Below the pieces are notes generated by a model. That model was not told the DNA's origin, ran no database searches, and saw nothing but the letters and a program-made list of their open reading frames with translations. The position numbers and the translations under genes were made by a program. From Melioribacteraceae bacterium (lineage in GTDB: Bacteria > Bacteroidota > Ignavibacteria > Ignavibacteriales > Melioribacteraceae): a stretch of DNA of 64,000 bases. The stretch spans positions 124,001 through 188,000 of the forward strand of contig CP129490.1 of NCBI GenBank assembly GCA_030584085.1, read 5' to 3'. Shown here piece by piece: positions 1-64,000 of this stretch. Positions within the stretch are counted from its first letter, which is position 1, and each line of letters begins with the position of its first letter.

Positions 1-137
1 AAGCAGAAAATATATAATGGGAGAGACTTAGGGACAGAAAAATGGGTGGTTATTGCAAATAGTATAATGAATTATAAATGAAAAAAGTATGTTTCTTTTA
101 CAGCAATTTAATACTGAAGAGAAACATACTTAATTTT

Positions 138-2279
138 TTAAACTACTTGTTCAGATTTAATAGCGACAAAATTCTTTTCACTTTTGTTCAAACCATGAGT
201 TTCGTTTTCATCGATCTTAAAATTATCTATTAGTTCGTTAAGGTTGTTTGACATATTGTTCAATGATGCGACAAAGTTTGTAATCTTTTCAAATTGACTA
301 TTCATCTCTTCTGTTGCCGAGGCTACTTCCAAAACGCTTGTGTTATTATCCTTACTCACATAAGCAATACTCTGGAGATTCTTTTCAATAGAATCTGAGT
401 TTTGAACTAATTGAACTGTGGAAGCGGAATATTCTTCAACTACGGCAGAAACATTCTCGGTATTTTCAACTAGCTCTATAGAAGATTTAGAAAGAATCTG
501 GCAATCATCCTGAATCAATTTCATCTTTATACTTAAGTTTTGCATAACATCGTTAATTGAGAAGAATGCTTTTCCGGCATCTTCAGCTAAGATAACTCCT
601 TTCTCCACTTCTTTATGTCCTTGGTTCATCGCGGTAAATGCTTCGTCAATAGTTTTTTGAATATCTTTTATTAACTCTCCGATTTCCTTAGTTGCTTTAG
701 AAGACTTCTCCGCTAATTTGAAAACTTCATCGGCGACCACGGCAAAGCCTCTTCCATGCTCACCGGCGCGGGCAGCTTCAATTGCAGCATTTAAGGCAAG
801 CAGATTTGTTTGAGAAGCTATCTCTTCTATAGTTTCGATTATTAATCCAATTTGTTCGGAGTGTTCGCTCATCTTTTTAACTTTCTCAGTAGAATAATCT
901 ACTTTCTCTTTTATGTTATTCATACCGGTAATTGTTTCTTTTATAGTTGTAACACCGTTAAGAGAAACGGTTTTACCTTCATCGGATTTTTCATAACCTT
1001 CTTGTACATTTTTATTTACTACCCGAACGATACTTTCCATTTCACCGACAAGCTTGTTTGATGTATTGATTGAATTGGCTTGATCTTTAGCTCCCTCGGC
1101 TATTCCGTTTATGCCGGAGGACATTTGATCGACCGAATTATTAACAAGCAAAATATCTTCGTTCTGTTTGCCGATTCCTATTGTTAATCTGTTTACGGCT
1201 TCAGCTATATGATCGGAAGCTATTTTTGTTTGCTCGGAAATGATCTTCAGTTGACCCGATCCAGTGTTGACTTCGTGAACGTTTATTCTTGTTTTCTCAA
1301 CTAACTTTCTAAGATTGCTCATAGTCTTTTTGAATGAATCACTTGATTCCTGTAATTGGGAAACCATCATATTGTATGCGTTTTCTATCTTGCTTTCATT
1401 ACCCTTTAAGTTGAGTTTGGAAGGTTCTGCAGTTACTTCAAAATTCACGGTCAAGTCTCCGTCAGATAATCTTTGAAGCGCGTTTTTTAAATCCTTAAGA
1501 TCATGTTCGGCAACAGAGCTGATACCTTTTAGTAAAAGATTATCAAGAGCGAATGTAGTTTTATGCAATCTGAACTGATAAACCACAATTCCGATAAAAC
1601 CAAACAAGAAGATTCCTATATGCAGTAATACAATAGAATATTTTTGACTGTTAGCGGCTGCAAAGAAACTTGAAGCCGGAAGCGTGACGGATATTCCTCC
1701 TCTTATTTCTCCAACTTTGTATCCTTGTTTTTCATGACATGTCATACAGCCTTGTTTAACTAGTAGAGGCTTCATGTATCTGAATACGGATTCGTTTTTA
1801 TTTTCAATCAGCTCAAAACTTTCTTCATTCCCTTCTTCAAAAGATTGTAAAGCTCTAGACTCCCATTCATCAGGTTTGTTTGCCGGTCTAATGGGATTAA
1901 GACTTGTGATATGAAAACCAGTTGCCCCTTCATCTTGGGCAACATTTGAGATTATTCTTGTCATAAACGCTGGATTGATTTTAGTCAACAGCTTTCCGTC
2001 GGATGTAACAATATCTCTTGCAGGGTCTTCCAAATATTCGTTTGGCTTTATTTTGTCGTTAACATAAACATAAACACCACCGTGTTGTGAGTTCCACGTT
2101 CTTGTTATTTCTATATGTTCAAACATTACTCTAGCTTGATCTTCAACCAGATCAGAAAAATGATCTTCAGTTTGCTTGAGATTCATATATAAGGAAGTTC
2201 CAATTAACACTAGCCATACAACTACTGGAACTAATGATGATCTTAAAATCGAAAAATAAATTGAGTTGTTAAATTTCAT
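138..2279 (-). CDS. Methyl-accepting chemotaxis protein with haem-c-binding periplasmic sensor domain
   Basis: Chemoreceptor of 713 aa. A membrane segment at about residues 13-32 is followed by a periplasmic DUF3365/Tll0287-type sensor domain (to about 210) that holds one CxxCH haem-c site (C178, C181, H182). A second membrane segment (about 214-235) and a HAMP-like linker lead to a cytoplasmic signalling domain, with the conserved hairpin around [16 protein letters not shown] near residue 495. The family signals to CheA/CheW, but no che genes lie in this window. It diverges from the Rieske/cytochrome b/octahaem operon and shares its 290-bp upstream region, so I infer that it senses redox state or a nitrogen oxide through its haem. 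ATG start. The MCP and haem site calls are firm; the ligand is unknown. Confidence 0.93.
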
Positions 2280-2412
2280 TTTGTCTCCAATTAACTATGT
2301 TACACATTATTGCGCATATAACGCACCAATTTCTAACCACATCATCGAACAAGTATTAGTAGTGTTTATATGAAAATGTGTATTTCATGAAAATAGACGT
2401 AAACCCGTAAAC

Positions 2413-2425
2413 TGACGATTTTTAA
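2413..2425 (+). promoter_or_regulatory. Candidate activator site TGACGATTTTT upstream of the Rieske operon
   Basis: The motif TGACGATTTTTAA begins 90 bp before the -24 element at 2503. A near copy (TGACGTTTTTTCG, 9178-9190) begins 88 bp before the -24 element of the porin/nap operon. The shared sequence and position suggest a binding site for the NtrC-like activator at 7807-9156. Only two instances are seen, and none is obvious before the kinase gene. Confidence 0.35.
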
Positions 2426-2502
2426 TCATGCCACAAATTCATTTTTTCTCCTAATCGGTGCAAATACTTTATTTAACCAACGTTTTCGATTAAAAACTCA
2501 CA

Positions 2503-2518
2503 TGGCATAAATATTGGG
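2503..2518 (+). promoter_or_regulatory. Sigma-54 (-24/-12) promoter for Rieske/cytochrome b/octahaem operon
   Basis: TGGCATAAATATTGGG matches the consensus TGGCACG-N4-TTGCW with the GG at -24 and exact spacing; the -12 GC is GG here. It lies about 50 bp upstream of the TTG start at 2570. Apart from this and the TGACG motif, I see only a small inverted repeat TGCG-N7-CGCA at 2311-2325 in the 2280-2569 intergenic stretch. Confidence 0.6.
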
Positions 2519-2569
2519 ATATTCACATCTCTTAGTAATGGTTATTCAAAATATCCGGAGGATTTTAAG

Positions 2570-3031
2570 TTGGATAATGACGATAAGAAAAAATCCAGAA
2601 GAGATTTTCTAACTAAATCTCTTTTTGGCGGTGGCTTAGTTGCAAGTTTTGGCGTTTTACTGGTTAATGGATTTAGATTTGTTTTCCCTGAGCAGAAAGA
2701 CAAAAAGCTCCGCAAACTTTTGGTAGGAAAACTTGATGAATTAAAAATTGGCGAAGCAAAAGAAGTTAGTTATGGTACTCAAGATTTATTTCTTGTAAGA
2801 ACCAACGATGGCTTCAAAGTATTTTCCGCGATATGTACACACCTCGGCTGTAAAATTAAATGGGAAGGACATCGTGATAGATTTTATTGCGCATGTCATC
2901 AAGGCGTATTCAGTCCTGCCGGCGAAGTGGTAAGCGGACCCCCACCCAGAGCATTAGATGAATTTAAAGTAGAAGTAGATGGTAATCTAGTTTATATGTG
3001 GATGGAAGAAACTAGTAGAGGATTATCATGA
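2570..3031 (+). CDS. Rieske iron-sulfur protein of a bc/b6f-type complex
   Basis: Rieske [2Fe-2S] subunit of 153 aa. A Tat-like SRRDFL motif (residues 9-14) precedes one membrane helix (about 18-37), followed by the Rieske fold. Cluster box 1 is CTHLGC (C89, H91, C94) and box 2 is CACHQG (C107, H110); the usual CPCH is CACH here. The protein would take electrons from quinol bound to cytochrome b and sit on the periplasmic side of the membrane. The start is a TTG placed 7 bases after a strong CGGAGGA site at 2556-2562. The stop overlaps the cytochrome b ATG (ATGA at 3028-3031), indicating translational coupling. Confidence 0.93.
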   Translation: MDNDDKKKSRRDFLTKSLFGGGLVASFGVLLVNGFRFVFPEQKDKKLRKLLVGKLDELKIGEAKEVSYGTQDLFLVRTNDGFKVFSAICTHLGCKIKWEGHRDRFYCACHQGVFSPAGEVVSGPPPRALDEFKVEVDGNLVYMWMEETSRGLS

Positions 3032-4080
3032 TGAAAAATTTCAAAAGCTGGCTTTTAGAACGAATACCGATTGATACCGAAAAGACTTCTGAAGTAGTTA
3101 AAGAAATTTTTAGTGAACCGATTCCAAGCCACATGAAATATTGGTACTATGCACTTGGCGCCACTCCTTTGATTCTTTTTTTTATACAAGTAGTAACCGG
3201 AATTCTTCTAACGTTTTATTATATACCGTCTCCTGAGATGGCTTATGAAAGTGTTCGATACATTACGGAAGAAGTTAGAATGGGATTTTATGTTAGAGGA
3301 TTGCATAGATGGGGTTCTAACTTAATGGTAATAGCCATTTTTCTTCATATGGTTAGAGTCTTTTTCACACGCGGTTATCGTAATCCAAGGGAGATTAATT
3401 GGGTAATCGGTGTGTTAATTTTTTTAGCAACCCTTACACTTTGCTTTACCGGTTACTCGCTTGTATATAATCAGCTTTCTTATTGGGCCGCTACAGTCGG
3501 CACTAATATGATTAAAGAAATTCCGTTTATCGGCGTGCCTATTCTTGAGTTAATACGAGGCGGGTCTGATGTAACTGCTAATACACTAACTCGTTTCTTT
3601 AATCTTCACATTGTATTTGCCCCGATAATTCTATTCATATTACTTATGGTGCATATTGTTATGGTCCGTCTTCATGGCGTATCCAAACTTGAAGGAAGAG
3701 AAGAAGAGGAAAAAACTTATCCATTCTATCCAGAACATTTTTATCATACACTGATAGTGGGTTTATTTATTTTGGTAGTAATAAGTTCACTTGCCGTAAT
3801 ACTGCCTCCCGGGTTAGGTGAACCTGCAAACCCCGCAGTAACTCCAAACCATATTAAACCCGAATGGTATTTCTACGGTGTTTATTCTTTACTAAAATTT
3901 TTACCTGTCAAATTTGGCATTTATCTAATAGCAGTGTTCATAATTGTCGGGACATTCTGGCCATTTATAGATGAGTTCCTACGAAAGAAACTGCCAAATG
4001 TAAAAGTGCATTACTTCTTCGGAAGTTTATTTGCTGTACTGTTTATATTCTTCACACTATATGAAATGTTAGTTTATTAA
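3028..4080 (+). CDS. Cytochrome b, b6/subunit IV-fused type
   Basis: Integral membrane cytochrome b of 350 aa, the quinol-oxidising core of a Rieske/cytochrome b complex. Likely haem ligands are H93/H107 in one helix and H194/H209 in another. The 15-residue step in the second pair is the b6 spacing rather than the mitochondrial one. The C-terminal third contains the PEWY quinol-site motif (278-281), so b6-like and subunit IV-like parts are fused. No cytochrome c1 or f gene follows; the next gene 30 bp downstream is an octahaem cytochrome that could replace it. A second ATG at 3031 is an alternative start. Confidence 0.95.
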   Translation: MMKNFKSWLLERIPIDTEKTSEVVKEIFSEPIPSHMKYWYYALGATPLILFFIQVVTGILLTFYYIPSPEMAYESVRYITEEVRMGFYVRGLHRWGSNLMVIAIFLHMVRVFFTRGYRNPREINWVIGVLIFLATLTLCFTGYSLVYNQLSYWAATVGTNMIKEIPFIGVPILELIRGGSDVTANTLTRFFNLHIVFAPIILFILLMVHIVMVRLHGVSKLEGREEEEKTYPFYPEHFYHTLIVGLFILVVISSLAVILPPGLGEPANPAVTPNHIKPEWYFYGVYSLLKFLPVKFGIYLIAVFIIVGTFWPFIDEFLRKKLPNVKVHYFFGSLFAVLFIFFTLYEMLVY

Positions 4081-4110
4081 TTATAAAAGTAATTAACGGA
4101 GAGTTCTTCC

Positions 4111-5727
4111 ATGGCTGAAAAAGATTCATTGCAAACACAGAAAATGATAGTGGGGATTTTTAGTATTCTCCTTGTAGTAATTCTTATTATAGTCGCCGGT
4201 GTTGAAATGAAACATTCGGTAAGTGCTGAGCCGATTATTGAAATAAGTGGTGTTAACAAAAGATGTGTTGATTGTCATACCAGCAAAGGTGTTGCGGTTA
4301 AAGCTATTGAACATTGGAAACAAAGTGTTCATGCCGAACAGAATATAAGCTGTATTGATTGTCACACTGCACAAGAAGGCGAGTTTGATGCATTTTATTG
4401 TCCCGAAAGTGATCTTCTTGTGGCAAAACATCCAACACCAAAAGATTGTGCCGAATGTCACGAAACAGAAGTTGCTGAGTTCACAAATAGTAAACATGCT
4501 CATCAATTTTGGTTAATAAGCAACGGTGATAGAGCTGTATTTGAATTCCCAATGGCAACAAAACATGGTTGTGAACAATGCCATAATATAGGTAATATGT
4601 GGCCGGACGGCAGTGTTGGCGAATGCGATGCTTGTCATGCAAAACATACATTTAGTAAAGCAGTTGCCCGCCAGCCTGAAACATGTGGCGAATGTCATGT
4701 TGGCCCGGATCACCCGCACATAGAAATTTATCTTGAATCTAAACACGGTAATATTTTTAGAGCTACCGAGAAAAATATGGATCTTTCATTTACATCGAAT
4801 GATCATGATGAGATTCCAATCGATGTTCCGGTATGTACTACATGTCATATGGATTCGGATGGAAATCAACCAATGACTCACAACGTTAGTGCTCGTTTAG
4901 CTTGGGAATCTCAAGCTCCATGGAGTTACAGAACAGTTTGGGATGATGAAAATCTTGGTGATTGGCAAATGAAACGAGGTAGAATGGAATCAGTATGTAA
5001 GAAATGTCACTCATCGGATTTTGTCGAAGTCTATTTGCTTACTGCAGATTTAGTAAATCTACAATACAATGAAATGAGAAGAGAATTTGTTAGATGGAAT
5101 AAAAAACTTACTGCTAATGGAATAGTTGATAGACTTGAATTGAACGATAAGTTTTATTCAGATCCCGTTCTTAATGGCTGGGACGAAGTTCCAGAAGACA
5201 TGCTTTATAAAGCTTGGCATCATGAAGGCAGAAGATTTAGACATGGTGCAGAAATGATGGGGGCGGATTATACTCAATGGCATGGCGTATGGGAAATGCA
5301 AGAAGCTATGGTTGAAATGTTAACTTGGGCAGCAGAAAAAGGTGATCCGGAAGCAAAAAGATGGGTTGAATCAAATCATCCAGAAAAGTTCATTCCGTTT
5401 GCACTTTATGATATTCCCGGTAATGCCTGGGGTATAAATTCACATTCAAATACTACACCAGTTGTATATAATAATAATCCTGACTATTGGGAACGTATCT
5501 ATCAAAATGTTGAGACAGCTTATCAAGCCGGATTACTATCCGATAAACAGTGGCAGCTTTGGGTAAAACGATATAATGATAAAGAGCATTATCAAGGTAC
5601 AAAGTATAAAGAAGCAAATGATAGTTTGTATCAGTTTTATCTTGATAGAAACAAAAAAGATACTGAAGCATTCACAAAGCAAGCAGTTGAGTTAAAATTA
5701 AAGGGAGAACCGTTCTGGAAATACTAG
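4111..5727 (+). CDS. Membrane-anchored octahaem cytochrome c, hydroxylamine-oxidoreductase-like
   Basis: Multihaem cytochrome of 538 aa. An uncleaved-looking membrane anchor (residues 12-31) is followed by eight CxxCH sites starting at C52, C81, C113, C154, C172, C192, C242 and C296, then a haem-free helical C-terminal half with an HGAEMMGADYTQWHG stretch near 378-392. Eight haems in the N-terminal 300 residues plus a helical tail is the layout of the HAO/epsilon-HAO family, which oxidises hydroxylamine or hydrazine or reduces nitrite. It is not NrfA, which is pentahaem with a CxxCK site. Whether Y387 or another residue is the HAO cross-linking tyrosine cannot be decided by eye; without that link the family is thought to work reductively. 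As last redox gene of the Rieske/cytochrome b operon, it probably exchanges electrons with quinol through that complex. Confidence 0.85.
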   Translation: MAEKDSLQTQKMIVGIFSILLVVILIIVAGVEMKHSVSAEPIIEISGVNKRCVDCHTSKGVAVKAIEHWKQSVHAEQNISCIDCHTAQEGEFDAFYCPESDLLVAKHPTPKDCAECHETEVAEFTNSKHAHQFWLISNGDRAVFEFPMATKHGCEQCHNIGNMWPDGSVGECDACHAKHTFSKAVARQPETCGECHVGPDHPHIEIYLESKHGNIFRATEKNMDLSFTSNDHDEIPIDVPVCTTCHMDSDGNQPMTHNVSARLAWESQAPWSYRTVWDDENLGDWQMKRGRMESVCKKCHSSDFVEVYLLTADLVNLQYNEMRREFVRWNKKLTANGIVDRLELNDKFYSDPVLNGWDEVPEDMLYKAWHHEGRRFRHGAEMMGADYTQWHGVWEMQEAMVEMLTWAAEKGDPEAKRWVESNHPEKFIPFALYDIPGNAWGINSHSNTTPVVYNNNPDYWERIYQNVETAYQAGLLSDKQWQLWVKRYNDKEHYQGTKYKEANDSLYQFYLDRNKKDTEAFTKQAVELKLKGEPFWKY

Positions 5728-5760
5728 GCTAGAACACGTCTTCCTGTTTGTGGGATAAGC

Positions 5761-5797
5761 AAGGCTCTCCAGTTCCTGCCGGGGAGCCTTATATTTT
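5761..5797 (+). terminator. Intrinsic terminator after the octahaem cytochrome gene
   Basis: A ten-pair stem (AAGGCTCTCC with GGGGAGCCTT, one G-T pair) and a ten-base loop are followed by ATATTTTG. It lies 33 bp after the octahaem stop and before the membrane protein at 5851, so the latter is probably expressed separately or by read-through. Confidence 0.7.
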
Positions 5798-5850
5798 GAA
5801 TGGCAAAATAAAAAATAAAATTCGTTTATTAACAAATTGAGTTTACTGCC

Positions 5851-6435
5851 ATGAACAGAAATCAACAAATTATCTTTGTAATAATCTTTGCAATACTTTG
5901 GGGTGTAAGTGAAATTTTTATCGGCGACTTCATTTCAGTTTACTCGTTACCGGTAAGAGGAATAGTGTTAACATCCTTTTCTGTATTTTTTATTGTGTTA
6001 ACAAGAGGAGAAGCTAATTTCTTCGGATCATTACTTTTTCTTGTATTCATAGCCGCTATCCTAAAAGCTGCTTATTTCGGAACGATACTTCATTCGGCAT
6101 TAATTGCAGTTGTCGTGCAAGGTATATTGGCTGAAATTATTTTCTCATCTATAAAAGACTTTAAAAAAGCTTCCATTACAACGGGCATTGTTTTATTGCT
6201 TTATACTTTTCTACATGGTATAGTAGCTCATGGATTTGTCTGGGGCACACATATCTTTATCACATATAAGAATATGCTGCGAGGAGTATTTTTGCTCGAT
6301 CCAATTTCTCAACTACCACTAGAATTTATTCTGATAGTTTTTGGAATACTTAATCTTTTGATCGGACTTCTTGTTGGCTATTTCAGCTTTTACATTTCGG
6401 GAAAGTTGAAAAAATTGCTGAATTTGTACTTTTAA
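5851..6435 (+). CDS. Polytopic membrane protein, paralogue of the 15760-16368 product
   Basis: Hydrophobic protein of 194 aa with about five or six membrane helices. It shares with the product of 15760-16368 an N-terminal WGxxExxIG motif (W17, G18, E21, I24, G25), a PxRG motif (34-37) and a YTxLHG motif near residue 120. No family can be named with certainty. Size and topology resemble substrate-binding (S) subunits of ECF-type uptake systems, which is a guess. It sits between the octahaem operon and the regulator pair, and the paralogue follows the nap operon, so it may supply a cofactor or metal for these enzymes. A terminator lies between it and the upstream operon. Confidence 0.75.
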   Translation: MNRNQQIIFVIIFAILWGVSEIFIGDFISVYSLPVRGIVLTSFSVFFIVLTRGEANFFGSLLFLVFIAAILKAAYFGTILHSALIAVVVQGILAEIIFSSIKDFKKASITTGIVLLLYTFLHGIVAHGFVWGTHIFITYKNMLRGVFLLDPISQLPLEFILIVFGILNLLIGLLVGYFSFYISGKLKKLLNLYF

Positions 6436-6537
6436 GAAAACTTTTAGAATAGGGATTAGATTAAGATTATTTAAATCTGAAGACCATCTTACAAATCAGA
6501 ATTTATTATCTCATTATAGACTTTTGTATATTGCACT

Positions 6538-6553
6538 TGGAATAAATTTTGCA
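6538..6553 (+). promoter_or_regulatory. Possible sigma-54 promoter for the kinase/regulator operon
   Basis: TGGAATAAATTTTGCA has GG and GC exactly ten bases apart, as in -24/-12 promoters, and a full TTGCA -12 box, but AA instead of CA after TGG. It lies about 50 bp before the kinase ATG. If real, the activator would control its own operon. In AT-rich DNA a chance match is possible. Confidence 0.4.
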
Positions 6554-6601
6554 TTAATTGTAATTTATAATAAGACCTTGCAGTATAAATAAGGAGTTTG
6601 T

Positions 6602-7807
6602 ATGCCCGATTCAAAATTTCTTGATAAAAGAAACCTTGTCGATATACTTGATAGTTTAGAAGTTGGTGTTGTATATGTTGATCATGAAAACAGATTTGCT
6701 TTTGTAAACAATGCGGGCGAAGAAATACGAGGAATATGTAGTGAGGAAAGACTTGGGACTTCAATTTTGCAATGTCATACTGAAAGAATACATGGGAAAG
6801 TTCTAGATGATCTAAAAGCGTTTCACTCAGGTGAATACGCCACAAGACATAAGATGATAAAATCTAAGGGAAGATACTTTGATAATAATTACAGTGTTGT
6901 GAAAGATGATGAAGGAAATTTTAAGGGAGTTGTTTTAGTAAGCCAGGATGTAACAGAAAAAGTAGAACTAGAAAAACAACTTAAGAAAGCAAATGAAGAA
7001 TTAGAGAAAAAAATTAAAGAGCGTACAATTGAAATCAAGATGGCATACGAAAAATTGAAGATGGCACAACGTCAATTAATGCAATCAGAAAAGATGGCGG
7101 CAATCGGACAATTTGTTTCCGGCGTTGCGCATGAAATTAATAATCCGCTTGATGGAATTCAGAATTGTATCAGAATGGTATTGGGTGATTTGGATAATAA
7201 AGATCAGGCAGAAGAATATCTTCCGCTTGCAATGGAGGGACTTTTTAAAATAGAAGTTCTAGTAAGAAGACTTCTCGATTATGCAAAACCACATTCTGAT
7301 GAAAAAGTAAAAGTAAATATTCACGATGTAATAGACGATGCAATTGAGTTGACAAAATTTAAGCTGAAGAAAAAAGGTGTGGCGATTCAAAAAAGATATA
7401 ATCACAAACCACTCTTTATTTATGGTGAAACTCATTATCTGAGTCAAGTATTTGTGAACTTAATTCTTAATTCTTTTGATGCTATTGAGCATGATGGTTC
7501 CATAACTATAGAAACCTATTTAGAAAATAATAAAGACGTAAAAATTGTTGTAAAAGATACCGGAGTTGGGGTTTCCGAAGAAGACCAAGCAAAAGTTTTT
7601 AATCCCTTCTTTACAACTAAACAAAAAAATAACGGAACAGGTTTGGGTCTTTATCTTGCCTATAACGTAATTAGTGAACATGCCGGTAAAATTGAGTTTA
7701 ACAGTAAACTTGATGAAGGTTCGGAAATAACAATAATGCTGCCATTTTTTAATGAAGAAAATGTGATCGTAAAACAAGAAGCAGAAAGTCTTGAAATGGA
7801 GAAGTGA
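6602..7807 (+). CDS. PAS-domain sensor histidine kinase, NtrB-like
   Basis: Cytoplasmic histidine kinase of 401 aa without membrane segments. A PAS domain (about residues 8-125) contains an unusual QCH triplet (C58, H59). A coiled coil (120-160) leads to the HisKA domain with phosphoacceptor H177 in AHEINNPLDG and to an HATPase domain with N box (NLILNSFDAI), G1 (DTGVGV) and G2 (GTGLGLY). The stop overlaps the start of the NtrC-like regulator (TGATG at 7805-7809), so the two form a pair. It lies between two sigma-54-type operons for nitrogen-oxide respiration and probably reports redox or nitrogen-oxide status. Ligand unknown. Good AAGGAG ribosome site before the ATG. Confidence 0.92.
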   Translation: MPDSKFLDKRNLVDILDSLEVGVVYVDHENRFAFVNNAGEEIRGICSEERLGTSILQCHTERIHGKVLDDLKAFHSGEYATRHKMIKSKGRYFDNNYSVVKDDEGNFKGVVLVSQDVTEKVELEKQLKKANEELEKKIKERTIEIKMAYEKLKMAQRQLMQSEKMAAIGQFVSGVAHEINNPLDGIQNCIRMVLGDLDNKDQAEEYLPLAMEGLFKIEVLVRRLLDYAKPHSDEKVKVNIHDVIDDAIELTKFKLKKKGVAIQKRYNHKPLFIYGETHYLSQVFVNLILNSFDAIEHDGSITIETYLENNKDVKIVVKDTGVGVSEEDQAKVFNPFFTTKQKNNGTGLGLYLAYNVISEHAGKIEFNSKLDEGSEITIMLPFFNEENVIVKQEAESLEMEK

Positions 7808-9156
7808 TGAACATTGTAGTTGTTGATGATGAAAAAACAAAACGAATAACGATGACCGATGCTCTGCGTAAAGCCGGGTATGATGTAGAATCCTTTGCAT
7901 CATCAATCTTAGCGTTAAGTTATATTGAAAAAAATAACGTTGATGTAGTCGTGACTGATATACGAATGCCTGAAATGGATGGCTTTGAAGTATTGGATAA
8001 AGTAAAATCAATTAATAGAAATATAGCCGTGATTATGATAACCGCATTCGGAACAATTGAATCGGCTGTAGATGCAATGAAAAAAGGTGCTTACGATTAC
8101 ATAACAAAACCTTTCTCTTCAGAACAATTACTTCTGCTCATCCAGAAATATGAAAAAGTAAAATCCTTACTCGATGAAAACATATCTTTAAGAAAACGGT
8201 TAGAAGAAAGATATTCTTTTCACAACCTCGTTGGCAAATCAAAACCCATGATTGAATTGTTCGATCAAATTGAGATGATAAGTGCAAGCGAGATGTCGGT
8301 TTTAATAGAAGGTGAAAGCGGAACCGGAAAAGAAATTGTAGCAAATGCAATTCATTATAACAGCCCAAGAAAAGAGAAACCATTTGTAAAATTAAGCTGT
8401 GCCGCATTAAATGATTCGCTTCTGGAAAGTGAATTGTTTGGTCATGTTAAAGGTGCTTTTACCGGTGCGTACAAAGAAAAGCAAGGACGTTTTGAATTAG
8501 CAAACGGCGGTTCACTTTTTCTTGATGACGTTGATGATATTCCTATGAGTTCTCAAGTAAAACTATTGCGTGTTTTACAAGAAAAAGAATTTGAAAAAGT
8601 CGGCAGTTCAAAACCAATTAAAGTAGATGTTAGAGTAATATGTGCCACCAAAGTTGATCTTTGGGAACAAGTAAAAAAGAATCAATTTAGAGAAGACTTG
8701 TATTACCGTCTTAGAGTAATACCGATGAGAATTCCATCATTAAGAGAAAGAAAAGAAGACATTCCTTTGTTGGTTGATCACTTTGTTAAAAAATCAGGTA
8801 GAAGTGATCTTAGATTTACACCTGAAGCAATTGAATTGATTTCTTGTTTCGATTGGCCCGGAAATATTCGCCAGCTTGAAAATGCAATTTATAGATTAAC
8901 CGCTCTTACAAAAGAAAAGGTAATAACCAAATCAATAATTCCGGAAGATCTGATTTGCGGACAAAAAAGATCTAATGGGATGTCCTTTAATTTCAACGAC
9001 TCCGTTGATCTAACCCAAATAGTTGATAATATCGAAATTGAAGCTATAAATTGGGCACTTGAAAAGGCTGAACGCAATCAGACGAAAGCTGCCGAATTTT
9101 TGAGACTCAAACGCACAACTCTTCGTGACAAAATGAAAAAATACGATATAATTTAG
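7807..9156 (+). CDS. NtrC-family sigma-54-dependent response regulator
   Basis: Activator of 449 aa from the ATG at 7807; a GTG at 7804 would add one residue. Receiver domain with phosphoacceptor D51. AAA+ domain with Walker A GESGTGKE (169-176), the GAFTGA loop that contacts sigma-54 (216-221) and Walker B LFLDDVDD (237-244). C-terminal Fis-type helix-turn-helix with NQTKAAEFLRLKRTTL. With the overlapping kinase it forms a two-component system. Candidate targets are the -24/-12 promoters at 2503, 6538 and 9266. Confidence 0.96.
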   Translation: MNIVVVDDEKTKRITMTDALRKAGYDVESFASSILALSYIEKNNVDVVVTDIRMPEMDGFEVLDKVKSINRNIAVIMITAFGTIESAVDAMKKGAYDYITKPFSSEQLLLLIQKYEKVKSLLDENISLRKRLEERYSFHNLVGKSKPMIELFDQIEMISASEMSVLIEGESGTGKEIVANAIHYNSPRKEKPFVKLSCAALNDSLLESELFGHVKGAFTGAYKEKQGRFELANGGSLFLDDVDDIPMSSQVKLLRVLQEKEFEKVGSSKPIKVDVRVICATKVDLWEQVKKNQFREDLYYRLRVIPMRIPSLRERKEDIPLLVDHFVKKSGRSDLRFTPEAIELISCFDWPGNIRQLENAIYRLTALTKEKVITKSIIPEDLICGQKRSNGMSFNFNDSVDLTQIVDNIEIEAINWALEKAERNQTKAAEFLRLKRTTLRDKMKKYDII

Positions 9157-9177
9157 CTCTGACGAACTTTTGTCTGT

Positions 9178-9190
9178 TGACGTTTTTTCG
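9178..9190 (+). promoter_or_regulatory. Candidate activator site TGACGTTTTTT upstream of the porin/nap operon
   Basis: TGACGTTTTTTCG begins 88 bp before the -24 element at 9266 and matches the motif at 2413. A further CTGACGA copy lies at 9159-9165, and CTGACGA is also present at 2412-2418. An inverted repeat TATCG-N6-CGATA (9212-9227) is a second candidate that has no partner at the other promoter. Confidence 0.35.
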
Positions 9191-9265
9191 CCCTCTATAA
9201 AAGGCTAAAGGTATCGTAAAATCGATAGAATTAACTAAAAACTAGATATTTGACTCGAATTTAGA

Positions 9266-9281
9266 TGGCATTATAATTGTC
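9266..9281 (+). promoter_or_regulatory. Sigma-54 (-24/-12) promoter for the porin/nap operon
   Basis: TGGCATTATAATTGTC matches TGGCACG-N4-TTGCW with exact spacing, GT in place of GC at -12. It lies about 47 bp before the ATG at 9328 and directly downstream of the gene for a sigma-54 activator. Confidence 0.62.
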
Positions 9282-9327
9282 TCTTTTGCTCACTTAATTA
9301 ACCACATTATAAATAAGGAGAGTATAG

Positions 9328-10809
9328 ATGAAAAGAGTACTTACACTAACTTTAGTTCTTTTCGCATTAACGATACTTAATTTATCAGCACAGGATGAAA
9401 AGAAAGTAGAATTCAAACTTAATGGCGTTTACACAGCATGGGGCCAATTTCAAAATGATTTTAGATTAGGCGCTGTTCCTTACGAAGATCACTACATTGT
9501 ACAAATGCTACGATTAAACTTAGCCGCAAACTATGGTCCCGATATTAAAGCTGTTACAAGATTAGATTTAGGACAAGGATGGTGGGGAGTTGATAATGAA
9601 CCACCAACTTATCGTGGTGCAAGTGGTCTTTTTGATGGTAAAGACACTCACTACATGCTTCATGTTGATCAAGCTTACTTATGGTTTAATTTAGATCCAC
9701 TTAGCACTGCATTCTCAGTTGGTCGTTTTAACTGGTCGGCAGGTAACAAATTAGTACTTGATAACAATTATGACGGTATCACCGGTGATATTTCGATAGG
9801 CGAAAGCAAATTGAAACTTGGCTGGGCAAAAATTTATGAAGGCGTAAACGGAATTTCGGATGTAAAACCTGATGGTGCATTACCTTATGGTAACAACGAT
9901 CCGAGAGATGCGAATTTATTTTTAGCATCTTACACAACAAAATTCAGCACTACAAATCTTGAAATATTTGGTATGTATTATAATGATGCCGGTACTGCAG
10001 ATTCAACAACATATACAATCGACGGCTTAAATTATAACAGACCAAGATTTACTCCTCAAGTTACCTCATTGGGAATTATTGGTGTTTCCGGTTCTTCAAA
10101 ACTAGATAAACTCAGCTTAGTGTATGAAGCTAACTACTTATTCGGTAAAGATGATATTGCTAACACAACACACAAAGGATTCCTAAATACTTCAAATGGC
10201 AGTGGTGTTGATCCGCTTAAATATGACATCAACAATGGTGATTTAGCAGGTTATAACTTCTATCTAAAAATGAATTACGCCGTATCCGATGCGGTAACAA
10301 TTGGGTTGGTTGGCGGAATGGGTTCCGGTGATGATGATCCTACATCCGGAAAAGGAAACGTAAATAAACTTAGAACAGCCGGTTTCTTCAACCTAACCGA
10401 AGTATGGGAAGATTCAATTATGCCTGATGAAGAAGGAATTACTCCTCAAGGTTTAGGTGCTCCAAACATTAGAGCATATAGAGAATTAGAAAACACAACA
10501 GCAATACAAGTAAATGCATTGTTCAAAATTACTGCTAAATGGAATTTCTACACTTCATTTACATATCTAAAAGCTACTCAACCAATTTATGCATGGACTG
10601 CTGCCGGACCTGATTTAACAAAGAGTGCTGACGACATAGGTATGGAAATCGATTTCAAAACAGATTATAAATTATTAGACAAACTTACATTGTCCTTTAT
10701 GGGCGGTTATTTTATTCCCGGAACAGGTGCACAATACTTAATTAACGGTAACGATAAATTTGATAAAGCTGCATACGAATTGAAAACAACAATAACATTT
10801 GTATTCTAA
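9328..10809 (+). CDS. Outer-membrane beta-barrel porin of the nap operon
   Basis: Secreted protein of 493 aa with a signal peptide (residues 1-21, ending LNLSAQ) and a body of alternating short strands rich in Y, N, G and aromatic residues, ending in the aromatic ITFVF typical of outer-membrane barrels. No specific porin family can be named. First gene of the operon and 18 bp before the tetrahaem cytochrome, so it may admit nitrate/nitrite or another substrate of the periplasmic reductase. GGAG ribosome site, ATG start. Confidence 0.8.
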   Translation: MKRVLTLTLVLFALTILNLSAQDEKKVEFKLNGVYTAWGQFQNDFRLGAVPYEDHYIVQMLRLNLAANYGPDIKAVTRLDLGQGWWGVDNEPPTYRGASGLFDGKDTHYMLHVDQAYLWFNLDPLSTAFSVGRFNWSAGNKLVLDNNYDGITGDISIGESKLKLGWAKIYEGVNGISDVKPDGALPYGNNDPRDANLFLASYTTKFSTTNLEIFGMYYNDAGTADSTTYTIDGLNYNRPRFTPQVTSLGIIGVSGSSKLDKLSLVYEANYLFGKDDIANTTHKGFLNTSNGSGVDPLKYDINNGDLAGYNFYLKMNYAVSDAVTIGLVGGMGSGDDDPTSGKGNVNKLRTAGFFNLTEVWEDSIMPDEEGITPQGLGAPNIRAYRELENTTAIQVNALFKITAKWNFYTSFTYLKATQPIYAWTAAGPDLTKSADDIGMEIDFKTDYKLLDKLTLSFMGGYFIPGTGAQYLINGNDKFDKAAYELKTTITFVF

Positions 10810-10827
10810 TAAAAAAGGAATGTAAAG

Positions 10828-11187
10828 ATGAAAAAAGTCTATTTAGTAGTTCTCTTCATACTTGCTTTGGGGATTGTTTCCCTTGGCTTTATGGACAATC
10901 AACAATCGGAAAAACATGCTGATGTTGATTGGACTGTCGGATGCCAAGAATGTCACGCAGAAACAACACCTGATATTTTTGAAGATTGGCAAGCAAGTAG
11001 ACATGGCACAGTAAATTTTGGATGTTACATTTGTCATGGTGACGGAGAAGAAACATTTTATCCAAAAGGTACAGATGCACAATGTGGCGGTTGTCATGCC
11101 GGGCAACTTGATTCCTTTGACAATTCTAAATTCACAAGTTGTTTTGATTGTCATAATGGTCACACTTTAAAATTTCACAACGATTAA
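10828..11187 (+). CDS. napM: Tetrahaem cytochrome c, NapM-like electron donor
   Basis: Small cytochrome of 119 aa. One N-terminal hydrophobic segment (residues 4-21) acts as signal or anchor. Four CxxCH sites start at C39, C66, C86 and C105. It lies immediately before napA, 22 bp apart. Known NapM proteins in Desulfovibrio-type clusters are tetrahaem cytochromes next to napA, so this is the likely electron donor in the absence of napB and napC. The symbol is assigned by context and haem count. Confidence 0.8.
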   Translation: MKKVYLVVLFILALGIVSLGFMDNQQSEKHADVDWTVGCQECHAETTPDIFEDWQASRHGTVNFGCYICHGDGEETFYPKGTDAQCGGCHAGQLDSFDNSKFTSCFDCHNGHTLKFHND

Positions 11188-11209
11188 CAGCCTTATTGGA
11201 GGAAACTAA

Positions 11210-13501
11210 ATGAGTTTAAGTAGAAGAGATTTTTTAAGAGCATCTGCATTAACTGCCGCTGCTACAACACTCGGAGTTGGTTCAGTCTTCAATAGCAAAG
11301 TTTTTGCTGCAACCGGAATCGACAAAGATCAGTTTGTACAAGACAGCAAAGGTGTAATGTGGCATAAATCCGTTTGTAGATTATGCGGTGTAGGATGCGG
11401 TGTTATGCTCGGCGTCAAAGATGGTCAGCCTTTCGGAATAAGAGGAGACAAGGAAAATACGGTAAATAGTGGATTGCTTTGCGTGAAAGGATTTTATCTA
11501 AATAAAATGATTACAGCAAAGAATCGTTTACTCTATCCGATGATCCGCAAAAATGGTAAACTTACACGTGCTACATGGGATGAAGCACTAGATCTAGTAG
11601 CATCAAAGTTTACTGAAATTAAAGAAAAACATGGTCCAGATGCGCTTGCTTTTTATGGTTCAGGTCAAGCAGAAACAGAAGAAACTTATGTAGCAAACAA
11701 ATTATTCAAAGGTCATATCGGAACAAACAACGTGGAAGGAAATCCTCGTTTATGTATGGCAAGTGCTGTTGGCGGTTATACAACAACATTTGGTGCGGAT
11801 GAACCGGTTGGTACTTATGATGATATTGAAAAATGCGATATGTTTTTGTTGGTAGGAAGTAATACAGCCGAAGCACATCCTGTAATATATGACAGACTTG
11901 TTGCTCGTAAAAAGCAAAATCCGAATGTAAAAGTTGTAATAATTGATCCAAGAAAAACACCAACCAACAAAATTGCAGACTTACACTTACAAGTAATTCC
12001 GGGCTATGATCTTGCAATAATGAATGCCATAGCAAAGATACTTATTGATAATGGTTATACAGATGAACAATTCATTAAAGATAGCGTAAACTTTAGTGAC
12101 GGCACTAACCCGATTACTTTTGAAGATTACAAAAAGTTCTTAGAAAAATACACACCTGAGTATGCAGCAAAACAATGTGGTGTAAATGCTGAAGATATTG
12201 TTAAAGCGGCTAAATTGTTTGGTGAAACTCCTCGTGTTATGACAATGTGGTGTATGGGTGTTAATCAAAGAGTTGCCGGTGTATTCCTGAACAACCTTAT
12301 TCATAACTTACACTTACTAACAGGTAAGATCGGTAAAGACGGCTGCGATTCATTCTCATTAACCGGTCAACCAAATGCATGTGGTGGTGTGAGAGAAGGC
12401 GGTGGTTTATGCCACCTTTTACCTGGACATAGAGCTGTCGCAAATGAAAAGCACAGAAAAGAAATAGCTGAAATATGGAATGTCCCCGCAGAAAACATTC
12501 AGCCTGCTCCGGGTAAACATACCGTCGCAATGTTTGAGGGGTTAGCAAAAGGAGAAATAAAAGGTATATATATTCTTTGCACAAGTCCGGCACAATCTCT
12601 CCCAAACCTAAACAAGTATCTAAAAGGAATGGAAGACGCATTTATGGTTGTTGCAGAATCATTCCATCCGACCGAAACTTCTCAAATGGCAGACGTAGTT
12701 CTACCAGCTGCTTTCTGGGGAGAAAAAGAAGGTGTTTACGGATGTACAGAAAGAAGATCACAACATATGGCAAAGGCATTAGCTCCAGCCGGTGAAGCAA
12801 GATGGGATGCATTTATTCTTGCAGACATTGCTAAACGAATGGGCTATGGTAAAAACTTCGAACACTTTACATCAGCCGAAGCAATTTGGAATGAATATCT
12901 GAAGACAACTAAAGGAACGGATATGGATTTAACAGGTGCAACTTATACACGACTTAAAAAAGTTCGTGGTTTAAGATGGCCGGTTCCTTCGGAAGATCAT
13001 CCTGGTACTACTCACAGATTTACAGAAGGTGATCCATACTTCCCTAAAGATAAAGCAGCAGGTAAACGTATGTATTTCTATACAAAACCTGATGGCAGAG
13101 CAGTAGTATTTGCTCGTCCGGATAAAGGTCCCGAAGAACAAACCTCTCCTGAATATCCGATAGCATTAACAACGGGGCGTATTCTTGAACAATGGCATAC
13201 AATGTCAATGACAGGCCAAGTTCCCGAGTTAGTGAGGGCAGCGCCCCGACCTTATGTAGAAATCAATCCTGAAGATGCAAAAGAACTTGGTGTAGCTACA
13301 AGAGATAAGGTAAGAATGGTTACAAAACGCGGCTCACTGATTGTTGAAGCAAAAGTTATTGACAGACCACGCAAAGGAACAATTTTTGTCCCTTGGCATT
13401 GGCCTGAAAGCTTGACGAACATTTTAACAATCGATGCGGTAGATCCTGGTTCAAAAGAACCTGAGTATAAAGTTGCTGCTTGTAGACTCGAAAAAGTATA
13501 G
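11210..13501 (+). CDS. napA: Periplasmic nitrate reductase catalytic subunit
   Basis: Molybdopterin oxidoreductase of 763 aa that reduces nitrate to nitrite in the periplasm. Tat signal SRRDFL (4-9). The [4Fe-4S] site is C56, C59, C63 and C91. The Mo ligand is C182 in RLCMAS. NapA-type segments include FSLTGQPNACGG and LLTGKIGKDGC. The cysteine ligand and these segments separate NapA from formate dehydrogenase and NarG. The next genes, napD, napG, napH and tatA, fit maturation and export of this enzyme. A formate dehydrogenase is the main alternative and is unlikely. Confidence 0.95.
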   Translation: MSLSRRDFLRASALTAAATTLGVGSVFNSKVFAATGIDKDQFVQDSKGVMWHKSVCRLCGVGCGVMLGVKDGQPFGIRGDKENTVNSGLLCVKGFYLNKMITAKNRLLYPMIRKNGKLTRATWDEALDLVASKFTEIKEKHGPDALAFYGSGQAETEETYVANKLFKGHIGTNNVEGNPRLCMASAVGGYTTTFGADEPVGTYDDIEKCDMFLLVGSNTAEAHPVIYDRLVARKKQNPNVKVVIIDPRKTPTNKIADLHLQVIPGYDLAIMNAIAKILIDNGYTDEQFIKDSVNFSDGTNPITFEDYKKFLEKYTPEYAAKQCGVNAEDIVKAAKLFGETPRVMTMWCMGVNQRVAGVFLNNLIHNLHLLTGKIGKDGCDSFSLTGQPNACGGVREGGGLCHLLPGHRAVANEKHRKEIAEIWNVPAENIQPAPGKHTVAMFEGLAKGEIKGIYILCTSPAQSLPNLNKYLKGMEDAFMVVAESFHPTETSQMADVVLPAAFWGEKEGVYGCTERRSQHMAKALAPAGEARWDAFILADIAKRMGYGKNFEHFTSAEAIWNEYLKTTKGTDMDLTGATYTRLKKVRGLRWPVPSEDHPGTTHRFTEGDPYFPKDKAAGKRMYFYTKPDGRAVVFARPDKGPEEQTSPEYPIALTTGRILEQWHTMSMTGQVPELVRAAPRPYVEINPEDAKELGVATRDKVRMVTKRGSLIVEAKVIDRPRKGTIFVPWHWPESLTNILTIDAVDPGSKEPEYKVAACRLEKV

Positions 13502-13510
13502 TTAACCCTT

Positions 13511-13541
13511 GTGCTGGGATTGTTACAAGCAATCCCGGCAC
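13511..13541 (+). promoter_or_regulatory. Strong hairpin between napA and napD
   Basis: A twelve-pair stem (GTGCTGGGATTG with CAATCCCGGCAC, one G-T pair) and a seven-base loop lie 10 bp after the napA stop. No T-run follows, so it is not a standard terminator. It may stabilise the 3' end of napA mRNA or dampen expression of downstream genes. Confidence 0.6.
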
Positions 13542-13563
13542 GCTATTGTAAGGAGTATAAGTG

Positions 13564-13821
13564 ATGATTATAGCAAGTATGATCGTAAAAGTTGATGAAG
13601 AAAAAATTAACGATGTTGTTTTAGAATTACAAAAAATTCCAAACGTTACAACACACGGTATTTATAAAAAAGAAAATATTATCGTTCTTGTTGAAGCCGA
13701 ATCAAATGATCAGTTAAGAGATTTGGGAAGATTTATTAACTCTACATTTGACGGAGTAATTGGTACATATCCAACTTTCGTTTCGGCTGATGAAGAATTT
13801 GAAATAGCAAGAGCGAACTAA
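13564..13821 (+). CDS. napD: NapD-type chaperone for the NapA Tat signal
   Basis: Protein of 85 aa (86 from an alternative GTG at 13561). The NapD pattern is visible: an opening IIASMIVKV strand, a central THGIYKKENIIVLVEAE segment and a GTYPTF ending. NapD binds the twin-arginine signal of NapA in the cytoplasm and holds it back until the cofactor is inserted. It lies directly after napA behind the hairpin and an AGGAG site at 13551-13555, and 14 bp before napG. Confidence 0.88.
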   Translation: MIIASMIVKVDEEKINDVVLELQKIPNVTTHGIYKKENIIVLVEAESNDQLRDLGRFINSTFDGVIGTYPTFVSADEEFEIARAN

Positions 13822-13835
13822 TATAGATTTTCAAA

Positions 13836-14351
13836 ATGCTGAACTTCATTCTCAACTATATTGAAAAAGCAGTAAGTGATGTTTCACCGCTTCGCCCTCC
13901 GGGAGCTGTTCCGGAAAAAGAATTCCTAAATAAATGCATCAAGTGCAATAAGTGCCTGCAAGTTTGTCCTTACGATAGCATTATTACAGCTGGGATTGAA
14001 TATGGAAAAAGTTTCGGCACCCCGATTATAAATGCAAGAGATATACCTTGTTATGTATGTATGTTGTGTCCGCCCGTATGTCCAACAGGTGCATTGGATA
14101 ATAATCTCGTTGAAAAAGAAAAAATCAGAATGGGAATGGCGGAAATTAACGAAAACACTTGTATGCCATATGTGGGAATAATTTGCAGAGCATGTTTTGA
14201 GAATTGTCCGATTTTCCGTAAAGCAATTATTCTTGAAGATGAGATGTATCCAAAAGTAATTGAAGAACATTGTATTGGCTGCGGTATTTGTGAACAAGTT
14301 TGCCCTGTTGAAGGTTCGGCGATTATTGTGAAGAGTTACCATAATGTCTAA
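13836..14351 (+). CDS. napG: NapG-like ferredoxin with four [4Fe-4S] clusters, lacking a Tat signal
   Basis: Iron-sulfur protein of 171 aa. Four cysteine sets: C34/37/40/44, C72/75/78/82, C109/117/120/124 and C146/149/152/156. The segments SPLRPPGAVPE, GTPIINARDIPCYVC and CPTGALD are those of NapG. NapG usually starts with a Tat signal. Here the gene begins 14 bp after napD with MLNFILNYIEKAV and has no RR motif, so the protein may remain in the cytoplasm, as NapF does. It overlaps napH by 8 bp and would form a quinol dehydrogenase module with it. Confidence 0.88.
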   Translation: MLNFILNYIEKAVSDVSPLRPPGAVPEKEFLNKCIKCNKCLQVCPYDSIITAGIEYGKSFGTPIINARDIPCYVCMLCPPVCPTGALDNNLVEKEKIRMGMAEINENTCMPYVGIICRACFENCPIFRKAIILEDEMYPKVIEEHCIGCGICEQVCPVEGSAIIVKSYHNV

Positions 14352-15192
14352 ATCGACAAAGTTTTATAAAAATCTAAATAAGTACAGAAAATCAGTTCAA
14401 ATATTTTCAATACTGTTTCTGATTTCTATCCCAATATTAATTTTGTTTGATATTCGATATATAATCGGGAATATGTATTCGATAAGTTTCTGGGACTTGG
14501 ATATTGTTGATCCCGCTATGATGGTTCAAACTATTGTACTTTCAAAGGAGTTTTATTTACCATTATTAATTGCCGCTTTAATTCCAATTGGTCTCGCTTT
14601 AGTATTTGGAAGGGTATTCTGCAGCTGGATGTGCCCATACAACACACTGCTCGAATTACTTGAACCGCGTTGGCTAAAGAAAATTCAAAGAAAAATTTTT
14701 AATGGAAAAAGAAAAAGTAATGTTAATCCGAAACCTTACGTTTATTGGATTATTTATGCATTGCTTATTCTAATTACTCTTGTTATAGGAATTCCTCTTT
14801 TCACTTGGATCTCAATGCCGGGTATAATCTCTTCTGAAATATTCTCGGCAATAATTGGTCTTGGAATTGGAGTGTGTTCTATAGTTTTCATAATTGTATT
14901 TTTAACGGAAGTTATAATCGGTAAAAGATATTGGTGTAAATATTTCTGTCCGGTTGGTGCAACTTTAGCGCTATTCAAAACTAAATATACCATGCATATA
15001 AATCATGATGCAGACACATGTGATTGTACTGCTAACGCTGAACCATGCGGTAATAATTGTCCGCTTGAATTAAACCCAAAAGAGAAAAACCTTTATCCAT
15101 ACTGTTTCAATTGTGGTAGATGTATAAAAGTGTGTGAATTGACTGGCAATAAAGCATTGTCGTTTTCATTCAATAACAAAATTAAAAATTAA
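14344..15192 (+). CDS. napH: NapH-like membrane quinol dehydrogenase
   Basis: Membrane iron-sulfur protein of 282 aa with four or five helices. It has a CSWMCPYN motif near residue 93, a CKYFCPVG motif near 200 and C-terminal cysteine sets ending CFNCGRCIKVCELTG that bind [4Fe-4S] clusters. NapH passes electrons from quinol to NapG and on to the periplasmic reductase. Its start overlaps the end of napG. Together they replace NapC as quinol link. Confidence 0.9.
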   Translation: MSKSTKFYKNLNKYRKSVQIFSILFLISIPILILFDIRYIIGNMYSISFWDLDIVDPAMMVQTIVLSKEFYLPLLIAALIPIGLALVFGRVFCSWMCPYNTLLELLEPRWLKKIQRKIFNGKRKSNVNPKPYVYWIIYALLILITLVIGIPLFTWISMPGIISSEIFSAIIGLGIGVCSIVFIIVFLTEVIIGKRYWCKYFCPVGATLALFKTKYTMHINHDADTCDCTANAEPCGNNCPLELNPKEKNLYPYCFNCGRCIKVCELTGNKALSFSFNNKIKN

Positions 15193-15201
15193 GAGGTATA
15201 A

Positions 15202-15381
15202 ATGTTCGGATCATTTGGCGCTACTGAAATTTTGATAATTGTGTTTGCTTTACTTTTGCTTTTTGGCGGAAAGAAATTACCTGAACTTGCTAAAGGTATT
15301 GGAAAAGGAATAAGAGAATTAAAAACCTCGATGAAAGAAGTACATGACGATATCGATATTGAAAAGGAATTGAAAAGTTAA
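15202..15381 (+). CDS. tatA: TatA/E-type twin-arginine translocase subunit
   Basis: Small protein of 59 aa. It opens MFGSFGATEILIIVFALLLLF, continues with the FGGKKLPELAKGIGKGIREL amphipathic helix and ends with an acidic/basic tail. This is the TatA layout of one membrane helix, FG hinge and amphipathic helix. It lies 9 bp after napH with an AAGAGG ribosome site. It probably supports export of the Tat substrate NapA and perhaps the Rieske protein. No tatC is visible in the window. Confidence 0.93.
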   Translation: MFGSFGATEILIIVFALLLLFGGKKLPELAKGIGKGIRELKTSMKEVHDDIDIEKELKS

Positions 15382-15489
15382 AAAGTGTTCGTCATTCACA
15401 AATGTTTTAGCGGGAATTTAGAAGTTAATAATTAGAATAATTTTTAAGGGAATAACTCGTTAATAAATAATTAGTAGAAAATAAATTTT
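15382..15489. other. AT-rich spacer before the structured leader
   Basis: No reading frame, repeat or hairpin that I can support. A promoter for the downstream RNA should lie here, but I cannot pick one. Confidence 0.4.
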
Positions 15490-15490
15490 A

Positions 15491-15673
15491 TCTCCGAGCT
15501 GAAGATCTAAGGGAAGCATTCCTAAGATTAAAAGCCGTAAGGGTGTAATGAGAAATCATGACACCTCCCGAGTCCCAATAATAAGGGATGAATTGGAAAG
15601 GAGAAAGAGGAAATATTAGCTGGTCAATTTGATCAGTAATCTATTTAAACCTCATCTCCGGATGAGGTTTTTT
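15491..15673 (+). ncRNA. Structured leader RNA or small RNA ending in an intrinsic terminator (riboswitch candidate)
   Basis: Three elements can be folded by eye. A closing pair is TCTCC (15491-15495) with GGAGA (15600-15604). Hairpin 1 (15505-15528) has ATCTAAGGGA and TTCCTAAGAT arms with loop AGCA. Hairpin 2 (15542-15565) has GGTGTAATGA and TCATGACACC arms on a GAAA tetraloop. A weaker hairpin 3 pairs TCCC (15573-15576) with GGGA (15585-15588). A terminator follows at 15647-15673. A junction closed by an outer stem, followed by a terminator and an uptake-like operon (TonB receptor), is the layout of a transcriptional riboswitch. No cobalamin, TPP, FMN, SAM or Moco core could be recognised. 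A free small RNA is the alternative. Confidence 0.55.
15647..15673 (+). terminator. Intrinsic terminator at the end of the structured leader
   Basis: Perfect ten-pair stem AAACCTCATC/GATGAGGTTT with a TCCG loop, running into a T-run and TTTG. It either ends the nap operon, or acts as an attenuator or small-RNA end for the leader. Confidence 0.85.
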
Positions 15674-15694
15674 GTTTTAAACTCATTCCTCCAA

Positions 15695-15721
15695 CCCCTT
15701 CTCTACCGGCAAGAGAAGGGG
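15695..15721 (+). repeat. Palindromic hairpin just before the 15760 gene
   Basis: Perfect ten-pair stem CCCCTTCTCT/AGAGAAGGGG with a seven-base ACCGGCA loop. No T-run. It is much richer in GC than its surroundings, resembles dispersed palindromic repeats of related genomes, and lies 12 bp before an AAGAGG ribosome site, so it could limit translation. Confidence 0.55.
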
Positions 15722-15759
15722 GATACTCATAAAAGAGGAATAGATGATGGAAAAAGAGA

Positions 15760-16368
15760 ATGCGAAAATTATTCAAAATAGAAAAACTATCCGAAAGCAA
15801 TTTGATTAATACTGCTGTATTTGCGGCTGTATGGGGATTAGCCGAAATATCAATAGGCACATTTCTTCATGCATCAAAAATACCTTTCCGCGGTGCAATA
15901 ATGTCACTTGTTGCCATACTAGTATTAGTTTCCGCAAGATCAGTTCTTAATTATAAAGGTTCATTAATATTGCTCGGTATTGTTACTGCAACATTCAGAT
16001 TATTTCTTGGTGTAGGTTTTAACATTACTCCGTTTGTAGCAATATTAATAGAATCACTTATAGCAGAAATTATATTAAACAGATTCGGATTTAACAGAGT
16101 TACTTGCATTATAACCGGCGGTGCCGTAATGATTTATACTTTGCTTCATGGACTTATAATGCAAGCGGTATTTCTCGGGATGGATATATATAAAGTTTAC
16201 TATGAACTTGTTTTGAGTTTTACAAACAAAATCGGTCTAGCCGAAAATATTGTTCTAATTGCATTGTTGTCAGTGCCATTAGTTCATTTAACACTTGGTG
16301 GACTATCGGCATCATTTGGTTACTCGGTAGGCAGACAAATACAGAATTTAATGGAGAATGAAAAATGA
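15760..16368 (+). CDS. Polytopic membrane protein, paralogue of the 5851-6435 product
   Basis: Membrane protein of 202 aa with five or six helices and the motifs shared with its paralogue: WGxxEIxIGxF (W25 to F35), PxRG (42-45) and YTxLHG near 127. Possibly an S-type subunit of an ECF-like uptake system; this is inferred from size and topology only. Its stop overlaps the next start by 4 bp (ATGA at 16365-16368). The ribosome site is poor: the best AAGAGG (15733-15738) precedes a 21-codon frame starting at 15744 that overlaps this start out of frame. Confidence 0.72.
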   Translation: MRKLFKIEKLSESNLINTAVFAAVWGLAEISIGTFLHASKIPFRGAIMSLVAILVLVSARSVLNYKGSLILLGIVTATFRLFLGVGFNITPFVAILIESLIAEIILNRFGFNRVTCIITGGAVMIYTLLHGLIMQAVFLGMDIYKVYYELVLSFTNKIGLAENIVLIALLSVPLVHLTLGGLSASFGYSVGRQIQNLMENEK

Positions 16369-16913
16369 AATACTTGATCGGACTAGTTGTGTTATCTGCA
16401 ATTATTCTTCCGGCAGAGTTTGTAATTCCGCTTTCGGTAATTGTAATGGTTGTCTATTCACAAATTGATATAAGTCTGCTTCGATTATTCGGAAGAAAGT
16501 CGATATACTTTTTGTTCGCAATAGTAGTAGTAATACAACCTATGATAATCGGTGAACAAAACAATCAATTATTCGGGATTTCATATTCGGCAGAAGCATT
16601 ATTAAACGGACTCGGAATGTTTTGCCGAGCAGTCGTAATTATAAGTTCCATTACATTATTAAACCGAAAGACAGACCGAGAGAACGTTAAAGCATTTTGG
16701 AAAAAAAGAGGATTAGAAGAATTTGAAAATGTCTTTAGTAAAGCCGAGGAGATACTTCCGAATATAAAAACAGAATTTAATAAAGTAAGAAAAGAAAACA
16801 ATTCAATGAAAAGTGTATTAAAAAATCCTGCCGAACAAATGGCAAAGATAATTTATCCACTATTACAAAAACCAGAAAACTTAGTAACTAATAATCGAAT
16901 CAATGAGGAATAA
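16365..16913 (+). CDS. Membrane protein, possible ECF T-like subunit
   Basis: Protein of 182 aa. Four hydrophobic segments fill residues 1-105, followed by a charged, lysine- and glutamate-rich C-terminal part. The order, helices followed by a cytoplasmic helix with KAFWKKRGLEEF, recalls a shortened CbiQ-type coupling subunit, but no Ala-Arg-Gly signature was recognised, so the function remains open. It overlaps both neighbours' boundaries tightly, and the TonB receptor starts 2 bp after its stop, so all three are co-transcribed. Confidence 0.65.
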   Translation: MKYLIGLVVLSAIILPAEFVIPLSVIVMVVYSQIDISLLRLFGRKSIYFLFAIVVVIQPMIIGEQNNQLFGISYSAEALLNGLGMFCRAVVIISSITLLNRKTDRENVKAFWKKRGLEEFENVFSKAEEILPNIKTEFNKVRKENNSMKSVLKNPAEQMAKIIYPLLQKPENLVTNNRINEE

Positions 16914-16914
16914 A

Positions 16915-18846
16915 ATGAAGAAACTAATTTTACTATTTTCACTTATAACAATTATGTATGCGCAGCAAGACTCACTTAAGAATTATAATCTCGGAGAAGT
17001 AATTGTCACATCATCTAACAGCAGTTTGGTAAATTCATCTTCGATTGTTGATGTAAAGCTAAACGAAATTAATCAAACCGATGGTTATAACGCAACTGAT
17101 CCCCTTAAATATATACCGGGACTATATATCACAACTACATCAAAAAACGAATCAAGAATATATATGCGTGGATATGATCAGCGACAAGTTGCAGTTTTCT
17201 TAGACGGTGTCCCTATCTATGAACCATATTCCGGCTTGGTTGATTTAAGCAACTTACCGAAAAGCTCAATCGAAAAAATTACTGTATCAAAAGGAATGCC
17301 TTCACTTGCATACGGCTCAAACTCAATGGGTGGCACGGTAAATTTTATCACAAAAGATAGAATGGATAAAACAGTTTCACTTGAATTAGAGTCCGGTGCG
17401 GCGCACAGAACATCATTCGGTTTAAGTGGCGGATTTGGAAAAATGTTTTACTCCATAAATGCCGGATATTCAAAATCAGATGGATTTGATATTCCCGAAA
17501 CACAAAGTAATTATCAAAACGAAGACGGGGGAAGAAGAAATAATAGTGATTATGAAAATATCGGTGGAATGTTGAAGGTTGGTATAAACAATTTTCATAA
17601 TATTAATCTTGCTTACTCATTAATGATTGTAGATAATGAAAAAGGCGTGCCGACGGATGTTTATACAACTCGTCCGCGTTACTGGCGTTATAGTGAATGG
17701 CGTAAAACAACAAATAACTTAATGTTCAGTTCAGGCATCGGTTCGTCATTTAGATTTAAGGGAAATATTTTCTACGATACATACAAAAATGTTCTAGATT
17801 CTTATGATGATGATACATTTACAACTCAAGATATGAAATATGCTTTTCAATCAACTTATGACGATCATTCTTTCGGAATAAATTTACTTAATGATATTAA
17901 TGCTTTGAATTTTGGTCTGACAAGAATCTCACTTTCTTGGAAAAAAGATGTTCACAAAGAGGAAGGAAATTTTAACGAAGGATTTTCAAGTTATGAAGCA
18001 TCTCTTTTCAGCGGTGGAATTGAACAAGATATAAATGTTAGCGAAAAAGTATCTGCTGTTGCTGCTATTGGATATGATTTACTTACACCTATTTTTTCTA
18101 ACGGTAGTGGTTTAAGAGAACCCGGTTCATCAATTAACGGTTTTGTCGGATTGAGTTATAAAGTAAATGATGATATATCACTTCATATAAACGCATCCAA
18201 GAAAAATCGTTTTCCGACATTAAAAGAATTTTACAGTCAAACTGTGGGACGAGATTTATCAAATCCTAATCTAAATGTTGAAGAAAGTATAAACAGCGAA
18301 CTCGGTATCAATTACAAATTAAGCACCGATATATTATTGAACGGAAACATTTTTTATAGCTCAATAAATGAATTAATTAATCTAGTGATCTTAGAAGATG
18401 GTTTAAGACAATATCAAAACATCGGGAAAGCTGAAATGAAAGGCGCTGAAATTGGATTTAATCTTAACGTAGATAATTTGAGTATGAATCTAGCTTATAC
18501 ATATCTATCGGCTAAAAATGTTTCCGATGATGCACAAAATGAAATATTAGAATATCGTCCGGAACACGTGTTGTCAATTGTTCCGAATTATCGATTTAGT
18601 TTTGGAACAGAACTTCGTGCGGAGCTTTTCTTTGTCGGCGGAAAATACGGTGTCGATGCTGATTCAAGAGAATTTGTTGAGATGGATAATTACCTGCTAG
18701 CAAACGTGAGAGCATCACATACAATTTTCGATAACTATACTTTGTACGTTAGAGTGAATAATTTAGCAGATATTTATTACGAAACAGAATACGGATTCCC
18801 GCAGCCGGGTAGAGAATTTTTTGTCGGTTTGAAATTAGGACTATAG
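16915..18846 (+). CDS. TonB-dependent outer-membrane receptor
   Basis: Receptor of 643 aa from the ATG at 16915; an in-frame ATG at 16903 would overlap the previous gene. Signal peptide 1-16 (MYAQ). Plug domain opens LGEVIVTSS and carries RIYMRGYDQRQVAVFLDGVP and GSNSMGGTVNFITK. The large barrel contains the NPNLNVEESINSELG block and ends VGLKLGL. TonB receptors import scarce large nutrients such as metal chelates, cobalamin or haem. The operon with two membrane proteins behind a structured leader suggests such an uptake system; the substrate cannot be read from sequence. Confidence 0.93.
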   Translation: MKKLILLFSLITIMYAQQDSLKNYNLGEVIVTSSNSSLVNSSSIVDVKLNEINQTDGYNATDPLKYIPGLYITTTSKNESRIYMRGYDQRQVAVFLDGVPIYEPYSGLVDLSNLPKSSIEKITVSKGMPSLAYGSNSMGGTVNFITKDRMDKTVSLELESGAAHRTSFGLSGGFGKMFYSINAGYSKSDGFDIPETQSNYQNEDGGRRNNSDYENIGGMLKVGINNFHNINLAYSLMIVDNEKGVPTDVYTTRPRYWRYSEWRKTTNNLMFSSGIGSSFRFKGNIFYDTYKNVLDSYDDDTFTTQDMKYAFQSTYDDHSFGINLLNDINALNFGLTRISLSWKKDVHKEEGNFNEGFSSYEASLFSGGIEQDINVSEKVSAVAAIGYDLLTPIFSNGSGLREPGSSINGFVGLSYKVNDDISLHINASKKNRFPTLKEFYSQTVGRDLSNPNLNVEESINSELGINYKLSTDILLNGNIFYSSINELINLVILEDGLRQYQNIGKAEMKGAEIGFNLNVDNLSMNLAYTYLSAKNVSDDAQNEILEYRPEHVLSIVPNYRFSFGTELRAELFFVGGKYGVDADSREFVEMDNYLLANVRASHTIFDNYTLYVRVNNLADIYYETEYGFPQPGREFFVGLKLGL

Positions 18847-18930
18847 CAACTAAAATAGACAACTTATATTTTTATTCCTGACTCCTTATAGATATATTTC
18901 ATCTTTCAAATTCTAAAATGAAGGAGAAAG

Positions 18931-20133
18931 ATGAAATATTTCTATCTAATTTTACTTCTTTTATATATCTCTGCTTCAGCACAAGAAACATTACAATTTT
19001 CAGGTCAAATTAGACCTCGATTTTTCTTAGATAATAAAGACTTCAACAGCCCAACGGATTTCCAAACTTACGGTGAAATGCGCTCGCGATTGGGTGTAAA
19101 ATTCAAGCCAATCGAAAACTTAACGGCATTTTTCCAACTACAAGATTCAAGAGCATTCGGTGAAGAACCCGGTACGATTTCGAATACAAAAAATGTTGAT
19201 ATCCATCAGGTTTATCTTCAGGTCGATAAGCTTTTTGATCTTCCTTTAAACATTAAAGCTGGAAGAATGGAAGCTTCTTACGGAACTGAAAGAATAATGG
19301 CAAGAAACAATTGGAATAACATCGGACGAAGTTTTGACGGCTTAACTCTGCAAATTGATTTCTGCACCAAATGTAAAACAACACTCGATTTGTTTGCATT
19401 CCGTACAGCCGAAAGCGGTTTTCCCGAAGATTCACTTGATGAAAATGTAATTGGCGCTTTTGGCGAATTTAATTTTATAGAAGGGTACAAGTTGCAACCG
19501 TTTTTTATTTATCGTAGTTCGGCATCAACTTCATACCCGTTTAATGCCTTTGCTGCCGGTGCATATTTAATAGGCGGAATTGGCGGTCTTTCACATCAAG
19601 CAGAATTTATTTCACAGTTTGGTGATGAAAGGGAAGACGGACTACAAAGTTTATCGGCATTCTTTATAGGTTATAATGCAAACTATACCTTTGACTCAGA
19701 AATTAAACCTTGGATTGGTGCTGGAATTGATTACTACAGTGGCGATGATAATCCAACCGATAATGAATACAAAGAGTTTAATAGATGGTTTGGTGCCGGA
19801 CATAAATATCTTGGTTATATGGATTACTTTCCCAGATATACTTTTGGTGTCGGCTTAATGGATTTACACTTAAAAGCAGGTTTACAAGTAGAAAAATTAA
19901 AAATCAAAACAGCTTTACATTTATTTAATTCTGCCGAAGATTATATTCTAAATGACGGCTCAGCTTCTAACAAATTTGGTACTGAAATAGATTTAGTACT
20001 GACATACAATTATAATGACTATTTGGATTTTGAAGCCGGTGCTGGACTATTCTTACCCGGAGAGATTTTTAAACAAAATTTAGGTCCCGATAACTCGACA
20101 TGGTTTTACTTGATGGCAATTGTTGATTTGTAG
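18931..20133 (+). CDS. Outer-membrane beta-barrel protein, alginate-export-like
   Basis: Protein of 400 aa with signal peptide (1-17, ASAQ) and a porin-like body. The stretches SGQIRPRFFLDNK, YGEMRSRLGVKF, AFFQLQDSRAFG and YGTERIMARNNWNNIGRSFDG are of the alginate-export/phosphate-porin-like barrel group. It probably forms a solute channel in the outer membrane. It follows the TonB receptor by 84 bp and has a good AAGGAG site. Confidence 0.8.
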   Translation: MKYFYLILLLLYISASAQETLQFSGQIRPRFFLDNKDFNSPTDFQTYGEMRSRLGVKFKPIENLTAFFQLQDSRAFGEEPGTISNTKNVDIHQVYLQVDKLFDLPLNIKAGRMEASYGTERIMARNNWNNIGRSFDGLTLQIDFCTKCKTTLDLFAFRTAESGFPEDSLDENVIGAFGEFNFIEGYKLQPFFIYRSSASTSYPFNAFAAGAYLIGGIGGLSHQAEFISQFGDEREDGLQSLSAFFIGYNANYTFDSEIKPWIGAGIDYYSGDDNPTDNEYKEFNRWFGAGHKYLGYMDYFPRYTFGVGLMDLHLKAGLQVEKLKIKTALHLFNSAEDYILNDGSASNKFGTEIDLVLTYNYNDYLDFEAGAGLFLPGEIFKQNLGPDNSTWFYLMAIVDL

Positions 20134-20163
20134 ATACTAAATCTGAGATAAAGATTTATAATT

Positions 20164-20196
20164 AAGCATCATCAATTTTTGGTGATGCTTTTTTTT
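20164..20196 (+). terminator. Intrinsic terminator after the beta-barrel gene
   Basis: Stem AAGCATCA/TGATGCTT followed by an unbroken T-run. It closes the TonB/barrel operon 30 bp after the stop. Confidence 0.88.
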
Positions 20197-20236
20197 GTAG
20201 TTTTGTATATGCTAAAAAGCATCAAGAGGTGATGAA

Positions 20237-21070
20237 ATGAAGAAAACGTTCCTTTATTTATTATTAGTTACCGGTTTATACTTTAATACTAAAGCCCAAT
20301 GGCAGCAAGAATGGAGTTCAAGCGCTACTTCAGTCTATTTTTATTCCGGATGGATTGCGTTTTCGGAAATTGGCGGGGAGTGGGATTACAAGTTTTATTT
20401 AATCGATGAATCCACATTTAAAATTATGGATAGTTATTATTCATCAACACCGCAATGTCAGTACAGTTTTACGACCGAAGAAATTCAAGCAGGATATTCA
20501 ATTTATTCTTTAGGTGTTGACTTAACAGGAGATAATATAGTTGAGTTTTATGTCCTATCACATTATGGCTCACCGGAACTTTACCGTCAATCTTTTAAAA
20601 TATTTGATATAACAAACGGGCAAATCCTCTTTGAGAGAAATAATGCGAATTATTATTACAGCTATCCGGTTATTTGGGATGCAGATAATGATCAAGTTTT
20701 AGAGTGCAGTTATACGGTTTATGACTATCCCACTTTTGTTAATTATAACTACGAGGTATATAATACAAATATTCCGACTTCAATAATCGGTGATGTTTCT
20801 GTTCCGCTTGGCTTTGATCTTAAACAGAATTATCCAAATCCATTTAATCCACAAACTTCCATAGAATTCGAGTTGAAAAAAGAAAGTGATGTTTCATTAA
20901 CAGTTTATGATGTTCTTGGGAAAAGAATTTCAACTCTTATAGATAAACATGCTTTACCGGGAAATCACAAAATAGAATTCAACGGAGAAAATCTTTCATC
21001 CGGGAATTATTTTTATCAACTTAAAGCGGATGGTGAAACGAAAACGAAAAAAATGTCGATTATTAAATGA
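20237..21070 (+). CDS. Secreted protein with type IX secretion sorting domain
   Basis: Protein of 277 aa: signal peptide 1-20 (NTKAQ), a central domain of unknown function rich in Y, S and D (about 21-190), and a C-terminal sorting domain from FDLKQNYPNPFNPQTSI through VYDVLGKRI to KTKKMSIIK. Proteins with this tail cross the outer membrane by the type IX system and are released or anchored. Unlike the three larger examples in this window, its sorting domain carries no palindromic insertion and shows what the uninterrupted form looks like. Confidence 0.85.
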   Translation: MKKTFLYLLLVTGLYFNTKAQWQQEWSSSATSVYFYSGWIAFSEIGGEWDYKFYLIDESTFKIMDSYYSSTPQCQYSFTTEEIQAGYSIYSLGVDLTGDNIVEFYVLSHYGSPELYRQSFKIFDITNGQILFERNNANYYYSYPVIWDADNDQVLECSYTVYDYPTFVNYNYEVYNTNIPTSIIGDVSVPLGFDLKQNYPNPFNPQTSIEFELKKESDVSLTVYDVLGKRISTLIDKHALPGNHKIEFNGENLSSGNYFYQLKADGETKTKKMSIIK

Positions 21071-21155
21071 AAGAATTAGTCGTAACTATTTTGAAGGTTT
21101 GTAAATAGAAATTTCTTTATTACATTAAAACGGTGTCATTCAAAAGGGAAGAAAA

Positions 21156-21605
21156 ATGAAAGCAATTAAAATGTTTTTTTTAGTGATGCTAGTGTTCTTA
21201 TTAGCATCATGCAGCTCTATAAAGCTTGAGCCGGCTAATTTTGCTTGGCCTATCGAAAGCGTTGTTGCAACAGACGATAACGGAAATGTTGCTATTGAAA
21301 GATATTCAACAGAGTTCAATGCATCTGCGTTATTTAGAACCGAACTAGGCGATTCGGTTATTGTTCCCGGTAGAGAGTTGAGAATAATACGCGATAATCT
21401 CGGTAATTACTTAATGACTTCACAAGGTTTTATGAACGTATATGTTTTTATAATAGACGAGGGTGCATTTGTTCAAACAAATAAAATCTTTATTTCAAAA
21501 GAGGGAATGACGAATCCAGCTTTTAATCAACGCACGCCTAATATAGAATTAGTTGATAATGAAATTACATATATCATCGATAGCAAAGGATCAAAGAGGA
21601 AATAA
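21156..21605 (+). CDS. Predicted lipoprotein
   Basis: Protein of 149 aa with a signal peptide and lipobox LASC (cysteine about residue 19). The mature part is soluble, with beta-rich pattern and no family I recognise. The next gene starts one base after its stop, so they are probably co-expressed. Confidence 0.75.
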   Translation: MKAIKMFFLVMLVFLLASCSSIKLEPANFAWPIESVVATDDNGNVAIERYSTEFNASALFRTELGDSVIVPGRELRIIRDNLGNYLMTSQGFMNVYVFIIDEGAFVQTNKIFISKEGMTNPAFNQRTPNIELVDNEITYIIDSKGSKRK

Positions 21606-21606
21606 T

Positions 21607-22815
21607 ATGAAGACTATAAAAATTATCTTGATGCTGTTTGTAATGACCGGCGTTGCCATTGCTCAATCTGATTATCAAAAAGTTGAGAGTTTTAAAGATG
21701 AAATAGCTCAGTTGCGTCTTGATATACATAATGCAAAATCTTTAGCAGAACTCGATTCTTTAAGGAATACAATTAACTCACTTAAACAAAAACATCTTGC
21801 CGAAAAAGATCTTCTGGATAAAAGTATGTATCCGGAAAACTATAATTCAACCTTTTCAAAACTTCAGGAGGCTATAGATTTAAGAAGAGAAGACTTCACA
21901 CAAATTGAAACACTTCAAACGGAAGTTGTTACTCTAAAAAGTGAATTGGAAATTTTAAATGAAAAAAACACCGAACTGCTTTCGAAAATAAAAGAGTATC
22001 AATCTATTGGCGGTAAAGATGCTCAATCTATCAACGAACTAAAAAGACTAGTAGCAAATCTTAGACAATCGCTTAAGGAACGTGATGAACTGGTAAGAAG
22101 TATTGTTGATAGTCTTCTTTCCGACTTTGTAAAAAGTCCAATGTCGTTAAACGAAGCAGAAAGACAACAAGTTTTTGAAAAAGTAGAAACCGGAAATCTG
22201 TTGTATAATATCGAAAAGACTATCCGTGATAACATGGAATTTCTAAAGGCAACTCAACTTAATGCTGAAGATTTAGGAGAAGTAAAAGAAGAACAAATAC
22301 AATTTCATAACATGTGGAAAAGGATAGGTCCAAAGTTAGCTGATGTATATATGGACAAAGGTGAAAAAGCCGGCGAGGTTGCTTATATCACAAATCTTTT
22401 TGCACAATGGAATCAAAGACTTGATCGCGAGATTTGGGAGAGAGTTTATCAAGTATTTAGATCCAACAATCTTAAGGTAACTCCTTTTAGCAACGGAAAT
22501 GAATTTACCAACAATGTTTTAGAGTTTATCGAAAATGAAAAAATTTCGGGCAGCCAAGAATCTTATATAACATTCGAAGATTCAGTTTGGACGGAACAAT
22601 TAAGAACAACTTGGATACCTGTTCTTATTGATAATGAAATGATAACCACCGAACAAAGAGATACTATACAAACAGCAATTAATAATTGGGAAGGTATGTA
22701 TGGAGCAGAAACTCCGATCTATTGGTACGTCGCAATTGCAATTATTGTTATCGTATTTTTGTTAATATTTATTCCAAAGTGGAAAAAGAAAAGTAAACCA
22801 TTAGCCGAACAATAG
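21607..22815 (+). CDS. Coiled-coil protein with C-terminal membrane anchor
   Basis: Protein of 402 aa from the ATG at 21607; upstream in-frame starts lie inside the lipoprotein gene. Signal peptide 1-18 (AIAQ), long coiled coil (about 25-180), a globular part, and a membrane helix near 372-390 with a KWKKKSKP tail. It would be exported and held in the inner membrane with most of the chain in the periplasm. Function unknown; pairing with the lipoprotein suggests an envelope complex. Confidence 0.75.
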   Translation: MKTIKIILMLFVMTGVAIAQSDYQKVESFKDEIAQLRLDIHNAKSLAELDSLRNTINSLKQKHLAEKDLLDKSMYPENYNSTFSKLQEAIDLRREDFTQIETLQTEVVTLKSELEILNEKNTELLSKIKEYQSIGGKDAQSINELKRLVANLRQSLKERDELVRSIVDSLLSDFVKSPMSLNEAERQQVFEKVETGNLLYNIEKTIRDNMEFLKATQLNAEDLGEVKEEQIQFHNMWKRIGPKLADVYMDKGEKAGEVAYITNLFAQWNQRLDREIWERVYQVFRSNNLKVTPFSNGNEFTNNVLEFIENEKISGSQESYITFEDSVWTEQLRTTWIPVLIDNEMITTEQRDTIQTAINNWEGMYGAETPIYWYVAIAIIVIVFLLIFIPKWKKKSKPLAEQ

Positions 22816-22819
22816 TTTA

Positions 22820-23461
22820 TTAAAATAGTTTTAACTCATTAAATAACCCGGGTTGAACATCATGTTTGCCCGGGTATTTTTTTATTTCGAAAGTGATGTT
22901 TTCTTTAATTAAAATTTCTTCACCTTGCTTAATCCTTTCTTCAGATATAAATTCATCTTCATCGCCAATTACAATTTTTAATTTTCTTGTCAGTTTTGAA
23001 CGTAGTATATCATAATCTATATCCGGTGGGATAAAACTTCCCCATAGTATCAAGTCGGCATTTTTGAAATGATTATTTACAAACCAGCGTGAAGCGGTTG
23101 CGCAACCTTGTGAAAATCCGAAAAGAGTGATTTTTGTATTGGCGTTAATGTTTGAAGAATATTCTGAGTAAATGTTATTTAGAAAATTTATATAATCATT
23201 AATTTCGTTTTCGCGGTCCTCTTTAGTCATCCAACTTGCACCAACGTTTCCCCGAAATCCTTTGAAATAAAATTTGTTCAATCCTTCCGGTGCAATTATA
23301 AAACGATCGTCCGAATGAATAGTTGTAAAGTTTTGAATAAAATCTTCCGCAAGTTGTGCATAACCGTGAAACACAAACACAATTTCTCTCGTCGAATCAT
23401 TTAGTTCGCCAAGAGTAAAATATCTTGCTGTTTTTGTAGTTTGTATGTGATGTGATTTCAT
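22820..23461 (-). CDS. Alpha/beta serine hydrolase (phospholipase/carboxylesterase type)
   Basis: Protein of 213 aa without signal peptide. It has the oxyanion segment VFVFHGYAQ, nucleophile elbow GFSQG (serine near residue 121), an acidic residue in IGDEDEF and a histidine in GKHDV, the order of the phospholipase/carboxylesterase family. Probably a cytoplasmic esterase; substrate unknown. It converges with the coiled-coil gene, with 4 bp between stops. Confidence 0.85.
   Translation of the reverse strand: MKSHHIQTTKTARYFTLGELNDSTREIVFVFHGYAQLAEDFIQNFTTIHSDDRFIIAPEGLNKFYFKGFRGNVGASWMTKEDRENEINDYINFLNNIYSEYSSNINANTKITLFGFSQGCATASRWFVNNHFKNADLILWGSFIPPDIDYDILRSKLTRKLKIVIGDEDEFISEERIKQGEEILIKENITFEIKKYPGKHDVQPGLFNELKLF
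22846..22883 (+). terminator. Intrinsic terminator inside the convergent gene
   Basis: ACCCGGG/CCCGGGT stem with a 16-base loop followed by a T-run, serving the coiled-coil gene. It lies within the 3' coding end of the opposite-strand hydrolase, so it also encodes that protein's tail. Confidence 0.75.
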
Positions 23462-23472
23462 AATTTAATTTA

Positions 23473-23574
23473 GTCATTTCGAATGAAACGGAGTTAAGTG
23501 AAGAATCTCAAGTCTTTCATTTACATATTATCTAGAGATTCCTCACTCGTAAAAAACGACTCCTTCGGAATGAC
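23473..23574. repeat. Imperfect inverted repeat element of about 100 bp
   Basis: The element opens GTCATTTCGAATGAAACGGAG and closes CTCCTTCGGAATGAC, which are reverse complements with few changes. Inside, GAAGAATCTC and GAGATTCCTC also pair. It lies between a hydrolase start and an S9 peptidase stop, both on the minus strand. It looks like a small non-autonomous palindromic element. Confidence 0.7.
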
Positions 23575-23616
23575 AAAAGTTAGTTATTGAAAAAGGATTT
23601 GAGGTGCACAATCTTT

Positions 23617-26028
23617 TTACCTCAATGTTCTCTCAAATAATTTATAAATTCTCTTATATTCATCAACCCAACTGCTTGGTTCAACGAAACTGTGATCTTC
23701 CATCGGGTAAACTGCTAACTCCCAATTATCTTTTCCTAATTCGATTAATCTTTGTGTTAATCGAACAACATCTTGAAAATGTACGTTCACATCAACCATA
23801 CCGTGACAAATCAATAAATGCCCTTGCAAACCTTCGGCAAAATAAATCGGTGAACTACGTTTATAAGCTAATGTATCCTCTTGCGGAGTGTTCAATATAT
23901 TTGCCGTATAAGGATGATTATAATGTGCCCAATCAGTTACGGATCTTAACGCCGCACCGGATTTAAATATATCCCCGTGGTTGAATAATGCAAACAATGT
24001 AAGGAATCCACCGTAAGAACCGCCGTATATTCCAATTCTATCCGGATCTATATTATAATTCTCAATTAAAAATTTTGCACCGTCAACTTGATCGGATAAA
24101 TCTTTTCCACCCATATGTCTGTAAATATCGGTTCGCCAATCTCTTCCGTAACCTGCGCTTCCTCTATAGTCAATATCTAAAACTGTATAACCTTCATCGG
24201 CGAGTAAATGATGAAACATATATTCACGTGAATAACTGCTCCACCAATCATGAACATTTTGCAAGTAACCGGCTCCATGAACAAAAATTACAGCTGCACC
24301 GTTTTTATTTTCTTCCTTCGGTTGGTAAATTCTCCCCGGTACTTTCTTTCCGTCTTCAGCATCAAACCAAACAATCTCAGGTTTTATCCATGGATAAGAA
24401 TGAAACTCTTGGGTTCCACCAAAAGTTACTTGTTTCATTTCCGCACCGGGTTTATTTTCCATTAAATATAACTGCCAAGGTTTATTGGATTCAGAATATC
24501 GGATTGCCAGCATTGATTGATCTGGAGAAATATAAACTTGATGATTACCATGTAAGTAAGTTATTCGCTCTCGTTCACCGCCATTGATAGGCATTCTATA
24601 GAAATCTCTGACAAAGGGACTAACTTCACTTGAAATAAAATACCACCACTTACCGTCATTTGAAATTGTTGGTCCGGTTCCGGCTGCATTACTTCTAGCG
24701 GTTCCGGTAATTTCAAAATCTCCTTCTGTTAATTGTTTCTTGTTTCCTGTTTCGACGTTAATTGTGTAAAGATGAGAGTAACCGGATTCTTCCGATTGAT
24801 ACCAAATATGTTTACTGTCCGGCATCCAACCATGATGAGTATCTCCCGATTTCCAACCGGAAATACCGGGACCGCCAATCCAAGCTTCATCTCTTTGTCT
24901 GTCTAATAAAGTAAGTGTAGCATTCGATGGAGTAAAATGCATAATCCATCTATCTTTATTGTCCATAGAACGGATTAAAACATCAGAATGTTTGCCGTCG
25001 TCGGAATAGAATGGACCGTAATAATAAACTTCTCTTGTCTCATCATATTTATCATCTTTGTTTTCTTTTTTGAAATTGGGTTTGTCATAAATACCCGGAA
25101 TCTGTTTTCTATCAACAAAATAAACCGTATCATTTTTAATATCGTAAACCCCGAGTTCGTATTTTGATTCCGGTGATCCGACTTTTGCTCTCGCGCTTAT
25201 ATCTTCTGTGTATCCCGATTCGGTTACATAATTAGGCACGTCCGTGTATTTATGATCGGTTGGATACTCAATTGTAACAAATGTTATAAAATCTTCGTTT
25301 GGTGAAAGAAAAACATTATCGACCGATTTATTGCCCACAAAAATTTCTTTCGGACGTTTTGGAGCCAACAACTGATCTCCCTTTTTCTTCTGTTCTTTTT
25401 CTTCCTTCCTCTCTTTAAGAATTTGAATAAGAGATAACTCTTCCTTTTCCAACCATTTTTCTCTATCGGTTTTGGCTTTATCTTTCGGTTTATTTCCTTG
25501 TCTAAAATCAGTTAGTTGTGTTAGTAATCCGCTTTCAAGTTCAATCGAAAATAAATTGCTGTTTCTTAAAAAAAGAATTTTCGTTTCGTCATGCGAAAAA
25601 GTGGGAGATGATTCGCGTTCAGTTGTATTTGTTACTTGCCGAATATACATTGATGGTATATCCAACAAAAATATATCATTATTTTTTAGGTAAACCTTTT
25701 TAGTTCTGTCTTTATTGTAACTGCCTCTTTCCGGGATTATTTTTTTTCGATCTTCTATTGATAATTTTCTTAATCCGTTACCGTCTCGATCAACAACATA
25801 AGTGGATTCAGCTTCGGCATCTCCGGGATTCCACTTAAAATAAATTTGTTTCCCATCCTCAGACCACCAGATTGTACTAGAAACTTCTCCGGTCCATTTC
25901 GTGTCTTGCATGATTTGTTCAATCGTTAATTTTGGTTTTGTTTGTACTGAAACAGCTTGTGAATAGAGAAAGTTTGGAATTATTACATATAAAAAAACGA
26001 AAAATAATTTTACAGATTTGAACATCAA
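23617..26028 (-). CDS. S9 family prolyl oligopeptidase / dipeptidyl-peptidase IV-like
   Basis: Secreted peptidase of 803 aa. Signal peptide 1-24 (FLYSQ). A WD40-like beta-propeller with repeated strands fills about 40-540, followed by an alpha/beta hydrolase domain. The catalytic serine is in GIYGGSYGGF, aspartate in CHGMVDVNV and histidine in MEDHSF. Cleaves oligopeptides, often after proline, in the periplasm. Starts 11 bp after the stop of the metallophosphoesterase gene and is likely co-transcribed with it. Confidence 0.95.
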   Translation of the reverse strand: MMFKSVKLFFVFLYVIIPNFLYSQAVSVQTKPKLTIEQIMQDTKWTGEVSSTIWWSEDGKQIYFKWNPGDAEAESTYVVDRDGNGLRKLSIEDRKKIIPERGSYNKDRTKKVYLKNNDIFLLDIPSMYIRQVTNTTERESSPTFSHDETKILFLRNSNLFSIELESGLLTQLTDFRQGNKPKDKAKTDREKWLEKEELSLIQILKERKEEKEQKKKGDQLLAPKRPKEIFVGNKSVDNVFLSPNEDFITFVTIEYPTDHKYTDVPNYVTESGYTEDISARAKVGSPESKYELGVYDIKNDTVYFVDRKQIPGIYDKPNFKKENKDDKYDETREVYYYGPFYSDDGKHSDVLIRSMDNKDRWIMHFTPSNATLTLLDRQRDEAWIGGPGISGWKSGDTHHGWMPDSKHIWYQSEESGYSHLYTINVETGNKKQLTEGDFEITGTARSNAAGTGPTISNDGKWWYFISSEVSPFVRDFYRMPINGGERERITYLHGNHQVYISPDQSMLAIRYSESNKPWQLYLMENKPGAEMKQVTFGGTQEFHSYPWIKPEIVWFDAEDGKKVPGRIYQPKEENKNGAAVIFVHGAGYLQNVHDWWSSYSREYMFHHLLADEGYTVLDIDYRGSAGYGRDWRTDIYRHMGGKDLSDQVDGAKFLIENYNIDPDRIGIYGGSYGGFLTLFALFNHGDIFKSGAALRSVTDWAHYNHPYTANILNTPQEDTLAYKRSSPIYFAEGLQGHLLICHGMVDVNVHFQDVVRLTQRLIELGKDNWELAVYPMEDHSFVEPSSWVDEYKRIYKLFERTLR

Positions 26029-26039
26029 TTCCCCCAGTG

Positions 26040-27275
26040 TTATTCTTTATTTTGTAATACTATAATTGTTACCTCCGGTGTTGAGTTGTAACGAATCGGA
26101 GCAACAGACATACCAAGTCCACGATTTACAATAATCATCATATCGTTCAAATAAAAGTCACCTTTTACATAATTTGTTTCGATTAATGTTGGTGTTAAAT
26201 TAATATAAGGAAATAGAAGTGTTAATTGCCCGCCGTGTGTATGTCCGGCAGCAAATAAATCATAACCCAATTTTGAGGTTATTTCGATTAGAGATTCGTT
26301 GGGTTGATGAGTTAAGAAGATATCAACATCATGCTTTCCGTTGCCATTTACTAAAAATTCAAGATCGGATTGAGTTATTCTTCTTGAATAGGTGTAAGTA
26401 ACAAATGTAATTCCTATTGTTGAAGAGTCAACATTAATAACGCGTCTATCATTATCGACCATTTCAACTCCGGCAAATTCAAGAGCGGCTGATATTTCTC
26501 TTAAACTTCTCGGATGATCACTTCTATATGCCCAATTATCATGATCACCTACACATGTATAAGCTCCATATTGAGCAGTTAATCTTTTGAATGCGTCAGC
26601 TCCTTGTTGAATATATCTTGGAGTACTTGTTATTATATCACCCGCGATTAAAACCAAATCCGGATTTGAATCATTAACACTTTCGATGTAATTATTAAGC
26701 CGGGCTTCATCAGTGTACCAATCAGCTTGGGTATCGGCAATGAGAGCAATTTTAAATCCCCGTAAACTTTCGGGTAAATTTTCAACATTAAGTGTGGTTA
26801 CTCTTGTTGAGACAAAATTATAATCGTAGGCAATTCTTGACGGAACATAAATTATAGCTGCAATTATTACAAATAATGTCAGTATTGAAATTTTTCTTCT
26901 GACGGCTTCTCTGTTTTTTTTATAAAATGGAAACGCAAGAATTCTCAATATATCGATAGGCAGAAGAAAAACAATACTTTGTACAATTATTAAGACGGAA
27001 GTCCAAAAAGGATAAACAAGCTGCCAATCGAAAAACGAATTTTCAATTGCCGACATTCTCTCGGCACCGGAAATCATTAAATAAACAAAATAAATTACAA
27101 GTATTACCGGATAAAGATTTGTAAAGATTATAATAGTCCGGATGATTTTCTTAAGTCTCGATTTGTTTATATTGGGAAAGAGTTTTGCAATTGAATTTTT
27201 AAAACGTTTGTAGAAATAAAACTCAACGATAAAATAAATTAGTAAAGCTAAAGTTAACTGCATTATAAAAGACAT
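26040..27275 (-). CDS. Membrane-bound calcineurin-like metallophosphoesterase
   Basis: Protein of 411 aa. Four membrane helices in the first 160 residues precede a metallophosphoesterase domain with the metal motifs IADTQAD, AGDIIT, GDHDNW, THQPN and GHTHGG. GDHDN replaces the more usual GNHD. The YkoQ/YaeI-type family cleaves phosphoesters such as lipid intermediates. First gene of the pair with the S9 peptidase. The 275 bp upstream (27276-27550) hold nothing I can call. Confidence 0.9.
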   Translation of the reverse strand: MSFIMQLTLALLIYFIVEFYFYKRFKNSIAKLFPNINKSRLKKIIRTIIIFTNLYPVILVIYFVYLMISGAERMSAIENSFFDWQLVYPFWTSVLIIVQSIVFLLPIDILRILAFPFYKKNREAVRRKISILTLFVIIAAIIYVPSRIAYDYNFVSTRVTTLNVENLPESLRGFKIALIADTQADWYTDEARLNNYIESVNDSNPDLVLIAGDIITSTPRYIQQGADAFKRLTAQYGAYTCVGDHDNWAYRSDHPRSLREISAALEFAGVEMVDNDRRVINVDSSTIGITFVTYTYSRRITQSDLEFLVNGNGKHDVDIFLTHQPNESLIEITSKLGYDLFAAGHTHGGQLTLLFPYINLTPTLIETNYVKGDFYLNDMMIIVNRGLGMSVAPIRYNSTPEVTIIVLQNKE

Positions 27276-27550
27276 AAACCGCTACCAATACAATATTGAG
27301 AAGACACAATTAAGACGAGGCTAAAGATAATTAAGTTCTCATAAATTTATTAACTACTTTCGACATACCCTCTACATGATTAACGTGCCAATAAATTTTA
27401 GAACGATCTCGCAGATAGGAAATTCAGTATATAATTTTTTGCTTTCGGTCGGAGTTCTCTATTACTTTTCTCATGGAAGGAAGTCGTTTAGCTCTTCGTG
27501 GAATATGTTCTCACTTTTTTAATCGAAAAGACGCAGAGATGCAAAGTTTG

Positions 27551-28486
27551 CTATAAATTTATTTCCGGCCAAGTATCATGAACTATAAAACCTCTTGAGA
27601 TTTCCTCATAATAATTCTTACCAATATTATTTAATTCAGCGATAAGAAGAGGATAAGTATTTTTTGAAAAGTAATTTTTCAATTTATTCGTCAACTCATT
27701 ATTTGTAAAAACCGAAGAATCATTAAATGTAATTACTTTCGAAATCCAATTAGCTCTATCTACAACCAACCAATTGCTATTTTTTTGTGATAGGAAATAG
27801 TCAATATCTTTTGCATAAATCCACCAACCTTTCGGATGATCCGGATTTGAGTGTTTTGGAATTATAAATGAATTATTAAAAAATAAATCAGCATAATAAA
27901 AGATATACCCTTTAAATAATATTTTGGGGATTACTTCTTCCTCGATATCGTCGATTAATAATGCTTCTCTTCCTTCTTCCGTTTGACCAAGTAGTATTTG
28001 TTCGTTTACAATTTTGCTGATTTTTCTATCAAGATTATCAATTGAATTAGGTCCGATAAAATTTGAATCCTCGGGAACATTATTTTGAGCAATATAAAAT
28101 TTACCTGCACATTCAAGATGATAAACTTTATTGTCGGTTAGATCCCTATAAACAAAATCAAACTCTCCGATTGTGCTTCGTCCTTTGAATACTTGAAGAT
28201 TATGAGCAAGTAGTTTTTTGCAATCGCTGTATTCCAACCAATATTCTACAAGTGATTCAAAATATTTTCCAAGTAAATGTGTGTTCCCGTTGTTTACATG
28301 CTCAACTAATTTCAGTGGATTGTTATCAAGTTCATTCAAATGAGGAATGAGCTTTTCAAATTCAATTGTAAAGAATTCTTTTTCAAGAAACGCATCATTC
28401 TCATCATTGCTTATTAGCGGAGGAGAACCGATTACCCAGGCAAGGTCTCTAACAGTTTGGTTTTTATAATGCTTTATAGATTTCAT
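27551..28486 (-). CDS. DUF1853 family protein
   Basis: Cytoplasmic protein of 311 aa. The features DLAWVIGSPPLI, LGKYFESLVEYWL, STIGEFDFVYRD and HLECAGKFYI are the DUF1853 signature. The GEFDF...ECAGK arrangement resembles a PD-(D/E)xK nuclease core, which is an inference. The start overlaps the stop of the threonine dehydratase-like gene (TGATG), so the two are coupled. Biological role unknown. Confidence 0.82.
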   Translation of the reverse strand: MKSIKHYKNQTVRDLAWVIGSPPLISNDENDAFLEKEFFTIEFEKLIPHLNELDNNPLKLVEHVNNGNTHLLGKYFESLVEYWLEYSDCKKLLAHNLQVFKGRSTIGEFDFVYRDLTDNKVYHLECAGKFYIAQNNVPEDSNFIGPNSIDNLDRKISKIVNEQILLGQTEEGREALLIDDIEEEVIPKILFKGYIFYYADLFFNNSFIIPKHSNPDHPKGWWIYAKDIDYFLSQKNSNWLVVDRANWISKVITFNDSSVFTNNELTNKLKNYFSKNTYPLLIAELNNIGKNYYEEISRGFIVHDTWPEINL

Positions 28487-29433
28487 CAGAAGGGAAGGTT
28501 ATTCAAATCAACATTGCCGCCGGAAATTATTATTCCGACAGATTTGTTTTCAAACTTTGATTTGTTGTTCATAACAACTGCAAGCGGTACTGCAGAAGAT
28601 GGCTCAATTATAATTTTCATTCTTTCCCAAATTAATCGCATTGCTTCAATTGTTTTATCATCGCTTACGGTGATTATTTCGTACACAAATTTGTTGATAA
28701 TCTCAAATGTTTTATCGCCGAGAGACGTCAACAAACCATCACAAATTGTTTTGGGATTTTCAGAGGGATAAATTTTACCATCACGCAACGATCGAAAAGC
28801 ATCATCGGCGCCTTCCGGTTCGCAGCCGATAACTTTTGTGTTAGGCGACAAATAATTTGTTGAAAGTGCAGTTCCGCTTAATAAACCTCCGCCGCCAACC
28901 GGAGTTAGAATATAATCAAGTAATTTTGAATCATTGATTAATTCGTAGGCTGATGTTGCTTGTCCGGCTATTATCGAATAATTATTAAACGGATGAATTA
29001 ACACAGCACCTGTTTCATCTATGATTTTTTGAGCAGTTTCTTCTCGTGATTTTAGAGTGGGCTCACAAAAGGTAATTTTACCACCATATGATTGTACGGC
29101 TATCTTCTTTATTTCCGGAGCGGTTTTTGGCATAACTATATAAGCTGTCGTGTTGTTCATTTTAGCAGCTAATGTTAAAGCCGCCGCATGATTGCCTGAT
29201 GAATGTGTTACAACTCCTTTTTGTAATTCTTCCTTTGAAAGTGAAGCAATTGTATTGTAAGCTCCTCTAAATTTAAACGCACCAACCTTCTGAAAATTTT
29301 CGCACTTGAAGAATACTTTACATCCGCAAATTTCATCAATTAATTTACTAGTTAAGATCGGAGTGTAGTTTACCGCGACACTGATTCTTTTTACGGCTTC
29401 TTTAATATCTTCTAACGTTGGAATTGAATTCAT
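28486..29433 (-). CDS. PLP-dependent threonine/serine dehydratase or serine racemase
   Basis: Fold-type II PLP enzyme of 315 aa. The PLP lysine is in GAFKFRGAYN. The phosphate-binding glycine loop is GGGGLLSG, and SSGNHAAALT binds the substrate carboxylate. Its length matches serine racemase/catabolic threonine dehydratase without a regulatory domain. It converts threonine or serine to the 2-oxo acid plus ammonia. It starts 2 bp after the TetR gene and overlaps the DUF1853 gene. Confidence 0.92.
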   Translation of the reverse strand: MNSIPTLEDIKEAVKRISVAVNYTPILTSKLIDEICGCKVFFKCENFQKVGAFKFRGAYNTIASLSKEELQKGVVTHSSGNHAAALTLAAKMNNTTAYIVMPKTAPEIKKIAVQSYGGKITFCEPTLKSREETAQKIIDETGAVLIHPFNNYSIIAGQATSAYELINDSKLLDYILTPVGGGGLLSGTALSTNYLSPNTKVIGCEPEGADDAFRSLRDGKIYPSENPKTICDGLLTSLGDKTFEIINKFVYEIITVSDDKTIEAMRLIWERMKIIIEPSSAVPLAVVMNNKSKFENKSVGIIISGGNVDLNNLPF

Positions 29434-29435
29434 GA

Positions 29436-30038
29436 TTATCTCTTAACACTTTCCCAGAAAAATTCGGAATGTTCGTTTGCATTTTTAATTGCAGATTTTA
29501 GATCAATATCAGCTTCATTCAATAAAAATTTCATGCGGATAAAAAATAAAGGTGCTATAAATTCATTGGCAAAAATTTCCGGGTTTCCTTTCTTAATGAA
29601 TTTATGATTCTGCATTTCGGTAAAAATCATTATCCAAACTTTTTGTGCATCTTCAATAAGTGAATTTATTGAAATGCTTGTTCCGTTATTTTCGGTTCCG
29701 TTTTCTTTTAGCACTAAATTGAAAAAACGAATTTCTTCAATAGCACTCCACTTTCTTAAGAGCACTTCAGAAAAAGTTTGCATGAACTTTTGTGGTTTAC
29801 TAAGTAAATTAATAAGTTCATCGTCAAGCAAATTAAGTCCTGCGGTTGATCGACCAAGCTTCTCAATAATTTCGGTAAGTATAGCTTTTTTTGAACTGAA
29901 GTGATTGTAAATCGCGCTTTCTCTTAATCCGACCGCAGAGGAAATATCCCGTACAGAACTTCCTGCAAATCCATTCTGTGAAAACAATTTGAGGGATTCC
30001 GAAAGGATCATATCTTTTGTTTTTTCGCCCTTTTTCAT
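29436..30038 (-). CDS. TetR/AcrR family transcriptional regulator
   Basis: Regulator of about 200 aa. The N-terminal helix-turn-helix reads GFAGSSVRDISSAVGLRESA with IYNHFSSKKAIL, and an all-helical ligand domain follows. I chose the ATG at 30038 because MKKGEKTKDMI is the usual TetR opening; a TTG at 30098 would add 20 residues but has no ribosome site. First gene of an operon with the dehydratase and DUF1853 genes, which it probably represses. Confidence 0.9.
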   Translation of the reverse strand: MKKGEKTKDMILSESLKLFSQNGFAGSSVRDISSAVGLRESAIYNHFSSKKAILTEIIEKLGRSTAGLNLLDDELINLLSKPQKFMQTFSEVLLRKWSAIEEIRFFNLVLKENGTENNGTSISINSLIEDAQKVWIMIFTEMQNHKFIKKGNPEIFANEFIAPLFFIRMKFLLNEADIDLKSAIKNANEHSEFFWESVKR

Positions 30039-30098
30039 CTTTTTAGCCAAATGTTTGTGAACACTCGTTAATATAATGGATAATTGGGTGGGAATCAA

Positions 30099-30182
30099 TT
30101 AGAGAAGGGTTTCAGACCAAAGCACTGAAGCCGCAGCTCCCCAGCCAGCCGCAGCAACTTTAGTCCAAATTCCCGGTTTCAA
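30099..30182 (-). other. Short GC-rich open frame upstream of the TetR gene, possible remnant or small peptide
   Basis: An open frame from a TTG at 30182 could encode 27 residues (hydrophobic, alanine- and tryptophan-rich, containing GIWTKVAAAGWGAAASVLW). It stays open back to 30209 without an ATG. GC content is clearly above the surrounding DNA. No ribosome site. It could be the end of a lost gene or a small membrane peptide. Confidence 0.3.
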
Positions 30183-30263
30183 ATAGACATGAACTGTATT
30201 AAAAAAGTTCTAATTTATCACTCAAAAATTGCAATAATAGATTAATCAAACTAATTTTCATTT

Positions 30264-31265
30264 ATGATAAATAACCTCTCTAAAATATTTATTCTCCTTT
30301 TGATTATTATCACCGTTGATGGACAGACAATTAATTGTGATCATTGTGGCAAAAAAATAGAAGACCGGTATGTTTCTGTAGAGGAGAAGAATTATCATCC
30401 CGAATGTTATGAAAATTTTATAGTCGAAAAATGTTCGTTTTGCAGTAAACCACTAATAGGTCAATTTATTGAGAAAGATGGAAAGAGGTATCATGAAAAA
30501 TGTTTTCTAGACAACATCGCATTACGATGTGATCTTTGCGGTGAAGTGATTAAAGGGAGCTATATTTCCGATTATTGGGGGAATAAATATCATATAACCC
30601 ATCAACTAAATGAATCGAAGTGTGATTATTGCGGCAGATATATTTCAGGCAAACTGACCGGCGGTGGTTCTAAGTATAATGACGGAAGAGTTATTTGTGG
30701 AATTTGTGAGTCAACGGCTATAAGTAATACCGGTAAAGCAAAATCGGTTTTAGCGGAAGTTCGAGAATCATTAGAGAAGTTTGGAGTAGAGATTGAGTAT
30801 GAGTCAATCAACTTAAAACTTGTTGATAAAAATGAGTTGAAAAAAATTACAAACGAAATTGATGCCGATAGAAGTGATCCGAGAGGATTTGCTGAATATA
30901 AATTTGTTACTTCGAATGATCAAATTATCGAAAGAGAGATTACCATTTATATTCTTAACGGAATGCCGAAAAAAGAATTTGAAGCAGTTGCCGCACATGA
31001 ATTGATGCATGTATGGCAATATTTGTATGCTAAACAAAAATTAAAACCACAATTCTCCGAAGGAAGTGCGGAGCTGGCGTCTTATCTGTATCACAACCAA
31101 TTTGATGATGATTATTCACGATTTATTATTTATAAAACAAAAACAAATGAAAATCGAACTTACGGCGAGGGATTTAGAAGAATAAAACGAGTTGTTGATA
31201 AACTCGGTTTAGACTATACTTTAAAACACATCAAAATATTAAAAGACTTCCCACCGGGATATTAA
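30264..31265 (+). CDS. LIM-like zinc modules fused to a DA1-like metallopeptidase
   Basis: Protein of 333 aa with a signal peptide (1-20, ending VDG). Four zinc modules follow: C25/C28/H45/C48, C57/C60/H77/C80, C89/C92/H110/H113 and C120/C123/C145/C148. These are LIM-like, although modules 1 and 2 are 8 residues apart rather than 2. The C-terminal part has the zinc-peptidase motif HELMH (H245, E246, H249) and downstream glutamates in SEGSAE (266, 270), as in DA1-type peptidases of plants. It would act outside the cytoplasm. Substrate unknown. Convergent with the next gene. Confidence 0.8.
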   Translation: MINNLSKIFILLLIIITVDGQTINCDHCGKKIEDRYVSVEEKNYHPECYENFIVEKCSFCSKPLIGQFIEKDGKRYHEKCFLDNIALRCDLCGEVIKGSYISDYWGNKYHITHQLNESKCDYCGRYISGKLTGGGSKYNDGRVICGICESTAISNTGKAKSVLAEVRESLEKFGVEIEYESINLKLVDKNELKKITNEIDADRSDPRGFAEYKFVTSNDQIIEREITIYILNGMPKKEFEAVAAHELMHVWQYLYAKQKLKPQFSEGSAELASYLYHNQFDDDYSRFIIYKTKTNENRTYGEGFRRIKRVVDKLGLDYTLKHIKILKDFPPGY

Positions 31266-31301
31266 TTCCGGAGATATCTTAGATCCTGAATAAGTGTTAA
31301 C

Positions 31302-33107
31302 CTATTTTATTAGCATCATTTTTTTGATTGCGCTATAAATATTATCAACGTCAAGTTTATAAAAATAGACTCCGCTTGAAAGATTACTTCCGTCAAATTT
31401 TACTTCATGATTACCGGATTGCAGCTTTGTATTAACAAGTGTTGCGACTTCTCTACCGAGAATATCATACACGATTAAATTCGTCTGTAGGGACAAGTCG
31501 CGACTTGTCCCTACGTTTGGTAGTGCAAATTTTATTGTCGTTGTTGGATTAAACGGATTCGGATAATTTTGTAATAACTCAAATTCTATTGCTAATTGTT
31601 CCAGTTCGTCAACACCAACCGGAATCGTTGCTTCATAAATTACTTCGAACTCACCACCAACTCCGGCGGGAATTTTTAGTGTTCTATTTTCGGGATCAAA
31701 ATCAGAATAAAACTGTCCGTCAAGAAAAACATCAGATATCATCAATGTTGTTGAAGTAAGGGCGACAGGATTTAGATTAATTATTCTTTCAAAATCAACA
31801 GGGTCAAAATTATAGTAGAGAGGAGTTAAATCATGTGTAAGAAAGAAGTTGCCGTAAAGATAATTGTAATAACCAAGTTCAATTGAATGATACCCGGCTT
31901 TTCCTCCGCTTCCTTTGTGTTCCCCCCATGTTTCACCACCATAACGAGTTCGATTTTCATATACTTCGCCATACTCATGATCAACAAAATATTTCATAAA
32001 AAAGTCATTTGTTTCGTCAGCCATTTGTAAATATTTTTCATTATTTGTTAACTCATACATTTGTAATCCAGCAACAACCGCTTGTTCCATTTGCCACCAA
32101 GCTTTTGCGGTATCTGGATTATTCCACATTTGCATTTCACCTGTTAATCTATCATAATCTTTATATGGTCCGCCAAGTTCGTTATCATAACCCTTTGCTA
32201 ATACATCGTCAATCAGTTTTTCAGCGGCGGATAAATATTCTTCATTATTATTATAGTGATAAATTCTCGCAAAGCACCAAGCGGTTTTTAGAACATGTCC
32301 CATCAAAGTGAGAGTTTCATTTTCATTTATTTCCCACATTGAATTATACTCTTCGGCAAACCCAATAGCTTGTTGATCCATGCTCTCAACTAAATGTTCA
32401 AGCATGTTTTGAGCGACCAATTCCAGTTTAGTTAAATATTTTTGATCGTTTGTCATTAAATATAAATGAAGCAAATGTGTTGTAATTGCATCAACTGTGG
32501 CGTTAAAACTTTTACCGGATTTGGTATTCCAATTTCGAGATACGGTATCATAGTAGCCGAAATACTGAGGATCATCGTCCCAAAGTTTATCTTCGTTGTT
32601 TTGATAACCCTTCATCAGCCAATTGAGAGCTGATGTATCGCCTGTTGCTTCGTAATATGCTGCAATCCCAAGAAGAGCGTAATGTTGATAGAAAGCAGTC
32701 TTATTTTGATTTATATTATTTGGATTTCCGTCTCGATCAAGCGAATTAAACCAGCCACCATGATCTTCATCCCATGCATGTTCGTACATGAATTCTAACG
32801 CTTCTTTAGCTCGATTAAGGTACTCCAATTTCCCGGTCATCTGATATGCTCGCGTTAAACCATATGCATTGCGGGACTGTGTAAGCATGTCTTTGTTAGT
32901 TCCCCAAGAAGAAAGTACTCCGCCTGATTTACTAATATTTGTATAAAACCCGCCGCGAATTAAATCCCAGGTGGGCATCCAAAAGTTTGCACAGCTATCT
33001 ACATACCCGATGTTTTTTGCCGGATCAATTAAGTGTTTTGATTTTAATTGGTATTGCGCGTGGAGAGATATGCTAAGAAATAATAAAAGGAGTAGAATCT
33101 TTTTCAT
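31302..33107 (-). CDS. Secreted AGE-family (alpha6/alpha6 barrel) protein with type IX sorting domain
   Basis: Protein of 601 aa. Signal peptide 1-17 (SLHAQ). An N-acylglucosamine 2-epimerase/cellobiose epimerase-like alpha6/alpha6 barrel (about 20-410) shows WMPTWDLIRGGFY, NAYGLTRAYQMTG, DEDHGGWFNSLDRDGN and MEQAVVAGLQMYE. A beta linker and the sorting domain QNYPNPFNPTTTIKF to IKKMMLIK follow. It is probably an exported sugar epimerase or related glycan enzyme. The sorting domain contains an in-frame palindrome (31487-31514) encoding VGTSRDLSL. Confidence 0.85.
   Translation of the reverse strand: MKKILLLLLFLSISLHAQYQLKSKHLIDPAKNIGYVDSCANFWMPTWDLIRGGFYTNISKSGGVLSSWGTNKDMLTQSRNAYGLTRAYQMTGKLEYLNRAKEALEFMYEHAWDEDHGGWFNSLDRDGNPNNINQNKTAFYQHYALLGIAAYYEATGDTSALNWLMKGYQNNEDKLWDDDPQYFGYYDTVSRNWNTKSGKSFNATVDAITTHLLHLYLMTNDQKYLTKLELVAQNMLEHLVESMDQQAIGFAEEYNSMWEINENETLTLMGHVLKTAWCFARIYHYNNNEEYLSAAEKLIDDVLAKGYDNELGGPYKDYDRLTGEMQMWNNPDTAKAWWQMEQAVVAGLQMYELTNNEKYLQMADETNDFFMKYFVDHEYGEVYENRTRYGGETWGEHKGSGGKAGYHSIELGYYNYLYGNFFLTHDLTPLYYNFDPVDFERIINLNPVALTSTTLMISDVFLDGQFYSDFDPENRTLKIPAGVGGEFEVIYEATIPVGVDELEQLAIEFELLQNYPNPFNPTTTIKFALPNVGTSRDLSLQTNLIVYDILGREVATLVNTKLQSGNHEVKFDGSNLSSGVYFYKLDVDNIYSAIKKMMLIK
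31487..31514. repeat. Perfect 28-bp palindrome inside the AGE protein sorting domain
   Basis: Arms GTAGGGACAAGTCG and CGACTTGTCCCTAC with no spacer. In frame within the gene, encoding VGTSRDLSL between two strands of the sorting domain. Identical to 34228-34255. Confidence 0.95.
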
Positions 33108-33157
33108 TTTTAGTTGAAAAGTTAACTACTCCCGGGCAAAATAAAAAATATTCTTTT

Positions 33158-33886
33158 CTATTTATTCGATCTAATTTCGGATATATCTTCTCTGAGTACT
33201 TCAGCAATTAAAGCCCCTGCTCCTGATGCAGCATCATAAACACTCGCTTGAATTTCTTCCTCGGAAAGATTTGATAGTTGAGCGGCTCCTATAACACTTG
33301 AAACAGTATTCACGGTTCTATCGAAACTATGTCCCGATTCTTTGATCGGAACTACATTGCTTCCCTCATATTCCCAAACAACTGTTGCTGTGGTTCTATC
33401 AATTATACGTGAAGTTGCTTCGACCAAAACTCCAACTCCGGTTTCGTTTGAACCTAATTGACACTTTGTTAGAATTGTTTCGACGATGAACATTGGCTGT
33501 TCGCTAACCGATTCAACACTTTGTATATCGTAATATCTTACAAGAGTATTTTCAATACCTTCAGAAACGTAATATGCCATTTGATTCATATCGATTGCAT
33601 TACGTAGTTTTTCGGAAGTTTCTGATGAGACAATTGCCGATGCAACGGAACCGATTGCTTCAGCTACATCTAATGCTGCACTGAATCCTCCGGAAGAGAA
33701 CAAACTTTTTTTGGTTCCTAAAGGAGTTGTAAAGTCCACCGCTACTTGCTGTGCACCGCCTGCAATTCCATCTTCAAAGTGAAATGTTTTTGATTGCAAA
33801 TCATAATTTGCAAGTTCGTTTGTGTGACCACATCCTGTGAACAAAAAGAGCAAAACAGAAATAACGGGAATTATTATTTTTTTCAA
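33158..33886 (-). CDS. Predicted lipoprotein of unknown function
   Basis: Protein of 242 aa. I place the start at a TTG (33886) five bases after a GGAGGT site at 33891-33896; an upstream in-frame ATG at 33928 has no such site. Lipobox LFTGC near residue 18. The mature part is rich in A, S and V, with a conserved-looking AGGAQQVAVDFTTPLG stretch. No family recognised. It lies 50 bp from the start of the AGE gene. Confidence 0.72.
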   Translation of the reverse strand: MKKIIIPVISVLLFLFTGCGHTNELANYDLQSKTFHFEDGIAGGAQQVAVDFTTPLGTKKSLFSSGGFSAALDVAEAIGSVASAIVSSETSEKLRNAIDMNQMAYYVSEGIENTLVRYYDIQSVESVSEQPMFIVETILTKCQLGSNETGVGVLVEATSRIIDRTTATVVWEYEGSNVVPIKESGHSFDRTVNTVSSVIGAAQLSNLSEEEIQASVYDAASGAGALIAEVLREDISEIRSNK

Positions 33887-34045
33887 AGCAACCTCCAACC
33901 CATTTTTGTATGCTAAAATTATTTTCACGATTCTTTGGAGACAATATGTCTTAATTATAAGCTGTTTGCAATCGCATGTTAATGCTATGCGGAATAGCTA
34001 ATGCAAATTTAAAAATATTGGAATAAATTTTATGAAATTCTCAAA

Positions 34046-35668
34046 TTACTTGACAAATAATAACTTTTTAGTTGCTTCAAAATTACCGTGAATTAATTTA
34101 TATAAATACATTCCGCTCGTTAAATGGCTGGCGTCAAAGGTTACTTCATAATTCCCAGAATTAAGTTTTTCATTTAATAATATTGCGATTTCTCTACCAA
34201 GTATATCATATACGATTAAGCTTGTCTGTAGGGACAAGTCGCGACTTGTCCCTACGTTTGGCACTGTAAATCTTATAGTTGTACTTGGATTGAATGGATT
34301 CGGATAATTTTGATCTAATGTAAATTCATAAATCAGTTCATCATCAATATCTGTAATTGTTGTCAGATCAACAGTTACAATTTTTGAATAATCAAAAGTC
34401 CCATCATTATCAATTTGTTTTAATCTATAACGTACCTCTTCAGAATACGGCAATTCGGAATCCGTAAATTCATAATACTTCGGCGAGTTTGTTGTACCGT
34501 GTCCATGAACGAATCCGATAGCTTCCCAGCTTTCTTCTGAATTCTGGATTCTATCTTCTGACTTCTGCACTTCGAATCCGTAGTTATTGATTTCCGTTGC
34601 GGTTTCCCATTCAAGTAATATTCTGTCTTCCGTAAGGTATCCTTCAAAAGAAGTTAGTTCAACAGGTAAAGAAACTTCGGGGAAAGTTGCGGCTATCGCA
34701 TTTGCCATTTTTGCCCAACCGGTTTGATTATCTCTTAGTTTAGTTTTTTCTTGTTCAAGGTGTAGAAATTGTCCGGTATTGATAGTTGCGTTATCATCAC
34801 ATGGATCACCGCTTCCGTTAATAAATCTCCCTTGGGTGTTTGTAGTTCCAAGTAACCTATCCCATGTTGTATCTATGTGTGCAATCTTGAATGTTAGGGA
34901 ATCGTCTTCAATCAGCAAATTATCCTTTAAGTCCGATAAATAATCATCCGGCGGTGTGTCGTCTTGAACACCATTACTCATTATAACGTACGGATCGGAC
35001 TCTCCTTTTCCGAAACCATGAAGTTGAATAAATATTAATTGATTATTAGCGTTAAACAATCTTTCGGTTGTTCTTTGGAAAGTACCAGTTGTTGTATGGG
35101 CTTGATCAGATATTTTGTAAGCTTCTAAGATATTGCTCCCATTACAAACGGATGTTCTTCCATCACAGGTTGTTGTATCGGTACTACTGCATCTACTTGT
35201 TCCGCTCAAGAAAAATGAACGGGCTCCGACTTCTCTAAAAACAAAAAATCCTTGTTTACCTGTATTGAAATCTTTTTTTGGATGCGGACTTTGAATCACT
35301 AGTTGTGCCCTATCTGGAGCGGGATTAAAAATATAAGTGCCCCAGTAATTTGTTCCGTTGGGATTGTTTTGAAGTACATAATATGTTTTATTTGGCGAAA
35401 CTGAATTATCAATAAATTCAGTAATTCGATAGGAAAGACTAGATGCTAATGAATGGGCATCAGCATAATTTGTAGCTAAAATGCTGTCAATTATTTCACC
35501 CCAATTACTTAATTGTTCTATAGTTGGATGTTGATATTCATTTCCACCAACAACATCCGGCATATTAGTGATGATGCTGTCGATATGAGTCTGAAGATTG
35601 CCGCTTTTTTGGATTTGAGCAAGGGATATTATGCCTAAGAACGTTATTGCGATTATAAATCGAAACAT
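34046..35668 (-). CDS. Secreted protein with type IX sorting domain, central domain unknown
   Basis: Protein of 540 aa with signal peptide (1-17). The central domain (about 20-340) is of unknown function with a cysteine-rich SRCSSTDTTTCDGRTSVC stretch and an IQLHGFGKGES segment. A beta-sandwich linker (PVELTSFEGYL...TATEINNYGFEVQ) and a sorting domain with QNYPNPFNPSTTI follow. Two repeat-derived in-frame insertions occur: a heptad-like repeat in the linker (34531-34573) and a palindrome in the sorting domain (34228-34255). Confidence 0.82.
   Translation of the reverse strand: MFRFIIAITFLGIISLAQIQKSGNLQTHIDSIITNMPDVVGGNEYQHPTIEQLSNWGEIIDSILATNYADAHSLASSLSYRITEFIDNSVSPNKTYYVLQNNPNGTNYWGTYIFNPAPDRAQLVIQSPHPKKDFNTGKQGFFVFREVGARSFFLSGTSRCSSTDTTTCDGRTSVCNGSNILEAYKISDQAHTTTGTFQRTTERLFNANNQLIFIQLHGFGKGESDPYVIMSNGVQDDTPPDDYLSDLKDNLLIEDDSLTFKIAHIDTTWDRLLGTTNTQGRFINGSGDPCDDNATINTGQFLHLEQEKTKLRDNQTGWAKMANAIAATFPEVSLPVELTSFEGYLTEDRILLEWETATEINNYGFEVQKSEDRIQNSEESWEAIGFVHGHGTTNSPKYYEFTDSELPYSEEVRYRLKQIDNDGTFDYSKIVTVDLTTITDIDDELIYEFTLDQNYPNPFNPSTTIRFTVPNVGTSRDLSLQTSLIVYDILGREIAILLNEKLNSGNYEVTFDASHLTSGMYLYKLIHGNFEATKKLLFVK
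34228..34255. repeat. Perfect 28-bp palindrome, second copy, in frame
   Basis: Same sequence as 31487-31514 and same reading frame (VGTSRDLSL). The flanks are also nearly the same for some 15 bases each side, so either the whole block was copied or the sorting domains share ancestry. Confidence 0.95.
34531..34573. repeat. Heptad-type TTCTGAATTCTGGATTCT repeat inside coding sequence
   Basis: Imperfect repeats of TTCTGA(A/C)TTCTG run through this stretch and encode the loop QKSEDRIQNSEE of the linker domain. The matching loop of the next gene contains a different repeat (36284-36322). Confidence 0.7.
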
Positions 35669-35790
35669 CTTATTACCTTAAAAAATTTATAAACTTTAGG
35701 CAAATAAGACGTAATATACTATTTGGAGTTCCAAAGGAAAAGAAATAATTTGAGGAAAAAATCGATAATTAGGATTCCGTTCATTTGATA

Positions 35791-37347
35791 CTATTTTAGC
35801 AGCATCAACTTTTTTATCTTGGAAAATTTACCGTTGGTTAACTTATAAAAATACATTCCGCTTGAAAGATCGCTTGCATCAAATTGTACTTCGTGATTGC
35901 CCGGCTGTAGTTTTTGGTTTACAAGCGTTGCAACCTCTCTTCCGAGGATGTCATATACAACTAGTTTTGTTGTAGTGGACGCAAATTTTGCGTCCACTAC
36001 GCTTGGGATTGTAAATTTTATTGTTGTACTTGGATTAAATGGATTCGGATAATTTTGTTCCAATACAAACTCATAAATAACTTCATCATCAACAGAAGTA
36101 ATTGAAGTTAAATCAACAGTTACAATTTTTGAATAAGCAAATATTCCGTCGTTATCTATTTGTTTTAATCTATAATCAATTCGAGTAAGATTATGATTAA
36201 GATCAAGAGGATCAGTAAATGAATAACTCTTCGGTGAACTTGTTGTCCCGTATCCTTGCACAAAACCTATTTCTTCCCAATGATTTTCACTTTGGACTTT
36301 TTCCTTTGTCCTTTGAACTTGGAAACCGTAGTTATTGGTTTCCGTTGCCGTTTCCCATTCAAGAATGACATCTTTATTAGACACATATCCTTCGAACATA
36401 TTCAATTCAACGGGGAGTGCATTTTCAAAAACAAATTCAGCAATTACAGGTAAATGATCACTAGCATAATAAAGTGCTTCAGCAATTGAATCGGGTACCG
36501 CTGAGTTTGGTAAATCAATTAACTCAAGATCATAATGATTCCCATCGTTTCCGAAGTTAACGTACGAATTATCGACATATGTAATGCCACCAAAATCATT
36601 AATTGATTGTGAAAATAGTATAAGATCAAACCGATCATCCAGTCCACCGATAGTACCCCCGCCAAATGCTGCAGTTCGAGTACTTTGTGTATGTTGTGAA
36701 GCATTTAATGGGCTATTCCAAGTTCCACTTACTGTAATTGGATCAATAAAATATCCGGTTTGAGATTGGTCTAATAATTTAACGTATGCAGGTTCGTTTG
36801 ATGAATAAAAGTTAAAGTCGCCGACGACCATGTAATATTTATTTGACGAAAAAGTGGAAGTTACTTTAATTAAGCTGTCAACCTCAGCTAATCGTTGCTG
36901 CTGATTTGTTGAACCTGTGCTTGATTTTAGGTGAACCGAATAAATTATTAAAGTATCGGTACTATGAGGATGATAAAGTGTAAATTGATTGATATCCCGA
37001 AGCTCTGTTGTAATCGGGATATTACTAATAAACTCAAATTTGGTTGAGTCATAATAAATACCGTTGTCCGAATCCGGTCCATTGATAAATGACCCTGCCT
37101 TATAATTTTGAGGAATCGGTTTTAATACCTCAGTATAAAACTCATCAATACTTTCTTGAGAAATAACTTCTTGAACGACTAATATTTGTGGCTGTACATA
37201 TTTTAACGTTTTTTGAAAATATGGATTTCTTGTCTCGGAAGTACTACCCGGATAATTAAGCAAATTATAAGTCATTAGTTTTATCGTTTCTTGAGCACTT
37301 AAATTTGTGAGTATTACTAAAAACACAATATTAAAAAGTTTCTTCAT
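35791..37347 (-). CDS. Secreted endonuclease/exonuclease/phosphatase-family protein with type IX sorting domain
   Basis: Protein of 518 aa. Signal peptide 1-18 (LSAQ). The EEP domain (about 20-310) shows LMTYNLLNYP, VVQEVIS, VHLKSSTGS, GDFNFYSS and ASDHLPVIAEF, which carry the metal and catalytic residues of DNase I-like enzymes. The same beta-sandwich linker as in the neighbouring gene and a QNYPNPFNPSTTIKF sorting domain follow. It is probably an exported nuclease or phosphodiesterase. A palindrome is inserted in frame at 35972-36000. Confidence 0.9.
   Translation of the reverse strand: MKKLFNIVFLVILTNLSAQETIKLMTYNLLNYPGSTSETRNPYFQKTLKYVQPQILVVQEVISQESIDEFYTEVLKPIPQNYKAGSFINGPDSDNGIYYDSTKFEFISNIPITTELRDINQFTLYHPHSTDTLIIYSVHLKSSTGSTNQQQRLAEVDSLIKVTSTFSSNKYYMVVGDFNFYSSNEPAYVKLLDQSQTGYFIDPITVSGTWNSPLNASQHTQSTRTAAFGGGTIGGLDDRFDLILFSQSINDFGGITYVDNSYVNFGNDGNHYDLELIDLPNSAVPDSIAEALYYASDHLPVIAEFVFENALPVELNMFEGYVSNKDVILEWETATETNNYGFQVQRTKEKVQSENHWEEIGFVQGYGTTSSPKSYSFTDPLDLNHNLTRIDYRLKQIDNDGIFAYSKIVTVDLTSITSVDDEVIYEFVLEQNYPNPFNPSTTIKFTIPSVVDAKFASTTTKLVVYDILGREVATLVNQKLQPGNHEVQFDASDLSSGMYFYKLTNGKFSKIKKLMLLK
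35972..36000. repeat. 29-bp palindrome of a second family, in frame in a sorting domain
   Basis: Arms GTAGTGGACGCAAA and TTTGCGTCCACTAC around one base. It encodes VVDAKFASTT at the same place of the sorting domain where two other genes carry the unrelated GTAGGGACAAGTCG palindrome. Both families begin GTAG and end CTAC and enter in the same frame. Confidence 0.95.
36284..36322. repeat. CTTTGGACTTT-type repeat inside coding sequence
   Basis: Imperfect copies of (C)TTTG(G/T)(A/C)CTTT encode the loop QVQRTKEKVQSE of the linker domain, at the position where the paralogue uses a TTCTGA repeat. Confidence 0.65.
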
Positions 37348-37489
37348 CTTTTTCGTTCTATTACTTTATACTTTCATTTATTATCGAAAAAAACGAGTGA
37401 TTATTTAATCTTTTTTGAAGGAATTTTGGAAGATATTTATTTGGGGGGAGACAAGAATCTATTTAAAAATCCTTGCTAACAAATTAAAA

Positions 37490-37894
37490 CTATTTGGTTG
37501 ATATATTCTGTTCGGATGAAGTTTGAAAAAAAATTGATCTAAAATCATTAATTACATTTTTTATCTTAACAATATCATGCCCTTTGTATAAGAAATAGTC
37601 CGCCCCTAATTGCTTGCTGATTTCCTCGAAATTATATTTTAACTGATTGGTAAAAATAATTTTTAATGATTTTGAATCTTGATTTCGTATAGACCGGAGT
37701 AGGTTTAGACCCGAACCATTTTCAAGATCAATATCGGTTATTATTATCTCCGGTTTCTGAGAATTGATTTCTTTAATGGCTTCATGAAAAGAGTTCGTCT
37801 CGAAAATTTCGGGATTTGTATAAGCATCATTTACTAATTCTTTAATTCGCTCTCTTATTTTTGAAGATCTATCTGCTATTAAAACTTTCATCAA
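37490..37894 (-). CDS. Single-domain response regulator receiver
   Basis: Protein of 134 aa: a CheY-like receiver with VLIADRSSKIRERI at the N-terminus, phosphoacceptor aspartate in IIITDIDLENGSGL, a threonine in IIFTNQLKY and YKGHD instead of the usual K-P pair. The first acidic pair is reduced to AD. No output domain. It lies 165 bp downstream of the NarL-type regulator and may compete for or relay phosphate from the same kinase. Confidence 0.8.
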   Translation of the reverse strand: MMKVLIADRSSKIRERIKELVNDAYTNPEIFETNSFHEAIKEINSQKPEIIITDIDLENGSGLNLLRSIRNQDSKSLKIIFTNQLKYNFEEISKQLGADYFLYKGHDIVKIKNVINDFRSIFFQTSSEQNISTK

Positions 37895-38059
37895 TTACCC
37901 CAAAAATTACTGATAAAGATATTGGTTTTTCTTTGGCTCTGTCTAGTGTCGAATTATTGGTTTTTGTGTAGAGATTTTTAGAAGTGAGTTGCGGTAATTA
38001 CAACGAATATTATGCGGTTATTTCGACTACTTATTAGTTTTACCGAAGTGTAATAATTT

Positions 38060-38689
38060 TTATGTAATCAGATTTTGCTCAATCGCATATCTGATAATTT
38101 CCGCATTAGTTTTCATTTTCATTTTTTCCATTATTCTAGATCTATAAGATGTGACAGTATTCACACTTATAAAAAGCATTTCAGCAATTTCGCTTACAGA
38201 TTTCCCCTCGGCAATTAAACGCATAACTTCAAATTCACGATTTGATAAATTTTCATGCAGGGGTTTATCATGATCAACATCCAACTCCAAAGCTAAGTGT
38301 TCTGCCAGTGTCGGTGTGATATATTTTCTTCCGTCAGCAATTTTTCTTAAGGCTTCTATTAAAATTTTTGAAGCGGTGCCTTTTGTTATAAATCCAAAAG
38401 CACCGGCTCTAAGTGCTCTAACCGCAAATCTATCTTCCGGATGCATACTTAAAATTAATATCCGGGTGTCGGGATAATGTGTTTTTATTTCACTTATTAA
38501 ATCTAAACCGCTTCTTCCCGGAAGAGTAATATCTAGAATGACGATATCAATTTTATTTTTAGATAAAAGCTCGAACATTTCGTCAGCATTTTGAGCTTCT
38601 CCAATAACATCAATATCGGATTCTTTTGCGATTACCTTTTTAAGTCCCTCACGTATTAATTCGTGATCATCAACGAGAATTATTCTCAT
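38060..38689 (-). CDS. NarL/FixJ-family response regulator
   Basis: Protein of 209 aa. Receiver domain with DDHELIREGL at the N-terminus, phosphoacceptor aspartate in VILDITLPGRSG and lysine in FITKGT. C-terminal LuxR-type helix-turn-helix: LSNREFEVMRLIAEGKSVSE, then IAEMLFISVNTVTSYRSRIM. It starts 12 bp after the stop of the PAS histidine kinase and is surely its partner. The regulon is unknown. Confidence 0.95.
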   Translation of the reverse strand: MRIILVDDHELIREGLKKVIAKESDIDVIGEAQNADEMFELLSKNKIDIVILDITLPGRSGLDLISEIKTHYPDTRILILSMHPEDRFAVRALRAGAFGFITKGTASKILIEALRKIADGRKYITPTLAEHLALELDVDHDKPLHENLSNREFEVMRLIAEGKSVSEIAEMLFISVNTVTSYRSRIMEKMKMKTNAEIIRYAIEQNLIT

Positions 38690-38701
38690 ATAAATTTCCT
38701 T

Positions 38702-41548
38702 TTAGTTAATTGGTACTAGAACTTCAACTAATGTTCCGCCGTTAGAATTTTCGGTTATCGAAATAGATCCACTTAATAAACTCACTCGCTCTTTCATCCC
38801 AATAATTCCGATTGATGCAACATCATCAATTGATTCTTCATTAATGCCTATTCCGTTATCAATAATTTTCATGCTGAATTTATTATCATTTTCTTCAAGT
38901 ATTACATTTACTTCGGTGGCTTTCGAATGTCTGGCGACATTGGTGAGAGCTTCTTGAAAAACCCTAAATATGCCGACTTTTTTATCATTATCAATTTCTA
39001 AATCATCAATTAATTTTTCAAGTTTTGTGTCAATCTTAAATCGTCTTTCAAATTCTTTGAGGTGCCACTCAAGGGCGGGTATTAAACCTAGATGATCGAG
39101 CACATCCGGACGAAGTTCTGTTGAAATATCTTGTACAGATTTAATTAACTTTTCAATTAATTTTTCAATCGGTTTAAGATTATTAAGAAGGACTTCCTTT
39201 GGGAGTTTTACATTATTTTCTAAATCATCAATTAATAGACCGATATCCATATTAATTGCGGTTAGAACTTGCCCAAGTTCGTCATGTATTTCTCTGGCAA
39301 TTCTAGTTCTTTCTTCTTCTCTTGTAGATTGTAAACTTGCGGATAAAGCGCGTAATTGTTTTTGTGATTTTAAAAGATCTGCTTCAATTTTTTTGAATTC
39401 GGTTACATCCAGACAAGAACCATACATTCCAATCACTTCATTTTTAGAATTAGTTTGTATAATTCCTCTTGTAGATAATATTCTTATCTCCCCATTTGGT
39501 CTAACGATTTTTTCGAAATGGAAAAAAGGCCTCGCAGTTTTGATTGAGTTTTGAACATTTTGTAAAACTTCCTCTTTCCCGTCAGGGTGTAGCATGTTTA
39601 TAAACTTCTCATAAGTTGGAGTAAATGTGTTTTTGTCAACACCAAATATTCTATAGAGTTCGTCTGACCAATAAAGTTGATCTTTCGCGATATCCCATTC
39701 CCAACTTCCTAAATGCGCAAGTTGTTCTGCCTGACTTAGTAATAAACGTTTCTTTCTAATGTCATTTTCAATTTTTTTTCTTTCGGTTATGTCGGTTACT
39801 ATTGCAATAAATCTATTTATATTTCCATCCTCATCTTTGTTATAACTCCAATCAACTTGAACATCAATAATATTATTATCTTTTGTCCTTCGCTTTACAA
39901 ACTCAGTTTGCGGATTCACCTTACCTTTAATTGCTTTTTCAATAAATAATTTCATGTAGTCAACATCATCTTCTTTTGCCTGAAGTTCCCAGATTTTAGT
40001 GCCGACAATTTCTTCAACGTTAAATCCGTGCATTCTGGCAAAAGCGGCATTTGCAACTACTATTGTTCCTTCAACATCTGTTTTAACTATTCCATGGGGA
40101 AGTAATTCAAAAATTGTTCTGAACCTCTTTTCGCTTTCTAGAAGTTGCTTTTCAGATAATTTGCGTTCAGTGATGTCTCTGATTGTAGTCAGCGTATAAT
40201 TTTTATTAAATATCGTAATTGGGCTAACCATAACATCAACCGGAAATTCATTTTTGTCCTTTTTCAAACCGAATAGTTCTAAATGTGCTCCCATTTCTCG
40301 TTTACGACGCTGCTGCTGATAATTTTTAATATGTTGGGTATGAACCTCGTGATATTTAGGCGGAATCAATACATTGATAGTATTTCCAATCAACTCATCG
40401 CGGGAATATCCAAACAGTTTTTCAACTTGTTCATTTATTTGATTTATAATTCCTTCATCATCTACAACTATTAAAGCATCCGGGGCTGATTCAAAAAGAG
40501 TTGAAAATGTTGCTTCACTTTCTATTAATTTTTTTTCAGTAATTCTTCTTTCGGTAATATCTTGTACTAACAGCATACATCCAATATATACTTCCGATTG
40601 GTATATATGATTTTTAGTTAACGCGATATGTTTAATTTGGTCATTAAACAATAACTCTCTTTCTTCCGTTGTATTATCATTGAGAAATTCTAATCCATTT
40701 ATTAGAGAACTAATTTCCTTATAACGAACTTTTGATAATTGAGTATCAAAAACTTTTTCAGCGCTTTTATTCATGTGTAAAATTTTTCTGGCTGAGTCGG
40801 TAATGATTATTCCGTCCGACATTGAACTAAAAATGTTATAGGAAAGGTCTTCGATACCCAGACCAAATAATCTATACTTATAAACAGCAACAAATATGAA
40901 GATAGATTGAATAACGCTTATTGATTCGGCAATTTGAAAAGATGTTCTTTGATGTAATATGTAAGGCAGCAGTACATTAGAAATTAATGCTATAATAAGT
41001 GAAACTAAAGAGCCTGTTATGATAAGCGGAGCTGATTTTTTCAGCAGTTCATTGTTAGAATCAGCAGCCTTTTTGTAAATGAGATATAAAGAAAAACTGC
41101 CCGGAAAGGTGATAACCAACATAACAAGCGGGATAAACATCGGACCAATATCTTCATCAGGACCCCAGTAATAATTGTTATAGCCGTCGAATACCAAATC
41201 TGTAAGAATTGAAAGTGCAACCGCTGATACAGTTAAAGCGAGAAGAAAATAAAAAATCCAATCTTTTCTTCTATCGATGAATTCATAAGTAAAATTTAGA
41301 AACCAGAATCCAATTGACAGCCAGGCAATTGAAGCTAATTTAAAAATAAGAGGAATATAATCTGATGGAATATCTTGCCGAAGTATTATCTCGCAAAAAA
41401 TCCAAAACGAAAGATTTATCGAATAATAAATATATGCTCTATTAATTCGATTTTTTCTCTTTTGTGCAAAGATATAAATCGCAACAAATCCATTAATTAA
41501 TAAAGCAATGGTTGGTATAATGGAAAAAATATTCATAAATCCAATCAA
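38702..41548 (-). CDS. Multi-PAS sensor histidine kinase of the NarX/DesK type
   Basis: Kinase of 948 aa. Seven membrane helices (about 5-230) of the N-terminal 7TM type are followed by four PAS/PAC modules (about 240-720; visible in ITERRITEKKLIESEATF, ITERKLSEKQLLESEKRF and similar joints) and a HisKA_3 domain with phosphoacceptor histidine in EERTRIAREIHDELGQ. The HATPase ends NSNGGTLVEVLVPIN. HisKA_3 kinases pair with NarL-type regulators, and one follows directly. It probably senses a membrane or redox signal. Confidence 0.94.
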   Translation of the reverse strand: MIGFMNIFSIIPTIALLINGFVAIYIFAQKRKNRINRAYIYYSINLSFWIFCEIILRQDIPSDYIPLIFKLASIAWLSIGFWFLNFTYEFIDRRKDWIFYFLLALTVSAVALSILTDLVFDGYNNYYWGPDEDIGPMFIPLVMLVITFPGSFSLYLIYKKAADSNNELLKKSAPLIITGSLVSLIIALISNVLLPYILHQRTSFQIAESISVIQSIFIFVAVYKYRLFGLGIEDLSYNIFSSMSDGIIITDSARKILHMNKSAEKVFDTQLSKVRYKEISSLINGLEFLNDNTTEERELLFNDQIKHIALTKNHIYQSEVYIGCMLLVQDITERRITEKKLIESEATFSTLFESAPDALIVVDDEGIINQINEQVEKLFGYSRDELIGNTINVLIPPKYHEVHTQHIKNYQQQRRKREMGAHLELFGLKKDKNEFPVDVMVSPITIFNKNYTLTTIRDITERKLSEKQLLESEKRFRTIFELLPHGIVKTDVEGTIVVANAAFARMHGFNVEEIVGTKIWELQAKEDDVDYMKLFIEKAIKGKVNPQTEFVKRRTKDNNIIDVQVDWSYNKDEDGNINRFIAIVTDITERKKIENDIRKKRLLLSQAEQLAHLGSWEWDIAKDQLYWSDELYRIFGVDKNTFTPTYEKFINMLHPDGKEEVLQNVQNSIKTARPFFHFEKIVRPNGEIRILSTRGIIQTNSKNEVIGMYGSCLDVTEFKKIEADLLKSQKQLRALSASLQSTREEERTRIAREIHDELGQVLTAINMDIGLLIDDLENNVKLPKEVLLNNLKPIEKLIEKLIKSVQDISTELRPDVLDHLGLIPALEWHLKEFERRFKIDTKLEKLIDDLEIDNDKKVGIFRVFQEALTNVARHSKATEVNVILEENDNKFSMKIIDNGIGINEESIDDVASIGIIGMKERVSLLSGSISITENSNGGTLVEVLVPIN

Positions 41549-41589
41549 TTAACTATATCTGAGTGAATTTACGAAAATAATTTTAAGAT

Positions 41590-41623
41590 GAGAAAAAATA
41601 AAAGCCCGTCATGTGACGGGCTT
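41590..41623 (-). terminator. Intrinsic terminator for the 41654 lipoprotein gene
   Basis: On the minus strand the stem AAGCCCGTCA/TGACGGGCTT with a two-base centre runs into TTATTTTTTCT. It separates the lipoprotein gene from the kinase gene. Confidence 0.8.
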
Positions 41624-41653
41624 GGCTTATAGAGGGGGGAGGTTTATGAGAAT

Positions 41654-42970
41654 TTATGATTGCATATAAATCATGGAATAGATATTTGCTATTGCTTGAA
41701 TTTGTGTCGAATTTGGTAATGATAGCTCACTGGAGACCGTCGCATTTATACTTGCATAAAATGTAGTATATGCAGTAATCAAAGCTTGAATATTAGCCGC
41801 AGCAGCAACCGAAGAATCAAATGTAGATTTTAATGAGGTTTCAATTGCAGTTTCGACAACTGTAAGGGAAGTTGAAATCGAACTGAATGATGACTTAACA
41901 TTTGATTTAATTGATGATCGGTAATCTGCGTATGCTTGTGAAATTCCGCTTATCGAAGTTGAATTTCTTATAGCAAGCAATAAGTTATTGTTTTCTTCTT
42001 CAACATTTTGACGATGCTGTTCGCTTGCACCGGCTTTTTCATGTTCTTCGAGCATTGCTTTGGCAATTAATTTCGCTTTAAAATATGCGTTTCGTTTTGC
42101 CATCTCAAATTGTGAATTTGATTCAATGTTGCTATTGAATTTCAACATTGCCTTGCCTGAGATTTCCTCAGTTTGAGCATAATGAGTCATCGAAATAGAA
42201 GTATTGATATAACCATTGACCCTTGCATTATAGTATTTTTCCCAAGCAGTTCTGTAAGATGCTTCAGTATCACTGCTAAAATAAAGATCACGTTCAAATT
42301 CCTTTTGAGAGCTTTCATCTACGGATTTTGCTTCTTCATATTGTGCGTTTGAGTATCCATAATGTGAGTTTGTTATAGCGGCAGCACGCGCTTCGGCTTT
42401 TGCAACTATTGCATTTTTTACTTCAGTGTTTGTTATTACACCGCTTTTAATTTTTGCTGCAAGCTCACTACTTATATGAAAAGCAACGTCATGATAACTA
42501 ACTACATTCGCCTTATTGTCGGAAACAACCTCAGCGTAAACATCAGCTTCAGCTGTTGTTTCGGTATTCAGTGGAGGACAATAGTTATCATTTGAAGCTG
42601 ATAACTCAGAACTAATGATAGCTTTCCATTCACTACTTCCTTTTGTGGCGTAGATAACTACATTTGATTTACCTGTCGAGTTAGTATTGATTTCAAAAAC
42701 TCCATTTGCGTCGGTTTGAACACTTGTTTCGGATGTTGTCACAAGTGTACCGCTTGATGTAATTTCAGCAGTTGTAACTGTTGCTCCTTCCACTCCGGCA
42801 CTTACTTTATTCAATCCGTCTCCATAGCCGTCATTATCAGTTACACGACCTTTTACTATTGTCTCATTTCCATTTCCATCAATCGGATTTGAATCGCTAT
42901 CTTCACTACAAGCGACAAGAATAAACGTAGTTAATATTATATATAGCAATGATTTAATGTGCTTTTTCAT
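41654..42970 (-). CDS. Large lipoprotein, Ala/Ser-rich, with N-terminal carboxypeptidase-like repeat
   Basis: Protein of 438 aa. Signal peptide with lipobox LVACS (cysteine near residue 21). Residues 36-140 look like a carboxypeptidase-regulatory/Ig-like beta domain (VKGRVTDNDGYGDGLN, VFEINTNSTGKSNVV). The rest is a long helical region rich in A, S and N without known signature. Attached to the envelope; function unknown. It follows the beta-barrel gene by 39 bp. Confidence 0.75.
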   Translation of the reverse strand: MKKHIKSLLYIILTTFILVACSEDSDSNPIDGNGNETIVKGRVTDNDGYGDGLNKVSAGVEGATVTTAEITSSGTLVTTSETSVQTDANGVFEINTNSTGKSNVVIYATKGSSEWKAIISSELSASNDNYCPPLNTETTAEADVYAEVVSDNKANVVSYHDVAFHISSELAAKIKSGVITNTEVKNAIVAKAEARAAAITNSHYGYSNAQYEEAKSVDESSQKEFERDLYFSSDTEASYRTAWEKYYNARVNGYINTSISMTHYAQTEEISGKAMLKFNSNIESNSQFEMAKRNAYFKAKLIAKAMLEEHEKAGASEQHRQNVEEENNNLLLAIRNSTSISGISQAYADYRSSIKSNVKSSFSSISTSLTVVETAIETSLKSTFDSSVAAAANIQALITAYTTFYASINATVSSELSLPNSTQIQAIANIYSMIYMQS

Positions 42971-43009
42971 TGTGATACTCCTTTTTTGTTTTCATTATAT
43001 AATTATTGC

Positions 43010-43504
43010 TTAAGGATAAAAGCGAAATCCTAAAGCAAGATCTAATGCTCCCCCGGTTTTAGGTATAAAACCTAAAAGTGGTCCTAATTCAAAGTAAATC
43101 TCGAAAGGTGATGAACCAGGATAAAAATCTATACCTACAATACCGCGGACAGCAACTCCAACACCGCGATCTCTTATATAGAAAAGATCTCCTCTATCTT
43201 TGTAAAAAAATGATTTACCAGTTCCGAACCCAAGTACTCCCCCAAATCCGGCATGCATTGCGACGTATCTGGAGTTGAATGCGTTGAAATGCCATAAATA
43301 ATCAGCTCCGATTCTTAACCCGCCGAAATATGAACTACCTAAATTGAAGTTCCATGCGTTTATTTGATTAACATTATACTTTGCAGTTAATCCCGTTGGA
43401 TCACCAATCGAAATACCAAATCCCCACTCCTTTCTTACTTGTGAATAAGTCGTTATTGTCAGAAGCATTACTATTAGAAGTAAGTATTTGTTGAATGACT
43501 TCAT
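43010..43504 (-). CDS. Small outer-membrane beta-barrel protein
   Basis: Protein of 164 aa with signal peptide (1-21, TTYSQ) and a body of alternating glycine-aromatic strands ending in the barrel-type FRFYP. No specific family. Likely in one operon with the lipoprotein downstream. The 262 bp before it (43505-43766) show nothing I can call. Confidence 0.75.
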   Translation of the reverse strand: MKSFNKYLLLIVMLLTITTYSQVRKEWGFGISIGDPTGLTAKYNVNQINAWNFNLGSSYFGGLRIGADYLWHFNAFNSRYVAMHAGFGGVLGFGTGKSFFYKDRGDLFYIRDRGVGVAVRGIVGIDFYPGSSPFEIYFELGPLLGFIPKTGGALDLALGFRFYP

Positions 43505-43766
43505 TTGATTTGTTCCTTCTCTGTTTTTGGAATAAAATTCATTTATTAAATTTCTTGAGACAAATCTATGTAGTGTGTTTTCGATGTGTTAGAGCAAATC
43601 TTATGATTAACTTGAAAAGATTTTACGATTAGGTTTGTGGTTGTTTTTGCTACACGAATTCACTTTTCGGCGAAGATGTGCGAATTAGACTCGATCTATA
43701 TTAAAAATGAATATAAAATGGACTTTTCTTAAATTAAATCAGTTAATCATATCAATTGAGTAAAAT

Positions 43767-45035
43767 ATGAACAACAAATTTTATACTGATTTTGATACTG
43801 AGCGTCTGTATGATAGTAAACGGGAAAATGACTATAGAAATGCATTTCAAATTGATAGAGATAGAATCATCCATTCATCGGAGTTTAGGCGACTGCAAGG
43901 TAAAACCCAAGTATTTTTGCCGGGTGAATATGATTTTTATAGAACGAGATTAACTCACTCAATTGAAGTTGCACAAATCGGAAGATCAATCTGCAATTTC
44001 ATTCAACATCATGAAAAAGATTTCTTTAGTGAAGATTATTTTATTGATCCCGACCTAGTTGAATCTGCATGTCTTGCACATGATTTGGGTCATCCGCCAT
44101 TCGGTCATGCCGGTGAACGAACACTTCATAAATTGATGAAAGAATACGGCGGCTTTGAAGGAAATGCCCAAACTCTTCGCATTATTACGGAAACGCTTTA
44201 TAGAACCGAAGATTCACGTAAAGGAATGAATCCATGCCGTGCCTTTTTAGACAGCATTCTAAAATATAAAAGTTTATTTAGCGAACTTGAAAATCCTCTC
44301 AATCATTATGTATATGATAATCACAAAGAGTACTTGAATTTTGTATTCGGTGGAATAGATATCCATGAAAAATTTGCTCACGGCGAGGAAGCTGATTCAT
44401 TCAGAAGTATTGAATGCCAAATTATGGATTGGGCAGATGATACCGCTTATGCTATTAATGATATTCAAGATAGTATTACCGGCGGATTTATTAACATAGC
44501 AAAACTAGTTAATTATGGAAACAGCACTTCACTAAATAAGAATGAAATTAATTATCTAGAAGAACTGATTAATTGGATAAAAGAAAGTAAGTATAAACCA
44601 AAACTCGGTTCGCAAGTTGGTGATTTTATACAAGCATGTTCAATCAAAGAACGCAAAACTTTTCTTGATGATAAAACCAATCGTTATAAATATGTTTTAG
44701 TAGTTGACAATAGTTGTTTAGAGAAAGCAAACTTCTATAAAAATATTGCTGTCGATCTTGTTTTTAAGTCAACACAACTGCATCAAATGGAATCTAAAGG
44801 CGATTACATGTTAACCAACTTTTTTAGTGTAATGCGCGAAAATTATATTGAAAAAATTTCCGGCATGAAATTAATTCCCGAATTCAGTCACAAAATAGTT
44901 GTAAATAGTTCAGATAAATTCGAACGAGCCAGATTAATTTGTGATAATATTGCGGGAATGACTGATTCATTTGCGATGAGATCTTACAGAAGATTGTTTG
45001 ATCCGAACTATAGTTCTTTGGCTGATTTGGTTTAA
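43767..45035 (+). CDS. dgt: Deoxyguanosinetriphosphate triphosphohydrolase-like protein
   Basis: HD-domain dNTP triphosphohydrolase of 422 aa. The N-terminal FRRLQGKTQVF motif and the HD metal residues in RLTHSIEVAQIGR and CLAHDLGHPPFGHAGE are typical of dGTPases. The second aspartate is in MDWADDTAYAINDIQD. It removes triphosphate from dGTP and related dNTPs in the cytoplasm. Monocistronic. Confidence 0.94.
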   Translation: MNNKFYTDFDTERLYDSKRENDYRNAFQIDRDRIIHSSEFRRLQGKTQVFLPGEYDFYRTRLTHSIEVAQIGRSICNFIQHHEKDFFSEDYFIDPDLVESACLAHDLGHPPFGHAGERTLHKLMKEYGGFEGNAQTLRIITETLYRTEDSRKGMNPCRAFLDSILKYKSLFSELENPLNHYVYDNHKEYLNFVFGGIDIHEKFAHGEEADSFRSIECQIMDWADDTAYAINDIQDSITGGFINIAKLVNYGNSTSLNKNEINYLEELINWIKESKYKPKLGSQVGDFIQACSIKERKTFLDDKTNRYKYVLVVDNSCLEKANFYKNIAVDLVFKSTQLHQMESKGDYMLTNFFSVMRENYIEKISGMKLIPEFSHKIVVNSSDKFERARLICDNIAGMTDSFAMRSYRRLFDPNYSSLADLV

Positions 45036-45132
45036 CCATTGTTTTACATTGGAAATTCACTAATTAACCAAAGAAGATTTGGGTTAGTTCACATCGATTT
45101 ACGTTTATTTTTAAATAATAATTAACTACTTT

Positions 45133-45160
45133 TGAACCAAATTGATCCATAAATGGTTCA
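45133..45160. promoter_or_regulatory. Candidate operator of the toxin-antitoxin pair
   Basis: Inverted repeat TGAACCA-N14-TGGTTCA, 8 bp before the antitoxin ATG. VapB-type antitoxins bind such repeats over their promoter. Confidence 0.5.
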
Positions 45161-45168
45161 CTATCCAA

Positions 45169-45423
45169 ATGAAATCGATAACATTACATAACATGAATAA
45201 TAAATTGTACCAGTATCTAACTAGACGAGCAAAGGAAAAGGGTACAAGTTTAAATCAGACTATTAAGTTAATTCTTGAAGAGCACTTCGGAATTCGCTCC
45301 CAACAAAATAAGAAGGGAAATGAGTTTCAAGAGTTTTTAGGTGTCTGGGATAAGCGGGAACTAAAACAATTCCAAAAAAGAACCGAGGAATTTAGTAAAG
45401 TGAACGAGGACGATTGGAAGTGA
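45169..45423 (+). CDS. VapB/FitA-like antitoxin
   Basis: Protein of 84 aa from the ATG at 45169; an in-frame ATG at 45142 would lie within the candidate operator. The N-terminal part, LYQYLTRRAKEKGTSLNQTI, is a ribbon-helix-helix DNA-binding domain, and the C-terminal part is charged and would wrap the toxin. Its stop overlaps the GTG start of the PIN-domain gene. Confidence 0.82.
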   Translation: MKSITLHNMNNKLYQYLTRRAKEKGTSLNQTIKLILEEHFGIRSQQNKKGNEFQEFLGVWDKRELKQFQKRTEEFSKVNEDDWK

Positions 45424-45818
45424 AAAAAGTACTGTTGGACACAAATGCATATAGTAATTTGCTCGCCGGTGATGAAAAAGTTTTGAAGGAAATTGAAAAT
45501 TCGGATATCGTTTTCTTTTCTGTGTTTGTAATCGGCGAATTACTAAGTGGATTTAAGGGTGGTAGTAAGGAGCAGGAAAACAAAAATATTTTAACTCGCT
45601 TTTTTGAAAAACCCTCTGTTGAGATTATTAACGCAACAATCGAAACATCCGAATTCTTTGCACACGTAAAGCATCAATTAAAAATGAAAGGTTCTCCGAT
45701 TCCCATTAATGACCTCTGGATTGCCGCACATGTTTTTGAAACCGGTTCAACATTAATAACTTACGATTCACACTTCCGTAAGATTCCAAGCATTAAACTT
45801 TGGGATCGGATAGGTTAA
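45420..45818 (+). CDS. VapC-like PIN-domain toxin ribonuclease
   Basis: PIN-domain protein of 132 aa. Acidic residues lie in LLDTNAYSNLL, in the SVFVIGELLSGF helix and in INDLWIAAHVF, with a final TYDSHFRKIP. It starts with GTG overlapping the antitoxin stop (GTGA). VapC toxins cut tRNA or rRNA when the antitoxin is lost. Confidence 0.9.
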   Translation: MKKVLLDTNAYSNLLAGDEKVLKEIENSDIVFFSVFVIGELLSGFKGGSKEQENKNILTRFFEKPSVEIINATIETSEFFAHVKHQLKMKGSPIPINDLWIAAHVFETGSTLITYDSHFRKIPSIKLWDRIG

Positions 45819-45878
45819 TATTCCGGTTATTGAATTAATCGTAAAGACGTTGGATTTGTCTGCCAATAAATGTAAGAA

Positions 45879-47102
45879 TTACTGCTTAAAGCTCTTGATA
45901 ACTTCTTCAATCGATTTTACATCATTATAAAAAGATAAAATTCTGGTAAGTACTTCATCAACATAAGCATCCGGACAAGATGCACCGCTGGTTAAAACTA
46001 TTTTAATCGGTTCTTCTTCGGGAAGGTATTTACCGGTTGTCTTTTCTTCTTTTGAATGAATGTTGAAATGTCTAATAGATTTTTCCGAAAGAATTTTGGC
46101 TGCATTATTAATGAAGTATGTCGGAAACTTGGATTCTAGTAATTCTACTATGTGTGATGTATTGGAACTATTATATCCGCCGACAACAATAGCCAAATCA
46201 GCACTCGTTTCCATCAAACCATAAGTTGCTGATTGATTATCATTGGTAGCATAGCACAACGTATCTCTTGTATCCGCAAAATGGTCTTTGATGTTTTCCT
46301 CACCATATTTATCCGACATCGTTCGTTTCAGTAAATCTGCAATCTCTTGAGTTTCTGTTGCTAACATTGTTGTTTGATTTACAACTCCGACTTTCATTAG
46401 ATCTTTGTAAACATCGAATCCATCCGAATATTTTCCCTTGAAGAATGTATAAAAATCCAATAGGGGAATTTTACCCAGAATTATATTTGCTAAAATCTCA
46501 GTTTCTTTTATATCTCTAACAATAACTGACTTGGCATTTCTAACTGAGTGTGAAAATGTTGCGCGAGTTTCTTCGTGGTTATGTTTACCGTGAATTACAA
46601 CTGTATAATCTTTCTCTCCTAATTCATAAGCACGGTTCCAAACTTTTTCAACAAACGGACATGTTGTATCGTATCGTTCTGTAGGAATTCCCATATGTTT
46701 AAGTTTCTTTTCAATTTCGAGTGTAGTTCCAAATGCTGGAATTAATACTATGTCATCACTTGTAATTTCTTCCCATTTGAAATAATGATTTCCTTCAGTA
46801 TCCATTATAAAATTAATACCACGTTTCTGTAAATCTTCATTGACCCCAGGATTATGTATCATTTCGCTTAAAAGAAAAATTCTTTTGTCGGGATTTTCTT
46901 CGACTGTTCTGTATGCAATTTCTATAGCGTTTTCGACGCCGTAACAGAATCCGAAATGACGAGCTATAAAAAATTTAATCGGACCAAAATCTAATTCGGT
47001 TGGTGTAAAATCTTTTTTGCGCGGATCGTTTATCTTTCGCAGTTCTTTAATTGTGGAAATTATCGAACTTCTATAATGATCGGGTATATCAAATTTTTTC
47101 AT
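45879..47102 (-). CDS. ispH: 4-hydroxy-3-methylbut-2-enyl diphosphate reductase, long form
   Basis: Last enzyme of the MEP isoprenoid pathway, 407 aa. The [4Fe-4S] cysteines are in GFCYGVENA, DTTCPFVEKVW and SGASCPDAYVDE. HNPGV and the THIVE segment bind substrate. The protein is some 90 residues longer than the E. coli enzyme, with an extra N-terminal stretch and internal insertions like the cyanobacterial/plant form. Cytoplasmic and probably essential. Monocistronic. Confidence 0.95.
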   Translation of the reverse strand: MKKFDIPDHYRSSIISTIKELRKINDPRKKDFTPTELDFGPIKFFIARHFGFCYGVENAIEIAYRTVEENPDKRIFLLSEMIHNPGVNEDLQKRGINFIMDTEGNHYFKWEEITSDDIVLIPAFGTTLEIEKKLKHMGIPTERYDTTCPFVEKVWNRAYELGEKDYTVVIHGKHNHEETRATFSHSVRNAKSVIVRDIKETEILANIILGKIPLLDFYTFFKGKYSDGFDVYKDLMKVGVVNQTTMLATETQEIADLLKRTMSDKYGEENIKDHFADTRDTLCYATNDNQSATYGLMETSADLAIVVGGYNSSNTSHIVELLESKFPTYFINNAAKILSEKSIRHFNIHSKEEKTTGKYLPEEEPIKIVLTSGASCPDAYVDEVLTRILSFYNDVKSIEEVIKSFKQ

Positions 47103-47197
47103 AAAATTGTTTTAATCTATAATGAGTTTAATGATGACTTATATTATTAAACAAAAATTACGAAAAATTGTTCAACTTGGAGGGATTAAATAAAATA

Positions 47198-47219
47198 GGG
47201 ACAAGCCGTAACTCGTCCC
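47198..47219. repeat. Degenerate intergenic copy of the GGGACAAGTCG palindrome
   Basis: GGGACAAG and CTCGTCCC arms (one mismatch) around CCGTAA. It lies between ispH and the DUF2911 gene and shows that the palindrome found in the sorting domains also exists outside genes. Confidence 0.7.
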
Positions 47220-47232
47220 GAAAATTAGATAT

Positions 47233-47757
47233 TTAATTTGTTTCTATTTTGAACGAAACTTCTATCTCGTTCCATTCCAAAACAATATTTGCCGAATAAG
47301 GCGAAAGGTAATCTACTGAGAATGTCAGACGTTCGGTGAATTCACTTTTTTGCGGTTTAACTTTAAATCTGAGTTGATCTGCGGCTTCACTATATTTAAA
47401 AGCGCCCCATTGTTCCCATTCCTTATTCAAAATGATTGTCCATTCCATTTCCCCGGGAATTGTAAACAAGCTATATTTTCCTTTTGGTACTTCATTTCCT
47501 TCAATTCTTACATCGTTGTTAAATTCTATAGTGGTCGCCTCATTAGCCCCGGTTCTCCAAACTTTATCATAGGGAACCAATTCTCCCCAAACAGTACGCT
47601 CTTTTACACCCGGTCTGCTGTAATTGATAGTAACTTCTGTATATCCAATAACTTGAGAGATAGAAGCTTTTGGACTCAATCGTGGTTGATCGTTTTGGGC
47701 ATAAGTTAATGAAACAATAAAAACTCCAAGTAGTAAATTTATTATTATATTTTTCAT
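47233..47757 (-). CDS. DUF2911 family exported protein
   Basis: Protein of 174 aa with signal peptide (1-20, LTYAQ). The conserved DUF2911 blocks are present: INYSRPGVKERTVWGELVPY, DKVWRTGANEATTIEF, KGKYSLFTIPG, WTIILNK and WGAFKY. Periplasmic or surface protein of unknown function, common in Bacteroidota. Confidence 0.92.
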   Translation of the reverse strand: MKNIIINLLLGVFIVSLTYAQNDQPRLSPKASISQVIGYTEVTINYSRPGVKERTVWGELVPYDKVWRTGANEATTIEFNNDVRIEGNEVPKGKYSLFTIPGEMEWTIILNKEWEQWGAFKYSEAADQLRFKVKPQKSEFTERLTFSVDYLSPYSANIVLEWNEIEVSFKIETN

Positions 47758-47805
47758 CTAACTCCTCTTTATAGTTCATATTCTATTGAAAACTGAATAA
47801 TCAAT

Positions 47806-49842
47806 TTAGTTATCTTCTTTTCTTTCCACAAGTGTAAGTATTGTGTAAACGGCAACAATCTCATCTTCTTGATTTTTTACTTCAACGTACCACTCAACAA
47901 CTCCGTTTGGCGTATCCTCGGGTTGACGTTTTTCTTTATATGTTTTTCTTTTACAAGTAAGATACGCCTGTATCGTATCACCAATGTATACCGGTTTGAT
48001 AAACCGAAGATTTTCTAAACCATAATTTGCAAGAACAGGACCTTTAGCCGGGTGAACAAACAATCCGGCTGCTGCTGATAACACAAAGTATCCATGTGCA
48101 ACTCGTTTTTCAAACATAGATTCTTTGGCGGCAATATCATCCATGTGGGCATAAAAATAATCTCCGCTTACACCGGCAAAATTTACGATATCCGCTTCGG
48201 TAACAGTTCTTCTTGGTGAGATTAATGTTTCACCAATTTCCAATTCTTCAAAATATTTTCTGAACGGGTGAATTTTATCGTGTTTGTATTCAGCACCTTT
48301 TAAATACTGTCCGCTAACCTTTGTTAACATTGTCGGATGACCTTGAAGAGCAACTCTCTGCATATATTTTAAGACACTTCTTATACCGCCAAGTTCTTCA
48401 CCGCCGCCGGCACGCCCAGGACCGCCATGCGTCATATGAGGAAGCGGGGAACCATGCCCGGTTGATTCTTTAGCGCATTCTTTGTTTATAATATTAATTC
48501 TTCCATGAAATGAACCGCAACCAAGTACAAATTTTTCGGCAATCGTAGAGTCCGCTGTAAATATAGATGCAACTAAACTGCCTTGTCCTAGATTTACAAT
48601 TTTAATTGCATCTTCAAACGAATTATATGGCATTATCGTATTTACAGGTCCAAACGCTTCAATTTCATGCGGTGATGAATTGTTATGCGGATCATTACAC
48701 TTTAGCAAAACCGGGTTTACGAATGATGAATCTTTGCTGTGAAATTTTTCATTGCCTTCATATAAAACTTCCATCGATTGTTTAAGTAACTCGATTTTTT
48801 CTTTTAACAGTTCAACATATCTTTTTCCGCCAAGTGAGCCCATTCTGGTTTCTCTGTTTGAAGGATCACCTATTTTTATTTTTATTAATCTTTCTTTTAT
48901 TGCTTCAGTCACTTGAGGCATTAAATTTTTCGGAACTATTGTTCTGCGTATAGCCGTACATTTTTGTCCCGCTTTCGAAGTCATTTCATTGACAACTTCC
49001 TTGACAAATAAATTGAATTCTTCCATTTGTGGAGTTATATCCGGACCTAGAACCGAAGCATTTAATGAATCAGCTTCTAAATTAAATCGAACAGAGTTTT
49101 TAATAATTGCCGGATGAGATTTAAGTTTTTGTCCCGTTGCAGCAGAACCGGTAAATGTAACTACATCTTGATTTGTTAAGTAATCAAGTAAATCATAAGG
49201 TTCACCTAAAATTAATTGCAGCGAACCTTCGGGAAGTAATTCTGATTCAATTATTGCTTCTGTCATTTTTGCGGCAAGATGTGATGAAACCGGGGCCGGT
49301 TTTACAACTGCAGGCATTCCGGCTAAAAATGTCGGAGCTAATTTTTCCAACATTCCCCAAACCGGAAAGTTGAATGCATTTATATGGACAGCAACTCCTT
49401 GAAGCGGAACACATATGTGCTGACCTATAAAAGTACCTTCTTTCGAAAGCATCTCCATATTACCTTCAACCCAAACTTTACCGTCGGGAATTTCGCGTCT
49501 GCCTTTACTTGCATAAGTAAATAATGTTGAAATTCCACCTTCAATATCAACCCATGAATCAATTTTAGTTGCACCGGTCTGGAAAGAGAGTGGATAGAAT
49601 TCATCTTTGCGAGACATTAAGTATTGAGCAAGTGATTTTAAAATTCTTCCTCGTTGATGAAATGTCATCTCACGGAGTTTTGGTCCGCCAACATTTCTCG
49701 CATAATCAAGAGTTTCTTTTAAGTTAATTCCCTTTGATGAAATCTCGGCAATTTTTTCACCGTTGACAGGATTGTATAAAGTTTCAAAATCACCGGTTCC
49801 TTCGACCCAATTACCTTTTACATAAGATTTAAGACGTATCAA
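47806..49842 (-). CDS. paaZ: Bifunctional oxepin-CoA hydrolase / 3-oxo-5,6-dehydrosuberyl-CoA semialdehyde dehydrogenase
   Basis: Protein of 678 aa. The N-terminal aldehyde dehydrogenase domain (about 1-515) has VTFTGSAATGQKL and catalytic cysteine in KAGQKCTAIRR. The C-terminal MaoC-type hydratase domain (about 540-678) shows SPRRTVTEADIVNFAGVSGD and VAHGYFVLSAAAGLF. PaaZ opens the oxepin-CoA ring in aerobic phenylacetate breakdown and oxidises the aldehyde. Full length for PaaZ. Separated from the other paa genes by about 7 kb. Confidence 0.95.
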   Translation of the reverse strand: MIRLKSYVKGNWVEGTGDFETLYNPVNGEKIAEISSKGINLKETLDYARNVGGPKLREMTFHQRGRILKSLAQYLMSRKDEFYPLSFQTGATKIDSWVDIEGGISTLFTYASKGRREIPDGKVWVEGNMEMLSKEGTFIGQHICVPLQGVAVHINAFNFPVWGMLEKLAPTFLAGMPAVVKPAPVSSHLAAKMTEAIIESELLPEGSLQLILGEPYDLLDYLTNQDVVTFTGSAATGQKLKSHPAIIKNSVRFNLEADSLNASVLGPDITPQMEEFNLFVKEVVNEMTSKAGQKCTAIRRTIVPKNLMPQVTEAIKERLIKIKIGDPSNRETRMGSLGGKRYVELLKEKIELLKQSMEVLYEGNEKFHSKDSSFVNPVLLKCNDPHNNSSPHEIEAFGPVNTIMPYNSFEDAIKIVNLGQGSLVASIFTADSTIAEKFVLGCGSFHGRINIINKECAKESTGHGSPLPHMTHGGPGRAGGGEELGGIRSVLKYMQRVALQGHPTMLTKVSGQYLKGAEYKHDKIHPFRKYFEELEIGETLISPRRTVTEADIVNFAGVSGDYFYAHMDDIAAKESMFEKRVAHGYFVLSAAAGLFVHPAKGPVLANYGLENLRFIKPVYIGDTIQAYLTCKRKTYKEKRQPEDTPNGVVEWYVEVKNQEDEIVAVYTILTLVERKEDN

Positions 49843-49954
49843 CTATAATCCTCCAGAAAAATTCTATTTAAGACGAAAGGTCTGTTAAATTAATTTATTT
49901 TATTGTTGTTAGCAATTTTATTATTCTGTATCAACAAGATTCTGGGGGAGTAAG

Positions 49955-50818
49955 ATGAATAATCTTTTTTTGAGTTCCGTAATCATTTTGCTTTTATCTA
50001 CATCGTTTTCTTTATCACAGGAGAATACAAACAATAAAGAGCAAATGAATTTGATCGAAACCGAATATGCTTTTGCCGAAACAACAAAAAATTCAACCGT
50101 TAGAGATGGATTTTTAAAATACATTGCCGAAGAGGGAATTTTATTCCGTCCCAATCCGGTTAATGGAAAAGAGTTTTTGACAAACTCGGAGGCGAAACCC
50201 GGGCTGCTACTATGGTATCCGAATTATTCAATTGTTTCATCATCTGGCGAGATGGGTGTAAATACAGGTCCGTGGGAATTTAAACAAAACGAAAATGATG
50301 AATCAATCGCATTCGGACAATTTGTAACAGTATGGGAGAAACAATCTGACGATACCTGGAAATTTTTAATTGATTTGGGAATCAGTCATCCTAAACTTGA
50401 AACTGCCGAAGAAGCAAAAATTAATTCAATTGTTGTGAATGTTCCTAGCGATCATGTACAACTAGAGTATAGAGACATAATTTCAATCGAAGAGAATTTT
50501 GCTAACGATATTGCAAAAAACCATTACCTGAAGTTTGCAGACAATTCGACAATAATCTTAAGAAATAATAGATTCCCGATTATTGATGAAGAAGTAAAAG
50601 AATTCATCTCGACATTAAACGCAAATATTAAGTGGGAAACTTTTGGAGGAAAAGCATCAATCAACAATGATCTTGCTTTCACTTACGGAAAAGGATCCGC
50701 GTTAGATGATAAGTTTCAAACAGTTTATGAGTTTTACTATTTGCATGTTTGGGTAATTGAAAATAACCAATGGAAGCTTCTTGCTGATGTAGTAAACGAA
50801 ATAGAAGAGATTGAATAA
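49955..50818 (+). CDS. Exported protein with tandem SnoaL/NTF2-like domains
   Basis: Protein of 287 aa, signal peptide 1-23 (SLSQ). Two similar halves each have an N-terminal helix and curved sheet: residues about 30-150 (ETEYAFAETTKNSTVRDGFL ... WKFLIDLGI) and about 165-285 (VWVIENNQWKLLADV). Domains of this fold often bind small hydrophobic ligands. Function unknown. Confidence 0.75.
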   Translation: MNNLFLSSVIILLLSTSFSLSQENTNNKEQMNLIETEYAFAETTKNSTVRDGFLKYIAEEGILFRPNPVNGKEFLTNSEAKPGLLLWYPNYSIVSSSGEMGVNTGPWEFKQNENDESIAFGQFVTVWEKQSDDTWKFLIDLGISHPKLETAEEAKINSIVVNVPSDHVQLEYRDIISIEENFANDIAKNHYLKFADNSTIILRNNRFPIIDEEVKEFISTLNANIKWETFGGKASINNDLAFTYGKGSALDDKFQTVYEFYYLHVWVIENNQWKLLADVVNEIEEIE

Positions 50819-50822
50819 AAAA

Positions 50823-50929
50823 GAGGCTGTTTCAAAAGTAAAGTTTTTATAAAATTGGAACGCAGATACCGCAGATTTGAACTGAATTCCACAGATTGTT
50901 TAATTGAAATTTACTTTTGAGACAGCCTC
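50823..50929. mobile_element. MITE-like element with 20-bp terminal inverted repeats
   Basis: Ends GAGGCTGTTTCAAAAGTAAA and TTTACTTTTGAGACAGCCTC are inverted repeats with one mismatch, and the element is 107 bp long. The GAGGCTGTCTCAAAAG end is reminiscent of insertion-sequence termini, so this may be a transposase-less derivative. It lies between convergent genes and could also terminate transcription from both sides. No clear target duplication. Confidence 0.7.
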
Positions 50930-50940
50930 CTTTAATTCAT

Positions 50941-53367
50941 CTAAAACTCTTCACCACTCATGCCGTCTCCTTCGCCATTGTCCGGACGTCGTTCTTGTTT
51001 GTAATTGTTAAAATTAAACCTAAGATTTAACATTACATGCGGATTGGACCTTGATCCATATCGATATGAATATAATTCTGGGGTTTCTAGAACAAATTCT
51101 CTTTTTGCAGTATTTAGCACATCACGGATTTGTAAGGTTGCTGTAAGTAGATTTTCAAATATTTCATATCTGACGGCGACGTTAGCAAAGAGAAAATCCT
51201 CTCTTCTTCCTTGTGATGAAACCGAAGGACTATTATAAATTGCATTTATTTGGAACATTGTTCTTTCACTTAGTTTGATGCTGTTGTTAAAACGAACATT
51301 CCAGTTGAAACTATTTCTTGAAAAATCTTGACCGTTTAATTGACCTGCTATTTTATAGTCATATAAGTTGCCAATAAGATTTATATTCCAATTTTTTATC
51401 GGATCGAAATTAACAAACAACTCTGTACCAAGTGAAAAATCTTTTCCTACATTTTCAACGGAGTTTAATGTTATTCCATCATCGTAAACCGATCTTACGT
51501 TTTCAATTTTGTTGTTCACAACGCGATAATATCCTTCAACAGATACAACCGTATTTCCGATAAATGTTTGATAACCAAGTTCATATGAATCAATATACTC
51601 TGGATCCAAAGCGGGATTACCGATTCTCACATTATATGCATCCATCCAAGTAAGAAAAGGTTCGAGTTCCCAACCACGCGGACGATTTATTCTTCTTGTA
51701 TAGCTTGCCATTAATTGATGCTTGTCTAAAAATTCATATGAAAAGTGTGTTGAAGGGAAAAAGTCCCATGTGTCGATATTAAAATCTTGTCCGGTTCTAA
51801 CAAGCTCGATTTGCCTTCCTGTATATTCCGCTCTAGCACCAGCCTGAAACCCAAGTCTTCCTAGCTTATTTGAATAAAGCGAATAGATCGCATGGGTTAT
51901 TTCATCATAATTTGTTTCGTTGTTAAATTCTGGTTGTTCAATATAATCTTCAAAAGTAGATTCATATAATGATAGACTAGTTCTTTCTGTACTTAATTCA
52001 ATTTCGGTTTGAAAACCGGCTTCGAATTTACTGAATTCAGAAAATGGAAGTGTATAATCAACTTTGCCTCTTATTTCTTTTTCGGGACCACTTTCGGTAG
52101 TTCTTTGACCGTTAATAATTTGGTTGCCTTCCTTTAATGAGTTTAGAGTAAATTCATCATTGGTCTCTGATTCGAAACTAAAATCTGCGGTTACTTGGTG
52201 ACCATTGTTATTAAACTTATGTATGTAGTTAGAGAAAATTGTAAAATCTACTCCGCCGCGTTCACGTTCCGATTTACTAAAATAGAAAAGTTTATTAGGT
52301 TCGTTAGATGTCCATTCACTGTAATTGAGATTCGAATTTCCTTGAAATGTTCTATCGGAATATCTACCACCAAATGTGATAATATTTCCTAATCCAAAAT
52401 CATATGCAATCGAACCGCTTAGTCTTAATCCATTCCAACCACGGTTACCGTCACCCGTCCCATCGTAATAGGAAAAAACATCATTTCTCAAAGTCCAATT
52501 TTCTTCTTGTTCGTCCATTTCAAAAATTCGTCTATTATAGTTAGCTGAAAAATTCAAATGAATATCATTTTTCTTATAATCAAAAATTCCTTCCGCACCG
52601 TACTGATTATTCAATCCACCGTTTAATTCTACAATTCCGCTTATCCCGGCAAGCTCGGATTTTTTCATTACGATGTTTATAATTCCCGCTGTGCCTTCCG
52701 GATCATATTTAGCGGATGGATTTGTTATGATTTCAATGTTCTCGATAGAACTTGCTGGGATTTGTTGAAGTGCATCGGCGGCGTCCATTACGGTTGGACG
52801 GCCATCAATTAATACTGTAAAATTACTGCTTCCCCTAAGACTAACATTTCCTTCAATATCAACTGTAACCGATGGAACATTTTCTAAAATATCAACCGCC
52901 GAGCCTGAAGCTGCTGTAAGTTGGCTTCCTACATCGATTACTTTTTTATCTATTTCGTATGAGATCGGTGATCTTTGTCCGCTAACAATTATATCTTCAG
53001 TTCCATAAGAATGGGGAGTTAAAACAATTTCACCTATATCAATTTGCCCGGGTTTTTGAATTAAAACATTGTCAATAATTTCTGGGTCAAATCCGATAAA
53101 ACTGATTTTTATGTAATAAGAACCGCGCGGAATTCTTTCAAGAAGAAAAATGCCTTCTTTATTTGTAATAGTGCCGGTGACTTGTGAGCTGTCTTCCGAA
53201 TTGAAAAGTACAATATTGGCAAATTCCATTGGAGTACCGGTTCCAACTTCTATGACTTTACCGGTGATTGATGGAGGCGGCATTCCGCTTCTACCACCTT
53301 GTTGTGCCAAAGAGTGTGTTGAAAAAAAGATTATAATGAGAAAGAAGAATAGTTTAGTAATTCGCAT
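50941..53367 (-). CDS. TonB-dependent receptor with carboxypeptidase-regulatory N-terminal domain
   Basis: Outer-membrane protein of 808 aa. Signal peptide 1-21 (SLAQ). CarboxypepD_reg-like domain (about 33-112: ITGKVIEVGTGTPMEFANIV), plug (about 120-225: ENVPSVTVDIEGNVSLRG, TAGIINIVMKK) and an outer-membrane barrel of the OMP_b-brl_2 type (RRINRPRGWELEPF, NPALDPEYIDSYELG). C-terminal tail rich in acidic residues after the barrel (GEGDGMSGEEF). Substrate unknown. Confidence 0.92.
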   Translation of the reverse strand: MRITKLFFFLIIIFFSTHSLAQQGGRSGMPPPSITGKVIEVGTGTPMEFANIVLFNSEDSSQVTGTITNKEGIFLLERIPRGSYYIKISFIGFDPEIIDNVLIQKPGQIDIGEIVLTPHSYGTEDIIVSGQRSPISYEIDKKVIDVGSQLTAASGSAVDILENVPSVTVDIEGNVSLRGSSNFTVLIDGRPTVMDAADALQQIPASSIENIEIITNPSAKYDPEGTAGIINIVMKKSELAGISGIVELNGGLNNQYGAEGIFDYKKNDIHLNFSANYNRRIFEMDEQEENWTLRNDVFSYYDGTGDGNRGWNGLRLSGSIAYDFGLGNIITFGGRYSDRTFQGNSNLNYSEWTSNEPNKLFYFSKSERERGGVDFTIFSNYIHKFNNNGHQVTADFSFESETNDEFTLNSLKEGNQIINGQRTTESGPEKEIRGKVDYTLPFSEFSKFEAGFQTEIELSTERTSLSLYESTFEDYIEQPEFNNETNYDEITHAIYSLYSNKLGRLGFQAGARAEYTGRQIELVRTGQDFNIDTWDFFPSTHFSYEFLDKHQLMASYTRRINRPRGWELEPFLTWMDAYNVRIGNPALDPEYIDSYELGYQTFIGNTVVSVEGYYRVVNNKIENVRSVYDDGITLNSVENVGKDFSLGTELFVNFDPIKNWNINLIGNLYDYKIAGQLNGQDFSRNSFNWNVRFNNSIKLSERTMFQINAIYNSPSVSSQGRREDFLFANVAVRYEIFENLLTATLQIRDVLNTAKREFVLETPELYSYRYGSRSNPHVMLNLRFNFNNYKQERRPDNGEGDGMSGEEF

Positions 53368-53433
53368 AAATATCCTAAATATTAAAATTTGTTATAACGT
53401 TTAAACAAAAATAATGTGGAAAAAGTTTAACGA

Positions 53434-53466
53434 GGAAAAAATCCGGGTAAAAAAGTTTACCCGGTT
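53434..53466 (-). terminator. Intrinsic terminator for the small lipoprotein gene
   Basis: On the minus strand CCGGGTAAA and TTTACCCGG pair around a four-base loop and are followed by ATTTTTT. It lies just after the lipoprotein stop and before the TonB receptor gene. Confidence 0.78.
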
Positions 53467-53481
53467 AAAAATGAGGAAATT

Positions 53482-53916
53482 CTACTTGGAAATAGTATAT
53501 GTTCCCGATACAACACCTGCAAATGGAGTTGGCGGAAACTTGAAACTTCCGGCAATATTATTCCCGTTAATTGTTCCGGTTAAAACTTCATCAACTTCCG
53601 TTCCTAAAGAGTACTGAAAACTGCTATTTACAACTTCAGCCATTCCTGAGCTTATTGATCTTGAAAAAGTACCACTTGCTGTCCCGCTTCCGGTCTGGAC
53701 TGAATAATGAATTTCATAACTTGTAACAAATGCTTTCCCATCGACGTTCGAAATGGTAATAGTCATCGTAGTATCCATACTATTTTTCCCTGAATAAGTT
53801 CCAACACTAGCCGGATCTTCCGGTTTGGTTGGATTTGAATCGTCATCGCTGCTGCAAGCAGCAAAAATCAGAGTTAAAAATAATACAAATACTAAAAGCT
53901 TGTTAGTTTTGTTCAA
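53482..53916 (-). CDS. Small predicted lipoprotein
   Basis: Protein of 144 aa with lipobox FAACS (cysteine near 21) followed by an S/D-rich linker and a beta-rich domain with many T and S residues. No known family. Stands alone with its own terminator. Confidence 0.7.
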   Translation of the reverse strand: MNKTNKLLVFVLFLTLIFAACSSDDDSNPTKPEDPASVGTYSGKNSMDTTMTITISNVDGKAFVTSYEIHYSVQTGSGTASGTFSRSISSGMAEVVNSSFQYSLGTEVDEVLTGTINGNNIAGSFKFPPTPFAGVVSGTYTISK

Positions 53917-54004
53917 GGCTAAATCTCCTGGATTATTATTTATACAATAGGTCTTGTTTTGTTAAAATACATGAAAATTTTTGTTTTTCAAATAAAAACC
54001 GACT

Positions 54005-55993
54005 TTAATTCTTTGTTGAAAAATTCTCAATTATGTACTGCGAAGTTTGAAACATAGAGTGAGTATAATTAAGCATACTATCAGCTTTTATTTGGTATTC
54101 ACTAATAATGTTTTTTGTGCTTCCCACTCGGTAGTTAAATAAAGATAAATCACCATCCCGTTTATAAATTAAATATTCATTTTCGCTTAACACTCCAATT
54201 GCATTGTCACCACTGAAAAATGCAAATGGTCTTCTTTCATTTATGACATCTATTCCTAAAGTATTGTTTGTATAGTTTATGTATAGCAATCCTGCTATTG
54301 TCGGCATTACGTCAATCTGCAATGAAAAGTTACTGTACTTAGCCGGAGTTAATTGTTCACCGGGAGAATAAATAATAAATGGTGAATGGAAAAATGTTAT
54401 AGGTAAATCATATGGCTGTTTAACACTTCGACCGTGGTCTGCAACAAAAATGAAAAGGGTGTTTTCATACCAATCCTGTTCGGAAGCTCTATCAAGAAAA
54501 TACTTAATTGACCAATCACAATATTGAACTAATCTTTCGTCTTCCGTTTCAGCGGTCGGGATAAAATCTATTCCTTCCGGAATTATTTTCGGATCATGAT
54601 TACTGGCAGTAAGTAATGAAGCAAAGAACGGTTTATTGTCCAAATTTTCGTTTAATAATTTAATTGTCTCTTCAAACAAAATATGATCAGGAACTCCGAG
54701 TGTACTTAAAATCCATTCGGAAGGATAATTGCGTTCACAGAAAACTTTTTCAAAACCATTACCGTAAAGAAATCCGGCCATATTATCGAATTGATCATCA
54801 TGTGCGACGAAAAAATATGTGTGATAATTATTTTCTTTTAGTTCGCTTACTATAGAATTAAGATTTGGAATTATAGATGGTTTCATTGGATGTCGATTCC
54901 AAATCGTAGGAAATGAAAACAAAGTTGAATAAACACCATTGTAAGTATGAATCCCGGAAGTGTAAAAATTACTAAAACTAATAGAAATATTAATAAGACT
55001 ATCTAGATTTGGTGTTAAGTTGCTTTCATTGCCAAAGTGATTCATCCTAACTGATGCCATCGATTCCATTATTACTAATATGACATTTTTATTTGTTGGT
55101 AAATTTTTTGCAGTAATTTTTCTTGAGATTGGAGTTGGTAAATCGGAATCAGTTACACCCAAAAATTGTTTGGTGTTCTCTAATGCGATCTCATCATTCA
55201 CGAAACTGACTTTTTCTTCTTGAAGTTTTTTGTCTTCGAGTAAACTTACTAATAAAGTATAAGTAGGATTTAATCCAAGCTGATTGGCAAAAGAATATTC
55301 TGAAAAATATGCCGTTCCAATTCTAATCGGAGATTTCTCTTCAACACGACCTCTTATAGCTAAGATTAGTACAAGTAAAAAGAAAACGAAAGAAAAAATA
55401 CGTATTGAGTAAAATTTAAATGCAGAAGTACTCGGACTAAAATTATTATTGACTCTTCGATAAAATTTAATTGAAACATATATGTAAACCCCGGCTAATA
55501 GCAAGAAGATTAATACAAAAATTGACATAAAAATATCACTGCTGATCATTCTTAGTGCAAAACTATAATCTTCAAACCAGTTAAAGACAACAGAAGTTAT
55601 ATTCGAAAAGAAATAGTTGAAATAAGGGATGTTTGCACTACCAATAAAAAAAGTAACTAAATATAATATAGTGGTAAAAACTAAAACAAATTTATAGGGA
55701 ATAATAAATTCTCGTTTAAAGAATGAAGTTATGGAGAGAAAAATAAACGGGAGAATTAAAATATATCCGGAAATAACTGTATCGAAACGAAAACCATAAA
55801 TGAAAGATGTAAAAAGAATTTCAAATTTTTCATTTGCGGGAATGTCTGATGCGTAGTCCCAATTAACAAACAGAAGCAATATTCTTATGAACGTGAAAAA
55901 AAGAATTCCCAAAAAATAAATACCAAATAAAAATTTGATGTGCTTGGGAATTAGCGAATCAATTTTTGAAAACAGTTTTATGAGATTAGACAT
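54005..55993 (-). CDS. LTA-synthase/phosphoglycerol-transferase-like sulfatase-fold membrane enzyme
   Basis: Protein of 662 aa. Five membrane helices (about 15-230) precede a periplasmic sulfatase-fold domain with VILVIMESMAS (metal), a likely nucleophile threonine in SGIHTYNGVYSTLFSFPT, FVAHDDQFD and FVADHGRS. It transfers phosphoglycerol or phosphoethanolamine groups to envelope glycans or lipids. The exact acceptor is unknown in this Gram-negative context. Confidence 0.9.
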   Translation of the reverse strand: MSNLIKLFSKIDSLIPKHIKFLFGIYFLGILFFTFIRILLLFVNWDYASDIPANEKFEILFTSFIYGFRFDTVISGYILILPFIFLSITSFFKREFIIPYKFVLVFTTILYLVTFFIGSANIPYFNYFFSNITSVVFNWFEDYSFALRMISSDIFMSIFVLIFLLLAGVYIYVSIKFYRRVNNNFSPSTSAFKFYSIRIFSFVFFLLVLILAIRGRVEEKSPIRIGTAYFSEYSFANQLGLNPTYTLLVSLLEDKKLQEEKVSFVNDEIALENTKQFLGVTDSDLPTPISRKITAKNLPTNKNVILVIMESMASVRMNHFGNESNLTPNLDSLINISISFSNFYTSGIHTYNGVYSTLFSFPTIWNRHPMKPSIIPNLNSIVSELKENNYHTYFFVAHDDQFDNMAGFLYGNGFEKVFCERNYPSEWILSTLGVPDHILFEETIKLLNENLDNKPFFASLLTASNHDPKIIPEGIDFIPTAETEDERLVQYCDWSIKYFLDRASEQDWYENTLFIFVADHGRSVKQPYDLPITFFHSPFIIYSPGEQLTPAKYSNFSLQIDVMPTIAGLLYINYTNNTLGIDVINERRPFAFFSGDNAIGVLSENEYLIYKRDGDLSLFNYRVGSTKNIISEYQIKADSMLNYTHSMFQTSQYIIENFSTKN

Positions 55994-56055
55994 ATGTTTA
56001 AGAACACCACCGCAGTTTAAAAATTGTAAAAATAAAATTAAGGATTATTATGAAA

Positions 56056-56652
56056 TTAATCCCGCTTAGTTTTACCCCAAGTTTTATAATCGATATGCAA
56101 TTCCTTTCTATCACTTGGAATTTGTCTGAGAGGTTCGCATTCCTTTAATGTGTCGTGAAGTTGTTGTGGAAGTGATTGATACAATTTAGTGCCTTCGGTT
56201 TTCCAATTAACCATTTCATCGGTCACATCTTTTATTATTTTAGCCGGATTACCAACTACAATTTTTCGATTTGGGATTTTCATTCCTTCCGGGACAAAAC
56301 AAAGTGCGCCGATTATACATTCAGCACCGACTTCCACATTATCCATTACTACGGCGTTCATTCCAACCAAAGAATTTCTTCCGATGTTCGCTCCGTGAAT
56401 AATTGCACCATGGCCAATATGTGCCGACTCGAACAATGTTACCGTAACATTTGGAAACATGTGAATAATACAATTTTCTTGAACATTACATCCGTCCTCA
56501 ATAACAATTTTTCCAAAGTCACCACGAATTGCAGCACCCGGACCGATATAAACATCCTTGCCAATTATTACATTTCCGATTACGCTTGCCGTTTTATGAA
56601 CAAATGCCGTTTCGTGGATGACGGGTTTGATTCCATTGTATTCGTATATCAT
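56056..56652 (-). CDS. paaY: Hexapeptide-repeat gamma-carbonic-anhydrase-like protein, PaaY type
   Basis: Left-handed beta-helix protein of 198 aa with hexapeptide repeats from about residue 12 to 140 (HKTASVIGNVIIGKDVYIGP; GHGAIIHGANIGRNSLVGMN). The length and the C-terminal helix (WKTEGTKLYQSLPQQLHDTL) fit PaaY. PaaY is a thioesterase/gamma-CA-like accessory of phenylacetate breakdown, and other paa genes lie nearby. Confidence 0.85.
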   Translation of the reverse strand: MIYEYNGIKPVIHETAFVHKTASVIGNVIIGKDVYIGPGAAIRGDFGKIVIEDGCNVQENCIIHMFPNVTVTLFESAHIGHGAIIHGANIGRNSLVGMNAVVMDNVEVGAECIIGALCFVPEGMKIPNRKIVVGNPAKIIKDVTDEMVNWKTEGTKLYQSLPQQLHDTLKECEPLRQIPSDRKELHIDYKTWGKTKRD

Positions 56653-56665
56653 TTTATTTACTATT

Positions 56666-57034
56666 TTATATTGAAGATTGACTATTAATTTTTCGAGCGG
56701 TTTTTCTTGATTTAATGAATATTGCAGTTAATTCTCTAGATTCTATAAGTAATGGATTGACTAGTTCTGATTTTTTAAGAGTTTCATCAATTATAAATTC
56801 TAACCAAAATGTTGATTCATCACATTCTTCTATTACAATGCTCAATTTTGAAATAAAACTCTTTTTTGATTGTGCTATGCAAACTGCTCTATAATTTGCA
56901 GCTACTGAGGTAGAACATCGAATCAATTGTCCGCGAATATGATTTCCAAGTTGTGAATTCGGCAATGATATTGCAAGCTTTACACAACGGTGTGCAAATT
57001 CCTTTGTTCGATTTAATAATTCTTGCTTGTTCAT
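56666..57034 (-). CDS. Four-helix-bundle protein (23S rRNA intervening-sequence family)
   Basis: Protein of 122 aa with LLNRTKEFAHRCVKLAISLP, GNHIRGQLIRCSTSVAANYRA and a final helical segment. The family occurs in Bacteroidota as stand-alone genes and inside 23S rRNA; no rRNA is present here. It starts directly after a short TTGAC-rich repeat. Function unknown. Confidence 0.88.
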   Translation of the reverse strand: MNKQELLNRTKEFAHRCVKLAISLPNSQLGNHIRGQLIRCSTSVAANYRAVCIAQSKKSFISKLSIVIEECDESTFWLEFIIDETLKKSELVNPLLIESRELTAIFIKSRKTARKINSQSSI

Positions 57035-57065
57035 TAGTCAATAGAAAATAGTCAATTGTCAATAC
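57035..57065. repeat. TTGACTATT/TTGACAATTGAC repeat overlapping two gene ends
   Basis: Imperfect hexamer-like repeat of TTGAC(A/T). On the minus strand it contains the last codons and stop of the M28 peptidase gene and ends next to the start of the four-helix-bundle gene. A related stretch lies at 63650-63702 before paaB. Confidence 0.55.
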
Positions 57066-58575
57066 TAAGTCTTGCAGGCAGATTAGCTGCACTAAGTGCA
57101 ATTCCCGCAGTAAGCTTTACCATTTTTTTAAGTTTGTTAAAATTGATTTTTTCAACATCATCAGTTGGTTTGTGATAATCTTCTTTCATTTCATCAAAAA
57201 AGAAAACTACAGGTATGTTTCTTTTTGCATATTCATAATGATCACTTCTGTAATAATATCTATTCGGATCGTCTTCGGCATCAAATTTATAATCCAATGA
57301 AAATTGAACTGATTCTTCATTAACATTTTTAACTAACTCATAAAACTGAGAACTTAGTTTCCCGGAACCGATACAGTAAATTTCATTTTCGGGACCTCGT
57401 CCGACCATATCCATGTTGATATTTGCAATTATGCTGTCCGTATATTCGGCATTCGCAGTCAAATATTTTGAACCGAGTAAACCTTTTTCTTCGGCAGTGT
57501 GAAAAACGAATAAAATAGATCTTTCATTTTGCTTTATTAAAGCCAATTGTCTGGCTGCTTCAAGAATTGTAACGGTTCCCGAGCCATTATCATCCGCACC
57601 GTTATAAACCTCGCCATTATTCACCCCAACATGATCATAGTGAGCAGTCACGGCAATAAAGGTCTCGGATAATTTATTGTTATTGCCTCTGATAATTCCG
57701 ACTACATTTTGTGCTTTGTCAATTTCACTTTTTTCATGTAAATAAAAAGATAATTTTTTGTTTAGGATAAATGATTTTGCATTCTCTCCGTTCTCTTTCA
57801 TTTCGGAAAGCTGTTCAAAAGAAAATTCCTCATCTTTAAAAAATTGTTCAAAAGTTGCTTGGGAAAATGCGAGTGTTGGAAGTCCAAAATCTTTTTCTTC
57901 ATTGGCGACAAGAGTAAAGCTTTCACTAAACATTCGTCTTTGTAAACCGTCCCATCTATTATAATATTCATTTGATAAAATGATTATTAACGCAGCCGCA
58001 CCTTGCTCAATTGCAATTTTCCGTTTAGCTGTCCAAGTCCCATATTTTCGAGTGTCCGCTCTTGAAAATTTTTCGTCATTTGGTAGATCATCAAAAACCA
58101 CTACTGCTTTATTTTTGACATCCAGATCAATATAATCATTCATTTCATGTTCTTCCGAAACTATTCCATAATTTGCAAAAACAATATCAAGCATTTCAGC
58201 GCTGCTATTTTGCAAAGGGAATCCACGACGATCAACTATAAAATCAGTATCCGGATTCAACTCATACTTATCATTTCCCGACTGAAAAGCAACGGCAGAA
58301 GATTTACTTACCGAAGAAATTTGCACATCAAATTTTTGGAAGTATGATCCGCTATCACCAAAAGGTTCCACACCATATTTTTTCAACTCGGAGGCAATAA
58401 ACATCGCTGCAAGATCTTCACCGCGTTTTGTTGCCTCTCTTCCTTCCAGTTCATCGGAAGCAAGATATTCAAGATTAGCTTTGAGGTAAACAATGGATTC
58501 GTCGGTTTCTAACTGTGAATAAACAACAATTAAAGAAGTGAGAACAATAGCCAAAACAATAAGTTTGTATTTCAT
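57052..58575 (-). CDS. M28 family zinc aminopeptidase
   Basis: Secreted peptidase of 507 aa. Signal peptide about 1-20. PA-domain insert (about 120-280). Metal and catalytic residues in VTAHYDHVG, NGADDNGSGTV, HTAEEKGLLGS, INMDMVGR and YYRSDHYEYAK. It removes N-terminal residues of peptides in the periplasm or outside. The C-terminal residues RLSIDN are encoded by a TTGAC-type repeat, so the tail may be an acquired ending. It follows the thiolase gene by 21 bp. Confidence 0.94.
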   Translation of the reverse strand: MKYKLIVLAIVLTSLIVVYSQLETDESIVYLKANLEYLASDELEGREATKRGEDLAAMFIASELKKYGVEPFGDSGSYFQKFDVQISSVSKSSAVAFQSGNDKYELNPDTDFIVDRRGFPLQNSSAEMLDIVFANYGIVSEEHEMNDYIDLDVKNKAVVVFDDLPNDEKFSRADTRKYGTWTAKRKIAIEQGAAALIIILSNEYYNRWDGLQRRMFSESFTLVANEEKDFGLPTLAFSQATFEQFFKDEEFSFEQLSEMKENGENAKSFILNKKLSFYLHEKSEIDKAQNVVGIIRGNNNKLSETFIAVTAHYDHVGVNNGEVYNGADDNGSGTVTILEAARQLALIKQNERSILFVFHTAEEKGLLGSKYLTANAEYTDSIIANINMDMVGRGPENEIYCIGSGKLSSQFYELVKNVNEESVQFSLDYKFDAEDDPNRYYYRSDHYEYAKRNIPVVFFFDEMKEDYHKPTDDVEKINFNKLKKMVKLTAGIALSAANLPARLSIDN

Positions 58576-58596
58576 TTAAGGAATCCTATAAAAAAA

Positions 58597-59802
58597 TTAT
58601 ACTCTTTCAATAATTGTTGCCATTCCTTGGCCAACTCCAACGCAGAGAGTACAAAGTGCACGTTTTTTATTTTGTATTTCTAGTTCTATCATTGCTGTGG
58701 TTATTAAACGAGCACCGCTCATTCCTAGTGGATGTCCAAGCGCAATCGCGCCACCATTTGGGTTGACACGCGGATCATTATCATCTAAACCAAGTTCTCT
58801 GAGAACGGCCAAACTCTGAGCGGCAAAAGCTTCATTTAATTCTATCACATCAAAATCATTCAAAGTAAGTTTTGTCTTTTCTAAAATTTTTCTTGTTGCA
58901 TAGATTGGTCCGAGTCCCATTACACGAGGTTCCAATCCGACAACTGTCGAGGTAATAATTTTAGCTCGCGGAATAAGATTATATTTTTTTATTGCATCTT
59001 CGGAAGCAATTAGTAACGAACATGAACCGTCATTTAATCCGGAAGAATTCCCAGCAGTAACAGTTCCGTTTTTTCTGAATGCCGATTTTAGTTTCGATAA
59101 AATTTCCGGAGTTGTGGTTGGTTTAATGAATTCATCTTTATCAAAAATTAATGGTTCAGATTTCCTTTGAGGAATTTCAACCGGGATAATTTCTTTGTTC
59201 ATTCTCCCGGATTGATTAGCTTTTACTGCTTTCATGTGAGAATTATATGCAAATAAATCTTGATCTTCTCTGCTTATCTTATATTGATCAGCTACATTCT
59301 CGGCAGTTTCTCCCATTGCATCGGTGCCATATAATTCTTTCATCTTCGGATTTATGAATCGCCATCCTAAAGTTGAATCATGTATTTCTACTTTCCCTGA
59401 ATAAGCTTGTTCTGCCTTTGATTGGACTAACGGAGCGCGTGTCATATGTTCTACTCCACCGGCGATATAAAGATTACCGTCACCTACATTTATCGCTCTA
59501 GCAGCATTTACGACGGCACTCATTCCGGATGCGCATAATCTATTAACGGTTTCGCCGGGAACATTGATTGGTAAACCGGCAAGCAATGATGCCATGCGTG
59601 CAATGTTTCTGTTATCCTCTCCGGCTTGATTTGCACAGCCAAGAATTACATCGCTAATTTCAGAAAAATCAACCGTGGGATTTCGTTTAATAATTTCATT
59701 TATCGTAATTGCGGCAAGGTCGTCCGCTCTAATACTCGAAAGTGATCCTCCAAGTTTACCAATTGGGGTTCTAATTGCATCAATTATATATGCTTGTTTC
59801 AT
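58597..59802 (-). CDS. paaJ: Acetyl-CoA acyltransferase / 3-oxoadipyl-CoA thiolase
   Basis: Thiolase of 401 aa. Nucleophile cysteine in NRLCASGMSAV, catalytic histidine in GGAIALGHPLGMSGA and second cysteine in LCTLCVGVGQGM. The length and GLEPRVMGLGPIYATRKIL segment fit the PcaF/PaaJ group, which cleaves 3-oxoadipyl-CoA to acetyl-CoA and succinyl-CoA. Its position among paa genes supports this over a general beta-oxidation thiolase. Confidence 0.92.
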   Translation of the reverse strand: MKQAYIIDAIRTPIGKLGGSLSSIRADDLAAITINEIIKRNPTVDFSEISDVILGCANQAGEDNRNIARMASLLAGLPINVPGETVNRLCASGMSAVVNAARAINVGDGNLYIAGGVEHMTRAPLVQSKAEQAYSGKVEIHDSTLGWRFINPKMKELYGTDAMGETAENVADQYKISREDQDLFAYNSHMKAVKANQSGRMNKEIIPVEIPQRKSEPLIFDKDEFIKPTTTPEILSKLKSAFRKNGTVTAGNSSGLNDGSCSLLIASEDAIKKYNLIPRAKIITSTVVGLEPRVMGLGPIYATRKILEKTKLTLNDFDVIELNEAFAAQSLAVLRELGLDDNDPRVNPNGGAIALGHPLGMSGARLITTAMIELEIQNKKRALCTLCVGVGQGMATIIERV

Positions 59803-59832
59803 AGAATTACACTTTAATATGTTTGTTATTAT

Positions 59833-59902
59833 TCTTAATCTTAATCCTACTCTTGCTCTTAAATTAAAATGTGATTAAGATTATGATTAAGAGTAAGATT
59901 AA
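59833..59902. repeat. Inverted array of TTAATC-type hexamers
   Basis: CTTAATCTTAATCC on the left and GATTAAGATTATGATTAAGA on the right form an imperfect inverted array between paaI and paaJ. Confidence 0.5.
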
Positions 59903-59911
59903 ATAAAAATG

Positions 59912-60337
59912 TTATTTAATTAAAAATTCTTTCTTTGTTCTGTAAACAGTTCCGCGGAAGATTCCGACTTTAACATTATGTTGATTAGTTACAGTAACAT
60001 TATAAATACCAACACTATTGCCTTTACTTTGTTCTTCTGCGATAGCTGTGAGTTCATCATCTTCATTAACATGTTTGGGGAATGCAATGCTGGTTTCCAA
60101 AGCAACGGCAATTCTGCCATAGTTATTCGAAGAAAAAGCCAACGCACTGTCCGCTAATGAAAAAGTAATTCCGCCATGTGTGGTGCCGAAACCGTTCAAC
60201 ATTTCCTTGCGTACTTTCATTTTAATTTTTGAATAACCTGGTTTGATTTCCAAAATTTCTATACCCAACCACTGACTAAACTCATCGTTTTCCATCATAT
60301 GTTGGACTACTTTTTCAGCTTTTTCTTGTTCAGTCAT
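59912..60337 (-). CDS. paaI: Hotdog-fold thioesterase PaaI
   Basis: Acyl-CoA thioesterase of 141 aa. The characteristic block [24 protein letters not shown] carries the active-site residues. PaaI hydrolyses phenylacetyl-CoA derivatives and protects against dead-end CoA esters. Its start overlaps the end of paaH by 8 bp. Confidence 0.92.
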
Positions 60338-61502
60338 AAAATTTCTTGCCTTCTTTTTTCATTCTTTTCAGCAGGGGATTTACTCGATATCTATCTTCAC
60401 CGTACTCATCATATAAAATTTGAATTTGTTCAACAACATTTTCGATTCCAATTTCATCAGCCCAACTACATAAACCTTTGGGATAGTTTACACCTTTTGT
60501 CATTGCAAGATCAATATCAAAAACAGATGCGATTTTCATTAATACAGCATCAGCGGCTTCATTAATTAAAATCGCGACAACTCGATTAACGATTTTTTCA
60601 CCAAGCGATTTGTCTTTATTCGGTTGTTTTGAAATTACGTTTTCGGAATAATCATAAAACCCTTTCCCGGTTTTTCTACCAAAATGTTTTGCATCAACCA
60701 ATTGCTTTTGAATGAGAGAAGGTTTGAATCGCGGATCAAAATAGAATTGCTCGAATACAGTTTTGGTAACTTCATAATTAACATCGTTCCCGATAAGATC
60801 CATCAGTTCAAAAGGACCCATTTTGAATCCGCCGATTTCTTTCATTGCCCAATCAATTGTTGAAACATCGGCAATTCCTTCTTCATAAATTCGGAGAGCT
60901 TCACCATAAAAAGGTCGCGCAACACGATTTACTATAAATCCGGGAGTATCTTTTGCAATTACGGTTGTTTTTCCCCAAGCATCAATTAAAGATTTTGTTT
61001 GTTGAATTATATCCACATTTGTTGCTAAACCCGGCACAATTTCAACAAGAGGTAGAATCGGAGCGGGATTAAAAAAATGTGTGCCGATAATGCGATCGGT
61101 TTTTTGACAAGCCGATGCAATCGCGGTAACTGATAACGAAGAGGTATTTGTTGCTAATACTGTTTCAGCTGGGAAAATTTCTTCTAATTTTTTGAATACT
61201 TCTTGTTTGGTATTAAGATTTTCGATGATAGCTTCAATAACCAAATCACAATTATCCTTTTCATTAATAGAATCAGAATAATGAATTCTATTCAATATTT
61301 GTGTTGAATCTTCTGGTGAAACTTTTCCTTTTTCAACTAAACGAGTCAATATTTTTTGTAAACTTAATTCTGATTTTTGAAGTGCGGCTTTACTATTATC
61401 ATAAATAAAAACTTGATGACCAAAGGTTGCCGCAATTTGTGCAATTCCGGTCCCCATCGTTCCGGCACCAACAATCCCGATATTTGAATCTTTACTAAGC
61501 AC
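60330..61502 (-). CDS. paaH: 3-hydroxyacyl-CoA dehydrogenase
   Basis: Protein of 390 aa. NAD-binding motif [17 protein letters not shown] at the N-terminus, catalytic histidine in [17 protein letters not shown], and two C-terminal domains ([11 protein letters not shown] and a second near 300-380). PaaH oxidises 3-hydroxyadipyl-CoA. The length exceeds that of the short fadB-like dehydrogenases (about 290) because of a doubled C-terminal domain. Overlaps paaI. Confidence 0.93.
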
Positions 61503-61559
61503 GTTATACTTCCTAATGATTTATGATGAGTCCGAAACTAATAAATTAATTTGATTGAT

Positions 61560-62498
61560 TCACTTCAAAGGGGAGTTGCTGCTCTTGTATAACTTTTCGA
61601 TTTTTGATTTCATACCTTCAAGACCTTGTAAGCCGCCGGTATGTATTGCTACAATTTTTGAGTCAGCCGGAAAATAGTTTTGTCTAATTAGTTCATTTAT
61701 TCCATACATCATCTTTCCGTTATAAATTAAATCGAGCTGTACATTATTTTTTTCTTTGAACCAATTAACGAATTCAACTAAGTCCATATTAATTTTTGCA
61801 AAGCCGCCGAAATGGTATTCATGATTGATCATCCAATTGTCGAATTCACGATTTGACGAATTTGAAATAAGCTCACTAATTATGCTTGATAGATATTCTC
61901 CTCCCTTTAAAGAAGAAAAACCAATTATCATTTTATTGTTGTCTGATCCCATGATTAAGCCAGTTACAGTTCCACCAGAACCTATAGGCGCGCACAAGTA
62001 ATCGTAATCAACTTTTATATTCTTGATAATTTCGGCGGTTCCTTCTAATGCTAATTCATTTGTTCCGCCTTCTGGGAGGATATAGACTCGACCAAATTGT
62101 TTTGCAATTGTTTCTCTAAATTCTTGATCAAAACGATTTCGATAAGTTTCGCGATCTAGGTAATGTAATTTCATTCCATTGTTTACGGCAAACTGTAAAG
62201 TCGGATTAAGGGGATAGTATTCCTCACCACGAATAATTCCAATTGATTTAAAACCAAATAAATTTGCTGCTGCTGAAACAGCATAGATGTGATTTGAAAA
62301 AGCTCCGCCGAATGTTAAAATCGTATCGTAATTATTTTTTTTCGCTTCCAGTAAATTGTATTTCATCTTATAATATTTATTTCCGCCGATTAATGGATGA
62401 ATTAAATCATCACGCTGAAGATATACTTCAACAGATTTATTACCATCCGGCAGAATTACTTTTTGTGTGATTGACTTGTTTAGTTCAACACTAACCAT
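61560..62498 (-). CDS. ACC deaminase / D-cysteine desulfhydrase family PLP enzyme
   Basis: Protein of 312 aa. The PLP lysine is in PLIGGNKYYKMK, followed by TFGGAFSNHIYAVSAAA. PEGGTN and a glycine-rich GSGGTVTG loop bind the phosphate. The family splits D-cysteine or 1-aminocyclopropane-1-carboxylate; the two cannot be separated by eye. Precedes paaH by 57 bp and may be co-transcribed. Confidence 0.9.
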   Translation of the reverse strand: MVSVELNKSITQKVILPDGNKSVEVYLQRDDLIHPLIGGNKYYKMKYNLLEAKKNNYDTILTFGGAFSNHIYAVSAAANLFGFKSIGIIRGEEYYPLNPTLQFAVNNGMKLHYLDRETYRNRFDQEFRETIAKQFGRVYILPEGGTNELALEGTAEIIKNIKVDYDYLCAPIGSGGTVTGLIMGSDNNKMIIGFSSLKGGEYLSSIISELISNSSNREFDNWMINHEYHFGGFAKINMDLVEFVNWFKEKNNVQLDLIYNGKMMYGINELIRQNYFPADSKIVAIHTGGLQGLEGMKSKIEKLYKSSNSPLK

Positions 62499-62718
62499 AT
62501 GTTTAACACCATAAATAATTTATTGAATACCGCTGCTCTGAACTGTTTGAGAATATTAATACTTTCATAAAACAATCGAACATAACCCAATTCTTCCTTG
62601 ATAAAACGGACATTAATCATCCGATTAACTGAATTACAAATTACTAAGAACTAAACTAATAATTGATCTGTAAAAAAAGATATGATATATTATTCCTCAA
62701 AGACTTGAAAGGATTGTC

Positions 62719-63645
62719 ATGAGTGAACAAGAATTGCAGAATAAATTTGAAGATAGAATTAATTCCGGCGAAGTAATTGAACCCAAAGATTGGATGCCGG
62801 AAAGATATAGAAAACAACTTATCAGAATGATGAGCCAGCATGCACATTCCGAAGTTGTGGGAATGCTACCCGAAGGAAACTGGATTACGCGTGCACCGAG
62901 TTTGAGAAGAAAAATGTCACTCCTCGCAAAAGTTCAGGATGAAGCCGGACACGGACTTTACATTTACAGCGCAACAGAAACTCTTGGTGTTGATAGATCG
63001 GAATTGTTAGAGCAGCTTTTATCGGGACAAGCAAAGTATTCCAGTATTTTTAACTATCCGACTTTATCTTGGGCTGATATGGGTGTAATCGGTTGGTTTG
63101 TTGACGGTGCGGCAATTGTTAATCAAACTATGTTGGCAAAAAGTTCTTATGGACCATATTCACGAGCAATGGTAAGAATTTGTAAGGAGGAGAATTTCCA
63201 CAAAAAACAAGGTTATGAAATAATAGCAACTCTTGCTAACGGAACTACTGAACAAAAGAAAATGGCTCAGGATGCGGTGAATCGATGGTGGTGGCCCACA
63301 CTAATGATGTTCGGTCCGCCGGACAAAGATTCTCCAAACTCCGCCGAACTGATGAAATGGAAAGTTAAATTAAAAGGTAATGACGAGCTACGTCAACGAT
63401 TTGTTGATTTAACAATTCCGCAAGCAAAAGCAGTTAACCTCACAATTCCAGATCCTGATTTAAAGTACAATGAAGAGTCAGGACATTGGGAATTTGGAGA
63501 AATAGATTGGGAAGAATTTTGGCAGGTTGTAAAAGGCAACGGACCAATGAACAAAGAAAGACTCCGCGAAAGAAAAAAAGCACACGATGACGGAGCTTGG
63601 GTTCGTAAAGCGGCAATGGCTTATGCTGAGAAACGAAAGAACTAA
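62719..63645 (+). CDS. paaA: 1,2-phenylacetyl-CoA epoxidase subunit A
   Basis: Catalytic di-iron subunit of 308 aa. Metal residues are in [19 protein letters not shown] and [13 protein letters not shown]. The conserved [20 protein letters not shown] and [13 protein letters not shown] segments fit PaaA. It inserts oxygen into phenylacetyl-CoA, so the pathway needs oxygen. It starts an operon on the plus strand, followed 72 bp later by paaB. Confidence 0.97.
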
Positions 63646-63649
63646 TTTC

Positions 63650-63702
63650 AATTGACTATTTGCCATTGTCTATTCGTCAATAATCAATAGTAAATAGAAA
63701 AT
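63650..63702. repeat. TTGACTATT-type repeat before paaB
   Basis: AATTGACTATTTGCC and following TCAATAATCAATAG form a degenerate inverted array similar to 57035-57065. Confidence 0.5.
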
Positions 63703-63717
63703 TACAAGGATTTAAAA

Positions 63718-64000
63718 ATGAGCGATCAGGGAAAACTTTGGGAAGTATTTACACAATCAAAAACCGGTGCACCGCATGAACATGCCGGAAGCGTACATGC
63801 CCCCGATGCAGAAACGGCGTTGCAAAATGCAAGAGATGTTTATACAAGAAGAGGTGAAGCGGTAAGTCTTTGGGTTGTGCCTTCGGATGCCATTGTTGCC
63901 TCAAGTCCAAGTGACAGCGGTCCATTCTTTGAACCCGGAAATGATAAAGCCTATCGTCATCCACAATTTTATTCGGTTCCGAAAGGTGTTAGGGGAATGT
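63718..64000 (+). CDS. paaB: 1,2-phenylacetyl-CoA epoxidase subunit B, 3' end beyond window
   Basis: The first 94 codons are present; the window ends inside the gene and, at a typical PaaB length, only the tail is missing. The segments WEVFTQSKTGAPHEHAGS, ALQNARDVYTRRGEAVSLWV and FFEPGNDKAYRHP are those of PaaB, the structural subunit that bridges the epoxidase. GGATTT precedes the ATG. Confidence 0.95.
   Translation, partial: MSDQGKLWEVFTQSKTGAPHEHAGSVHAPDAETALQNARDVYTRRGEAVSLWVVPSDAIVASSPSDSGPFFEPGNDKAYRHPQFYSVPKGVRGM

Follow-up and report, generated by a model that had tools for sequence, protein, structure and literature searches.

The 64,000-nucleotide stretch of Melioribacteraceae bacterium contig CP129490.1 analyzed here, referred to as the window, carries consecutive genes for a Rieske protein, a cytochrome b, and an octahaem cytochrome c of the HAO family. 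This arrangement raises the question of which reaction the octahaem protein may catalyze beside a Rieske/cytochrome b pair, and in which direction electrons may flow.

The Rieske-cytochrome b-octahaem operon

The three ORFs form one operon on the plus strand and contain the following features.

2570..3031, plus strand: Rieske 2Fe-2S protein, 153 amino acids (PF00355, 2.3e-13)
3028..4080, plus strand: cytochrome b with fused b6 and subunit-IV parts, 350 amino acids (PF00033, 3e-53; PF00032, 1.8e-10)
4111..5727, plus strand: putatively anchored octahaem cytochrome c of the HAO family, 538 amino acids (PF13447, eight CxxCH, modelled HAO fold)
4708..4713, plus strand: Asp200-His201, predicted active-site pair (HMMER alignment with NeHAO Asp267-His268)
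5275..5277, plus strand: Gln389, where HAO has its cross-link tyrosine (aligned indirectly)
5368..5724, plus strand: C-terminal extension of 119 residues from position 420, found only in the clade of the window protein

The Rieske and cytochrome b genes overlap by 4 bp (3028 to 3031), and a gap of 30 bp (4081 to 4110) precedes the octahaem gene, which stands where a c1 or f gene would be. No c1- or f-type gene was found among the neighboring ORFs, as judged from the ORF list, most of which was scanned with Pfam. The Rieske gene has a TTG start codon with GGAGG upstream, and its product has a twin-arginine N terminus (SRRDFL) with a membrane anchor (hydrophobic segment 14 to 32) and the motifs CTHLGC at residue 89 and CACHQG at residue 107. 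The cytochrome b, the only PF00033 cytochrome b of the genome, has the haem histidines 93/107 and 194/209 and PEWY at residue 278; with the Rieske motifs, all four haem-b histidines, and PEWY present, the pair is of the b6 type, which we take to be marked by the 194/209 spacing. A preliminary description of the locus had reported the tight gene order, this spacing with a fused PEWY domain, and an octahaem protein instead of cytochrome c1 or f, all of which are borne out by the ORF positions, the motifs and Pfam matches, and the neighboring ORFs, respectively. In an alignment of 21 cytochromes b, the position corresponding to b6 Cys35 is Ala in all seven fused Ignavibacteria proteins, including that of the window, and Cys in all 12 split and both other fused proteins; this cysteine presumably serves the extra haem ci.

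The octahaem protein matches PF13447 at 1.4e-25 (90.5 bits; cut-off, 21.9), and all eight of its haem sites are CxxCH, with no CxxCK active-site haem among them; in addition, NrfA models score only 16 to 17 bits (cut-offs, 595 and 692.5). Its best sequence match is 4qo5 (2e-81), which we take to be IhOCC of Ignicoccus hospitalis, and the family profile matches NeHAO at 9.5e-45. A structural model built from alignment A2 (mean pLDDT, 78.7) was used, and an earlier, poor model from the shallow alignment A1 (mean pLDDT, 48.4) was set aside. The top nine structural matches of the model are all HAO-family proteins (Z, 20.2 to 25.1), including 4qo5 (25.1), HAOr 6h5l (21.5), NeHAO 1fgj (20.9), and HDH 6hif (20.6); these matches stop near model residues 414 to 417, and the fold result thus excludes the extension and the anchor. 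The earlier placement in the HAO family is upheld by the fold and the profile matches. The N terminus has one strong hydrophobic segment (residues 13 to 31); a hydrophobic N terminus is found in all 21 Rieske-linked octahaem proteins but also in 67 of the 79 others aligned, and alone is nothing special. The segment reported previously as an uncleaved anchor is therefore present, and the appearance and conservation of the N terminus suggest that it remains uncleaved.

Asp200 and His201, which align with HAO residues named as functional in the available text of PMC3814345, are kept in 72 of 72 aligned proteins, in which W369, H370, R374, M382, D386, W390, and G392 are also invariant. The place of the cross-linking tyrosine, for which an alignment check had been proposed, is occupied by Gln389 and by Tyr in none of the 72 proteins; this position was mapped indirectly, by the structural offset to NeHAO 467 with no gap assumed and by an HAOr-HDH alignment combined with a weak profile-HAOr alignment, and a near-invariant Tyr387 (68 of 72) lies two residues away. 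A 54-residue 6h5l query matched nothing but 6h5l. The tyrosine of oxidative HAO/HDH proteins (P460 type) thus appears to be absent, and, with the caveat of Tyr387, the modelled HAO fold without it would make the protein an apparent reductive HAO. Since no Tyr is found at this place in the 72 proteins, reductase function is more probable than hydroxylamine oxidation. Of the two directions proposed in the preliminary description, nitrite reduction with quinol electrons fits the apparent lack of the tyrosine in the alignment, and hydroxylamine oxidation into the quinone pool is left unsupported.

Recurrence of the operon and the octahaem clade

The order Rieske-cytochrome b-octahaem was found again in other Ignavibacteria and in Thermodesulfobacteriota, which indicates that it is not due to chance; the co-occurrence in related genomes on which the preliminary description had staked its reading is therefore real. 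The b6 and subunit-IV parts are fused in Ignavibacteria and split in Thermodesulfobacteriota. The window octahaem protein falls into a supported clade of 19 proteins, all of which are encoded next to cytochrome b or subunit IV genes. Complete members of this clade have 117 to 119 residues past position 420, and other proteins in alignment A2 have at most 47. The octahaem tree was made by a quick method from 100 sequences, without the Caldithrix and Kuenenia octahaems, and two of its long-branch groups (7 and 12 sequences) may be falsely joined. The octahaems of two further loci, L093 and L094, lie outside the window clade, and their cytochromes b lie inside the clade formed by all linked cytochromes b relative to seven others from the same genomes (97/94). 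The starred branches of the octahaem tree require two changes of the Rieske label, and the Rieske-octahaem pairing may have had one or two origins. A clear NrfH-like tetrahaem gene accompanies 30 of the 100 octahaem genes (34 under a looser label), which suggests that relatives also take quinol electrons. Beside the window octahaem gene, an NrfH/NapC-like tetrahaem gene is absent, and the Rieske and cytochrome b genes are found instead. The operon is not named for Ignavibacteria or Thermodesulfobacteriota in the titles and abstract openings of the literature matches listed, with most subscription papers outside the scope of the search, and no reported activity was found in this literature for any member of the window octahaem clade.

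The nap and nrf neighborhood and the proposed function

The following neighboring genes were recognized in the window.

138..2279, minus strand: divergent chemoreceptor with a haem-c Tll0287 sensor domain (PF11845, 4.7e-25; PF00015, 5.3e-41; one CxxCH)
6602..9156, plus strand: PAS histidine kinase (PF02518, PF00512, PAS) and sigma54-type response regulator (PF00158, PF00072, PF02954)
10828..11187, plus strand: NapM-like tetrahaem cytochrome (four CxxCH; weak multihaem family matches below cut-offs)
11210..13501, plus strand: NapA-like periplasmic nitrate reductase, 763 amino acids, with a Tat signal (Pfam molybdopterin domains; NCBIfam NapA at 665.8 bits; cut-off, 904)
13836..14351, plus strand: NapG-like 4Fe-4S protein (Fer4 families; named by position)
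14344..15192, plus strand: NapH-like membrane ferredoxin (PF12801, 3.4e-16; named by position)

The operon of Ignavibacteria adjoins NapM-, NapA-, and NapG/H-like genes, with the NapM- and NapA-like genes downstream in all six loci that reach that far (the window, L002, L041, L043, L044, and L045). The NapM-like tetrahaem, named on position and haem count, is also found beside the complex in relatives and is a possible electron partner. The kinase/regulator pair is likewise kept in relatives and probably controls the cluster. The Tll0287 sensor domain also adjoins the complex elsewhere. The genome of the window encodes a full-length NrfA (588.9 bits) and an NrfH-like protein approximately 14 kb upstream of the Rieske gene, and a near-identical NrfA/NrfH pair was identified for locus L002. 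The preliminary description, which had offered nitrite reduction as one role, missed both this pair and the place of the operon in a nap/nrf cluster. Because NrfA is encoded with NrfH in the same genome, the complex is not its sole candidate nitrite reductase. The idea that it replaces NrfA there was rejected in view of the full-length NrfA beside the NrfH-like gene. NrfA is present in six of the seven Ignavibacteria genomes with the complex and was found in none of 13 Thermodesulfobacteriota-type genomes with such an operon, whose completeness is not stated (the genomes of L093 and L094 and 11 from the window clade, including one under the label Deltaproteobacteria); in these 13 genomes, the complex may replace NrfA.

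With moderate confidence, the sequences and the model point to a menaquinol-oxidizing b6-type Rieske/cytochrome b complex whose octahaem subunit would be the terminal nitrogen-oxide reductase. We infer that the three proteins form one membrane complex in which the octahaem protein substitutes for cytochrome c1 or f. Quinol, presumably menaquinol, would be oxidized at the PEWY (Qo) site, with one electron passing from the Rieske center to the octahaem chain and the other returning via the b haems in a proton-motive Q-cycle, and electrons would flow toward a reduction site made up of haem 4 (Cys154-His158), Asp200, and His201. The substrate may come from the nap/nrf pathway, as nitrite or as leaked NO or hydroxylamine. 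Nitrite ammonification by NrfHA is not known to conserve energy at the reductase itself; with an octahaem reductase built into a Rieske/cytochrome b complex, the nitrite-reduction step could become energy-conserving. We tentatively propose, below even confidence, that Ignavibacteria and Thermodesulfobacteriota possess a self-contained proton-pumping quinol:nitrogen-oxide reductase with a catalytic cytochrome c subunit, working alongside NrfHA in Ignavibacteria. If this is true, Ignavibacteria would reduce nitrite or its intermediates by two routes, an energy-conserving one and a plain one.

A less probable reading is that the octahaem protein would be a noncatalytic electron relay in the place of c1 or f, handing electrons from quinol on to NapM and NapA, with other periplasmic reductases as further possible acceptors. 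The position of its gene, the NapM- and NapA-like genes in all six loci, and the single PF00033 cytochrome b of the genome agree with a relay, and a path from Rieske/cytochrome b to NapM is among those proposed for Caldithrix abyssi in the available text of PMC5317091. The reduction of nitrite to ammonium is already covered in Ignavibacteria by the NrfA of six of the seven genomes, and the NapM-like tetrahaem nearby could be the true electron acceptor. However, a relay would hardly need the invariant Asp200/His201 pair and the seven other residues invariant in all 72 proteins, NapA could be fed by the NapG/H-like proteins, and the Thermodesulfobacteriota stretches examined show no gene labelled as NapA-like next to the complex. 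A substrate of the octahaem reductase outside the nitrogen cycle, such as sulfite, tetrathionate, selenite, or tellurite, is unlikely. Among NCBIfam models, ExtP from a selenite/tellurite operon gives the cytochrome b its highest score (232 bits, short of the cut-off of 290), and a large molybdoenzyme lies beside the complex in four Thermodesulfobacteriota loci; the two of these enzymes that were scanned reach 742.6 and 735.6 bits with the model for type II DMSO reductase alpha (cut-off, 984.75), and this family includes selenate and chlorate enzymes as well as nitrate ones, but the Ignavibacteria neighbors are nap- and nrf-like. Reverse running, with the octahaem protein oxidizing hydroxylamine (or NO or hydrazine) into the quinone pool, is very improbable and was rejected as the main reading, since family membership and a distant likeness to hydrazine dehydrogenase (66.1 bits; cut-off, 900) speak for it but the cross-link tyrosine is seemingly absent and the neighbors are reductases.

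Comparison with known systems

The arrangement has been described before. In the available text of PMC5317091, published in 2017, Caldithrix abyssi likewise has a cluster (Cabys_2564-2556) in which genes for a Rieske protein (Cabys_2558), a cytochrome b (Cabys_2557), and an octahaem HAO homolog without the Tyr (eHao, Cabys_2556) follow one another and adjoin napM, napA, napG, and napH, with no c1 nearby; among the electron paths proposed there, one leads directly from Rieske to eHao. Much the same idea as that of the preliminary description was thus already in print, and what is added here is the strongly conserved recurrence in further groups. As far as that text goes, C. abyssi lacks NrfA, whereas the genome of the window has it, and the gene order differs, with regulators and a porin in between in the window; the likeness to the C. 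abyssi system is drawn from its published description.

The best sequence and fold match, IhOCC 4qo5, has an Asp-Val active-site pair, whereas the window protein has Asp-His. Octahaems with an NrfH-like quinol dehydrogenase, which we take to be the eHao/HaoCA type, are likewise HAO-family proteins and presumed quinol-fed reductases, and Tyr is also missing at the cross-link place from the NrfH-linked relatives aligned here. In contrast, the window protein has the clade-specific C-terminal extension, and its quinol oxidase is a Rieske/cytochrome b pair with the potential for energy conservation through a Q-cycle. The Kuenenia HAOr (Kustc0458, which is in complex with Kustc0457 in PDB 6h5l) shares the fold, the Asp-His pair, and the lack of the tyrosine cross-link, and the available text of PMC12485887 has this Tyr-less protein convert nitrite to NO. 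HAOr is described as soluble with Kustc0457 as its partner, whereas the window protein is probably anchored and is closer to IhOCC.

The anammox R/b-3 complex (Kuste4569-4574) likewise combines a b6-like cytochrome b and a Rieske protein without cytochrome f, and its HAO-like octahaem protein is proposed as a nitrite reducer in the available portions of PMC12954380 and PMC12485887. As described there, R/b-3 alone includes an additional multihaem protein and a presumed NAD(P) oxidoreductase, neither of which is recognized beside the window operon; no NAD(P) oxidoreductase gene was recognized among the neighbors from 138 to 15192, of which the proteins at 5851 and 9328 have no Pfam match. The conserved operon outside anammox bacteria would offer a simpler three- or four-gene system for testing the R/b-3 idea.

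The operon and the HAO-family relationship of its octahaem protein

The genome carrying the window is a single contig of 3.74 Mb. The Rieske, cytochrome b, and octahaem genes claimed in the preliminary description are present in the following arrangement, each with a Pfam family match over the cut-off:

2570-3031, + strand, Rieske protein (PF00355)
3028-4080, + strand, cytochrome b (PF00033 plus PF00032)
4111-5727, + strand, octahaem cytochrome (PF13447)

By motif reading, the cytochrome b has His residues at 93, 107, 194, and 209 and PEWY at 278. The closest named relatives are Ignavibacteria metagenome genomes (96% and 86% identity in the octahaem protein).

The proposed relationship with HAO-type proteins was borne out by profile matches and by the modelled fold. 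Against solved structures, the single octahaem sequence matched 4qo5 (9.5e-26), which we take to be IhOCC, together with HAO and hydrazine dehydrogenase (HDH) proteins, and a 72-sequence profile matched 4qo5 at 2e-81 and Nitrosomonas HAO (NeHAO) at 9.5e-45. The structure model (mean pLDDT 78.7) was most similar to 4qo5 (Z 25.1, rmsd 3.0, 354 residues aligned), followed by the Kuenenia reductive HAO-like protein HAOr (6h5l; Z 21.5) and the HAO and HDH entries (Z 20.2 to 21.5), with octahaem nitrite reductases and NrfA below this family (Z about 9 to 10). Asp200-His201 aligns with NeHAO Asp267-His268, which are named as functional residues (PMC3814345), and is kept in all 72 aligned octahaem proteins.

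The preliminary description had also proposed looking for the cross-linking tyrosine. In the structural alignment, NeHAO residue 492 pairs with model residue 414, and NeHAO Tyr467 therefore corresponds to window residue 389, provided that the last helix is ungapped. HAOr Trp484, which lies opposite HDH Tyr462 (presumably the cross-link tyrosine) in the HDH-HAOr alignment, also maps to residue 389 when this region of HAOr is aligned with the profile, an alignment that is weak and not significant alone. Residue 389 is Gln, and its column in the 72 proteins contains W (36), Q (21), N (6), H (6), and F (3), with Tyr in none of them; a caveat to this mapping is Tyr387, two residues away, which is present in 68 of the 72. 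HAOr, without a tyrosine cross-link, converts nitrite to NO (PMC12485887), and for Caldithrix abyssi the absence of the tyrosine has been used to argue for nitrite reduction (PMC5317091).

Distribution and conservation of the complex

Among 395 sampled genomes of the window's phylum, 32 had an octahaem match at 1e-20, and near full-length proteins occurred in six, the window's own included (71 to 100% identity); G031, another genome of the same genus, had no match at 1e-20. Of 395 genomes sampled from the phylum to which G395 belongs (source of locus L005; titled Thermodesulfobacteriota), 109 had a match at 1e-30, and 10 carried near full-length proteins (56 to 62% identity). Fragments of at least 60% identity were found in four further genomes (G539, G448, G753, and G657). 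The co-occurrence expected in related genomes was found, with the trio recurring in Ignavibacteria and Thermodesulfobacteriota.

The window protein belongs to a long-stemmed clade of 19 (SH-aLRT 100) in a tree built from 100 octahaem proteins. Cytochrome b or subunit IV genes adjoin the octahaem gene on the same strand in all 19 loci, and a Rieske gene is visible in 16, the contig ending before its position in L003, L004, and L089. The Rieske label, carried by 21 rows including L093 and L094, required 2 changes on the tree versus a shuffled mean of 19.3, and none of 500 shuffles was as low; L093 and L094, whose octahaem proteins lie outside the clade, also have Rieske and cytochrome b genes. 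A clear NrfH-like neighbour accompanies 30 of the 100 rows. Complete clade members extend 117 to 119 residues past position 420, versus at most 47 in the other rows of the alignment behind the structure model. Twelve rows of the tree belong to a distant, long-stemmed group from the window's phylum (L024-L036; about 410 to 434 aa).

The octahaem-linked cytochromes b form one clade (97/94) versus seven other cytochromes b from the same genomes. They are single fused proteins in Ignavibacteria and separate b6 and subunit IV proteins in the Thermodesulfobacteriota group. A Cys35-like cysteine is present in 12/12 split cytochromes b and in both L093 and L094 proteins, and Ala occupies this position in 7/7 Ignavibacteria proteins. 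PEWY is found in 19 of 21 cytochromes b, and PPWY in L093 and L094. Second cytochrome b loci were also observed: a Rieske/cytochrome b pair lies between hexahaem and 11-haem proteins with no evident c1 (L161 of genome G144, 159-4655), and L158, L159, and L160 have an adjoining eight-haem protein, with a Rieske gene seen in L158 and L159; the one scanned, from L158, has 761 aa and TPR repeats.

Gene surroundings and the probable working of the complex

A divergent gene for a haem-c Tll0287-domain protein adjoins the operon, encoding a chemoreceptor in the window (138-2279, - strand) and in L043 and a histidine kinase in all eight Thermodesulfobacteriota loci reaching far enough upstream (L083-L088, L090, and L092). 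This sensor domain accompanies the complex in both lineages, coupled to different outputs. No such sensor was seen in L002, L044, or L045, and L041 has only a 165-residue MCP fragment. It also occurs at three octahaem loci without Rieske neighbours (L109, L134, and L143) and is therefore not exclusive to the complex.

Downstream in the window, the gene for a small membrane protein is followed by those for a PAS kinase and a sigma54-type regulator, a protein labelled porin-like from its appearance (no Pfam match), and NapM-, NapA-, NapG-, and NapH-like proteins. Relatives show the same order over the part of the locus that their stretches cover. Positions 5851-6435 and 15760-16368 each encode a small, membrane-like protein (about 200 aa) that matches no Pfam family; the first of these adjoins the complex in relatives too. 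L043 has a second, shorter octahaem HAO-family protein (16794-18113) close to the same cluster. In the Thermodesulfobacteriota loci L083, L086, L088, and L089, a large molybdoenzyme of about 1,000 aa is encoded downstream of the complex (type II DMSO reductase family in L083 and L088, the two scanned). Immediately upstream of the Rieske gene, the near-identical L002 carries genes for NrfH (164.8 bits against a cut-off of 134.2) and NrfA (637.2 bits against 595). The window's genome has its NrfA gene at contig positions 111376-112656, about 14 kb upstream of Rieske; because a type III restriction-like gene occupies the gap (112657-126569; L052 and L107) together with one encoding a partial DNA methylase domain, the nap/nrf cluster seems to have been split by an insertion.

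From gene content and the modelled fold, we infer that the complex most likely carries electrons from quinol through Rieske and octahaem proteins to nitrite or an intermediate. Quinol would be oxidized at the PEWY site of cytochrome b, the Rieske centre would convey electrons to the octahaem chain, and reduction would take place at haem 4. A serious rival is that the octahaem protein passes the electrons on to NapM and NapA without catalysis, mainly because NrfA is already present in 6/7 Ignavibacteria genomes carrying the complex. The invariance of the active-site Asp-His pair speaks for a catalytic role. Of 13 complex-carrying genomes of the Thermodesulfobacteriota type, none was found to have NrfA. 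At E 1e-10, the window's genome has no PF00033 cytochrome b other than that of the complex, and the same holds for 6 of 10 further genomes checked. Elsewhere, the window's genome encodes three NrfD-like proteins, and a haem-copper oxidase gene lies about 5 kb from one of them. This points to an alternative complex III serving oxygen, which would leave the Rieske complex for other acceptors.

Comparison with known systems

C. abyssi likewise has consecutive Rieske, cytochrome b, and HAO-family octahaem (eHao) genes adjoining nap, and its Rieske/cytochrome b was proposed to deliver electrons either to NapM or straight to eHao (PMC5317091). It is described as possessing alternative complex III and lacking NrfA (PMC5317091), whereas the window's genome encodes NrfA. 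Kuenenia R/b-3 (Kuste4569-4574) is reported to combine a b6-like cytochrome b, an HAO-like octahaem protein, and a putative NAD(P) oxidoreductase, without cytochrome f (PMC12954380, PMC12485887). Related arrangements are a Rieske/cytochrome b complex with extra multihaem cytochromes in Methanoperedens (PMC4683180), Rieske/cytochrome b adjoining a tetrahaem gene and HAO adjoining an NapC/NrfH-type gene in a Parcubacterium (PMC5220378), and a nap cluster containing hao in Deferribacter, described as without NrfA (PMC6896113). This kind of complex is therefore already known, and what is added here is the conserved clade with its C-terminal extension and its spread into Thermodesulfobacteriota, the presence of NrfHA alongside the complex, the difference at the cysteine position, and the sensor.
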